Origin: Lepidostoma basale
Lineage: Eukaryota > Arthropoda > Insecta > Trichoptera > Lepidostomatidae
DNA length: 64,000 nucleotides
Assembly (NCBI GenBank): GCA_022606425.2
Contig: JAHDVF020000432.1
Coordinates: 124,001-188,000 of the forward strand
Direction: 5' to 3'
Below, piece after piece: positions 1 to 64,000 of the stretch. A program made the translations under genes and the position numbers. Within the stretch, counting starts at the first letter, position 1. The number at the start of each line of letters is the position of its first letter. Below the pieces are notes generated by a model. That model was not told the origin of the DNA. It was given only the letters and a program-made list of their open reading frames with translations, and made no database searches.

Positions 1-511
1 TTCTAATATTAGAACATAAAATAATATTGAAATATTTTTTTGGCCTTTCTATTGATAAAAAATATAAAATATATAATAAAAATGGCGTCTAGTTGTTTCG
101 TAAAGGCACTGTCACTCACACTATTGCAAACAATCTCTATAAAATGAACAGACTCTACTAATAAATTTCTGTTCTCTTTCTTTTCTCTATAAACTTTATT
201 TTTTCAAATCATATGTGAGTAATCATGTTCATAGTCGGACGTTGGGAAAACGTAATATACTAATGTCTCGGTAGAGAGAAATAAAATCTGCTTTTTTTCA
301 TGGCACGGAGAATCTTCAAAATATGAAAAGGTTGTTCTATCCCTTTAATAATAATATCCTTTCCCTCGCATCTAATAACACGGTGAAGATTATCACAAGT
401 GTCCATGTCGCACAAGCTCAGTTGACAAAGGTGAACCATCGGCATGCCTACACACTAACACACTGAAGAGCGCTCAGGAGCGAAGCTGAATGAGAGGGTC
501 CACTGTTTCAG
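1..511. other. Intronic sequence of the Zasp-like gene
   Basis: AT-rich sequence with no convincing exon. It precedes the acceptor that ends at 511 and is most simply an intron of the plus-strand gene whose last exons follow. Confidence 0.5.
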
Positions 512-1587
512 TTTGAGGAGCCCCCGAGCACCGTCACGCTGCGTCCAATCGCCCCCGTCCACCAGCGGCCTGCCCCCATCGTGGCAAGCCAGCCGGCAGC
601 CAACTCCTTTAGAGGTACGGGCGCATTCTCCACATTCATATCAAATGAATACGCTTATGTTAACCGCTCTTTGTGACCATATTATGGTTTGATGTCTGTA
701 TTGATGGATGATTTCAAGGAGGAGTAAACATGCGCGGCGACCAAAAATGGCCCCCGCAGTCCGTGAAGGAGGCGGTGGAGGCAGAGAACGAGGCGCGGAT
801 CAGCCTCGCCCGGGGACCTGCCTGCAGACCCCGAAAGGTACTGAGAAATATGTCTTGCTAAGTAAAAATAGCAAATATGACCAATATCAAAAGGGGTGAC
901 GTTTTCAATTCCTCTTGTTCTTCTTGAAAATGTTTGTTAAATGATATAAAGATGATAAGAAATGGCCTTTCAGTATCCCTATGTACACACAAACTCACTC
1001 CAAGAACGCCTCCTTATTTCCATTTCAGGATGAGCAATGTTAATCTACAGCATCGCCGATCTGGGCATCATGTAGTAGTCGAACCTCACATTTAAATGAA
1101 GTATCTCTACGAATCCCGCTAACCACGACGACTAAATACTTTACAGCATTACAGTTCACAGTAATTTGAAGTATTCTACTTCTGTGTAGTTTGAGATCCC
1201 AAAAAACCTATTGTAATTACCACCATCTCTTTGTGGTTTCTCTCAAGAATGTCGGACTTCTACACTCTTGAAACGTATCGTATGGTTTTCCCAATAAAAG
1301 ATGCTGTGAGATCTAAATCCATAACTTATTTCATGTTCCAAATGTACTTGAAATTTGGACATTGAGGTCAAATGAGCCAGTTACCACTTTGAATGTAGTG
1401 CACACATTTTATATTTTGAATTGAACTATTTACCCTTCAGCCTGCTGTATTGTCCAACTTGTTCCAGGTGAAGAAGGACTACACAACGTTCTTCGCCAAG
1501 AACGCCCTCCCCAACAACTACCCCGGCTACAAAGTGCCCCCCGGCACACAGCACTACGACGACATCACTGGCACCAGCCAGTTCTAG
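512..1587 (+). CDS. 3' end of a Zasp-like (PDZ/LIM, Z-disc) protein gene
   Basis: Three coding exons: 512-614, 719-837 and 1468-1587, stop TAG at 1585-1587. Acceptor and donor sites are canonical and the phases join cleanly (1 then 0). The joined tail has 114 residues. It starts with a Pro-rich stretch ending in QPAANSFRGG, then NMRGDQKWPPQSVKEAVEAE, then VKKDYTTFFAKNALPNNYPG and ends PPGTQHYDDITGTSQF. This charged, Trp-containing tail resembles my memory of the C-termini of short insect Zasp66-type PDZ proteins with a ZM/DUF4749 region, which bind alpha-actinin at muscle Z-discs. The family call is from recall and no PDZ or LIM domain lies inside the window. The start is off the left edge. 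The gene is tail to tail with HERC4, about 1.3 kb apart. Confidence 0.55.
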
Positions 1588-1748
1588 CCCGGCCTTACCT
1601 TGTCCAGTATTCCACAGCCCACTGCCCACTGCCCCAGATGATCAAGATTCTAAATGCTGAAATTAGAATAGCTAGCCCAATATCTCTGTCAAACCAAAAC
1701 ACAATCCACTATCATTTGTAGTAAGAAATGTGTATTGAAACATGAACT

Positions 1749-1754
1749 AATAAA
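1749..1754 (+). other. Polyadenylation signal AATAAA of the Zasp-like gene
   Basis: AATAAA lies about 160 bases after the TAG stop, a normal distance for an insect 3' UTR. Confidence 0.5.
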
Positions 1755-1759
1755 ATAAC

Positions 1760-2846
1760 ATATACCCAAAAAAACAAACCTAAAGTAAAATACTTTTAAG
1801 TTAATGATAAGTGGTGAAGTAGAGGGAGGAGCGCTCGCTTTAATTTTGAATTGAATCGTATTTGCCGTACTCTTTTGTAAAAAATGCTTTCATACGCTTC
1901 AAATGGAATATATTTTATATCCTCAACATGTGGAGTTATGTAATTTTAACATTATTTATTATTTGTAAACTTTATCTAATAATATAATAAAAGCACAAAA
2001 ATATCGGCGTGGTTTCATTAATAAGATAGTATGGGGAGGCTTTTCATCCCCTCCCCGTTCACTCTCACCAGCGAGGTCATAAACTAATGTACTCCTATTG
2101 ACGGATAACGAACAAACAGTTACACAAAAGTGTATACGATCCAATCTATATAAAACATGTTTTGGTCTATTGTTCATAAATGAACTAATAACCAAAATGT
2201 CCCATGTTCTCATTTTAGAATATATCTTCTGTCAGCTGTTTGTTTGTGGTGGTCAAATTCTATCTAACGGCATGTAATGAATTGTGAAATGAAAGGCACA
2301 AGTTAAATGTGTATATATATATTTTGTTATAAAATGTACAGAATACCTCTTCCTTGTGATGAACAGTGAGGGGTGGGCTGCCGGGTGCTTAATACGTGAA
2401 GCAATATTTCTATGGCAATCCTCCTCCCGTTGCGGCTGTCCCCAACAACCTTCCCCTAATGCTTGCAGTTAATATTTTCCTAAATATTCAATATTAAACA
2501 TGGAGTTGTACGTCCATTATTCAAAGGACAATAATTTAACTCTGTACTGGGATACTATACCAGCGAAGAAATGAATGTACAATTTCCATGTATGGGGTAA
2601 GTGTCATTTGAAAATGGTCGAGGGACACCCGAGTGAAACTAAAGGAGAGAATAAAATTATAAGAATATCCCAAAAACAATAATATCTCGAGAGGGAAATC
2701 CAATATCACTAGAATACCTCTCATTGACTACTCCAAGCCTAGTTTACAAGCAAATACATTGAAACATCACAACTACCATAGATGTACACACAATCTGCAA
2801 CAGAAGGATCTCAGAAGTCCACACCGCTGGGAACTTTACAAATCTG
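1760..2846. other. Intergenic spacer between two convergent genes
   Basis: AT-rich spacer between the Zasp-like 3' end and the HERC4 3' end. I see no gene, tRNA or clear repeat in it; the short ORFs present lack any protein-like character. Confidence 0.5.
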
Positions 2847-2865
2847 TTTATTTATATGTTTTATT
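2847..2865 (-). other. Possible HERC4 polyadenylation signals (two AATAAA)
   Basis: TTTATT on the plus strand at 2847-2852 and 2860-2865 reads AATAAA on the minus strand, about 260-275 bases downstream of the HERC4 stop. Confidence 0.4.
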
Positions 2866-3123
2866 CTTAACTTAATAATTGAAGGAACCATTAAAATAAA
2901 AGAAAGATTTAAACTTAGATAAAGCGATGGGCTGGTAACTCAATGGAAGTGGCTGGCTGGCCTCTAGTCAATAAATAAAACCTAAAAGAAACACTTCCAT
3001 AGGCATCCAAAATATTTTATATTCATAGGGGATTAAACAAGTTTTAGAGAAAACATTCACTTTCGTCCTGAAATCTGAAATGTGGTGGCAAGGCGGGTTC
3101 CAGTATTGCCCGAGCGGCGCGCA

Positions 3124-6100
3124 TCACACGAGGGAGAAGCCCTCGGTCTGCTGGATGGCCTGCAGCAGCTTGTACTTGAGCTTCTCCTTGGTGGAGTAGC
3201 GGGGCAGGTCCAGGAGGTTGAAGCAGGTGTGTGCCACGGGCAGGTACTTGTCATCCGTGGTGGGCTGGATGGTGATCTGCGCACATCACAAAACACGGCC
3301 ACGTTACTCACGGGGTGGGGGGCACAGTATTGCACAGCTAGGAGCTGATGGCTGACAGAGAAGGGCACACTCACCACTATGGCCTTCATGCCCTGAATGG
3401 GAATGCGATCGCTGCCAGTGAGAAAGAGCAGGAAGTTCCTTTTGTCCTTGTCGCTGAGCTCGTGCAGCACCTCCCAGAAGGCCAGGATGTTGGGGTCGGA
3501 AGCAGAGTAGCCCCCGCGGTACTGTGCGCCCTGCTGCAGCACGAGCCAGTCATACTCCTCGTTGCCGGCCACAACCGCCATCAGCTCGTGCGGCTGGAAC
3601 AACTTGAGCACGCGGCCCCCGCACACCTGCCACACGGCCAGACATGGCCAGTATGTTAGACAAGCAGTTACAGCCAGTGGAGATGAGATGCCACTTGGAA
3701 TATTGTCAGAGATAATTTAGTCACATGAATTTCACAGGCAGGTATAATGACCTTATAGAAACCGTCATAGAAGGCATTGAACTTGTCCTTGATGGAGGTG
3801 TTGAAGATGAAGTCCACGTAGAGCTCCACATACTCTTCGCGGTTCTCCTTGCACACGGGGATGGAGGAGCCCCCCTCCTTCAGAGGGTGCACCCTTATCT
3901 CCCCGAACACCTCCCGCGATATCTCAAAGTTCAAGCTGAAGACCTGCAACCGACGCGTAATTCAGTCACTCCACAATATGGAAACCAGAGATGGGGACGT
4001 CATAGACAAGGACAACATGGCTTAAGGCTTGCATTACCTCTTGCATGTCATCTCCCGGGTACTGCAGCAGGCTCTTGAGGGAGTTGGCCACCACGGGACT
4101 GAGGTGCGCGAGGTCCTCCAAGGACACCGGCGCCTTCAGCAGCTTCTTGTACAAGGCCAAGGGGAAGGGCACGTTTATTATGGTGAAGTTGTATATGGCC
4201 AACCCACAAATCACACCTGGAATGGGTTTGCGTTAGTTAGGATCCAAGTTACTATGGGCTTAGCTCAAGACAGACTAGAATGAGGTCACCCCACCGATGA
4301 GCAGGTACATGTCAATGTCCTCGAAAGAGTCCTCCGCGAACCAGACAAGGTTGGTGTCGGGATAGTGGTGAAACATTCCGTACTTGGGGTCCAGGATTTC
4401 CCGCAACAACAGCAGGAAGAACTCCTTGCGCACCCCGCCCGCGTCCTCCGCCTCCTCGCCGTGGAACTTCACCTGAATACATCAATAATTATAAAATGCC
4501 TTTTCATTCAAGATTGGCCGGCTAAGAAGAGAGTGTGGATGTGCAGACCTTGAGGGGCTTTTTCAGCTCGCTGGAGGCGTAGTGCGGGAGCTCGCGCAGC
4601 GTGTCGGCCACGATGTTCTGGCGCGACACGTTGAGGGTGACGAACTGCTGCGCCTGCGGCCGGCCGTGCAGGAACAGCTCCGTGAGCGCCTGCGTGGCCG
4701 CGTGGTTCATGGCCGAGTGCATCTGCAGCGCCTGGTCCAGCTCCAGCAGCGACGACTTGCACGTCACGTTGAATAGGAATGGAAAATTGCACAGGTAGAA
4801 GTTGCCCGACTGAAACCGCTGACAACTAATTAGTATGAATGTCCAAATAGAGAAAATAAAAGGGAAGGCATCCTTCTTACAAAGGAGAGAAGTACTGACC
4901 ATGATATTGGCATCGGTGAGCCAGTTTAGATAATCCTGCTTCACGTCCACCAGTGTATCCAGGTCCGGGATGTAGAAGGTGTCAGGGGGGGCGCGCTGCT
5001 TGCTGGGACTGGAGAGATTGATCTTGTTGAGGCTCTCCAGGGCGGTGAGCACGTGCATGACGTGCCACTCCTCTATGGTCTTGTCCCCGCGCAAGCTGAG
5101 GTAGTAATGCACCACGCCCTTGAAACAGTTGACGAGGGCGGGGAAGTGGGGGGCGGCGGCAGCGCTGTGGCACCAGGCCGTGAGGTACCCCTGAGGCACG
5201 GCGCGCAGCGCGCCCAGCCCGGCGGCCAGCGGCACCTGCAGCGCGCTCCAGCGCTCAGGCCGCAGGCACTCGTGGTACAGCGGCAGCGTCAGGTAGCAGC
5301 GCAGCGCCTCCGCGTCCGGGGGGTTCTCCCTCAAGCCCTCCAGAGCCGCTGTGATACTCTGCAAGATCTGAAATAAATATTGCCAATTAGAGCTGACTTT
5401 ATGTAGTATGTGCTATTAGCAGTGAGAGACACTCACAACGTCGGTGATGGAGGTGTTCCGGATGCGGCTGATAATGTCAAACACGGCAGCGGCCTGCGGG
5501 AAATCGATGCCACTGCAGCGCGAGCTGCAACTGTAGTGCTCGTTGTTGGGCAACAGAAAGGACCCATTCAAGCAGGCCAAGGATTTGAAAGTAGTCTCCA
5601 GGTAGCAGAGCACCTCCTAAAACCGGCCAAATCAAACTGCTATATTAGTGTTCCTGCATATGCTATCAGAGCAATAAGGTGTTGTATCAAGGGTGTCCCC
5701 ACCTGGTCCACCTGCTGTCCTTCGGGCAGATCTAGGCACAGCTCCATCTTGTGGCGCTCCACGGAGAGGATCTGCGTTGAGGCGGGGGCTTCGCGGGAGT
5801 CGTAGGGCGCGCCGCCGGCCTGCGTGCTCAACAGGCTGCACTCACCTCCCGCAAACACCCGGTACAGCACAGGGCCCCCGCGATCTAAGCCCCCCGTGCC
5901 CTATAATACATATACATAGCACTATAATGATATACCACTACAAAATTAAAGGAGTGATACGACTTGAAAACATATTTATACAAAGCCAGGTTGGCTCTGC
6001 AGCACGCCAAATAAAACAATATATGTTGTCTGACAAAGATAGTTCTTACCAAGGAATTATAAAACATTACTAAAAACAAATCCAAGTAGTTATTACGTGG

Positions 6101-9100
6101 AGATTGAACGATAAGTGAACTTTAAACTTCTATATCCGAGATATCTGGGTATAGAAGATCTTTCAAGCTGTACCACATCCATACGATAACAAAAGGATAC
6201 TGTCAAAGCACTTGGTGACATTGAATGTCATATCATTAATTTATTTATATATCATTAATTTATTTATTTATTTATTTATTTTGACATAAACGCCGCAAGG
6301 GCTTTTACAAAAATGACATGTTTAGTTACAAAGGTAATATAAAAGTTTGGGCAAATAGACAGACAACTAACATATAACGGCAAAACACAAAAACGAGAAT
6401 AAGGATAACATAAGAGAAATTAGAAATTACATGAGATAGAAAAGAACATAACATAATATAAATAACATAATATTAATAAAGATTCTGTGAGGCAATACCT
6501 GCCACAGGGGCTGGACGGTGCGCGGAAGGGCGACGGGGGACTGGAGAAGGTCCCCGAGGCCCAGCTGGCCGGAGGAGCCGTGCCCGCAGGCCTGCAGCCG
6601 CCCGCTCTCCGTCACCACCAGCAGGTGGCGCTGCCCGCACAGCGCCTGCACCACTCGCGTTCCCATCAGCTCCATCACCTGCGCCACACACGGCTGTTAC
6701 ATTCAGGCTGACTGTCCAATGCAACATCTATCCAATTTTACGACCAAAAACATAAAAGTGTATATTTTAATGACGATGTCTACATAAAAGTGTATATTTT
6801 AATGACGATGTCTACATAAAAGTGTATATTTTAATGACGATGTCTACATAAAAGTGTATATTTTAATGACGATGTCTACATAAAAGTGTATATTTTAATG
6901 ACGATGTCTACATAAAAGTGTATATTTTAATGACAATGTCTACATAAAAGTGTATGTTTTAATGAGGATGTCTACATAAAAGTGTTTGTTTTAATTTTTG
7001 ATATTGAAGGATGATCAAAAAGCGTAAGCTTTTCTGTGCATTTGTCGATTTGCAAAAAGCCTATGATCGAGTGAACAGAGATAAGATCAATCTTGTCCGA
7101 ATACGGAGTGAGCACAAAACTGATACGGCGATTGCTTATCTCTACGAAGGAAGCACTGCCAGTGTTAAGGTAAATGGGGACATCACGCCCTGGTTTGATA
7201 TCACAAAGGGTGTTAAGCAGGGCTGCGTGATGTCTCCATGGCTGTTCAATCTTTATATGGACAAGTGTATGAAAGAACTTAAAGGTAGAAATGCTGATGC
7301 TAAAATGAGTGATCTGTCTGTAAATTGTCTGCTTTACGCGGACGATGCCAATGGCAATATGGCCAATACAACACCTTTCTAGGAAACATCTCGTTCTTGG
7401 TGTCCCCGTGGCCCAGCTGGCCGTGGGTCCCGCAGCCGCAGGTGAACACGCCTCCATCCAGCGTCAGGAACACCGTGAACTCCTCCCCGCATGAAATGTG
7501 CCCCACCTGCCACAGACAAAGCACCGTGTGTAAGGCAGTGCTGGTACTTACACTTTTCCGGTGTGGCTCATCCACAATATTATTGACGAGAACCTGTGAC
7601 GATTGTGCAACGACAATCTAATCTGATTGTCCCGCACTAGCCAAGGAAATTTAAAGCCACTGATCAGATTAAACAACATTCAAAATTCTATAATATAATA
7701 AACATATAGTTTTTTATGAGCGAAGGGAAGAGCAAATGACAGTTTATAACATAAGTGTGAACGATGAGAACTTGGAGCAAGTGAGTGAATTTGTGTATTT
7801 AGGTAGCATGTTGGAACGGATAGTGACATCGAGGAAGGGTTGGTGCGGGTAACAAAGTGAATGGAGCTTTAAAAATAGTTATGTAAACAAAAAATTATCA
7901 ATGAAAGCGAAATTGGCCGTTCACAATAGAGTTCTGGTCCCAACCCTTATGTATGGAAGCGAAGCATGGAACTGGCAGAAGAAGGATGAGAGCAGAATAA
8001 ATTTGGTAGTGATGAGGTCCTTAAGACATTTGTGTGGTAGAACGATTTACGGTAAATTTTCAAATGCCGATATAAGAAAGGAATGTAGAGCAGAATAAAG
8101 TATTATGAACAAAATTATGAAAGGATCGCTGTAATGGTTCGGACATATGGAGCGCATGGATGGAGAAAGAATGGTTAAGAAAGTATACGTTAATTATGTA
8201 AAAGGAGTACGGAGTCGAGGCAGACCGAGGAAAACATGGCATGACCAAATTAATCAAATTTTAAAGGTTGGTCATGTTAGAAATTGGAAGAATCGACGTG
8301 CATGTATGACTCGCTGTATGAATGTGGAGGAAGCTAGAGAGGTGCGTCAGGATAGAGTAGTGTGGCGGTCCATTCTCTCTGTCTACCCCTGTGGAGAAAG
8401 GCGTGAAGGTTTGTTGTTGTTGTAGCTTTTATGATTACGATTATTACAATTTATAAAATCCAGCATTATTCAGTGAACCTAGTTTTAATTTGATTTAAAA
8501 AAAAACGGGTCAATGTAAAAATATTTGGCTCTTTTAACTGACCAGTTTGCCGACCACGCCGCGAGGAGTCAGAAGTCATATTTATACCAAAATAACAATG
8601 CAAATTCACATTCACCTAATTTATCAACAAATAGGTGAACAATTGACTTAATTAAAGTGTACATGCATATTCATGCCGCACAGACGGCACCAGCAGTGTT
8701 CCAGTGCCATAGTCAGTATGAAATAATACTATGAAATGGTACCTTAATGCTCCTAAGACTCTTGAGGTGGGTGGGGTAGCAGCGGTTCTCCAGGTCATTG
8801 AGCCCCAGCTGGCCGCAGGTGTTCTTGCCCCAGCTGAACACGGCGCCTGACCTGCGCGACACACGGATGGTGGTTATAAATGTGTATGGAAAGTGGAATA
8901 TCTCCATAAGAATGGTGAGTGGTTGTCACTTGGTGAGGGCGAATGTGTGGTGGGCGCCGGCCGCGATATGAGCGAAGGGCACCCCTGCCAGCGTGGTCAG
9001 CAGCTGCGGCTTGTCCTCCGCCTTGGTGAAGCGGCCCAACCCCAGCTGGCCGTACCGGTTGCTGCCCCACGAGTACATGTCCCCATCTGTAGGACACCGA

Positions 9101-11709
9101 CAATACTACATATTCCTATAGTATAATAATTATAGAAACTAAATCAACTCTATGGAGTGAGAGAATACCTCTCAATTAATTTAGTGAGCCACCAGAACAC
9201 GGTCCCAGACTTCTTTTTTACTTTTCTTTTTCAATATTATCTGAAACAGGTATCGTACTATTGACATAATATGTTAACTAGAAACACTTGTTGACTGGAA
9301 TTTGAACCAATAAAAGCAAAATAAGATTCAGCTGAGGCCAGCGGTAAAAGCGGAATGTATGTAAAGTGCAAATGTGTCAATGTTTTCCGAACCCCGGTAG
9401 GCGCACGCCAGTTCAAACCCAACAAAACGGAATTTTGTCCCATATTATGTATCTTCTGACAATTTATTTTCAGATGACGTAGTGTTTTTTTATTTTTTAA
9501 GTCTTGAAATTCAAATCGGTAGAAAAAATAAAGCAAGTTTCAATTTGGAAATACCATTTTTGAAAAACAACCGTTGAAAGTTAGGATTTGATGGGACATA
9601 CCCGAGCTTTATTTGTTCAAAATGTCCTTGTGCCATTTATACTATTTTAAAATATGCGCATTTTTTTTTATTATTTGCTAAGCGATACACTGAGAGCAAC
9701 GATTGCACTATGATGGATCTAAATAGACCTCGGGGACAAAAAACGTATCTTTCTATGAGCATTTTGAACTGCGGGACATTTCTTATTTCAGATTTATCCG
9801 GGACTACATAAGCCTCATGTCCTTATATTGATCTCAAGGGTGTCTTAGTAGGTTTGAAGAGCACACAAATAATATAAAATGCGGGGACCATCCAATTAGA
9901 TCTCCAACATAGTTTGGTAATTGTGGAAAAAGTCTAAAGCTAATCATTTGCAAATGACTTATGCTCATATTGAAAAGTATTAATTTTGTTAACATACACT
10001 CGAGAGAGCTCGAGAAAGAAAAGAAAAGTAATTTCAATATAGATTACCGTGAGAAGGGCACATGGTCACACGGTCCATAGGAAGCATTCGTCTAAAACAC
10101 ACGGCACACGAGGGCCCGTCACGGCTTGAAGAGATTATGCAAAATAATTTTAAGGAGATAGTACATCAGGTGTAGACACACTTCAATGGACACCATCACA
10201 AAATATTTGCGCAAGAATATCTGGTGTTTGCGGATGCGAGCGAACCGTTGCAAGAATGACTTCAAGAAGAAGAGGATAACATCTCGGACGAAGCTCAGTG
10301 AAATCCCCTTGAAATTACTTCTTATAAAAGAATAAGTGCTCAAAATAAAATCCATGGACGCGCACGAGCAGTGGACACTAGACAATTGCCGGAATGGTTG
10401 TGGCTCAACTCAAGCGGACAAGGGTCGATATGCTAAATACTGTATACAAACTAGATACAAAATGTATGAGGAAATGCGATACATTTTTTTTGCATAAAAT
10501 AATTGTGAATAAGAAATAATTTTCCTGCTCATTCAACGTCAGCGGAGACAAGAACAAGACTGTGCAGAGCGTGTACCTATAGTTGCAACTACGTATTGCA
10601 TAAAATATGACAACACAACAATTTTACACATTCATCAATTTTTTTATACTTATATTCACATAATTTGCTTATTCTCTGGACCAACAATTTCAACGTCAAG
10701 TGAACATCTAATAGATCTGTTGAATAATCTATTTTAAACTTTTTTATTGCGGTTTTTATTATTTTGGCAGTACTTTCACTGATGTATGCGGTAGAAGAAA
10801 ATTATTGAAATTCAGAAAGATTTACGAGTTACAGAGTGCGTCAATAAAATCCCAACATAATTAAATTTAAAGTCATTTAAAATAAAAAATTTCCCCCTAT
10901 TAAATGTGCGATGTATATAATACATATTTAATATTTTTATTTTTGATTGGACAAAAATGATGTTATGTTTTTCATAATACTAATGATTCATGTTACTCAC
11001 TGCTCATGAGGGCCACGGAGTGGTGGGCGCCGCAGACGAGCTGCACAACCTGCTGCGTGGCGAGAGAGCGCAGGATGCGCGGGGCCGGCACGCCGCAGTG
11101 CTCGCCCAGCCCCAGCTGGCCCAGCGCGTCCGAGCCCCAGCCGAAGGCCTGGCCCCACTCGTTCACCCCCATGGAGTGCGCCGCCCCGCACGACACCTGC
11201 ACCATGCGGTAGGCCTCCAACGCCGTTATCAAATCTACATTTGACGCAAACATTCTCTTTTTATAAAACTTTTTATAAAATTCCACAGTTCTGTTTGTAG
11301 CACCCTGAATTGATTAAAGACCGGCTATTTAATTTTGTCCATCGCAAACGTACAGTGTTGAACACTAAACAAAATAACTACCCACATTTTGTGAAAAAAA
11401 CATGTCTTACGCGGTCTGTTACCCTCCTGATCATGCCCCAGCTGACCGAATTCATTATTGCCGCACGAGTAGATCTTCCCTTCAGTCGTCAGGAGCAGAG
11501 TGTGGTGCTCTCCGCAGGCCGAATATATCACATGACCCGACTGCAACCATGTTAGAGGAACTGGACTACAAATCTAAAAAATATACAATAATTAGCACAT
11601 TGAACTACCTCCTAATTATTTGCGCTTCGCCCAAATCACAACGTACTCGATTATTTTCTACTTCGCCCAATCCTAGTTCACCGTGAACTGTACTGCCCCA
11701 GCAATACAT
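3124..11709 (-). CDS. HERC4: HERC4-type E3 ubiquitin-protein ligase (RCC1-like + HECT), complete
   Basis: Sixteen exons on the minus strand: 11609-11709, 11411-11565, 11001-11234, 8930-9086, 8743-8851, 7375-7506, 6499-6678, 5703-5900, 5437-5616, 4900-5367, 4549-4809, 4295-4472, 4038-4216, 3752-3943, 3375-3626, 3124-3276. All have GT/AG borders and compatible phases, giving 1042 aa (human HERC4 is about 1057). Residues 1 to about 375 form a seven-bladed RCC1-like propeller with repeated GQLGLG/GQLGH and CGEHH/AHHT/AHHS motifs. A middle linker follows, then a HECT domain from about residue 700 ([33 protein letters not shown]). The C-terminus has the catalytic loop [14 protein letters not shown] with the ubiquitin-accepting Cys at about residue 1010 (codon 3223-3225), and ends EGFSLV. 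The start is the ATG of MYCWGS, which opens the first blade as in the family. The enzyme transfers ubiquitin from E2 to substrates. Two LINE relics and a 32-bp tandem repeat lie in introns. Confidence 0.93.
5960..6281 (-). mobile_element. LINE relic (CR1/Jockey-like 3' part) in a HERC4 intron
   Basis: Minus-strand relic between HERC4 exons 7 and 8. Two blocks, about 5984-6040 and 6157-6196, match blocks at 52455-52510 and 52810-52850 in the other copy. The longer copy encodes what looks like the C-terminal end of a non-LTR retrotransposon polymerase protein. This copy has lost the middle and has many stops. A (TTTA)n run at 6257-6281 lies beside it. The superfamily assignment is tentative. 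Confidence 0.45.
6751..6997. repeat. 32-bp tandem repeat, about 7.7 copies
   Basis: The unit begins CATAAAAGTGTATATT and ends GATGTCTA. Copies start at 6751, 6783, 6815, 6847, 6879, 6911, 6943 and 6975 (partial). The first five are almost identical and the last copies carry substitutions. The array lies in HERC4 intron 6 and abuts a reverse-transcriptase fragment. Confidence 0.95.
7005..7350 (+). mobile_element. LINE reverse-transcriptase fragment, upstream piece
   Basis: The plus-strand frame reads [19 protein letters not shown], then [19 protein letters not shown] and LLYADDA. These are the reverse-transcriptase palm motifs, including the YADD catalytic box at about 7335-7346. The frame is open with no stop, but similarity ends just after YADDA, 25 bases before HERC4 exon 6 begins. 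It lies antisense in a HERC4 intron. Confidence 0.85.
7718..8425 (+). mobile_element. LINE reverse-transcriptase fragment, 3' piece
   Basis: This continues the same type of element after HERC4 exon 6. It reads [13 protein letters not shown], then [44 protein letters not shown] and ends [16 protein letters not shown]...SILSVYP, followed by a (TTG)n tail. There are frameshifts and stops in the first third. It matches the relic at 25148-25774 closely. This is the C-terminal region of a non-LTR retrotransposon polyprotein, possibly RTE-like. Confidence 0.85.
9087..11000. other. Large HERC4 intron 3
   Basis: A 1.9-kb AT-rich intron. I found no conserved coding segment or recognisable element in it. 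Confidence 0.6.
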
Positions 11710-12279
11710 TATGAACAATCATAACCTTAACAATTGCACAACGAACTTAAACTATTGCGATTAATACAAAGTGTGTTCGCGCGGAGAATTTGCTGATAAG
11801 CCATCAACCTGACGGTCCATCAATATAAAGTTTACAATTAATCAAACAAAATGCCACAAAACACAAAACCTCAAAAATCTAGAAACATCTAACGCAAAAC
11901 AAAATATGTCAAAGTCAAAAAACTGTCATGTGTGGCGCCATCTGTAGTTTTGTTATTATATTTTTATGGCTCCAGACAATATTTTCAGAATCGACAGATA
12001 AATAATCCTACTAGAAAATGGGGCTAGTTGATTGATTTTTGTAAAATATCGATATTTTGTGTTTAAACTATAATAATTAGGGTTAAATTAATTGAATTTC
12101 ATTCATAACAAATTAATTGTTCAAATAATTCCAAAAGAACATTCTTTTGCTAACCTAAATTAAATCTGCCAATGAGAAAATGATGTTTATTAATATACAA
12201 GTATATAAAATAAAAAAATCATTATATTTTAACCACAGAATCATAATTATATATTTTAAATCAATTAGTTTTGCTGGTA

Positions 12280-12383
12280 TCCAAGCATCATCAGGAAAAA
12301 TTAAAAACTAGTTTTTTATTGGCCTGGTGAATTGGTGGGGGCAATAAAAAACTAGTTTTTAATTTTTCCTGATTAAGCTTGGG
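12280..12383. repeat. Foldback (inverted) repeat
   Basis: Perfect 31-bp arms at 12291-12321 and 12342-12372 flank a 20-bp GC-richer spacer. The arms extend outward to about 12280 and 12383 with a few mismatches (CCAAGCATCATCAGG against CCAAGCTTAATCAGG) and a weaker trace to outer CAATTA. Perfect pairing suggests a recent foldback or MITE-like insertion. Confidence 0.9.
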
Positions 12384-12859
12384 TGCAAGCGAGGTTAATT
12401 GGCTTTTTTTATAATTACGCTTCCGTGGTTATAATTCAGTGTTCATTTTATTGTACATTTTCATAATACTTTTAAACGTCTAACCACAATGTAAGCGCTT
12501 CATTTAGATTTTTTTTTTAATTGTTTTAATTACTTAATTCAACATGCAATAATAATAATTTAAATTTTATACTACTCTGTTTGCATACCAATTGGAAAGC
12601 AAAACCGAATAATGCCAACATTTCGTTAAATCCTTCCCTTCTAGCGCTTATGTATTATTCAATAATATATATATATTTTAAAGACCAACACTAAAAATGT
12701 ATTGTTTACGTAAAAATCATTGATATTAGAATTTCTCATACATTCTCCAATATGAGCAGAAAATAGCTGAAGAATGTACTCTGTCCCCTAGACCAGTGGT
12801 CAGCAAACCAAATGGTGAAAAGAGCCAAATATCAGCAAAATGATCAAAATTTATTTTAA

Positions 12860-13095
12860 CCCTTTCCGGTCCTATGTCGAATGACATTCGACATCGACTT
12901 TATTCCAGGGAGTCCTATATCGAATGTCATTTGACATTTTTCTTCTTCATCAGTTTAGTTTCAAAATACAAGGAAACATAATTTTTTCTCGCTCGTATTT
13001 AGTGTAGGTAAAAACCTGGATGTATTGTTTTACCCTGTAATTCTGTAAATCTATTGTGGACCTGATGGAACATTTTTTTTGTGAACCGGAAAAGG
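12860..13095. mobile_element. piggyBac-like MITE (236 bp) with TTAA target duplication
   Basis: Flanked by TTAA on both sides (12856-12859 and 13096-13099). The left end is CCCTTTCCGGTCC and the right end, reversed, is CCTTTTCCGGTTC, matching at 11 of 13 positions. A perfect palindrome ATGTCGAATG-A-CATTCGACAT lies at 12874-12894, with a second related copy about 40 bp inward. TTAA duplication with CCC(T) ends is the hallmark of the piggyBac superfamily. It has no coding capacity. Confidence 0.75.
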
Positions 13096-13389
13096 TTAAG
13101 AACCAAATTTCTCTATAGGAATCCTGATTTTTTAAGTCGGTTAATACTAGGCTCACTGACTAAAACTACATTTCATACTTTAAAATATATTATTTATTAT
13201 AACTCTCCAATATTAGACATCGTCAAGTGGAAAGTGTATTGGAAAGTGAACTTGGGGAAAGTTTGGGTAGAGCGAGTATATTGGTTGTTCATTTTAATTT
13301 CATGCACGGTTCCAGGTTCTAGTCAATAAGACAGATTGAATTTTGTCCTCAAATATATTAATATTGATTGTTTCTTGAACAATTATGTA

Positions 13390-13500
13390 CACTCCATATG
13401 CAATAATTAATACTAATGAAAATGTCTGTTTTATAGAAGTTTTACTATAATTTATAGGAATGACATGTTTCGCCTTTCTCAGGCATTATCAAATTTGCAC
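13390..13500. mobile_element. Half copy of a palindromic MITE
   Basis: Sequence including CTGTTTTATAGAAGTTTTAC and ATGACATGTTTCGCCTTT matches one arm of the element at 15512-15676. A further trace (GATGTTTCACCTTGCTAGG) is at about 13840-13875. Confidence 0.7.
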
Positions 13501-14835
13501 ACTTTCATTTGTATTAATTAAATTTAAAAACACATGTACATTTTAAACATGCTCTTCACAATGAGCCACACTTTAGTAGCCAGAGCCCCAGTTTACCGAC
13601 TACTGCCCCAGACCACCCCAATTCACATTGTTTACATTATAACTTCTTCTATTGTATTAACTCAACTGATTATTGTGATATTCTTGAAATTATTTTTATT
13701 GTCTGTTTTTAGAAATATTAGGATACTTAGTTATATTGCTTCTGACATTAATAGTGTTACTTCCTATTCTTTTACCTATTTAATATTGATGAAAACATTG
13801 GCATTCTTTTTTATAGTATTATTATTTTTATTTTATGATGTGATGTTTCACCTTGCTAGGACATAATCAAATATCTTTTACCTACTTCACATCTATCTTT
13901 GCTTCGTGTCCTGAAACTCCTTCCAGCAGATTCTCATGCAGTCACAGCACCCTATAACTTTCCAACCAAATATTGCAAAACATACAAATCAAACATACAT
14001 GTTGCCAGTTGGAATATAAAATCCCTCGCTGTTTATTATTTCATTTCTCCTTTCGAGTTAAAGGAGTAAAGGTGGGAAAATAAAAAAATATATCAATTAG
14101 TAGACTTTATTATATAGGTATAATGAACATTCACACGGTTTTAAAAAAGAATATAAAACTAAACCAAGCGCATGGAATACTTTATAAAACTTCTTATTAC
14201 GTATGTACAAACAATAATTGTGATAGCAAAGTGAAGTCTCTTGGATTGTCAAATGACGAGCAGTGCTATCATGGAACCAAGAGTGTTTAGGATTGTCGAG
14301 ACTAAAAGTATTATGTACTGTATACTTTATTTACTACAAACTAATAAATAGGTTTCACCAATCATGGATGTTGTACTGAAATACTGTGGATATTGCGGCG
14401 GGAGGAACCTCGCAAGCCCAATCACAAAAATAGTTTTGTGTTTATAAGTACTAAAATAAAAATATTCTTTCTTTTTGGTCATTAGAGTAATACATGTAGT
14501 ACGCATGTTATCACATTGGAATGCTGCATCACCTGGAAGGAACAAACATACATTATTATGAATGTCAGCAACCAGAGACAACTACGAGCAATATATTCTT
14601 AATAAGCGACGACTCTTTGTTGAAAGTGAGTCGAGCAGAAATTATAAATGATTTAACTCTTATTCTCTGAAAATAAACGTTAAAAATGAATGAATGAAAT
14701 GTTGATAATGGAAATAAAAGTTAATAATTAATAATACATATTTAGTTTAATTCCACTGTCGAAGCCATAAAACCAAGTGGAATGAAACAAAATATATACA
14801 GTAAAGAGATTTTTAATTTTAAAAATATGTATTTC

Positions 14836-14841
14836 TTTATT
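14836..14841 (-). other. Polyadenylation signal of the myosin VI gene
   Basis: TTTATT on the plus strand (AATAAA on the minus strand), about 180 bases downstream of the myosin VI stop. Confidence 0.45.
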
Positions 14842-15017
14842 TACAATGAATGTCTACCAAGAAATTTAAATTTACAGCATTAGTATATTAATTATGGCTT
14901 GAATAATGAATATTGAATATAAGAGAGCGACATGTTTGGTATGTATTATGAGAGACTTGTGATGTGTGACAACATCCAGAATGCATGTAATATTGATGTA
15001 GGGAGAATCAGAAATGA

Positions 15018-18000
15018 TTACTTGGCTCTCTGTGCAGGGCTGATGTAGTCCGGTCCGCCGTGCTTGCTCCACTCGGCCAGGAACTCGTGCTCTAAGATCT
15101 CCGCCCCTCTTTTGCGCGTCAGGCCCGTTTCCTCCAGGCTCAGCTCACACATCTGCATGTCATCCACACCTAGCAGACTACAAGTTAGTACAGCTGTCCT
15201 GACTGACAACTTACTGAGTGAACTACTAAGTTACAGAGCGAGGATACTAACCGGCAATGAGCAGCACGGGCGGCTTGTCGGGGTGCAGCTCCATCTGGCG
15301 GGCCACGTACTGGCCGTGGAAATGTGCGTACCACCAGCCCTTGCGCTCCTCCGTCGCGCCGGGCCGCACAAAGGGGATGCGGAAGTAGCGATCCGCAGAC
15401 TGCAGAATCTCCGATTTGGGCTGGTGCCGCGGACTCTTGGCCGCTAAAGCAAACATTAGCTTTGGAAATTAAGAGAGATGAAGAGAGCACGGGGCAACTA
15501 CATCGAGAGATTAATACAAATGAAAACATCTGTTTTCTAGAAGATTTATTACAATTTATGAGAATGACATGTTTCACCTTTCTAATGCATTATCAAATAT
15601 CATATACAAAGGCGAAACATGTCAATCTCATAAACTATAATAAAACTTTTAGAAAACAGGCGTTTTCATTCCTATTCATTTTTTAATATGGAGTTTTACA
15701 TCATTATTCCGGAAACAATAAATACTTTGGTTTGATAAACCGACCTGCTTCCATGATGGACTTGGGTGCCCTCTCGGATTCAGCCATGGTGGTGCGGCGC
15801 TGATTTTTGGACTTCCAGGCATGGTACACCTTCAGACGGCGGTGGAATTCCACTCGACAAGCCTACACATATTATACATAGTTACTTTTGAGAACCTATA
15901 GAGACATGCATACATAAGTGTTTGTGGCGTCCATATGTTGCTAGGTACTTTACCTCTAGCAGCTCAATATCGCAGGAGGTGTTGATGGTGTCCCGGAGCT
16001 CCGAATACTTCCATTTAGAGAGGTCATACTTCTGCTTCTCTAGCAATGCCTGCTGCAGCCGCACCTTCTCCGACCTGCAACCCACATCACCAATCAGCCA
16101 CGATAATAACTCAAGTCAAGCTTCAACACTATTTATATAAATGCATCTCATATAAAATTATGTTTTCATCAATTAAATGCGGATTTGATACTAAATAAAA
16201 ACAAATAGTATCAAAAAGCCATTACGTAACCAATAAAATAAAATAATAATAAGTTTGACAATTAATTGATTAGTAAGTACACAAATGGCAAACTAAATTG
16301 GATTAGGTTTCCAGATAAAGCTGTGTCTGTGGGTCATTACTGACACTCACAACGCAACTAGAGTTTCTTATTGAAACCAGTCAAATCAACCAACAATACT
16401 TATTATAAGTAAATACTTGAGTTAATTTTATAAGCGAGAAATCAGAGCTACGCAGAACTGCTGCTACAGGCCCAGAACCTCAAAGCAGAAATGATATACA
16501 ATCAAAGAGGACCAAACGTGTTAGTGGTTAGTGTGTTAGCCATGCAGTAGCCAGGGGTGTAGAAGTGTACCTGTTTAACTTAAACTCTCCACTGCCATCC
16601 AGGGGTGTACAACTGTCGGGAATAACATCCAGAATTATTTATTGCAGAACCAAATTAGAGACATAATCGAGGACTTTAATTATATACATTTGTGTACTTT
16701 AAATATGAATAACAAAGATCGAAGAATTGAACCCGCTGACAGTGATTTACTTAAAACAAGCTGTGAACACCCGAATAATGATATTGCAATAAATTTGCTC
16801 ACCGAGGGGAATATGTCTGTGAATAAAGATGGAATGGGGTCCAATTCCAAATGTAAGTAATTGCATATTTTTTCTATTGTTTCTCTGTGGCAGATTGAAA
16901 ACGTTGATTTTCATCCAAATTACAGAAAAGTACCCCATTCAGAAAAAGTACATATATACAAAGATATTTTACAAGTCACACGTAATTTTCATACGAGATT
17001 GATGTACTGCAAATGACAGACATCCAATTTAATAATTCAAAGTAGGGATTATGACATGCCGCTCCTCGCACTTGCGGGTATTATGACCCGACAGTCCGAG
17101 GTTCAAGTGGGTGAATACAAACATAGAGACCTCCGTAGCTGCGGCGGGGATCCCTCCACGTGTCCGTTGGTTTCCTTGGCCAGCCGCAGGGCCATCTCGT
17201 GGTCGCGCCTCTCCTGCTCCAGCCTGCGACACGTGTTACTATTAACAATCATCTACCCTAATATTACATTTAACATACACATACTTCCTCTAATATTAGT
17301 ATAAAAAGTTTCATCAATAGATGAGAATAATAATACTAGGAAAAATAATCAAAAATATGAAGTAAATAGCAGACCTCTCCCGGTCGTGCTGGTCGGCTGC
17401 GGCCGCTTCCTGCAGTTGCTTCTGAAGCGCTTCAGCCGTAGCCCGGTCACGCTGCTCTTGCAGCAGTCGTTCTGCCTCCTCCGCTTTACGCCGTGTCTCC
17501 ATCTCCACCTTCCTGCATGCACACACAGTCAGTTGAGTGGTCAAGTATGCAATAAGCCAAAGAATCAGTTCTCGTATGAGATAAGAGATAATGATTACAG
17601 CCGCCGATGATCCTCCTCCTCCCGCAGGCGCTGGGCCTCCCGCCGCTTCTTCTCCTCCAGCGCCTTCATCTCTTCCTCCAGGCGGCGGAGGCGCTCCTGT
17701 TCCTCTCTGCAAACATTATATTCAAGTTATCATCTAACAAAACATAACACAATTTCAATGTTACGTAACTTAACCTCGTCAAATCAAAAATCCATATTGA
17801 ATTGCACCTTACCCAACCGAGAAATAGTTGAAAACAAACCTGTTCTTCTGTTCCTTCATGGCTGTCTGGAGGGCGCCCATCTGGGATTCTACTTGCTTGA
17901 GCAGCCCATTGTAGAGCTCCTCTATAGCGGAACTCTTGATGGTCCTGTCATCCTGCAGGCAGAACCGTTACTTTAGAACACGACGTCGGACGACACTCGC

Positions 18001-21000
18001 ACAATATGACAGAGCGGAGGTGCAGAAGCGGACAAACCTTGATTTTCTTACAGGCGCGGCCGATGCTGTCTCTCAGCCCCTTAACCTTGGCTTGCGCTGC
18101 GGCCTTGTCGCTCTTGAGCTGATTGGAGACCGTTTCCAGCTGCTGGATATTCCCTTCCAAGGCCCGGATCTTGGCGATGCCCTGATAGCGCGGCCGGTGC
18201 TGCTTGCGCACCAAGTAGCCTCGCACTGACTTTTGAATTATTATCAGATTTGCACGGCGGTAGAGAATCTTGTATTTTACTGGAATACCAAGAAAGAAAG
18301 AAATACAATTATTTTCATGATGAAACCCTCAACACCCCTTTTAGAAAGAGTGTCAAGTCGATCAACACGACTGAGGGTGTAATTATCACTCACACTTGAT
18401 TATGGAGAGCACTCCAAAGATGGACTTTCTCCAGCGAGACTTGACAAGCCACTTTTCCACTGCCTTAACAATAGCTTTGAGGTTCTCGGGGTCAGACTTC
18501 ATGATGGTGTCGAACTCCGCATACTTGCCCGGCCGGAAGAATACGCGGGTCAGCCCAAAGTTGAAGTCCTTGCTGTTCAGCTCGAAACTGTGTAAAATGG
18601 CCTGGAAAATAATTGCAACCATTTACACTCCTCTCTCCTTTAGGAATTCATCTCAACTCAACACTTCACGATCTTTGTGAAATGCAAACCCCTGGCCGTA
18701 CGTACTTCGCAGAAGGTCTTGGGAGAGAGGCGGCTCAGCAAAGGCGGCAAGAAGGAGGCGTACATGGAGTGCAGCTGCTGGAAGGGTGCTCGCGAGGGGT
18801 AGCCGTGCTCCATGAGCTCCAGCACAGACACCATGCCGCTGCACTGCAGCTGGTTCAGAATAAGGGAGTTGTCCGACTCTCCATCCACCATGCGGCTGTT
18901 GGGCTTCACGCAGCGAACAAAGTTGGTTGCCTGTAAGATTCAATGTCCGTGACTTATCCTCCCCGACAGTTGACACTTTGAATACCAAGAAAATCTGTAA
19001 CATCTTATTTACATTTTTTCTCAACTTGTCCATCAGCTCTCCGAGCTGCGTCTGGAATTTTGATCCCACAGAGATGAAGGTGAGCTTGCCCTTGGAGGTA
19101 TTGTTGTTGTTGCTCTGGAACAGGCCCTGGATAAGGGAATTGCTGGACTCCTGCACCAGGAACTCCAGCGAGGCATGCAGCGCATCATTGTTCTTCTCTA
19201 TAAATTGGTCCTAGAATACAATGGCACATCAGAGAGCTCTAGAGAGGGAGAACCAGCTTGAATAACAAAGAGAACCATACAATAAATAGTTACAGTGTTA
19301 TAGCACACGGAGCCGGCAAAGTGCCTGATGAGGAACCCTTCATCATCGCGGACAGTGCGGTGCGCCTTGAGGCGAGACTGGCGGGGCAGTCCTAGACGGC
19401 TCCCACCGCCGGCTCCGCCCCATTGCTTGTGCACCGCTTGCGTGAAATGGGTGTAGTCCGGTTTGGGAAGCTTAGACTCTTCATCCAGCAGATTGAAAAT
19501 ACCTCCATTCTTGCTCTCGATGAGATCTGTAAGAAGCCTCAGTTTAGTTCAGTGGCCACAAAAAATAATTCCAGTTTCGGCAGATGTGAATGTGCACAGC
19601 TTACCGATACACTCTTGGTTATCCACATAGGAGATCTCGGGCAAGTTGAGTCCTTCGGCCTTGTACAGGTCCTGCTCGTTCTTAAATATTCTCTCATTGA
19701 AAAATTGTTGAAGTTTTTCATTACAGTAGTTGATGCAGAACTGTTCATAGCTATTTACAGTGAAGTATTCTGGAAATACCAATTGGTTGGATGAAAAGCA
19801 AGAAAGCATTGTGGTACAATATTAATAACAACAATTATTATATTTACCGAAGCCAGCAATATCGAGGATACCGATGTAGTAAGCGGATGCCTGAAAGGGT
19901 ATGCTCTGATTAATTCTATTGACAATGTGGTCAAACAGTCGGCTATACACGGCCTTTGCAAGAGCATCACGCGCATTGTTGGCTTCGTACACCTTCAGCG
20001 GAACCCTGCAACCGAGCAACAACACCAGTCAGTATTCAAACATTGCATCGGGCTGGACATATAGCTAGACAGGGCAGCGCCAGACATATCCAGCAGTGGA
20101 GGGAAGAAGAAGAGATTTAGTTTCAATAAAAGTGAATGGGTTTATCCATATACAAATAGTGTTGATCAGAATTTCGTGTTGACCCTTGAGGTAGTTATCT
20201 TGAGGGAAAATAGTATTCACCTGCCCAAATGTATTCTGTACTTAATTACTGTAACTGAAGTACGTGTCCTGAAGAATTTTAGGAGATAACTAACATTATA
20301 GCGGTTCCCTTGGCGCCCCCTCGCGAGCTCTGCATGAGGCGGGAGACCAGCGCCATGCGCAGCTCGCCGGGGTCCACGGCCAGCAGGCGCGCCGCCTGCA
20401 GCAGGGCGGGCTCGCTAGGCACCGCCACACGGCATCCGCCTCGGGCTCCCTCGGCTTCCTCGAACTGCACGTTGCCCAGGTGCAGCACAGCCGCCACCAC
20501 CGAGTAGATGCCGGTGCGCTCCGCCTCCGAAATCTCAAGTCGAGAAAGAGCCTGTATGGAATGAATGGACAGATGTTCGTGTCTAGAGTTGTACAAATAA
20601 TAAATACCAAGTGGCAGTAGAGTTTGGGACTTTTCAAATCAAATCGGTTAATCTTTTCGAGAACAGGTACTTGTCTTTTGAATATACTTTCACTGATATG
20701 AAAGATGTGGATCTCCGAGGAGACTTACTTGGTCCAAGGTCTTGAAGTCCTCCACATCATCCAGCATCGGATCCTTTAGGCCTCCCCTAGCCTGATGCTG
20801 CTGACTCTTCTGATTGGCATTCAGTTTTCTCTCTGTATTGGCATTTGTGAAATATTGGGTGCATCCGTTTCTAAGATACTAAAATAAAGACAAATAAATG
20901 TTGAGATCGCACTCTGATGTTCACAGAAACTTTGATGAATTGATTCTCATTCTTTGCACTTACGTGAAAATCATCGGGTTTGGTGATCTTGAGCGCCTGG

Positions 21001-22216
21001 CGCAGGGAGTCGGGGGCGCCGGCGCACAGCAGGTAGAAGACGTGGTAGTTCCTCTCCTCCGGCGCCTGCACGCAGATGCGAGACTTCTCCAGCAGGTAGT
21101 GGGAGATGTAGCCCCCCGCCACCTGCCACTTGTTGCTGAAGTGCACCTCCATGAACTTGCCGAACCGAGAGCTGTTGTTATTGCGCGTCGTCTTGGCATT
21201 TCCAAACGCCTCCAGAACGGGATTGGCTGCAAGAACAATGATCCGACGTATCGTGTTACTGGATGTTTGGACCCGCCACTCGGAGAAGCGGTGCGGAAGT
21301 GAGGAGATGCTCACCGTCGAGTATCTTCTGCTCGATGGGCCCGGCGCCGGCGGCGTACAGGTCGCACAGGTAGCGCAGAATGTACTTGGTGGACTCGGTC
21401 TTCCCGGCGCCCGACTCCCCCGACACTATTATGGACTGGGACTGCTTCATGGACTTCATGTCGCGAAACGATTTATCCGCTGGAATCACAACAAGCTATC
21501 CATGTTCACATTCGGCCGTGCGGGTAGACAAGTCACTAGGGGCATCCCCTCCTCACTTCACTCACCGACAGCAAACACGTGCGGCGGCATCTTGCCCAGA
21601 GACTGGCCGTGGTACTTCTTGATGGTGCTGGAGTTGTACAAGTTGGCTATCTCTTTGTAGGGGTTTATAGCCACCAGGATGTTAGCCACGTACGTCTGCA
21701 ACGGGTACACCGACATATCAGCGACCACTATTTATCTCATTACTTTGTTGAATGTTAATACAATTATTTACACTGCTAATCCACTTCTGGATGGAGTATA
21801 ATAATATTAATAAAAGTGGATTAAACAGTGTCATTCAATCTATTCCAAATCTAATTACTTACATATATCTTTTCTTTCTTAAATCGTAACCGGACATTGT
21901 TTAGAAGTGTCGCTTCATTGAGAAACATTAAATTACCTGCAAATCAATCAAAATCATTAATTAACTTAACTTATTCAGAGTAAGTCAACAATTGGCGTTG
22001 CTCGTCCAGTGATATAAGAGTGACCAAGTCCTTACAGTTGTCGTCGACTTCCACGTCGGCGTCCCCCGCGGGGAAGACGTCCTCCAGCGCGCAGGTGCGG
22101 CGTGGCAGGTGCGGCGCCAGCGGCATGACCTCCACGCCGTCTGCCAGCAGCTCGCGGATGTGGCCCAGCACGAAGCACTCGGCCGGGTCGCGCGCCCACA
22201 CCAGCTGCTTCTCCAT
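15018..22216 (-). CDS. jar: Myosin VI (unconventional, minus-end-directed; jaguar/95F type), complete
   Basis: Coding exons: 22036-22216, 21863-21936, 21566-21695, 21315-21479, 20964-21226, 20729-20878, 20295-20551, 19848-20005, 19605-19769, 19294-19526, 19013-19210, 18706-18930, 18394-18601, 18038-18279, 17840-17952, 17599-17706, 17375-17512, 17131-17223, 15954-16074, 15745-15862, 15252-15443, 15018-15169. All phases agree; 1227 aa. The motor has P-loop GESGAGKT (149-156), switch [11 protein letters not shown] (about 199-208) and switch II DIAGFE (455-460). After [11 protein letters not shown] comes the myosin VI reverse-gear insert ([18 protein letters not shown]), then an IQ region, a charged helical segment rich in Glu/Arg, and the cargo-binding domain with RRL (1082-1084) and WWY (1150-1152). 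It moves towards actin minus ends in endocytosis, cell shape and spermatid individualisation. The start is [10 protein letters not shown]; the exon reaches back to an acceptor after 22223, so a 5' noncoding exon lies upstream. Confidence 0.96.
15512..15676. mobile_element. Palindromic MITE inside a myosin VI intron
   Basis: Two arms of about 64 bp (15512-15575 and 15613-15676) are near-perfect inverted copies: outer ATGAAAACATCTGTTTTCTA against AGAAAACAGGCGTTTTCATT, inner GACATGTTTCACC against CGAAACATGTC. The spacer is about 37 bp. Partial copies occur at 13390-13500 and 40635-40710. It lies in the last-but-one intron of myosin VI and has no coding capacity. Confidence 0.85.
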
Positions 22217-23379
22217 CGCGCGCCTGCAACCACTCTCCTCGGTTAGACCTCTGCCAATTTAGAAAGGCGGCTAGAACAAGCCCAGCCCAATTCACCCCTG
22301 AACTTTATTTAGATCTGCAGCGTGTCCTCGTTAGTAATTCCTCGCTCATTTCGGAATAACCTTTCACCTTCTTCAGTTCACGTATGACGAGAGTGTGTTC
22401 CTAGACACTAATTGAGTTAGCAGCTCTATTTGGAGCCATCAGACCTTTGTCTTTGTAATACAATATTTTCACAATCACCGGCAGGTAGTGCTCGTCAATC
22501 CGAATGGACCAATCCACAAGCTGTAGAAGAGACGCTGATCTGCTCGCGGTCACGCTTGGAAAATTCTTTAAAAAACACAACGCGGGGCGCGTCCAGCTAA
22601 ACGCGATTTGTAACTATTGGCGGACGTCATAACTTTGGAATATTGGCACAACAATTAGGGGAGGCTTGTCATTATACGTCGGCTACAGTACACACCGGCA
22701 CTTGCTGGTCTAGTCGCGTGGCAGCTCGGTGTGATTGTAGAAACTTGTAGTTAGCGTAAACAGTAGTCTAAACATTATGAAACTTCTCAAAAATAAATTC
22801 ATTAATGCTAAATCCAAAGGAAAAATAGAGACAGTTTACAATACACTATTGTGTACAACGTTAGGTCAGATGACGACAATTTGATTTTCCGATGATAATC
22901 TTTCCACTTGAAAGATTTGAGTGGATAAGTATAGAATCATTCCCTCCCCCCAGCAAGATCAGCAGCCTATGAGCCACGCTTACTATGGCACAGTCATCAT
23001 AAAGGGGACTATCCGCGCATGATAATAACACCGGGATTTCTATCTGAAAGTGAAATTTCTAGTGAAAGCAGTTTCCGTCTAAACCGTAATACCTATACCC
23101 TGATATACCATTACTACATTGCACAGTCGAGGGGAGATTTAGAGACAAAAACAACAATATGGGCGCCATCAACAGTGATAACACGTTCGAGTTACGGTGT
23201 CGTTATACCTCATGACAATAAAGTACTCGGAAATTGTGATTTAAATTGCCCGCGCTGAATATAAAAAAAAGTATTAAGTTTGTAGGACTCTCCTTAATAA
23301 TTAAGCCAAAAATGAATGCGATCTGTCAACTAGTTTGTTTACAGCAGCTGCTCGAATGAGTCCACATCAGGAGTGTGAA

Positions 23380-24460
23380 TGAATAAAAATATTGGACAAA
23401 AAGTAGGTATCTCAAATTTTGTGTTTCCAACGGAATTTCGTGTGCGGAATCATTGCTAATGTTAGAAAAGGTCCATAGTGAATCAGCTTTATCAATAACT
23501 CAAGCCTACGATTGGTTCCATTCATTTTCAGACGGTCGGGAAACCGTCGAAGATTTGCCTCGTTCTGGACGACCTTCGACCTCTAACACTGATGATAACA
23601 TTAAAAAAGGGAAAGAAATTGTGCTCAAAAATCGTCATGTGAGTGTCAAAGAGGTAGCATGAGACCTGAACATCTCTCATGGAGAGTCCGTCTGTTTGAT
23701 TTTGGTGGAAAATTTGGGCATGAGACTCGTTGCTACTCGACTCGTTTCGAAGCAGTTGAATTTTCTTCAAACACAGTATCGTGAACAGATCTCTTTGGAC
23801 ATGCTTGATCGTGTGAATTCTGATCCAACATTCATGGAACGCATCATAACTGGCGATGAGACATGGGTTTATGAGTATGATATACAAACAAATCATCGAT
23901 AATCGGAATGAACGGAGAAAAACAAGCAGAAACCGTAAAAATCACCCCAAAGTCGCTCAAATATCAAAGCGATGCGCATCGTTTTTTTTTTCGGTATCCG
24001 CGTTGTAGTCCATCGTGAATTCGTTCCAGAGGGACACACGTTCAATAAGTAATACTATTTGGTCGTATTTAGGCGTTCGCGTGAAAAATTCCGTCAGAAA
24101 CGGACGGAATTGTGGAAAAACAATTCATTAATTATGCGCGACGATAATGCGCCATCGTGCAGAGCCACAATTGTGACCGAATTCAAAGCCAAACACGCGA
24201 TAAATACCATCGATCAACCCCCATATTCTCTGTAATTGGCTCTGTGTGACGTTCTTTTGTTCCCAAAACTTATGGACAGATTGTCGCTCCGTGGAACCCG
24301 TTTCCAGACGGTTAAAGCCATAAAACAAAATTCGTGGAAAGTGTTAAAGGACATACCAGAAAGTGCCTACTAGAAAGGTTTCGAAGAGTGAAAAAAAACG
24401 CTGGCATATGTGTATTTCATTCAATGGGGGATACTTTGAAGGCGACAAAATAAATATGAA
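23380..24460 (+). pseudogene. Degenerate mariner transposase
   Basis: Broken plus-strand frame with several stops and frameshifts. Recognisable blocks are the N-terminal helix-turn-helix region (AYDWFHSFSDGRETVEDLPR; SGRPSTSN), TGDETWVYEYD (first catalytic Asp, 23855-23857), RDDNAPSCR (second Asp, 24143-24145) and LCDVLLFPKL (third Asp, 24248-24250), ending FEGDKINMNE. The second and third Asp codons are 35 codons apart, the D34D spacing of classical mariner. It is inactive as it stands. Terminal repeats were not identified. Confidence 0.85.
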
Positions 24461-25147
24461 TGAATAATTAAAAATATTGCGTTTTAGTTACAATCTTCAG
24501 GTACTTTATTGTCATAGCAGTGCAGGTATGTTAGCTGTTAGCGACCTACTTGTCAAATATTGTAATTATTCTGTGTGCGGAGGACATAAACAGCATCCGT
24601 CTGCCTGCTGCACTCATCATCTAGCTATCATCTAGCCGCAAACTATTCGAGACTGGGACACGAGCACATCTCTTAGCTGAGCTCGCAAGTACAGTTACAA
24701 GTGAGAATCACTTTAATATTCACGAGATTCAGATCTACGGACGGCGTAAACGCCAACGGAGCATTGAGGCCCGAGTGCCTAAACCGGAGACATCACCTCG
24801 CTATTCGTATCCGATACGCTTTCTCAACAACTAATTCGTACAGAATCACTTTGCAAGTAAATCGCCAGGCCCCGCGCACTCCCTCCAGAAGCTGGGCGAG
24901 CCTCACTCGAGAACACCCGACACGACGTCTCACAATAAGATCAACAACGTAAGCGATGGAAATACGAAACGACTTAACTCATTCAATATTCCCTAACTGT
25001 GATTTTGTAGAAAACACCGCATTAATCGATTTTGAGATCAAATCGATATTCATTTTAAATAGCTTAAATATTTAACCTTAAAGAATTTCCAGTACAAAAA
25101 AAGTTTTCCTGAAAACTGATTATCGTTGACTTTCTATTTGACTACTT

Positions 25148-25774
25148 GGTGAAAACTTGGAGCAAGTAGTTGAGTTTGTGTATTTAGGTAGTATGTTTAC
25201 AAGAGATGGGAGAGTGGAGAGGGATATTGAAAGAAGGGTTGGGGCAGGCAACAAAGTGAATGGTGCACTTAAAGTTGTCATCGCAAACAAAAACCTATCC
25301 AAAAAAGCTAGAATGGCAGTGCACAATGGTGTTCTTCTACCGACCCTCATGTATGGAAGCGAAGCATGGAACTGGCAAAGGAAGGATGAAAGTAGAATAA
25401 ATGCAGTAGAAATGAGATCTCTTAGACGAATGTGTGATATTCTGTGTATGATAGAGTGTCGAATGAAAATATAAGAAGTGAATGCGGTGCGAATGATGGT
25501 GTCATGAACAAAATAATGAAAGGATCATTAAGATGGTTTGGACATATGGAAAGAATGAATGAAGAAAGAATGGTAAAAATTATATGTTAATGATGTAAAT
25601 GGAACCAGAAATAGAGGAAGACCGAGGAAAACGTGGCACGATCAAATAAATCAAATATTGAATGTCGGCCATGTGAGGAGTCAGAGAAATGGACGCGCGT
25701 GCATGACACGATGTATGAATGTTGAGGAAGCGAGAGAAATATGTCAGGAAAGAAAGGTGTGTTAGTTAGTTATT
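25148..25774 (+). mobile_element. LINE 3' relic, same family as 7718-8425
   Basis: Reads [20 protein letters not shown], then [20 protein letters not shown], a frameshift near 25470, then [28 protein letters not shown]. It ends in a short GTTAGTTAG tail. It is strongly 5'-truncated, as is usual for non-LTR retrotransposons. Confidence 0.85.
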
Positions 25775-27386
25775 AGCTATTTGACTTTGCACGGCCAAAC
25801 CGCGTCTCCGGTAAGGTAACTATGTATTATACCGTTGTAATGATTGATGAAAGGTGTATCCCAAGTAACGCTGCAGGCTGCTGCGAGCTCCGATATTATT
25901 AACGTTACAAATACTCGCAGGGACACTTCTACACGCCTTGGCAGATCCAGGGATGGTGGAGGAAGAGGACCTAGAGGATATACAGGACTACCTTTACCAT
26001 TGATACGAGGAAGAATTATACTTGCTAGAGTTATACCTACTAGCATTATCGGTTAATGTAGTGTTCTATATTATATGTAATATTTAGTACAATATACAAA
26101 TATTGTATTTCAAGGCATCAAGGAATCCGGTATCCCTGAGAACATGTAAATAAACAATATGTGAGCAAAGTATGCAAATAAATGCCCTTTCTTTAGCATT
26201 TGTGAGAAGTTTATTTCGCGGTAGAACTCACCCTATAATAGTACCGGGGAAAGGTCCTTTCCCGGGGAAAGGACATGATCTCATTCGGTTGGATTCTCTA
26301 GAGGCGTGAGAGAGAGAGAGTACTGGGCGACTACCCGTATTGCAGGAGATCCAACCATAAGTCTGGCTTGCGTAAACAGGTGGCCCTACTCGCACTCGAG
26401 TGGACAATAGTATCTTAAAATAATCTGCTCCGAGATAACGGGACTGCACAGCAATTGAACATTATCAGATGGCCCGCCTTCGCTATAATCATTTCCGTTT
26501 GGCTGAAAACTAAACGCCGATACGTACATTTACGCAAGACAAATTAAATACGCAATAATGTATGAAGTCGGCATAGTTCCTCGTTACACACACCTCCTTT
26601 CACGCGGCCGATGTTTGCTGTTAAAATACGAGTAATAGGTGTGATGAACTCGCGGGATGAATAAAATATATAGAAAGGGAAACTTGGGCATGCTGCTGAC
26701 ATTTTATTTCATGCATACAACGGGCACGACACAACAATTATTATTGGTATCCTTGTTGGAGTTTGAACGGCGCGGGCGACTACTCGTATGTGATAATGTT
26801 GCAGTCGTCGATGAAGAGGTTTCATCGCCTCGTTTACACTCTGCACGGAGTTATAAAATATTACTTTTGATTACAAATTGTTTTCAATTTTAATTTGCAT
26901 TTGGTGAGAGACGCGCGCACTATCCAATACCTCTGACACCTGAAGCTCGTATATGTCAAGCCTCCGTGAAATTTAACCAAACTATTCGAGAGATTGATTA
27001 TTTATTAAATAATTGACGTAAGTATTACAAGGAGAGAAGTAACTGGACAGAAATAATTCATCGCAAGTATACAAAGTCAGTAGCGTGAAAACAAATACAG
27101 AAGCACTTGCGCAGCGGGTGTAAGGGCGAGACGAAATGGTGCGTGGGCACATAGGTACGTACATACGAGGATATAAGCATTGCAGACGTGCGTATAATAG
27201 AAAGTGGCTTAAAATACGTAAAAATTAACTCGCACGGGAGCACTATCTGGTCTAGTTGATGAGCAAGATTACGGCGGCGCACCTCGTTCCGTCATCCGTA
27301 TTTGTATATTGCCTAGTGTGGACTTCGCTCCAAATACCGCCTTCTTCGAAGATTCCAGCTTTCGAATGAATGTGTTAGTACCGGCG

Positions 27387-27391
27387 CGGCG
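27387..27391. repeat. Left target-site duplication CGGCG of the Transib element
   Basis: CGGCG immediately before the terminal CACAATG; the same five bases follow the right end at 30356-30360. Transib inserts with 5-bp, GC-rich duplications. Confidence 0.85.
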
Positions 27392-30355
27392 CACAATGGG
27401 GCAGGATTCAGATTTCTCATACAATAACCCAAAAAATAAAAATTATGATTCATTAAACGCTTTGTTATTATATGATGACTCAGATATATTTAGCATATGA
27501 TCACGAGCAGATAGACAAGCTAGACTGTGACACGTTCGCTCTAGCACCCCTCAATCGGAGCCGATTACTCGTAGAGGTTACACGTCCGTTATTTCAAGTC
27601 AGCGCAACACCTAGTTTCTAACATTTCTTTAGTTGTATTATTGATAAAAAATTTAAAGTTTTAGTATGGAACCTTACACGTCAGGTATGTATCCTCTTTT
27701 TCGACTTAAATTAATTGTAATTACGGCTTGTTTTAAATGTAAAAAAATTAAACCGATTTCGCATTAAAATGATACAGAGGTTTTTGTAATATTAAAAAAA
27801 CATTTAGAGATTTAGTATAGAATCCCGATGAATTCCGCAAGTATTTTAATTGATTTATAATAAGTAATTGTTGTACTTTATTGATATGATGTTATTTTTT
27901 GCCACTTTTTGCACCTTTTTATAATAACAGCACATTTCGAATAACCAAAAATGAAAAAAAAATACACCAATTTTGTATCTTATTCTGTTTTTCCTTTTCT
28001 CGCATACCTAGGTACCAGCTCCAGCACTTTGTTCATGACAAAGCATCAATTAATAACGCTTATGAAGAGTTTCGGAAAAGAAAAATTGGAGGATCAGATT
28101 GATTTCCTGCAAAAAGAAATCATAAAACGGACAGGGTGTGTTGATGAGTTAGGAAAAAGTGTTACGTGTGTTAAAAATTTTATTCGGTTTAAATTTGATT
28201 ATAAATCATGATGGGAATCAGCTCACTGGATGAAAGAAAGATTTCTCGATGTTAATAAAACGTGGCTTGATACATCCGTTTCTTTCATTCGCGCTACAAA
28301 AACATGTGGCGGTCGCCCGATGATTCCTTTTGAGGAGAGTACAGAAAGGGTGAAGCGGCAAAAGACGGTTAATCTGAGGAATTCTGCATCTCTGCCAGAC
28401 TTACTCTACGCAACACAAATGGAACTTAGAGCTGCATGACAGGCAGATGCCTCAAAGTTGGTTCGAGGTATTTTATCTGTTCCAACAGGTTCAGGTAAAT
28501 CTCATCAAACTTCCAGGGAGTCTTTTGGAAACGTGTTCATGTCAGCAGGAGATGCTTTAGCACTTTTAATAGAAGCGGACTTGCCTCCACATCAGTATAA
28601 CGCTATTAAGTTGAAATCTAAAAACTTATATCCTTCGTATAAAACTGTACAGGCCTAAAAAAGACGATGTTATCCAGAGCCAGAAAATATACATGTCACG
28701 GATACTTTGGTACTCGTATATGTTGATTTGCAGATCATGCTTAATCTCACGATTGAGCGTTTAATTATCACCCATCAAGATGTTGTTTTTACACTCAAAC
28801 CCAAAGAATTAAATAATATGATATTATATTCCAAATGGGGAGTTGATGGAAATTCGGGGCACAGTTCACATAAACAGGCTTTTTTTGACGCAGATGCCGA
28901 TGATGCAGCGGTTTTTATCACATCATTTGCCCCCTTACGCCTAGTGTCTGGTGCCAAAATTATTTGGCAAAATCCAAGACCTGGTTCAACGAGGTGTTGC
29001 AGACCTCTGAAAATAGAATTTATTAAGGAATGCACAGCAGTACCTTTGGAAGAGAAACGAAGGGTAGATGAAGAAATAAAAAATATTACCACAACCATAG
29101 TCAGACTAGATGGGCGCGTTATCGTAATCAAATATCATTTAATATTCGCAATGATTGATGGCAAAGTATGTAATGCTATCACACATACTTTTTCTACCCA
29201 AAAATGTTACATACGTGGTGCCACATCTAAACAATTGAATTATAATATATAGATGCATTGCTAACAAAATAAATAAAAACAGAAAATTTAGAATTCGGCA
29301 TTTCGGTCTTGCACGGATGGATACGCTTTTTTTAGTGTCTTCTCCATTTGACGTACAAACTGCCTATAAAAGCTCGAGGGACAGACAAGGAAATCGTTGA
29401 AGAAACTAAGAAAAAAATTTAAGCTCAGTTCAAAGAAAAACTAGGTTTGATCATGGACAAACCATGCCGGGCTTTGGTAACACAAACGATGGAAATACCG
29501 CCAGGCGTTTTTTTTAAATGCAGAGGTGCCTGCAGAAATAACCAATTTAGATGTAGAATTAATAAGAAAAATGCACACCATTTTAATAGTTATATCATGT
29601 GGTCATGAAATTAGTGTGGAAAAATACCGGGAGTATGCGTTACATACAGCCAGATATTTTGAAGAAAAATATCCGTGGTGTAATATGCCACCCACACTTC
29701 ACGAATATTTAATACACGGACCTGAAATAATAAAAACGTCAATATTGCCGATAGGTCAATTAACCGAAGAAGCGCAGGAAGCACGTAACAAAGATTTTAA
29801 AAAGTTTAGGGAGTACCACTCGAGGAAATCCAGCAGAACGAATTCAAACACGGATATTTTAAATTTTCTTTTACTCTCATCAGATCCTTTAATAACTAGT
29901 AAGAGGAAATTACCGAAAGAGAAACTAACTAGATTCCCCAAAGACGTTTTGGATCTGATAATACCTCCATCTACAGGGTCCTCCAGCCAAAGCGAAAATG
30001 ATGAATCCGATGACAATGATGGTGTCTCAGAAATATCTGATAACGAGTAAAAAAAATATTGGTGTGTATTTATGAAGGGTAAAATCGACGTTCTTTCAAG
30101 AAACGTATATATTATGTAAAACTAAGCTGCATTTTACGTTATTAAAAATAATAAAAAATGACTTTGACGAGCATATAAAAATAAGACAGTATTTGACACA
30201 TATTTCATTGTTATTGGAAAAATAAGGTGTTAATATTCATGACATTGTCTCTTATTTTCATTAACCTACCTAATTACATTAAATCCTTTGATTTATAGCT
30301 ATATATATAGCTTCTATGAGTTAATGACACGTTTTCATATTTTGGCCCCACTGTG
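27392..30355 (+). mobile_element. Full-length Transib DNA transposon (2964 bp)
   Basis: The left end begins CACAATGGGGC and the right end, reversed, begins CACAGTGGGGC, with a 5-bp CGGCG duplication outside each. Transib ends are known to resemble V(D)J recombination signals. Here the right heptamer equals the consensus CACAGTG. On the left, CACAATG is followed after 22 bases by ACAATAACC (27421-27429), one base off the RSS nonamer. Between the ends is a broken RAG1-like transposase gene in the same orientation. The length of about 3 kb is usual for the superfamily. Confidence 0.9.
28020..30050 (+). pseudogene. Transib (RAG1-core-related) transposase, broken
   Basis: One frame carries most of the protein but has stops at 28209-28211, 28437-28439 and 28656-28658, and at least two frameshifts between 29253 and 29525. 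Diagnostic blocks are VDGNSGHSSHKQ (first catalytic Asp, 28845-28847), FITSFAPLRLVSGAKIIWQN with PRPGSTRCCRPLK, MIDGKVCNAITHTF, EFGISVLHGWIRFF (other frame), HGPEIIKTSILPIGQLTEEA and QEARNKDFKKFREYHSRK. The Glu at 29778-29780 aligns by eye with the catalytic Glu of RAG1 (GNESGNKLFRRFR). It ends in an acidic Ser/Asp/Glu tail (DESDDNDGVSEISDNE). It is a family member by motif order and cannot make an intact protein. Confidence 0.88.
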
Positions 30356-30605
30356 CGGCGGGTTGGGAAGTGCTATTGTGAAACACCGCCCCGATGCTCT
30401 GCAGATTGATTGCACGTGCTGGATTTGATGTATTGGGACTCTAGTATACAACGAGACACTCGACTCCTGAGAATCCTGATAACTCCTTAGTCAGAGAAAG
30501 GCTCTGCCTGAAAGAGTACCAACGGCATTTCCCTCGAATTGAGGTGGAAAGGGTTCAGAGAACACGTATAATCTAATTGATCTTATTATTTATCTAATTA
30601 TCTAA

Positions 30606-30810
30606 CAAATAGGTCTCTTACACTATAAATGTTCCTGATAGTTGCCGGCAACTCCGGCTACATTTGTTTTACAACGCAATTGCAACGCAGAACCAACCTG
30701 CCTTTGGTAAGTAGCAAAAACGAATTCCATCGCCTCGGATCTAATGTGAATGGGGTGGTGTTCGTAAAAACCATTTACCACACCAACGCAACGTCACCAT
30801 ATTTGGAATA
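30606..30810 (+). repeat. Dispersed repeat, copy 1
   Basis: From AAATAGGTCT through CCTGATAGTTGC and CGCCTCGGAT to ATTTGGAATA, it matches 37814-38050 in the same orientation and block order with small indels. The short open frame over it is incidental. Family unknown; it may be part of a larger non-autonomous element. Confidence 0.7.
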
Positions 30811-33800
30811 CATAATTGGTTGCGAACACTTCATACATCGCGAGTCTCGATACGTGAGAACCTTACACGAAGCATTGAGTGTTGCTAGAGCAGAGTCTGT
30901 ACAGAGTGTGATCTGCACGTGAGGAGAGGAAACAGAGGCCCAGTCTGGTTAAATATAAATCGGTCACCACCCAAGACCTCAGCCCCTATCCAATGTTACC
31001 CCCGAACCCTCCACATTCCTCTTTACAAGGGTAGTCAGGTCCAAATGTCCAACCCAACCCACCACATCCTCCAAGAAACCTTCCTCTCACCGTGCAACAA
31101 TATCCAACCTCGACATTTAAGAAGAAAAACTCCAACAAGTGGGGGAAGAATAACTTTCGAGCTGGAACTCCCGAGAAGACGATATCCAAAGTAAAAACAC
31201 GCGCGTATTCGAATACAACGTTGTGTCAATATTTCAAAGCAATCGGTGAATAACGTTCGGAGATTACACATGTTTAAACACGAACAATTATATTTTTATT
31301 AATGTAGATAAAACAATACACCTGATGAATTCTCCGAATAAAGCAATCGGTACGAAAGTTAATAAAAATCCTGAAATACGTCAAATGCATTCAGCCTCCT
31401 GCCGTCACCTACCGAGTCTGACAAGCCGGTGGAGACTATTGCAGACGAGAAATCGCCTTCATTTCAGAGACAACACCTCCCCGGCAGCACGAGAGCAAAT
31501 GTGAATTAAAAGTCGATCTCCTGTGCTCATGTTCAGCAGTTTGGCTGACAACACCAAAGGCCGATCGGTCCTTCGTGCTAGGAGTAGGAGATTAACTCTC
31601 CGGACTAAACATCGCCTCATACGCGACTTCAGTTTAAAACACGACACATGAGATACGTAAAAAGATTGAGAAAATATAATATAAGGAATGTCTACGTAGA
31701 AAGACTCGTAGAATTGTCGCAAATTGTTTTATTTAAATTTCTAGTTATTTGTAACGGGCACATGTAGATAATACTCGCAGTACCGTTCCTCGTGTTGCAA
31801 AGGAAATGGAAATAAACAAAGTATTGCCATGTACGGTAGAATAACAGCTGTTGGTTCGGAGAGTATTAATAGTAATACAATTAGTGTTCGATTACAGCCA
31901 GATACACTTTCTTCAGAGTAAATGAATAATCAACACACATTATTGGCGCTCGCTCGCACGCAGAGAGGCGTCTGAAGCGCGAGCATTGCACCATCACCGA
32001 GACGAAATATAATACAACTCGATGTAGAGTTACGGATAATTCATAAAAGGGGCTGATTCTCTTTCGTACAATATTATAATCGCTTTGCTATGTGTGCAGC
32101 GAGAACGGTTCCATTAAAAGTGCACGTCGGCATGATGCGGTTCTTCCTTCGAGGGGAGAGCACCAGAAGTAAGAACCAAAATGATTAAAAGAAAATAAGA
32201 AAGCGTCGATTATAGAGATCGGACTACAGAGCCACTAACGCGAGCTAATCTTTCGCATCGTCATGAATCTGGTGCACTTCAAAAGCCTGAAATGTAATTA
32301 TGCTTCGGTGTGAGAGGTTAACGCGCGTGCCAGCTGCCGTGCCGCGGTGTGGACCAGCTAGCGGTCACTGGTGCATGTTTGGGATTTTTATTCAAATACA
32401 TTGAATAAATCTCACTCGTACTCGTATTATACGCGAATGGTACACTCATTATACTCCCGCGTGATTCGGTTTGTATTTCATCACTGTTTAAAACTCTTGT
32501 ACGCCATACACCAAATTTTATTATATTCTAATGAGAAAGCGAAACTATTTTACGAGACAAAGAGTGACACAGTATAAGCGGAAATGTCGTGTTTACAAAT
32601 TTACGTAATACGACTTATTCCTTTGAAAACTTCAAATGGAAGTACTCGGCCGTTCCTATTACTATTCGTTCTCCTCGGTTATACCTGCTGGATGGTGCTC
32701 GTGGATGTCGTCAATCCTTTCCTTCGGCCGTCACTTCAGTGGTCACCGCGCGGTATTCCCGTGGAACACGTGAAATGCACTTGTCAAAACCCACCGGTGC
32801 AGAAGTCATGAATGGCGATAAAGCGACTACGCGTATAACGAAATAAATTAAACATTCTGTAGAAATTATCTGTAAGATAGAGATAAATCAGTCGTCACCG
32901 CCGGCTCTTCGCCGCTCGATAAGCTCGGCTCATTACTCATCGAGCAATTATTTATATTGGCAGTGAAGGTAATCTCTTATTGGTTACTAAAATTAATCGC
33001 TCCACTCGGCTTGATACGCGGACATTGATAAAATAGTTAAAAGTGTGATTGTGTCGGGACAATGAAACATTTCACGACGTAAACACAAGATGTCGGAAAT
33101 GGGTAATCAGTTATCGTCCATAATTTAAGTAAAAACCTAAGTGAAATGGAAACATTTATATAGTATATAAATCCATTATGCAGGTTTCAAATCTGTGCAA
33201 TGGACCCCACTACACAGAGATGGCAACAGGACACACGTACTCCGTTTCATCTTCCTGCTTCCCGGTGCATTATAGCGACTTTGCATTGGCTGGGATGTTT
33301 ATCAGATAACTAAATAAATATAGATAATTGGTAGCGTAGCTCTGTGATCTCCTCTTTCTCTTTTCAAGCTGCTTCTTAACTGTCTGCGCTACCTAGCGGA
33401 TGTAAACTTAGGTGTCCCTCACGAATTATTGGAACCTGTTCAAGAGATAATGAGTAATAACTATCGTAGATTATCTAATCAGGATCTTCTAATTATTGTT
33501 GGGAGGAGACTTGCCGGTCACTGTAAGACGCATTGAAGTCTGCAAACGGCTGTGAATGTAAGTAATCTGGACAAATCCAGCGCGCGGAGTAACGGGACCA
33601 GGAGAGCAGAGAGCGGACCGGGTCTGGATAACGGGCGCCACACTACGGAACTGGACCGGCTCAGGCGGACTGGGTCATAGCAGTAAAACAGTGCAATAAG
33701 AGGCCGATTTTATATTAATTCTATCTTTATGACAAATTCTAACAAACAATTTGAAAATGTGTCAATTGCACGCGTCATTCTATTGAATGATGCGCAAGTG

Positions 33801-34038
33801 TAAGTCGAAAGATAGTAAAAGTCTCATCGCCTTAATAAATTCCACAGCCACCGCTCCAGTAAGCAACACTGCTGTCTACTACACTATTATAGTCGCGTGC
33901 CGCATCTCGAAATCTTTACAACTTCCTTTGTGTTTCACGGAGAAGAACAATGGAACTTCCATGTAGGATATTCGTGGTGATTGTTGAGATTTTTTGGTAG
34001 AAGTTCTTTATATGTTAAGTATACACATTTAACTTATC

Positions 34039-34123
34039 CTTCTAGTTTCGACCAATTTCGGCAACTCGCAGCTTCTGAACTAGAAGACCGCAGAGAGCTG
34101 ATGAAACCGATCGAAACTAGAAG
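34039..34123. repeat. Imperfect inverted repeat
   Basis: Arms CTTCTAGTTTCGACCAATTT (34039-34060) and ACCGATCGAAACTAGAAG (34102-34123) pair with about four mismatches over 22 bases, with a 41-base loop. Confidence 0.6.
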
Positions 34124-34353
34124 AACAGGTGGAATAAAACAAAACGTATTTAAAATAAAAAAATATTTATATTATTTTCCATTATTTCTATATGTGGGGT
34201 CTGATAAAAAATTCCAAAATCACACGAAATGTTAATTGTACAATGACGATATAACAATTAAATGTATAGTTTTACACACGAAATATTTATGGGGCCAGAG
34301 GGAGAGCACTCACCATCGCTGTCCAGTTTGGTAATGACCATTGTTCGAGTACC

Positions 34354-34397
34354 ATACAATACTCGGTGTGATCAGCTCATCACACCGAGTATTGTAT
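34354..34397. repeat. Perfect 19-bp inverted repeat with 6-base loop
   Basis: Arms ATACAATACTCGGTGTGAT (34354-34372) and its exact reverse complement (34379-34397) flank CAGCTC. It could form a strong hairpin in DNA or RNA. No neighbouring gene is known to use it. Confidence 0.9.
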
Positions 34398-36790
34398 CGG
34401 TTTATTAGCTACTCCGTATTGCCGTTCTTCCAGCATTATTTGTCTCACAGAAAGTCGCCACGATTGATCACAATGAATAGGTTTAGCGACGTTGCGTCGA
34501 CACGGCGATGACCTCGAAGCTCGAATGCGCTGCGGCATTCAGGATTAAATGTATGAACTCGTTTTTAAACATATATTTCGACACAAACGGCATTCAAATT
34601 ACATTTTGAGTGCGGAAATGTCTGCAGGTAAGAAAACAATAAATAAAAAAACGTTGCTAAAAATATAATAATTCATAATAATTACTGACACGTGTATGTC
34701 TGCAGTTTTTCATAACCACCGCTAACAAGAAATAAACCCAGGCGAGTAGCGGACGCAAGTCCACTGTGAGCCGGAAGAAATGTCCGCGAGGTTGCGAAAC
34801 CAACACAATGAGATCAATTTCACGGCTAGCGGCTAGGCGGTGTTGAAACTTCAGATACACTGCTTCCAGCCCGCCACAGAGGAGGCCTTACTAACTACCA
34901 ACAGTTAACTGATACACGAAAATAGGCATCAGGAGGCCACGTTGGTCGGGCGAGGTATCGTGGGATTGCAGAATTCGTATTATTTTTGGGGTGGCGCCGA
35001 GGCGAGAGCAGGGGGAGGCCGCCATTGCGCCCAGCACCACACAGCGGCACACTTCTGAAGCGAGCACTTATCAGATATGAGATCCAAATCTGCCAATAAG
35101 CATACTATTTCCATAAATACTCAAATTTCCGAGTGCGGTCTGTGTTTATACTGACGCAGCGTATTTGCACATTATGTCCCTAGATTAGTTTATCTATTTT
35201 ACGAGGCAACTTTTAACATAAGAGCAAATACAAGTTTATCATTAAAGAATATGCCACGTTTAGTGAAGGTAGGAATTATACCTTTCGTAAATTTGGTAAA
35301 AATTGGGGTCGATTAGTAATCTGAGTAAACCCATAGAAAACAATAAGACAGACGCCATGAAGTGCGAGATACGAGGGCTGCTCTGTGCAGAGCTCGCTGG
35401 GAGTACGGCGGGCGGCGGGCGGCGGGCGATGTTGCGTGAACGTTATACGCATGGGAAGGCCACGCGAAGTTATTGGATCATCCCACTTATTGTTAGAGAT
35501 AAATAATTACGGAATTCATTCAGATTCTGAAAATGAAAACACCTTGCTCGTACTAGATACGGTATGTAACGCGTGTAGTGGATAAACACTTGGAAAAGGT
35601 TACTCAATGAATCATTTTCAGTCACGCGAATCTCTCAAAGCATTTTCAAATAATCAAGTTTATTTTTTCAACAACAAAATAACGGAGATGTGAAATGAAC
35701 GCGACTGGAACTGCGCCAGCCCAGGGGACGGCAGTCTGCGAGAAGACGACGCGGCTGTGCTCGCCGACGGAGAAAGGATCTGCAACAATCCGATATAAGA
35801 CAATCGTATGGATATGAAAAAAAACCCGCCACTTCTACTTTGGAGAGGTTCGTAATCAGGTTCCAGTGCTACACCCGCAGACTGCTAGCACTGTACCCAG
35901 GAGAGCCAATGCCAAGTCTAGTAAAGACACCGGTACACATCATCGGATCGCTCTTCGTACGCGTACCAAGTTCATCTGGTTTTTAGTTCGACAAGTTTTC
36001 TTCAGCCACAAAAAGTTGTCTATCCCCGAGAGGCCATGTTCCCGACGACGTTAATGAATTGCGATGTACAATACTAATTTAATATAGAAAAAGTAAACCA
36101 AGACCGAGTATCGCTTAATGCGCGGATAAACGAGGAGCTCCCAGAGGTCCGCAGGTCATTAGGACTTGTGCGATGGTTTCTGCGGCTCACTTGAAATGTT
36201 ATGCCACTTACACCGAGCTGACGCTGAATATTGCGCGTTCTTCCTGTTGGATCTAGCGGTGTGAGATGCGCCATAACCCTGCTATAACACGACAGAGTTT
36301 CATAAAAATATGCATGAAACTGACTTATATACTGGCTATCTTAGGGAGTATGGGTATTACCCGTGGCTCATTTGCTAGGGATGCCGGGCTGAGAGAAGAT
36401 GAGACATTCATTTGGGTGTTCACTTCTTTCAAATGATTGGCGGTCGATTACACAACTCAAAAATCTTGAGTGATGTGGATTGTTCGTCCCTGATATTTCA
36501 CTTGGACAAATTGTTTTATCTCTCATAATACAGAACCATCCAGCCAGTGAACCATCCTCCAGACGGTAGGAGGGGCAAATTCTTTGCTAAATCGTGTCAC
36601 TTCGGAGGTCGGCTATTCTATGTTATTATACGTATACCTCACTTGTATCTTCAGTGTATTGGAAAATACAAATCTGTAATGTTTTTAATATATTTAGCAA
36701 ATAAATTAAATTTGTGGCGATGAGGTTCGCAACCCATCACACCGCGTCTCTCGCGATGGCGAAAAGAGAAGGATGGAGTGCCGCATCGAT

Positions 36791-36868
36791 TAAAGTGTGG
36801 CAGTCCATTCTTTCTGCCTACCCTTTCGGGGAGACGGCGTGATGGTTTATTTAGTTAGTTAGTTAGTT
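36791..36868 (+). mobile_element. Extreme 3' end of the same LINE family
   Basis: GTGTGGCAGTCCATTCTTTC followed by TGCCTACCCTTTCGGGGAGA corresponds to the last codons of the copies at 7718-8425 and 25148-25774. A (TTAG)n tail follows at 36850-36868. Confidence 0.7.
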
Positions 36869-37813
36869 AAATTAAATTAAATCAAAGAGTCTGTGCATAG
36901 AGAGGCCACATTTAGAAAAATTACAATTACAAACAGTTTTAATTACATATAACTTATTTTTAATTAATTGTTTTGTCTTTTATGGAAATAAATTTCAATT
37001 AAACTTTGTTTTTTACATTTTTCCGACGTGGTTTGGGACTGCAAATTAATTTTCCAAAACTAGTATTTAAACTAAAACCACTCTTTCGCACATACCCCAA
37101 TAACTAAACACAAAGCGCGTGAACGCGTAAAATCAAATCAGTTTAACTCAACAAACATTATAAACAACATAAATGTTTAAGACATCTATTGAGTACAGGT
37201 CAAATATTATATACAACATAATACCAGGAATGCATTAATGATGGTTCGACATTAGGAAGACAAAATACTAGTCTTTAGCCAGAACCAATCTGTCTCTGGT
37301 GACACCGGTGGGAAGAACTGTTGAAATTGGTCTCCTCGAAGATCGACACGATCCTTCAAGTACTTTCAGAAGACAAATACTCTTAAATTATTTTTTTTAA
37401 ATTCATTATATAATATAAATTTGTTTTTTGTCTATATGCTAAGGGCCACTCTAATATATCATAGTATAGGTATTAAATTTCCGATATAATTCCAATGTTT
37501 TATTATTTTTGTATGCACACAGCGTGGGTCTGAGTTCTAAGAGTCCATAGTCACATGCAGACTAGAGGAAGGTGCCGTGATATTGAGGCTCGGTATTCTC
37601 TAATGTCGGAGAGAGAAGGAATAAATTCTTGAGAATCTCCTGCCTGGGATAGCACGGAGTAGGTACATCTTTGGCTATATCTATTATAATTACATCAAAT
37701 ATCCCTCGAGTGTGCCAGAATATTATAACCATACCACACGAGGGAAGGGTTCACATTACACTTTTTTTTTTCAAATCGATTCGGCGCTCTATTGCAAACC
37801 CTTACGTTCTGAA

Positions 37814-38050
37814 ACAAATAGGTCTATATTCTCCTGATAGTTGCGTGCGGGAACGCCGGCATCAATTGTTATACATCCCGCTGCGCAGAACCATCCCGCC
37901 ATTGGTTGCCAGTAGAAAGAGCAATTGAGACTTAGAATTCCGTCGCCTCGGATATGGATAGTTTTAGTGTCAGTGGGCGCTGTTGGTAAAAACTATTCAA
38001 TCGTCTTGTTAAGAGCGCACCCTCGCCGATGCCGTCACATTTGGAATATA
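37814..38050 (+). repeat. Dispersed repeat, copy 2
   Basis: Second copy of the 30606-30810 repeat; it contains CTCCTGATAGTTGCG, CGCAGAACCA, CGTCGCCTCGGAT and ATTTGGAATATA in the same order. Confidence 0.7.
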
Positions 38051-39512
38051 TTTGTTGTTGTATTGTTACATTAATTTCTGTACATTTGATTGTTGTTTAA
38101 TTTTTGTCTCCTAATTAACCGCCTATATGTTACACGCGCGTTGTGTATCATTTGTGTAAACAATAAAAGTGCGCAAACAAGACTTTATATTTGTGGTTAT
38201 TCCAAACATAATACCACACCTGTTAAGGTGCTACCGTGTTAAGGGGATACCGTGTAGCGGGTGGCCGTGCTATAGAGAAGCACGATACCATAATATACGA
38301 GTGTCTATGAATACATCAACAATGCAGTCATGGATCAAATCAAAGTTATAACAATGAAATAATCTGAAACACAATCAAATTAGATACAATAAATTAATTT
38401 AACAATGGACATAAACAAACAATAGTCGAGTCTTAAACTCGTACTCGGCGACATTGAGAAAAATTTGTATGTATTATAAAAAACAGAAGCCGGAAAAACC
38501 TTCCAAGCTAATGGAGCTGTCCAACCCAAGTCAAAAGCTAAGGAGCCAGTCTACGCTCGCGAAGGGCGATGGCCCTCCCAGAGAGTGTTGCCATCATTCG
38601 TACATCGGCACAAGACGTACTCCGAAGTACAACTATGGTGACATATGTGCGCACACAAGAAATGTGAGAATAGTGTTACGTGCAAATCTCACAGATTAAT
38701 AAAAAGCCGTATATGTACGCACGTAAGAAGTTCTACTTCTTTGACGTGACAAAACGAAAAAAAAAACACTTGTACCCCACTATAATGTGACGGTGACAGT
38801 TCGTTGGTGCTATTTTACGACTAACTTCATTCGTGTCTCGTTTCATGACATGTTTTTCCAATTCGCGAGTTGCCGCGCGTGAAATGTCTGGCCGTTATTT
38901 GTCATTGAATGCTAACTTCATCATGTCGTACTTCCGAAAGAGAGTGCGCGGGCAGCTCTCAATGTAAGCGCGCCAAAAGAAGTAAAAGGTATACCTTCAA
39001 TTGAAACAGAAGTGGTGAACCCCGTACTAGAATAGAATAGCTGTGCGAATACCCTGTCGGGTTAACATTATAAGGTTTCATATATAGGTCAATACTCTGC
39101 TCATTCTTGGTGCACGTCGCGATGTCATTCACTATGCTAATAGTGTGTAATATGTACTAACCGCTTGGATCGTTCCTCAATATATCGATTAATTCGTGCA
39201 AACTACGGCAGAATGTTCGAAGGAACTTTCCGATCTAAAAGACAAGGTAAAAAAACCGAAATATTGCAAAAAGTTCAACATTTTCCACTAGAAATAAACG
39301 GCTTTCGTAATATCTTTCGACTCCGTGACCGTGAATAGAGCGGAGCGGCTGCGGCTACTCGGGCGAGCGCGGAGAATCCTCGTCTTGGCGGACTGATGAC
39401 AGCGTGCAAGTAGGTACTACCCACTGCGGGACCCACGAACGAAGCTCTATTATAGTGTTGTACCTATATAGCCGTCGGTCGATATTTGAATGGCATCACG
39501 ATATAGTTCAGT

Positions 39513-39540
39513 CTGTAGGCTGTAGGCTGTAGGCTGTAGT
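39513..39540. repeat. 7-bp minisatellite (CTGTAGG), four copies
   Basis: CTGTAGG repeated head to tail, with the last copy ending in T. Confidence 0.9.
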
Positions 39541-40634
39541 CTCGCTGGAGCGAGAGCGGTACAAAGACCGAATAAAGAAAATTACTTTGACCTTTCGACC
39601 GCGCCATCGCACACTCGCCTCGGTACAGCGCTAAGCTGCACTACTATATAACAATAAGTCAAGGAATCGGCGTACGCGCGCAAGGTAGTGGAGTGGACAC
39701 CGTAAAGATTCAGTTCTATTATAAATGAATACGAGTATGTTCCGAGCAACACCTGCAGATGTGGCTGCGGCGCGGCGTTTCTTGCTCCCACGCAGACACC
39801 GTTGTCCGAAAAAGGAGATCCGATGGCGGGAGTGAATATTAAATGGGAAACATCGGAGCTAGGTACAATACAATTATAACTCTACGACTAAATCACACCC
39901 TTCGAACGAAGATCATTCTCTGTTTTAATAGAGATCGAGACTGCGAGGGCCAGGCACGGGTGATTCTAACCAGATCCAACTTATGATTTACAACCCAAGC
40001 CCTAAGACGATAAATAGCACCAAATCTCAAGTATCCGGACTCCTACGCCAGTTTAATTTCATCCAAATGAATATTACTATTATATTTACAAGTCCAAGGT
40101 AACTCAGCACTGGCAATAATATAACAACGTGAGATCCGAACCAAAGATAATAAATATCATTCTCAAATTGAAGAGCGTTGCCGATACCTTGGATCGAGTT
40201 TATTGTAAAACATTGTGTCCAGTAAAAGTCCAGCCTGATTCGGGGATTCGGCACGCTTTTGCTCTGTTTATTATTCGGTCCTACAGGCAGAGGCAGAGGC
40301 ACATGACAAGTCACGCCGCGCCGGCAGACAGGAGACACGCTCTGGCGAATGTGGGGTCGGAAGTGGAGGGAGGAAGAGCGAATTAACTGCGGAAGTAGAC
40401 AATACGCCGGTGCGTGACTGCCTCTGGCTCTAGGCGCGCCGCCGCGCCGCGCTGTATCGCGGGGGGCTCCGACTTCTGACGACTGTGCCTGTACAGCAAG
40501 CACCACGGGTATTGTCGGGTGGCAGGACCAGCGACCCTAGCGAGACTCCTTAACAAGACCCACGTGCAGATTAAAACATTTCCCCCCACTCTAGCGCGCC
40601 AACAAGTTCCAACAATGACGTAAAACTCCCTAGA

Positions 40635-40710
40635 TAGGCGAAACGTGTCATTCACATTAAATATAATAAATCTTTTAGAAAACAGACGTTTTCATTCGTA
40701 TTCATTATTT
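40635..40710. mobile_element. One arm of the palindromic MITE
   Basis: GGCGAAACGTGTCATTCACA ... TCTTTTAGAAAACAGACGTT and TTCATTCGTATTC match the right arm of the element at 15512-15676. Confidence 0.75.
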
Positions 40711-41989
40711 ACCGTTTTCTTCCTCTACTTGCGAAAAGAACAGTCACGGTTTAACTCGATTATACTCATTTCAAATTATTCAAAACAATGTTTTTAATAA
40801 TATCCTTCCGATATACCTACTACCATAAAAAAATGACGAAATAAATAATTTTTTTGAAAAAATGTTTTGGATGCATAAATAATCCGAATAAGAAATAATC
40901 GTTAAAACGCAAATTATTTCGAAATGAACCCTACGCCACGATAAAAGATTCCTCATGCCGCCGCGCGCCGCGCCGTCCCATGTCGGGTGTGTTCAATAGT
41001 TTACTCTTCTAGTACTGAGTTTGATATGTTTAATGTTTACCTGTACAAAACAACTGTAAAGCCAGTATTGGCAATAATTAATGTGGTTATGCAGGAACAG
41101 CTTATGCCAGGTACAACCGATGCGTAGCACCGCATGCGATATTTTTAATCGATTTGATAAAATTGATAAACAATTTATTTGATAGGTTCGATAGCAGTAT
41201 ACGAGTACTCAATTACATTTTGTAGGACTCGGAATTATTTCGTAATTTTCAAAGATAATGAATAACTGCACGCGAACAATATTTTTATGAAGAGCAGAAG
41301 TCGAGAGTCCACAGAGACAGACGGATGGACTCCGTCATCTATTTCAGACGAACTGTGTACGATTAGGAGCTCCAGGAGCGTGAACATGACTCACGAAAGA
41401 CAAATTATTAGATACAGAGTGAGCTGCGAACTAAAGTGACATCGAGAGCCTTGGTAAGCACCGTAAGACGGGAAACTAATTGGTTAGCCAATGTTTTACT
41501 CGAGCGATGCAAGCTCGAAGCAAAGCCTCGAATATGGAGAAGGAAGGGCTGTCTATCCTCGCTACTTAAGCAGCACTTCACATAAAGACACGACATCGAC
41601 AGTCGAGGAATGGCAGGTGGGCGGGTCTTGCAGGCAGGCCCTGCTCGGGGCTCGGTGGCGCCCTGCACTAGGCGGGTGACTAACAGACTAACGCGGCCAC
41701 TTGTTCAAATACTATTGTTCCAGCTCAAATTACAATTAGTTTTGCGTCATATAGATAGCAGAATAACAATTCACACATTACACATGAAGGAATATTTCCT
41801 TCAAATAGTTTCTTAGAAGCGCAAGATGCGGGACTCATCATCAGGAGTAGGTATTATTCGTATCGTAGCAAGCACTATTAGAAATAACTTGAAATTTAAA
41901 TATTGTATTATATTCGTATAATAGAGAGAGCCCTCATATGTCGTCTAATAGTGGGCTGATGAAGTGCGCGCGTACGAGGTGTGTACGAT

Positions 41990-42450
41990 CGGGGAATGGT
42001 ACTTCCAGTCCCTATAGCAGCGCTGGACTCTGGTTTCCCTATTATTATGTTGAATCGCTCTTTACATCATTACAGCGCAAGCCAAATCTTTCGCCTTTAC
42101 TCGGATACAAGAATATCCTTCAGCCGGTCAGTTGTAGCCTTTTGAATGTTTTCGAGTGTCCCAAAATGACGTCGCTCGAGACTATTTTTTAATCTCTGAA
42201 GAAGAAAAAAAGTCACAAGGACTGAAGTCAACTTTATAAGGAGGATGAGGAGTACCAGATTTTCTTTTGCCGGGCAATAACTTGCTCCTGCGATAGGTTT
42301 TTGGAACCATTTTTGCGCAGATTTTTCTTGTCTCCAATTTATTGATCAAAATCGTATAATATGTTCACCTGCCATTCCCCATTAACAACTTTGTAGACAG
42401 TAATCCAACGGAAAATGCTTTACAGTGGAACGATATTGTCAACAATTAAC
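41990..42450 (-). pseudogene. Internally deleted mariner-type transposase relic
   Basis: Read on the minus strand, an upstream block LETRKICAKMVPK (end of the DNA-binding region) is followed closely by HPPYKVDFSPCDFF, then LKNSLERRHFGTLENIQKAT and TDRLKDILVSE, then CYRDWK. The catalytic middle is missing and frames shift repeatedly. It differs from the copies at 23380 and 46607. Confidence 0.75.
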
Positions 42451-45400
42451 ACAACAAAACATCGCCCTTCAAACAAGTAGAAAATAATTGAAAAGGGGTA
42501 GTGTTTCGTCCCGGCAAGGCGCCTCTTCTCCAAACCGTGCTCCTTCCGATTAACATTTATTCAAAACTAATTATCACAATAATCGTTTTATTTAATTGTC
42601 AGGAAGAAAAGCGTATATGGTGCTATGTGATGTGATATATGTGATGACATCGGACGGAATAGACCGCCAGCGCGGGTGAGCGATAAGAGGCGATAGGAGC
42701 GCGGACTAGGTGATCGTATCTACAATATTTCAGCGATAATTCTTTCGAAACCTTTTCAATTAATGAACTTCGGCTAAATGAGCTGTTTATGATGAAAGCG
42801 CTAATCAGTTTCACGAACACACAAATAAAAGGAAACAGTTCTCGGTGGTATATCTATTTCAGCGTCGCGTTACCTTCACTAAATCTGCAATAATCTTATT
42901 TCCAAATTTGCCTCGTCCAGCAGATACGAGTAGCGTTATTCCAGGTAACGAACGAATAAGATTTGCAGATATTCAATAGTATTCTGTACTGTTTTCGAAC
43001 AAAAGAATACGTCTAGAACAATTGAAGGCTGGTATTACAAAGGTGCTAAGTGGTTAAAACATAAAACAAAGAAAAACAGAAAAAAACGTGTATTGTAACA
43101 TGTGTCATGTAGTGTGTCTCTGATGGCATCTTTAGGGGGGAAGTTTGAATACACATTCAATCACTTTCCACCTTTTTGATACTACCTTTGTAATGATCAG
43201 GCTTCAATTATATCAAATATTGATGAAAACTGTCGCCGATTTGATAAAACCCAGTAAGGCGAATAATGTAGCTTTCATCAAGCAGAACGTGGTGAACAAA
43301 CCGCCATCTCTGTAGGTTAAAAAACACTATCACATCTAGAAAGAACGCGTTTTTTCGATTTCTGGTGAAATGTATTTATGTAAATGTATCAATGACGTTG
43401 TAACGACTAAATGTTTTTGTAAGTAAGACTATTGCTAACTTTCCAGGATATATAAATCTAATTCTGATAGTGGCATTAACTTAACGGCAGCTCTGTATCG
43501 TGTTAGGTAGCTACACCTGAGCATATTATGCTAGTTGATGGAAACCGCCACGACAGACACGGAGTGAACACTCTCTCACTCCACCCTCCAGCCAGCTACG
43601 AGCAGGCACCTACCAGTAGCAGCCGATATTGACGCAGTAGCGAGAGTGTGTCTTACTTAAATGTGATCTGACTCCGAGTTGAATTCTGATTGTTGTTTTT
43701 ATATTTCGGTGTACACCTTTCTTAGAGGCGGGCAAATAAGGGAACCGTCGATATCTAACTTGTATCAGCCAGCAGCATTCGTCACGGCACTCCTCGAGGG
43801 CGTCAAGAGTTGCTTGCTGACTACGCTTGGCACACGATTAACAATTATTGAAATCAAATGTTTTAGTGTATTCAACACACCGCACCGTTGCGACGTTAAA
43901 TGCCGAATACATAATACAACAACGATTACTGTTGACATCATTTTATTATTTGATATTATAGCGTGCATTGTGTTCACAAATATTGAGATTACACTTGGAC
44001 TTGGATCTTCTGGCTAACAGAGGTTCAGCTCTAATGGCTATTCCTCGAAACATTGTTGGAATGTGATTTGGTAGTTTTGTGGGAGCTAGTCGTGTGGCCC
44101 GGAGTGCTCCTCCAAGCAAGCATGTTTATAAAGAAAATTATTTTAAATATATATGAAATGCATGTTTTATGCAAGTTTTCCCTTTTCTTATTTCGACATG
44201 GTAGTGTTTTTCTAATCAATTACTCGTATATATTATGGACTGTATATTTCAGTCGAAAAGGATACGAAATATATTATAATTCAAACAATCCGTGACAATC
44301 TGCGCAATTTAATAAATGTACGTATGTAGAATATAATGATTTATTTATACACTTATGGTGAAAAATATTTTAGGCGATAGAAACCCTTATCAAAAAATAT
44401 TTATTAAAAAATTTGAACAAAAAAGTTAGTGAACACCAGGCAGCCTTAAAGATAAAAGGTTTGTAAGAAATAATAGTTGTATTATTCAAACTAACCTTGC
44501 CGTATATTTTCTGGTAAGAAAGATAAGTATCTGCCTACAATTAGATAATACAATTACGGTTCTGATAAGATTTCCGAAGTCGGCTTTTCGATGCTATCAA
44601 AAGTACGAAAAAAAGTCATTTGAAAAAAAAAACTTTTTCGGTAATACGTTACACGACAGAAATAAAAACGAAAGAACCGCTATGGCAATAATAAAAAAAT
44701 ACACTACGGTAAATTTAACGACTGAAACAATTTAATAAAAAATATTAGATCAGTAGAAAAACATTGCAAACAAAGTTATAATTTCTTGAAAATCATGTAG
44801 TATTTGTGCCAAAAACCTAGATTTAAAATACGGACTATGTAAAGAGAACATCATAACAATGAAATAAATAACAACATCGTTCGTAATAACATTTACCTGA
44901 CTATTTCAATTCGGCAGCAGGTGACACGAACATACAAAAATCCACTAGCGCCACTCACTCAACCAAAAACTCTTTCAAACTGAAGCAAACTTAGCAAACT
45001 ATAGCTAGCTTCAAGCGGCAAGTCGTTGACAGGCGGTACGAGCGACGAGAACGGAATTGGTTCGTGGGTGAATGTAGCCTTTTGTAGCTACTAAATGTTG
45101 CCAACAATAATACCGTTGGGAATGGCGCTCATTTTAAAATACTTCATTTAAGAGTTCATCATTTCAATCAACTATATTATAAAGATAATCATTTTAAATG
45201 AAGGCTCTCAAACAAATAATTGAAATAGAAAGAAATGGATATAAATAATAAATGCGTATGTATCATTAGGGTGGCCCTTATTTTTCAACTTTGTTTTTTT
45301 TATGTTTCACCCCCTCAGTTTTTTCCAACTGGTCTAAAACTAATGCCAGAAAAAAATTGATCATTCCAATAATTCTAAGTGGTGCCCCAAAGACTGTGAA

Positions 45401-46606
45401 GGTCATCATTTATACACAAAATACTGGGTTTTTTTTCACAAATTTATCTGATTTTTTATTTCAAGTTATTATAATAAACATAATAATATCAAATATAATA
45501 TATACTAAAACACAATAGTAAATAATCCTATAGCACATAGATTTCACGAAAGGAAATTAATTCCATTCGGCGTCGTAGCTCTGGTAGTCGGGAAAACGGA
45601 CTAAGGCGCTTAAACATTTCCGTAGGCGATGTTTTCCAAATGAAGCAGTAGAAGGTAGTTTGTTAAAAATGGCGCAAATAAGTTATCTTTGCAATCATAT
45701 ACAATATATCTGATTGAAAGAAAAACAAATGAAATATTTGTTTTTAAATTACCTTCAAATAAAGTAATTCAAGTATTATTTTGAGTTAGTGTTCGCTACC
45801 ATGGACTGGAATGGGAGGTTGCTTTCAACAATAACTAGAAACAAGAAGGTTGACTGACTTCCAGTAATTATTTCCGTGAACGGTCAAGATCATCTTTTAG
45901 GAGTCCCTCAATTGGCTTCTTGCAGTGGAGACGACATGGCATGGCACTAACTTTTTACAGTGTGCTTGCTGAATTTTTTTGTTTATACAATGCCAACCTT
46001 GCGCTGTAACACCAGTGCGTCAAATACAGGAAGAATAAAAGGTGTTTGCATTTTATTAGCATGAAAACTGGGAAAAGATCTCTAATACTTACCTTGTCTG
46101 CTTCTGAAGCACCGTCTGGACACGAACTTGGGGGAGAAAATTTCCTTCATGATTATCAATATGGCCTTGCAGTGGTCATATAAACCTTACAGTTATACCT
46201 ACAGCAATATTGTAACACAAGATGAGGAGCAAGTCGTAAATAATATCGGAGCCATTTTCCATATGGCTTAAAGCATTCATTATCAGTAAATTTGAAACTT
46301 AAAATAATAAAAATTGTGCCATAAGAACTTATTTTTATGGTTGAAGATTTCTAGGCATTGCTTTACTTATTTTACTTCTAAATATTTGTTTTAAATTTGA
46401 AACAAATTTAATAAAAGAGTTTTGGCGTAAATTTAAGAATTTAACTAATTTTGTTCAATTTTCACCCCCTTTGAGGAACGTGTTATCATTAAATTTTTTT
46501 TTTTAAATACCAGTTACTTACTTGCCCTAAAATAAAATAATTGGGGGGTGGGACTTATAAAAATATAATATATAATTATTTTTTTGCCTATATTCTACCT
46601 AATATA

Positions 46607-47157
46607 TTAGGTGTATAACTTTGCTTCCGCCGTTTTGCAATAGATGGCAGTAGCGGTAAGTGGTAGTTGGAATAAATAGATCATAGATGTCATACAATAA
46701 GCTTAAGTATTTGTAAACATAACGCCATCGAAATATTAGTCGATTTGTGTCTGCATCATAAAGTTATTCCCGATTAAACATGTCAGCTTACGAGCCAAAT
46801 TCTCGTCATTTGCTGGAGGTTTTAATTTTATGCTTTAATATGAAGAAATCTGCGGCTGAGGCTCATCGAATGCTCTCAAATACCTATGGTGAGGCCGCTA
46901 TTAGTGAAAGAACGTGCCGAGAGTGGTTTCAACGCTTCAAGAACGGTGATTTTAACATCGAAGACCAGCATGGCGGTGGAAGAGAGAAGGTTTTCGAAGA
47001 TGCAGAATTGGAGGCATTACTTGATCAAGACTCGTGTCAAACGCAACAAGAATTGGCAGGATCATTGGGAGTGACGCAACCAGCCATTTCAAAACGCCTG
47101 AAAGTCATGGGAATGATTCAGAAACAAGGAAATTGGACAAGGATTCAGAAACAATAA
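46607..47157 (+). mobile_element. 3'-truncated mariner with intact DNA-binding ORF
   Basis: The left terminal repeat starts at a TA with TTAGGTGTATAACTTTGC (46607). An open frame from ATG 46780 to TAA 47155-47157 encodes 125 aa: the paired helix-turn-helix domain (SAAEAHRMLSNTYGEAAISE; RTCREWFQRFKNGDF; QQELAGSLGVTQPAISKRLK) up to GMIQKQGNWTR, where a full transposase would continue into the catalytic domain. No DDD core or right end follows. Its 3' break lies beside the 3' end of the thioredoxin-repeat gene. Confidence 0.85.
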
Positions 47158-47596
47158 TACCATATACAAATTATTGAAAAAAAGGAATACTTAATTTTAA
47201 TATTTTTATTTTATTTTATATACATAGTTATTTACAAATAATCATGGTCATTTTATTATAAATTAATTGTTGAAGATTTACATATTGTGAGGATCAATAT
47301 TTTCGGTAAAAGACAATCATTACTGGATTGACATAATTAGATTACAGTTCATATGTTAAATATCCCACATGATCTTCCAACATAAAAAATGCAGGTAAAA
47401 AAGGGAAAATGTTTTACATATTCTGTAAACAACCATTTTGTATTATGAAGTATCATGATCAAAAGGTGTTTGCCTCAAAAGAAGGAAAAAACTTACAACT
47501 AGTTCATTATTGTATTGGGAATCCAAAATCTTAAGTTTAAATGAGCATTTCAACGATTTACACAATATTTAGATTTGAATACACCAGGACTGTCGA

Positions 47597-47602
47597 TTTA
47601 TT
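47597..47602 (-). other. Possible polyadenylation signal for the transmembrane isoform
   Basis: TTTATT on the plus strand (AATAAA on the minus strand), about 340 bases beyond the stop at 47939. Further TTTATT copies at 47205-47215 are alternatives. Confidence 0.35.
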
Positions 47603-47938
47603 ATAATACATATGAGTACATTAATTATCTTGACTCAGTTTCGTTGTGATGATAAAATAAAATTTGCTTCGACGAGTAAGAAGTTATAAACTATTTTTAA
47701 ACTAGCTTAATTATTTATAAAATTATAAAACAAATGAATCAGAGCATTATTTTCATTTGAGTTAAGTTCCAAACCAATAAATTTTATCAGAAATTTGAGC
47801 TGTGAAACTGTTTTAACCAAGCTGGAACATTGCAGTCTATAAAGACAGACGTGTGCTGGAAACCCGACGGCTCGATGCCGGTGATGATAATGGAAGAGTA
47901 TTCTAATGAAGAGTGGATGTAGTATCACAAGGCAAGGC

Positions 47939-50900
47939 TTACGCTTGCTTGGGGTGCGCTGGCGGCGCGGGCGGTGGGGCCTTGAAGCACTGCAGCAGGA
48001 AGGCCGTGTACATAACAAACGCGATGGAGATGGCGATCATGGCATACATGAAAATGTTCAGTTCGGGTTGGCGGAAGCGGTTCTTTCTTAGCCATTCCAG
48101 TACCTCGGATTCTGACAGAATGTCTCCTGGAAATGCCAATGTTGTTTGTTGAACACTTTAATAGATCTGAAGTAATTTCATAAAGTTGGTTTGACCAGAT
48201 TAATCGCTTAATTTTTAATATACAGATTAAAGAAAATAATGTATATAATCAGGCTGGCAATGTATTATATATATCCATCTGTGTTTACCTCTGTAGATAC
48301 TGGGGAATCTTCTCCTGAAGTAAACAATGGCAGGCAACTTCGTGACACCCCACTTGCGGGCGTATCGAGGGTCACCCATCTTCACAAATGTGATATCCAG
48401 ATTATCAGTCTCTCCGTCTATTTTTTCCAAATTATCCAAAACAGTTTTGCTCTCCGGCGCTTCTTGTTCATCTGAAATATGAAAACAATCACTTGGATCC
48501 AGTGGCTTGACTATTCACTTGTCACTTGCCACGACTACAAGATGGATGACTACTACTGCAATTACTATAATCCTTATTTTCAGTCAAATTATAATATATT
48601 TATATTAGTTGCTACTTAACAAATAAACCCTGTTAGTACAGAAAATGCTTTATTGCAGTTTCCAATTTACCCCGTCCATTATATTTCTAAGAGACCAATT
48701 ATCCGGACCAGCCGAGATGATAAAGAGGAGGAAATCAGTACTGTAGAGTAATGTAAGTCTTTTTATGTACATGTACTACATACGTACTTGTTTTTGCAGT
48801 CAACTTTGTAATTTCATAATCAATCAATTAGCGGAGGAAAAAAATTGATTTCCAGCTTATTTTGCTAAAAGACTTAACACCTATTTGATTATCCAGAAAA
48901 ATCGGTATCCGGAACACCTCCGGTCCCAATAACTCCGGATAAACGACGTTCTACAGTAATAGAATTTACAAATGAGCATGATATGCTTGCATGTCTAGGG
49001 ATTTTATATTTATAACAGTTGATATTATTAATGAGAGAATCTTACAGAAATAAACAGCTAAAAATTCATTTTCGTCTAGAAGCTTGTCCAACATTTTTTT
49101 GTTGACTTCTTCAATTTCGTTTTTGATTTCGAAGACGTCCTGAGAGGTGAGCCACTGCAGGACCACATCCACCTGGTGCAGGTCCCCGTCGTAGAGCATG
49201 GGGACCCGCTTGCGGAAGTACACCAGCGAAGGGAAGTTGATAATATTGTATTTCTCGTTGGCCTCCGGGCTGGCTATCTTCACAAAATCTATCCCGTACT
49301 GGTCTACATCTGTGTCTATCTGTTCCAGTGCTTCCAAAACTTCTTCACATTCCGGGCAATCTTCATCGACTAAAAGATTAAAAAGAAATGCTTACGGTTT
49401 ATATAAAAAAGGAAATCATTGCAAGTTTTTAATTAGGCAATGCTTTATAGTAAAAATCACATACAGAAAAATACAACTAATAAAGCTGATTCATCCATCA
49501 GCCTCTCGAGCATTCTGTCATTGACATCTTCAATCTCATCCGCTAGCTCCCTGTTGTCATCATCTATCAGCCACTCTAGCACCGACTCTTCGTTCTGCAA
49601 GTCTCCTTCAAATAGTAGAGGATTTCCATTTCTGTAACACGAGCAAACGATGAGAGCCACATCCATAAAGGAGATACAACATTCTAAATAAAACTACCGT
49701 ACCTGAAGTAGACCATGGCGGGGAATGTCTTGATGGAGTAACGCTTGGCTAGCTGCGGATCTTGAATCTTGACCATGTGAATACCAAACACATCGCACTC
49801 GTCATCCACTGTCTCCAGGCCCTCCAGTATTTGGTCGCAAATGTTGCAGTTAGGCTTATCTATAAAAATACGGGTGCACTGGAAATTAGAATCAATTAAG
49901 ATGTTCCTCGATGGCAAATTGTGTTAAATAGAGACTCACAGAAATAAACGGCCAAGTATTGAGTTTCCTCCACCATGGACTCTAGCATGACCCTGGTGAT
50001 AAGCTCTATTCGATCTTCTGTTTTCTGCGTTATCAGCCATTGGAGCACCTCTTCCTCCTCCGAGAGTGATCCTGTGACAGGAAATACCGTACTTTAAACT
50101 TTAAACAACACCAATACCTGTCAAATAGAAAACTGAGATAAATATATGTGTTGTCTCACCTTCAAAGACATTTGGTATATTATTTTCAAAGTAAACTAGA
50201 ACAGGAAATTCATTGACGCCGTAGGATTCAGCAATGGAAAAGTCTTGTGTTTTGACAAACTTTATTCCGTGGCGGTCGCAGTCGTCGTCGATGTTCTCCA
50301 GCTCCTCGAGGATCCCCGTGCACTGGTCGCATTCGTCGGCGTCTGGAAACATTCGTTTTCTCTCTTCAACTTGTTTATGACATGCATATATTCATTTTTA
50401 AATCTAACATAAATTCAGTTCAAAAAGGTAATTACTTTCAAATTAACAAAGGTTTAGAATATCACTTATTTTAAATACTTTACTTAAGATTCCAGAAGAA
50501 AAGTTATATAAAATAAAATAACAATTACTTAGTATCTGTTAAATATTTAAGTATATTTTTTAGTTTCATTAACTTATTCATGATATTACAATATATTAAA
50601 AAGTGTTAGTATAATTTTAGGTTCCTATATAAATCTAATAAAAAATTGTATTTAAATATTAAATTCTATATCTAACTAATTATCATTATTTAAGTTTGTG
50701 TTTGGGTATATATTAGGATTGAAGGGATGTTGAATGCTTATAGATATGTGTGAGGTATAATATCTTCATATTCCTGGAATTTCAGCTGTCTTCTTACCAA
50801 ACGTTTAAGATTTACCAATTGTGAAATACAAAGCAAATCCATATAAAGTTATTTGTGTCAGTCTGTAAGAAACAAATGAATTGTAACGGCAATCTTATGT

Positions 50901-53900
50901 ATAAACGGATATAAAAAAAAGTAGATGAATCATTTAAGTATTAATTAGAGTATTTGAAAGGTTGTATTCTGTAGAGAAACAAGAAAGGTGCTTTCATTTC
51001 AGAATCATTGTGTTTAGAATCAGAACTTATAGAATCAAAAATCTCCCATGATATGACATCTAGCTTATTTGTATATTCTGTGATCTGGAGTGGAAGTATT
51101 CAAAGGATAGGCAGTGGGCAGTGGGCTGTGGGCAGTGGGCAGTGGGCAGTGGGCAGAGGGCAGTGGGCAACGTGCGTTAGTAGTGCAGTAGAGCATAAAT
51201 AATAGTGAGATGAGGCCTGGTTGGTTAGCATTGGTTAGGGCGAGCAGGCAAGGCTAGGTTTGGTCAGTCAGGCCGGATTAGATGAGCAACTCGAGGGTTG
51301 TTAAGTACCCTCGTCTCCGGTGTGCTGGTCCTCCTCCGAATGGGTGGCGGCTTCGTGCTCTTTCTTGGCGCGTAATTTGCGCATCACTTTGGAATTGCAA
51401 ATATCGCACAACGTTTTGTTCCCTAAAGCGGTTGTACAAAAAGAATGAAAATAGGTTATAACAACAATGAGGCAAAAACTTAATAAGAATTTAAAACCAT
51501 ATATTATTTATTAAGGCAAGCATTTTTATGGAGATGCAAAATGATATTTTTTATTAATTTGAACACAATTTGAGGCAAACAATATAATAACTGACCATAT
51601 AATATAATACATGTTTATTATTTCAACTGACTCAATTTGTTGCCGTTGCGCTACAAAACCAAAATCATCAATCTTTTTCAAACTCAAATTCAATTCATGT
51701 TACTCCACAAAAATAAGCAAAGGAAGTGGAGATGAAATGCATCGGCTCTCCAGCATTATATTTATCAAAAACTAAAGATTTTCCTTCCACAAAGAAAAGA
51801 AAATATCACAAAGTTCCGTGATTATTTGACCTAGCTCAAAACTAGTGATTGCCTTGAAAATTCAGAAGGGGAGATAATGTTAAACCTTCTTACAGAAGTA
51901 AATGGCGAGGGAATCCTCTTCATTGATCAGCTTCAAAAGCTCCTCCCCCTCCAGCGCCTCGATCACATCCCCCGCAGGGTCCTTTTGCGTCAGTAGCCAG
52001 TTCAGGATCTCTTGCTCGTCGTAAAGATCACCTGTAAGACCAATGTTATATGTACAACAAATAATCTTATGGTTGTCAGTAATTGATAAGTCCACTGTGT
52101 TTCATCTTCGTGTTTCGCTCTCTCAATCTGATGACAAATAATGTTATAGGGAATCCTTTCGAGTGTTGAAGGCCACAGCTGATAATGATGGATGGTGGCG
52201 CAGAGCAATTCATGCTACATATCACATTTCATTTATTTAAATAAAAATCATGATAAACATTGCAGACATTAAATTCCAGATCGTTTGCAATTATGTAATA
52301 AGAATTTATTAGAGAAAATAAAATTTTAAAAAAGCAAGAACTAGAAAAAATCATAACATTGATATCGCATCCCTGAGGCAACCCCCAATATCACGAAATT
52401 TGTTGACCTCCGAGGCAACCTGATTAAGCAAAAATATCGCTCTACTTACAGGCATTACCATTGGCAGGGTGGTTCTGCAGCGTGCCAAATAAAACAATCT
52501 TTGCTCTCTTTGACGATTATCAGGGACACATAGACCCACATCAATCAGGACATCCGAGTATGTATACGGCCACCAATCAGCTAAATTAAGTGAGCTCCCA
52601 AGTGGATATTCCACCTTCTCCCCAATGACTGGTAACTTAGCATACATAGGAAGAAGAAAAGTCGGAAAGAGCCACGGGTAATAACTGCGCTCCCTGAGGT
52701 AAAGAAAGCGTAAAAAAAAAATCTGCACTCGCTCCACTATGGAACTATTACATAGAAAATTGAACAATAATTGAGAATCAAACATAACACCGAGACCTTT
52801 GGAAGTAGAAGCTCTTTCAAACTGTACTACATCCATAAGATAGCAAAAGTATAATGTTTTTGATGCTCGCATATACCAGGGGTGTTAGTTGAAGTTTGCC
52901 GGTTTTACTCATAGATGTCGCTAGAGATATGTATACATTTCTATGATTTGGCATCTATGTCATATTTTTCTATGGACATTAACCTTCAAAAATACACAAG
53001 TTATGGTATGACATAGCAAAGCACTTGGAGACGTTGAAGATATACCACATAAAGACAGTACTGAAGCCGCCCAGTCACTCACCGAAGAGGTCTAATCTAT
53101 AGTAGGTATATAATAAAGCAGTTTTACCAGCATAAATGACAGGCTCCTTAGAACCCATCTTGAAGAAGAGAACAGCGGGCAGAGCGAAGACTCCAAACTC
53201 CTTGGCCATCTTCTTGTCATCGATCTTTACGAAATTGATTCCCGCGCCATCCGCTTCATCGTCGATGTGCTCGATCTCCGCCAACACTCGCGGGCACTGC
53301 TTGCAATCATTGCTGTCTGGAGAGGGAAGAGAACCATTCTGTTAGCTTTCATCAGATGATCTTCATTACTATCTAATGATATAAACTAGCCATTTTGCTA
53401 TATTGTTATTCAAATTTTTAATGATAATCATTGTGAATTTTTGCGCGACAAAAATTACACTTATTCATAAAATGTTTTTACTTAAAAAAACTTTTGTTAC
53501 CGAAGTAGGGAAAGTTTGAATAAGTAAACGTATTTTTTATTTTCTATTAAAAGGTATGTCAGCATGCATTGTTTGAAGAATGGAAAAAAATAAAATTCTT
53601 CTTCCTTCCTATAGAATATACCAATTTGGAATGGTTAATGGAATAGTTCTAGTGTTTCGTCAATAACCCGAGGTCTGTGTAAATGTCGCAAAGAGAATTG
53701 ATTGAGATCTTGGTCCAGACTTACAGAAGAATACGGCCACATAGTCTGAAGTCTGTCGGATCTTATGGAACATCTTGCGGTTGACCCTCTCGATGTGGTC
53801 CGTGAGCTCCATGTTTTCAGGGTTGGTGAGCCAGTCCAGAATCTCCTCCTCATCATCGATGTCTCCGTCGTAGTTTATGTATTTCCCTTTGCGAAAATAG

Positions 53901-56900
53901 GTGATGCCAGGCGGGTCCCGGAAGCCGTACTTCTTGGCCATCAGCCGGTCGCTCATCTTCACAATCTTGATCCCATACTCGGCCGCCTCATCGTCTATCA
54001 GCTCAATGTGGCGGAGGATTTTGGGGCTGTCAGGGTTCCCCTCTTTATCTGGAACGTGTTGCACAATGCAAAACATATTTGTGATATGATGTGATCCTGT
54101 GACATGATCATGATCTATGTAGAAATATGAGTATATAATGATGCTGGCAGGACGCAGCTGATTTTTATTTCAATTGATGTCTGACTCTGAGATAGCCAGC
54201 CCACTCACGACTGCACTTGCGCCCTACCAGCACACCTCTCCTACACTCGACTCACAGAATATGACGGCCAGGAACTCCTTGGTCTCTATGTACTTGAAGA
54301 GCTTCTCCCGCTCAATGTCCTCGATGCTCTCGTCATCCTTCTGGCGGATCATCCACTCTAAAACACTTCCCTCATCCAACAAATTTCCTGAAATCAGTTT
54401 TCTATTTTATTTTATTATATCAGCAATTACAGAGAAAATCTTGTTAGCCCCACCAATATAACTTCACTCAACTGATATCATATTATACTCCTTTCATAAA
54501 ATACTGTTTGTGTGATACATTTAATCCCAATACTAGGTGAGGAGATGAAATCAACAATCACCCGCAGGGGTTGAACCCTCTGAGTTTTACTGTGAAATGA
54601 AAATCATTTAAATAATTGTATGTTTAGACCAAATGCATTCATCCTGTTACAAATATTCATTTAAGAAACAAGTCCTACTGGTCGAACAAAACAATGGTGG
54701 AAATAAATACATATATGTATACAGTCATAGCTCAGTTCATTAACTTAACATGTTCCGAGGAGTCACTTCAGTTCATAAACTATAATGTTCGCGGACCAAA
54801 GCAACTGAAAGTAGCGAAACAGTGAAATGTGTATTTTGTTTGTCTGAATAGTTTTTTAAAACTGTAAAAGTAACATCACATTGTTAATAAGAATGTCAAC
54901 AGAACTGTCAGTCACAGTTTTAATAGGGAGATTCGTGTACACTTCACTCCACTCCACTCTGTTAGCCGGGAGTCGTATCAAGAGCAAAATATATACAAAA
55001 ACATCGCAGAATGATGTTTACGTCGTGAAGAGAAAACACAAGTGAACATTCCATGTGGACTGTTTGCGAACCGATGCATAGTTAGTGAACTGAGGGAATG
55101 GCTATATCTAAATATAATATACCTACCTTGGCCACTTTTAATAAATAATTTCGTATTTAACTAAATATATAGTGATAGTAATGCGACAGAGGACCATCTA
55201 AACTATGTGTTTATAGAAAATAAAAAAGATTTTTTAATTTGTTCTACAAGTTTAGTCTCGTGGAAAGAATTAATAAATCTTTATCGCAATAACTAAACAA
55301 ATGTTGTGTTGTATAAAAAAATGATTTGAGTGTGTCCTAGAATTAGAGAATATCAAATCTAACAACCGAGAAGAAAAGAAAGAACCCACATCCTTTTAGA
55401 GCATTATTTCCAGCAATGACACAATGTGAAGGAGGTAAGGAGATGTCACTCACCGGCTGCGCAGGGGCCGCTCCGTCCCGAGAGCAGACTCCGTGGACAT
55501 GCTTTAGTGCCTGTCGGGTGCGTGGGTGTGTGGGTGTGTGGATGCGGGGAAATGAGAAAAGGCCATGTGGTAATAGTAACAATTTATTGGTTATAGTAAC
55601 AGCACGCTCGTGCGCGGGCGTCGGGCTACAGCTAACGGTGGAGCGACGTACCCAGTCATGTAATACAATCGCAAAAGTCAATTTTTGTTTCTTAAAATTA
55701 AGAGTAATAAACCATGTATCACTTGAATTTGTACTAATTAATATTACAGCCCTAACTACTGAGACCTTTAACCTGTACTAGCCCAAATTCAAATATACAT
55801 ACTTTTATAAAAATAAACATTTCCTCCCGACTCGGGATGAGAGTGGTTCCTCAATGACGGGAAACTTACTTAAACTCACTTTTTAAAAGTGATAAATTTG
55901 ATATGTAATGGAAGAGCAGTAACTCAGTACTTCCCACCTACCGATAATCTATGAAACTACGCCAACAACCAATCGTAACATATTTCAACAAGAAGCTACA
56001 ACCACTACCTGCGGGGCGAATCTTGATGCCTCCAGGAGACACTTAAACGTTTAAGAATAATTACTAAAATAAGTAAATGTACTCAGTTCTGTTTCAAAAT
56101 TTTGAACTAATATCAGAACAAAAATGCTTTAATCGGAGCTTGTACTCCGACTGACTAGAAAGTCACTTTGCCTACAAATGCTGCAAGTTCTAAGGAAGAT
56201 TTAGGTGTGGGGATGATCCCGGCGGGAGCTCAAGGGGACACAAGTCTGGAGTGCAAGAAGGTGTGAAGGTGTGCGGTTAATGAAGAGCAAGCGCGAGTTA
56301 GCCGGGGCAAGCCGGGCAGACGGTGCTCGAGCATTCAAAACTTATGTCCTCAGGAAGGTCCCACACGAGAACTCCCGAATGATGGTGCACGACTGGACGG
56401 GATGACGGATGTTTACCACCACCAGATATTACCGCTCCCGAATAAGCCCTTCTTGCCCTTGCCGCCCTTCTCCGGCTTGGCTGCGAGGGCCTTGGACTTA
56501 GCTCCCTTGGGGCCGGAGGGCGTGGCCGCCGGCACCTTGGTGGCGCCCCCCACTTTGGTCGGACAGCATTGGTAAGGTTCGTAGGAAGGTTTAGGGGTGG
56601 CCTTATTCCCTCCCAGCCCGATGTAGAAACAGCCATCGCCTGCAGTCAGTAAACAATATGTCAGAACACGTATTACAGGAGGTGCGGCAACACGCAAGCG
56701 GAACACAATATGCTTCGTGCTGGTGGCAGTACTCTCAATACGTGTTGTTAGTATAAAAACCAGATCACTTTGCAAGCGGAATGAAAAGCTTATCGACATT
56801 GTTGGACTGTCTGCAGACGACAACTAGTTTACGGAACAGATTAGGGTTGGGGCCATGCAAGTCGGTCTCCTTAGGGCACTGCGATAACGGGGACATACCA

Positions 56901-59900
56901 GGTTTACTGACGCCAATTACCTGTAAAGAAACGTCTGATCTTTGTGAATATACTGTCCTCGTCCTCGGAATCTTCGCTACTATCGGAATCCGAATCAGAG
57001 CTGTCGGAATACATCGGTATTGGCTTTTTTTTCTTCACATTTGGCTTCGACGACTTGCTGGGATTATCGGTAACTTTTCTATTATGTTCTACTTTTTTCA
57101 CCTTCTTGAATTTAGCACCGTAGCCTTTTTCTGCCTCAGTGCTGTAGCCTTCATCTTCAGAACTGTCAGAGTCATCATCATTCATGTCTGTTTCAACGTC
57201 AGGATCAGTGGTATCTTCGCTACTCTGCTCAGTACTGTCATCTTCTTCAGAAGACTCGTTCTCATCACTATCATCATCATCAGTGCTGTCATCATCATCA
57301 TCATCATCATCATCATCTGTGCTTTCATCGTCATCATCATCATCATCCTCTCCATGTTGATTAGTATCATTATCGCTACCGCTGTCATCAGCGTCAGTGT
57401 CGTCGCTATCCTCGCTATCATCACCTGCGCTACTATTGTGGTCGTCCTCGCTGTTGCTGTCACTGTTATCATTACCTGTAGGCATTAGTACGGTCATGCA
57501 GTGAGCTGGTAAAGAGACAGTTTGTATGGCCAAACACGAGTCGAGAGTTTATTAACAAAAGCTACAACAGCAGAAGCTTAATAACTGAGTTTCAACAACA
57601 ACAAGACGCATGCACTTTAAGGTATTTACTTTATAGAATCGTTAAAAAGACTAAACTTTAATTTGAAGTGAAATATGTTTAAAGAGTAAAAGGAATTCTT
57701 ATGAATACTGAAAATAATATTTATCTCATGGTTAAGGATGTGGATTCTTACTTTTTTGATCTACAAGCCACTGAAGAACTTTTTTCTCATTCTTTAGATT
57801 ACCTAAAAATATATGGATTGATGTATTACTTGGGATCACTTGCACCGCTGATTACAAATACAGACTCGAGTAAGTAGGGATCGCAAAGTTACATATTTCC
57901 ACTCGAGTCACTATTGACGGTCAAATATTATGTGTAACATAGGAGACATCGCATAGTGTCCGATACAGAAATACATAGCTTGCTATTGCTCACGGTCCAC
58001 AGAGCGAGAGCGAGACAAGATCGACAAGAAGACAGCCACCACCTACAAGGACCGCAGTCACATAATATGTACTACACTTGTACGGGTAGGTGCGAGTACT
58101 TGCAGCATAATATTATGTTTGTGCGCCAACAAGAGAGATCCTGCAGAAGCTCCAGTCGCTAAAGACACTACTCTCACAGGTACTTTATTAAGGGCTACAC
58201 TATAATCTTAATTATCACTACTAAAGAAAGAGTCCTGAAATGAAATAAAACATATTAATACTTCAATTATTTCTCAATACAATTCCTCCAAATTTTACAA
58301 CTCCTCAGAGATGTTTATTATGTACAAATTAAAATTAAAAGCTAGAGGTTCGAGTGTTCTTTGAATGATGTCCTCTGATGTGTTGATACATTCCTTTTGA
58401 CATTTTTTCAAATCACCATGACGCTGATAAAAATACATGTTCTCTCTTTCAAAAAATAGTGTTATACAATTTGTAATGGCAACATTCGCTGTGCGGAGGA
58501 ATTAAAATATTCATCTACATGACGTTAGTATTAATAGTTATGTGAAACTTAAATCAAGAAACACCGTTTAGGCTGCAGCCACACCGAAGTGTATTGTTCG
58601 GTGACTCGCTTGCTGTCAAACAGCATTGTCAAATTATTTTATTTGAAAATGTCCGCTATTGGTTAAGATTTAAAAGTTACATTAATTTATGAATTAATCA
58701 ATTAAAGTAAAAAGCACCAATGATAAATATGTGATCGCAAAATGATAAATATGTGATCGGTCAAAAAATATATTTCTAATATTTCTTTATTTTAAATTAT
58801 GTAACATTTTATTATTTACATTACGAAAATAAAGAAACAATTTTTATATTATACTATTTCCTTTGTTATCACAAATCATTAGTGCCTTTTACTTTAATTG
58901 ATATAAGTATTCATAAATTAAAGTAAATATAAAAGCTTAATCAATAATGTTACATTTTCAAATAACACATTTGGTGACGTTGTCAAGTCATTCTCGGCCA
59001 GACAGCTATTCTCCATTACGATTTCTTCAACTATTATTCCAAGATTTCAATTTGATACGACCCTCGGGAGTCAGCCGGGGGACACTCACCGTCATACATA
59101 ATGGGCACGCCGGTCTCGTAGTAGACCAAGGCCGGAAAACTGAAGATGCCGATCTCCGAAGCGAGTTTGGAATCTTTGGACTTGACAAATTGGATGCCGT
59201 GCTTGTCTGTGTCGTCGTCTATGGTCTCCAGCTCTTCCAGGATATCGTTACATGTGTCACAATCATCACTATCTAAAAAAATAATCTGAATTAGAGATGT
59301 CGCTTGCATAAATCACGACCGGGCTAATGCGCCACGCGCCATACTCACAGAAGAACACGGCCAGATGTTCGACGTCCTCGATGAGGACTCTGAGTGTCTT
59401 GCGGTCCACGCTCTCGATGACGTCGGGCTGCGAGGTGTGCAGGTTGAGCACCCAGTCCAGGATGGCCTCCTCGTGCATGAGGTCGCCGTCGTAGATGGTG
59501 CGGAACTTGCGCCGGTAGAAGGCCAGCGCCGGCAGGGCGGGCAAGTCGTACTCTCGCTCCACCCCCTCGTCGGAGGTCTTCACGAAGTCGATGTCCTTCT
59601 CTTCGCACTCGTCGTCGATGTTCTCCAGCTCCAGCAAGATCTTCTGCGATTTCTTGTCGCCTTCTTTATCTGCAAGTGCGAGAGATTAATAGTTTGTTGC
59701 ATTTATGGTAAGACCTTGTTTTTTCTAGTAAACGGTAAATACGAGTTAGAGAATAAAAATACTATCAGTTAGTAAAAAAAGGTAGCAAACTTACAGAAGA
59801 AAACAACGACGTGTTCATTTTCCTGGAGAATTTTTTCCAACATACGAGTGTTGACTTCTTCGATCTTTCCGGGAATTTCCAGAGTATTCTCATCCGTCAA

Positions 59901-62423
59901 CCATGACAAGACCTCGTCTTCGTCTTCAATGTCACCTGAGAAAAATTAAAAAATCTGTCTTTAGTAATGAACATTGCTGGAGCCACCGCGCACCGTGGGC
60001 TACTGGCTGGACAGGCTGGCTGCTACTGACCTTTGTACACGAGAGGGTCTTTATTTCTAAAGAACACTAGTGTGGGGAAGTTCTTTATGCCATTTTTCTT
60101 GGCGACGGAGAGGTCCTCGGTTGTAACGAAAATGATGCCGGTCTCGTCCAACTCGTCGTCTATGTTCTCCAGCTCCTCCAGGATGTTGTCGCAGTGTTCC
60201 CCCTCCTCGCACTTGCCACCTGAAGCGGATATTCGGTTAGAACAAGCCCCTAGTGGTGCGGAGCTAATAAAGGATAAGTCGTTTATTACTCGTATGCATG
60301 AGAATTACTCACTGAAATAAACAACGACATATTCATATTCTTCGATGAGATCCTTGAGAATCTCGTCGGTGACCTCTTCGATGGTGGCTGAAGTTTTCTG
60401 CTGCAGTAACCACTCCAGCACCTCCTCTTCGTTCATGAGGTCACCCTCGTAGATGGCGGGGATCTTGTCTTCGAAGTAGAGCAGCGCCGGCAGGTGGTCT
60501 ATTCCATACTGCTTGGCCTCCGCCTTATTGTCCATGCGCACTATCACTACCCCCTCCTTCTCCAGCTCGTCGTCTATGTTCTCCAACTCATTCAGGATCC
60601 GGATGTTCTGCTTGTCATCTTTGTCATCTGAAATGCAACTTTCTCCGATTATAACTTACTGAAACCCTCGGCTAAGAGGAGATGTCAATGCGCTACTCAC
60701 AAAATATGACCGCCAAGAATGGCGTGTTCTCGATGAGCCTGTCCATCATCTCGTCCGTGACCTCGGGGATCTCGCTGTGGCGCTTCTGGTGCAGCAGCCA
60801 GCCCAGCAGCTCGTCCTCCTTCATGAGGTCGCCCTCGTACACGTGCGGGATGCGCTTCTCGAAGAACACGATGGTGGGGATGGTGTCGATGCCGTATTCC
60901 TTGGCCTCCTTGTCATCGTCTATCTTCACAAAGGCAATGTCGTTCTGGTCACACTCGTCATCAATGTTTTCTAACTCTGAGAGAACTTTTTGACTTTTTT
61001 TTTGGTCTTTGTCATCTGAAATAGAATTAAAATGTAAATATGAATTATCGGGCTGTAGATATCAAGGCGCGAAAAACATGCTACCCTCATACATCGGCCT
61101 ACACTCACAGAACAGAACGGCAACGTAGGGCATCTTGTCGATAATGAGGTCCAGCATCTCGTCCGTGATGTCCTCGATCTCGTCGCTCTCGGCCTGGCGT
61201 TTGAGCCACTCCAGCAGCTTGTCCTCGTCCTCCAGGTTGCCCTCGTACACGGTAGGGATGCCCTTCTCGAAGTACAGCAGCGAAGGGATCTTCTCGATGC
61301 CGTACTCCTCCGCCTCCTCCGGATTGTCGATCTTCACGAACACTATCCCCAGCGCGTCGCACTCGTCGTCGATGTTCTCCAGCTCGTTCAGCACTTTCTG
61401 CGACTTGCGGTCGTTGTTGTCATCTGAAACAAATCATCTTCCACTGTGTATTTGAATATTTCTTCTTTGGATTTAAATGTATTGTAGAAAATGTGCTCAC
61501 AGAAAAGAACAGCCATCGTCTTTCCCTCCTTGATGAGGCGGTCGAGCATTTCGTCGGTAACATCTTCTATTTCATCTTTTTCCAACTGGTCAACCAGCCA
61601 CTCCAAGATCTCGTCCTCATTTTCTAAGTCACCTGAGTAAAGAAGTACAGAGTGAACGACGGTAGGTATCATCGTTATACTTTATAGAAGCGAGAGAGAG
61701 TAAATATAATAGACTTGGGCAAGGCTACACACCATCATAAACATTTGGGATTTGCTTTTCGAAGTAGACGATGGCGGGCACGCTATCAATGCCGAAGTTC
61801 TTGGCGGCCGCGTCATCGTCGATCTTCACAAACTGGATGCCGTGCTTGTCGCAGTCGTCGTCAATTTTCTCCAGCTCCCCCAGCACGGTCATGGAATCAT
61901 CATCGCCGTGATCATCTGCAACGTTACACAAGCGTGATATTCGCGGATTGCTCGCCGGCGCCGGGGTAATAATTGCCCAACAGAAATACGAAAGAAAAAG
62001 TTCTTACAAAAAACCACTACAAGGTTGTCGATATTCCCAATAAGAGTATTGAGGGTTTTTGCAGTGACATCTTCAATCACGTCCTCCTCGTCTCCGGTGG
62101 ACTTGTTGGCCACCAGCCACTCCAAGACGTCCTCCTCCCGGCTCAGCTCGCCTGTGAAGTGAGGGTAACTTTGCATTAGCGGAACCGCTGGCCAGTAAGG
62201 ATCACACACGCACGCGGCGGCTAACTCGGCGTATACTCACTCTCATAAATGATGGGGATCTGATGCCTGTAGTACACCAGTTTGGGGAGGTCCCCCAGGT
62301 TGTACTCTTCCGACAATTCCTCGTCGTAGATCTTCACGAAGCCAATGCCCAGTTGGTCTGCCTCGTCGTCGATGTTCTCCAGTTCCTGCAAGGCCTTCGA
62401 GCATTTTTTGCACTCCGGCTTGT
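47939..62423 (-). CDS. Giant tandem thioredoxin-like repeat protein, membrane-anchored isoform (5' end outside window)
   Basis: Exons: 62241-62423, 62008-62151, 61733-61915, 61501-61632, 61109-61423, 60701-61015, 60313-60627, 60031-60219, 59795-59935, 59349-59669, 59090-59272, 54256-54387, 53725-54048, 53128-53316, 51894-52031, 50160-50342, 49940-50071, 49703-49859, 49465-49631, 49046-49369, 48289-48471, 47939-48126; 1511 aa in frame. Borders are GT/AG and phase 1 almost throughout. It has about 14 modules of roughly 105 aa. Each has an entry segment, ELENIDDECD, a FVKIDD-like strand, a cis-Pro loop (IPAIVYF), YEGDL, EEVLEWL and an IEDVTDEML helix, then AVFFY into the next module. CxxC is present in modules 1 (CKKC), 8 (CDTC), 10 (CKQC), 11 (CDQC), 12 (CNIC) and 13 (CPEC); elsewhere it is replaced. 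The last module breaks into a membrane helix (IFMYAMIAISIAFVMYTAFL) and a short Pro-rich tail. It is probably an ER/SR lumenal type I protein. I do not recognise the gene. Confidence 0.82.
51111..51169. repeat. 7-bp minisatellite (GCAGTGG), about eight copies
   Basis: GCAGTGG repeated with two variant units (GCTGTGG, GCAGAGG), just downstream of the 51301 alternative end of the thioredoxin-repeat gene. Confidence 0.9.
51301..51422 (-). CDS. Alternative terminal exon with CDIC and charged tail
   Basis: Acceptor CTTTAG before 51422, phase 1 entry, 39 codons plus TAA at 51301-51303. Spliced after exon 51894-52031 it continues IYF-W-NKTLCDICNSKVMRKL and ends SEEDQHTGDEGT. It keeps the CxxC of a module start but then stops with a Lys/Arg-rich and Glu-rich tail. 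An isoform ending here would be 1107 aa (in the window), soluble, with no membrane segment. The alternative is that it is skipped and 51894-52031 joins 50160-50342; both joins keep frame. Confidence 0.65.
52351..53050 (-). mobile_element. LINE relic (CR1/Jockey-like 3' part) in the thioredoxin-repeat gene
   Basis: Minus-strand frame 52351-52872 (173 codons) reads KGLGVMFDSQLLFNFLCNSS, then SIVERVQIFFLRFLYLRERS and ARCRTTLPMVMPVSRAIFLL. It resembles the C-terminal region of a non-LTR retrotransposon protein and matches the relic at 5960-6281. An unrelated segment of about 150 bp (roughly 52870-53005) appears to interrupt it. Confidence 0.5.
55454..55510 (-). other. Candidate 57-base cassette exon of the thioredoxin-repeat gene
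   Basis: Between a CACCCGACAG acceptor and a CCG|GTGAGT donor lies an open segment in phase 1-1: TKACPRSLLSGRSGPCAA. It would fit in frame between 59090-59272 and 54256-54387. No module homology supports it; splice sites and phase are the only evidence. Confidence 0.3.
55583..55588 (-). other. Possible polyadenylation signal for the acidic isoform
   Basis: TTTATT on the plus strand (AATAAA on the minus strand), about 825 bases beyond the stop at 56413. Confidence 0.25.
56413..56639 (-). CDS. Alternative terminal exon of the acidic isoform (ends WWW)
   Basis: Phase 1 entry after CTGACTGCAG, 74 codons, stop TAA at 56413-56415. It reads FYIGLGGNKATPKPSYEPYQ, a CC pair, then an Ala/Gly/Lys/Pro-rich basic stretch (KPEKGGKGKKGLFGSG) and NIWWW at the C-terminus. 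It joins the acidic exon in frame. A basic tail after an acidic domain and three terminal Trp is unusual. No homology recognised. Confidence 0.65.
56921..57475 (-). CDS. Asp/Glu/Ser-rich acidic exon of the thioredoxin-repeat gene
   Basis: Exon of 555 bases, phase 1 in and out (185 aa), with acceptor TGCCTACAG and donor ACAG|GTAATT. It begins NDNSDSNSEDDHNSSAGDD, runs through long Asp tracts with Ser and Thr, then has a short basic segment (AKFKKVKKVEHNRK; KKKKPIP), a second acidic Ser/Asp block and SIFTKIRRFFT. Acidic Asp-rich tails after thioredoxin folds bind calcium in calsequestrin, so a calcium-buffering role is inferred. Many SD/SE pairs are casein-kinase-2-type sites. The plus-strand frame across it is a shadow. 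Confidence 0.75.
57752..57802 (-). CDS. 51-base exon linking module 8 to the acidic domain
   Basis: Acceptor TATTTTTAG, donor AAA|GTAAGA, phase 1-1. It encodes NLKNEKKVLQWLVDQK, a truncated version of the second-half module start (compare NLLDEGSVLEWMIRQK in exon 54256-54387). After exon 59090-59272 it therefore competes with 54256-54387 and leads to 56921-57475. Confidence 0.65.
57803..59089. other. Intron of the thioredoxin-repeat gene
   Basis: AT-rich; no exon or element recognised. Confidence 0.5.
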
Positions 62424-64000
62424 CTATCACCAAACAGCAAAACCAAATCAGTAAACATTCGTGACGTCGCATAAACTGCCGCCATTGTGTTAAATGTTAT
62501 TCTAGGGTGCGTGCTCCACTAAGCACGGGTGCTTTACTCGCGCTTCTAGAGCCCGCTTCTCCTGCTCTGATCGTGGGCGGTGAGTGTGAGTGGCAGTGAG
62601 CGCGAGGGGTGGGGGACTGTTCGGTTAGTTAGTTCACGTGTTTAAATACAACAGAAACCGTTCCAAAAAACTCAGATGCTCAAACTTAACGTCAATATAT
62701 ATGTACATGGTCAGAATACACGAATCAAACACGCCCACTCGTCCATTCGTGGCGTGAGTCGAGTTAGTAGGTACCTACAGCAGGCAGAGTTTACATATTT
62801 CCAATAATGGCATTGCTTCCCAACGTCTTATTGCCCAAAGGACAAATGTTCAACGTGTATTTATGGATCTTATCGTACTTCTTAGACTCTCTAATTAAAT
62901 TAGACTCTGTGTAGTGAAACACGTCAGGTGTACTTCTGAAACGGAAGGAAAAGATTATCTCAAGTGAGGATTTGTAAGATAAGTAACTAAAATTGGAGAA
63001 TTTCCTCGTCGACAATAGCGTCTCTGGTGGTGAGCACAGCGCATACCAGACGGCCCATAGCGCTGGCAGGGAGCCACGTTTCGTCAGACCATTTTACCCT
63101 CGGCAGGGCTGCGGCCACTCTAATACAGCACTATCGCGCCCGCCTGCGCGCGCCTTCTCAATGAAATAAATATTGGGAGCTATAAGCTTTCAATAACTAA
63201 TAGTATGGTACCTGAACGTGTATGTTATAGTGCCTACACTACCTATTATATAGGTACTCCGTTCGCTCTACGAGTCTTCTTTTGTACATTAAGTGTGGCA
63301 TTGAAAATGTTTTTGTGTTATGGTATTATGAACATTATGTACATATGGTATTAATGTGGGTATCACACAAAAACTGCAGTGCAATCGTGTCTCGAGCGCT
63401 CCGATCCTCGATTTTGGGTGAGTTACAAACGAGGGGACATTAGATACGTGTGCGGTGTGTTCTGGGGCTGGTATATTGTAATATTACACATAAAAACACA
63501 ACATCGGGAAGCAGGTTCGTGCATCTCTGAAAATAAATCATATTAAGCGAAGCTCTGGTAGGGTGATCCCGAGTAACGGCGAGATCTCGGGTCTTCTGTT
63601 GTAGGTACTACTGGGTAAGGTTTACGGAGTCGTGTCAGTCGGAGTCGGGTAGTTTATGCCCCGCGAGCTAAGGGAGGATAAACCCTCCCGAATAGTCCGA
63701 CAGTACCGGGGAGCTGGGAGGGGCGAGGAGTGGCGAGGAGGGCCGAGGGGAGCGGCGACCCCGCTAGAGATCTGATTGCGGCTCGGTGGAGCCTTAGTAC
63801 TTACTGTTGGAGGAGCATGTCTTGGCGCTAGGACCTACAGTGGGACAAAACATCACCATGATAATTAATGCGTTGGAGAGATCGTGATTCCAAATATCAT
63901 TCAGTGCGAATATGGGAAGTATCTGGATTCACACAAATTTGAAACATCACAACGAATACAGACAAAATACAATAAACAAAAATCACACAAACGAACAATA
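62424..64000. other. Upstream intron or 5' region of the thioredoxin-repeat gene
   Basis: The first clear coding exon (to 62423) enters in phase 1 and lacks a signal peptide, so coding sequence must continue to the right. Apart from the 30-base candidate exon at 63805-63834 I see no exon here. Confidence 0.5.
63805..63834 (-). other. Candidate 30-base microexon
   Basis: Minus strand: acceptor CCCACTGTAG, 30 bases, donor AACA|GTAAGT. The phase is 1-1, encoding PSAKTCSSN, and it joins in frame to the module 1 exon. Supported by splice sites and phase only; it could also be 5' noncoding or chance. Confidence 0.3.

Follow-up and report, generated by a model that had tools for sequence, protein, structure and literature searches.

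Arrays of thioredoxin-like domains that carry CxxC motifs are typical of the ER; the CGHC active site is the criterion of a catalytic PDI, and calsequestrin is not known to have a membrane helix. In Drosophila, l(2)01289 (CG9432, hulk or hlk), which we take to match the gene described here, is presumably the founder of PANTHER PTHR19991, a family of thioredoxin-like proteins. The fly gene occurs in several published contexts, represented here by excerpts of the papers. CG9432 is a table entry with a thioredoxin-like domain among modifiers of amyloid toxicity (PMC2777252) and is one of the genes listed as spliced differently in the heads of males and females (PMC3827500). The gene was described, as hulk, as striated-muscle-specific (PMC8331185), and CG9432 was termed a PDI that is found on lipid droplets, and whose knock-down alters the droplets in fat body and S2 cells (PMC5362240). 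Where the fly gene served as a muscle driver or was listed in screens, the excerpts give no mechanism for it, and a tandem array or a calcium role is mentioned in no paper among the matches listed from open-licence PubMed Central. According to the excerpted text of a phylogenetic study, calsequestrin has three thioredoxin-like domains and was not found in insects (PMC7582152).

We analysed a stretch of 64,000 nucleotides, referred to here as the window (C1033:124001-188000), and searched its host assembly (768,829,600 bases in 1572 contigs). On the minus strand of the window, from 62423 to 47939, 22 exons with GT..AG borders throughout splice into one frame of 1511 codons (1511 aa) with zero internal stops (Table 1). 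The frame encodes 14 thioredoxin-like modules of approximately 105-110 residues, arranged back to back, the last of which continues into a membrane helix and a Pro-rich tail. Six of the modules consist of one exon each (315, 315, 315, 321, 324 and 324 bases), seven are exon pairs (six of 183-189 + 132-144 bases and one of 157 + 167), and module 14 consists of 183 bases plus the terminal exon. Phase 1 was observed for 20 of the 21 window introns (binomial test against one third, 4e-9). The sole exception, 49703/49631 in module 12, is in phase 2 and lies about nine residues ahead of the usual site, and the two exons that it separates keep the frame only when taken as a pair.

Table 1. Exons and candidate exons of the thioredoxin-like gene, in window positions.
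Feature	Position	Strand	Evidence
Module 1 first half (CKKC); domain 2 in complete gene	62241..62423	-	Splicing and half-module profile
Module 1 second half	62008..62151	-	Splicing and half-module profile
Module 2 first half, without CxxC	61733..61915	-	Splicing and half-module profile
Module 2 second half	61501..61632	-	Splicing and half-module profile
Module 3, single exon, without CxxC; first row of modelled alignment	61109..61423	-	Splicing and profile
Module 4, single exon, without CxxC	60701..61015	-	Splicing and half-module profile
Module 5, single exon, Cys-free	60313..60627	-	Splicing and half-module profile
Module 6 first half, Cys pair spaced by five residues	60031..60219	-	Splicing and profile
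Module 6 second half	59795..59935	-	Splicing and half-module profile
Module 7, single exon, without CxxC	59349..59669	-	Splicing and half-module profile
Module 8 first half (CDTC)	59090..59272	-	Splicing and half-module profile
Candidate cassette exon with phase-1 borders; second half truncated to its last helix	57752..57802	-	Profile E 1.9e-6; in frame
Candidate cassette exon of 555 bases; 40% Asp/Glu, followed by stretches rich in Lys and in Ser/Asp	56921..57475	-	In frame; exceeds longest of 300 shuffles
Gly/Pro/Lys-rich candidate cassette; alternatively a terminal exon, read to stop at 56415	56433..56639	-	Weak donor; below scan threshold
Candidate 57-base cassette exon	55454..55510	-	Cassette scan; in frame
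Module 8 second half	54256..54387	-	Splicing and half-module profile
Module 9, single exon, Cys-free	53725..54048	-	Splicing and half-module profile
Module 10 first half (CKQC)	53128..53316	-	Splicing and half-module profile
Module 10 second half	51894..52031	-	Splicing and half-module profile
Weak candidate alternative exon, CDIC motif; in-frame stop 51303 if donor unused	51309..51422	-	By eye; missed by module profile
Module 11 first half (CDQC)	50160..50342	-	Splicing and half-module profile
Module 11 second half	49940..50071	-	Splicing and half-module profile
Module 12 first exon (CNIC), ends in phase 2	49703..49859	-	Splicing
Module 12 second exon	49465..49631	-	Splicing
Module 13, single exon (CPEC)	49046..49369	-	Splicing and half-module profile
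Module 14 first half, without CxxC	48289..48471	-	Splicing and half-module profile
Terminal exon: last thioredoxin helix, transmembrane helix, Pro-rich tail, stop	47939..48126	-	Splicing; hydropathy maximum 2.09

Profiles of the first and second half-module were built from the window's own copies and used in a six-frame scan of the window, which, the profiles being self-derived, is a test for extra copies and not for homology. The first-half profile gave 14 matches (E 3e-30 to 4e-24), and the second-half profile gave 13 full matches and the start of one within the last exon (E 0.006). The same scan detected a truncated second half at 57803-57750 (E 1.9e-6), and nowhere else in the window did a further half-module copy fall below E 1. 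These results uphold the initial annotation in its description of about 14 modules of one or two exons with near-uniform phase 1.

The C-terminally anchored gene of 14 modules that had been proposed has its modules and its anchor in the window, but it is incomplete there. A profile scan covering 60 kb of the host contig revealed three upstream exons, at C1033:200201-200015, 188891-188709 and 188629-188489, with half-module matches at E 7.4e-7, 1.9e-28 and 1.1e-17, respectively, which add the N terminus and a fifteenth domain. Translation of exon 1, from the ATG, gives hydrophobic N-terminal residues, a stretch of Pro, Ala and Lys, and the initial strand-helix-strand unit of a thioredoxin domain. 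From ATG to stop, the complete gene has 25 exons, with long introns of 4.7 and 11.1 kb among the others, and encodes 1682 aa with 15 domains and one C-terminal membrane helix; 23 of its 24 introns are in phase 1, and 21 of its 23 internal exons are a multiple of three in length. Immediately ahead of the exon at 62423, an in-frame hydrophobic stretch (MRRHECLLIWFCCLVI) resembles a signal peptide but was rejected, being probably a pyrimidine tract read as codons. Pro/Ala stretches are alike near both ends of the protein, namely APAAPPAPP, encoded by exon 1 behind the signal-like start, and APPPAPPAHP, part of the tail encoded by the terminal exon.

The two long introns would suit either several separate shorter genes or a decayed array without a common transcript, as would potential internal stops at 56415 and 51303, at which shorter forms might end. 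On the other hand, one open frame runs over 24 splices between a single start and a single stop, and every module has full or near-full profile length. Separate short genes were judged unlikely on the basis of the single open frame, and we consider this explanation as a whole very improbable. The single open coding unit backs the initial proposal that the gene would be transcribed as one unit. The gene is real and striking, and very probably functional. No close paralogue was found elsewhere in the genome at E <= 0.001 with a one-module query, which would miss more distant thioredoxin genes; all 18 matches lie within this gene. Searches for bacterial or viral relatives gave 16 pattern stretches in viral_contigs and 109 stretches in genome_contigs, none of which was confirmed as such a relative.

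From position 20 on, the protein is acidic (pI 4.26; 23.8% Asp+Glu, 10.5% Lys+Arg). Its N terminus suggests a signal peptide, and it terminates in the membrane helix followed by ...HPKQA, a KDEL-like end being absent. The signal-peptide-like start and the C-terminal helix make the lumenal location, which had been proposed from the window alone, likelier, and residence in the lumen of the ER or SR is the likely case. The same start and helix, with no known retrieval signal, could belong to a modular adhesion or extracellular protein that is secreted or held at the cell surface and is not an ER resident. This alternative appears improbable, as there is only one N-glycosylation sequon in all 1682 residues and CxxC-bearing thioredoxin-like arrays are typically those of ER proteins.

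Comparison of the spliced window protein with thioredoxin-clan profiles gave a match at E 1.4e-56. Among 13 single domains, nine matched Thioredoxin and ten matched Thioredoxin_2 at E <= 0.01, and the solved structures nearest in sequence are PDI chains. The predicted structure, a moderate-confidence model, aligns to thioredoxin folds. Foldseek returned no match at E <= 0.001 for its query, a permuted 104-residue piece for which this is unsurprising. The thioredoxin fold that was originally assigned is upheld by the clan profiles and the similarity to PDI chains, with which the structure model and the other tests agree more weakly; a non-thioredoxin fold was rejected on the sequence matches, with the predicted structure in agreement. 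A cis-proline ahead of the fourth strand is found in 15 of 15 domains. CxxC is present in seven of them (CVTC, CKKC, CDTC, CKQC, CDQC, CNIC and CPEC), and CGHC in none of the 15; one of the eight remaining domains has two Cys five residues apart, and seven are without a pair at that site.

The introns sit inside this fold, immediately ahead of the CxxC position and ahead of the final helix. An exon module therefore begins with the active-site helix of a domain and ends with the second strand of the following one, which makes it a circular permutation of the domain. The initial annotation had regarded the exons as interchangeable units, any of which could be skipped without frame loss. This reading holds for the reading frame, in 21 of the 23 internal exons of the complete gene, but it fails for the fold, as the exon module is not the structural domain: skipping of a whole module would result in a hybrid domain, and skipping of a half module would disrupt a domain. 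Modules 2, 3 and 4 are 57-58% identical, while module 5 is 48-50% identical to them and the remaining pairs are at approximately 28-48%. The identity among modules 2-4 is what tandem duplication predicts, and it backs the earlier suggestion of growth by duplication. A tree of 13 of the 14 window modules (module 14 omitted) has little resolution, with none of 10 inner branches starred and seven open. Fused and split modules are intermixed in it, a pattern that would be consistent with repeated intron loss. The arrangement of the introns clearly illustrates how an array can grow by exon units that are circularly permuted relative to the units of the fold.

The 4.7-kb intron, which lies within module 8, contains nine splice-bordered open stretches in phase 1, compared with a mean of 0.6 in 300 dinucleotide shuffles, at scan thresholds that were fixed after candidates had been seen. 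The longest of these stretches is 585 bases, against a shuffle maximum of 330; GAT-rich repeats inflate open length and are destroyed by shuffling, which affects the large exon 57475-56921. Seven of the nine stretches are variants of three exons, 57802-57752, 57475-56921 and 55510-55454, and the other two (58488-58417 and 56979-56899) were dropped, as nothing else supports them. Exon 57475-56921 would encode 184 residues, of which 40% are Asp or Glu. Four candidates, including 56639-56433, read together in frame and would lengthen the protein to 1972 aa. We regard these four as candidate in-frame cassettes for alternative splicing, and the isoform diversity that was initially proposed as a possible property of the gene.

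In comparison with the PDI family (PDI, P5, ERp46 and ERdj5), the protein differs in having 15 domains, a C-terminal membrane helix and strong acidity, and in having neither CGHC nor a KDEL-like end. It could nonetheless be a plain ER oxidoreductase-chaperone, an expanded PDI-like protein in which the CxxC domains make or break disulfides and the others bind substrates, with no special calcium role. The PDI chains as nearest solved sequences, CxxC in seven and cis-Pro in all 15 domains, and, in flies, the naming of CG9432 as a PDI with its lipid-droplet location and knock-down effect (PMC5362240, excerpt) all point in this direction. The missing CGHC and KDEL-like end, the eight domains without CxxC and the reported striated-muscle specificity of hulk (PMC8331185, excerpt) point away from it, and we consider a plain oxidoreductase role unlikely.

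Calsequestrin, with its three thioredoxin-like domains (PMC7582152, excerpt), differs from the present protein, which has 15, keeps CxxC in seven of them and possesses a membrane helix. PF01216 was not among the 19 families matched at E <= 10 by the first 356 residues, nor was it among the 25 families listed for the window part at E <= 1, in searches whose filters drop most matches above E 0.1. An exon-by-exon search of this genome gave no match to PF01216, a weak result given that the model rang in none of 14 control genomes; calreticulin, the positive control of this search, gave 10 matches in this genome and none in the 14 control genomes. Summed over the repeats, the match of the window part to the Pfam model TXNDC16_N reached E 2.1e-35. 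However, only two of 13 single domains matched it at E <= 0.01, and it is weaker than the general thioredoxin models.

The gene is probably the counterpart of Drosophila l(2)01289/CG9432/hulk, a putative orthology offered here as a lead. Thioredoxin-like domains are common to both, those of the fly protein being known from the table entry (PMC2777252, excerpt). The initial claim that no such family had been described is weakened by the appearance in print of hulk, the putative counterpart, as thioredoxin-like; a tandem array is described for hulk in no paper among the matches listed. The gene probably belongs to a kind that had already received a name in flies and is not a categorically new one.

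A muscle gene that encodes a tethered acidic thioredoxin-like chain is a natural candidate for an SR calcium-binding scaffold, and its seven CxxC domains suggest thiol chemistry also, or instead. Our best overall explanation, for and against which the chances seem evenly balanced, is a hulk counterpart that acts as an acidic calcium-binding scaffold in the ER/SR lumen, with thiol chemistry in some domains. In this model, a single animal (probably insect) gene would produce a type I membrane protein: after cleavage of its signal peptide, fifteen tandem thioredoxin-like domains would lie in the ER or SR lumen, anchored by a single C-terminal membrane helix that a short, Pro-rich tail follows on the cytosolic side. 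In the ER/SR of muscle, the tethered acidic chain would bind calcium weakly at many sites and could hold client or junctional proteins. The seven CxxC domains might serve in thiol exchange or thiol sensing, and the eight domains without CxxC may be structural or binding repeats, while optional phase-1 cassettes, one of them very Asp-rich, could allow charge and length to be tuned through splicing. Taken by itself, the role as calcium buffer or scaffold is tentative, and falls somewhat short of an even chance. The likelihoods attached here to identity, location and roles are judgements and were not computed.

A more specific proposal is that insects, which are reported to be without calsequestrin, use this independently built 15-domain acidic chain as the calcium buffer of muscle SR, tethered, adjustable through the Asp-rich cassette and redox-sensitive via the seven CxxC motifs. 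We consider it doubtful. If calcium in insect muscle is indeed stored by the chain, this would explain how insects do without calsequestrin, which is reported missing from them (PMC7582152, excerpt). The full architecture, i.e. 15 domains, a signal-like start, an anchor, candidate acidic cassettes and in-fold introns, turns a "thioredoxin-like gene" into specific tests.

Other coding sequences and mobile elements were observed around the gene. On the minus strand of the window, myosin motor exons lie at 20871-22258 (Myosin_head, E 3.4e-45, at 20871-21425; Myosin_N, E 1.9e-5, just under the cut-off, at 21971-22258), which by eye we take to be like myosin VI. RCC1-repeat exons on the same strand, at 7300-7617 and 10993-11313 (7300-11313 overall), perhaps belong to a HERC-type gene extending towards 3 kb, and the ORF at 4522-5412 had no family match at E <= 0.001. 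Two ORFs are found at 28659-30050 (+): the first had no family match at E <= 0.001, and the second, perhaps a relic of a Transib-type transposase, gave a weak RAG1-like match that falls short of the curated cut-off (E 2.2e-4). A reverse transcriptase fragment is present at 7008-7382 (+; RVT_1, E 2.5e-15), and the first intron of the gene is, by eye, partly filled by similar-looking retrotransposon sequence (L009, ~3300-5500). Short tandem GGGCAGT repeats were seen by eye at approximately 51110-51175, where an intron separates modules 10 and 11. A mariner piece with a Mos1-type transposase HTH domain (E 1e-18) occupies 46762-47157 (+), immediately downstream of the gene.
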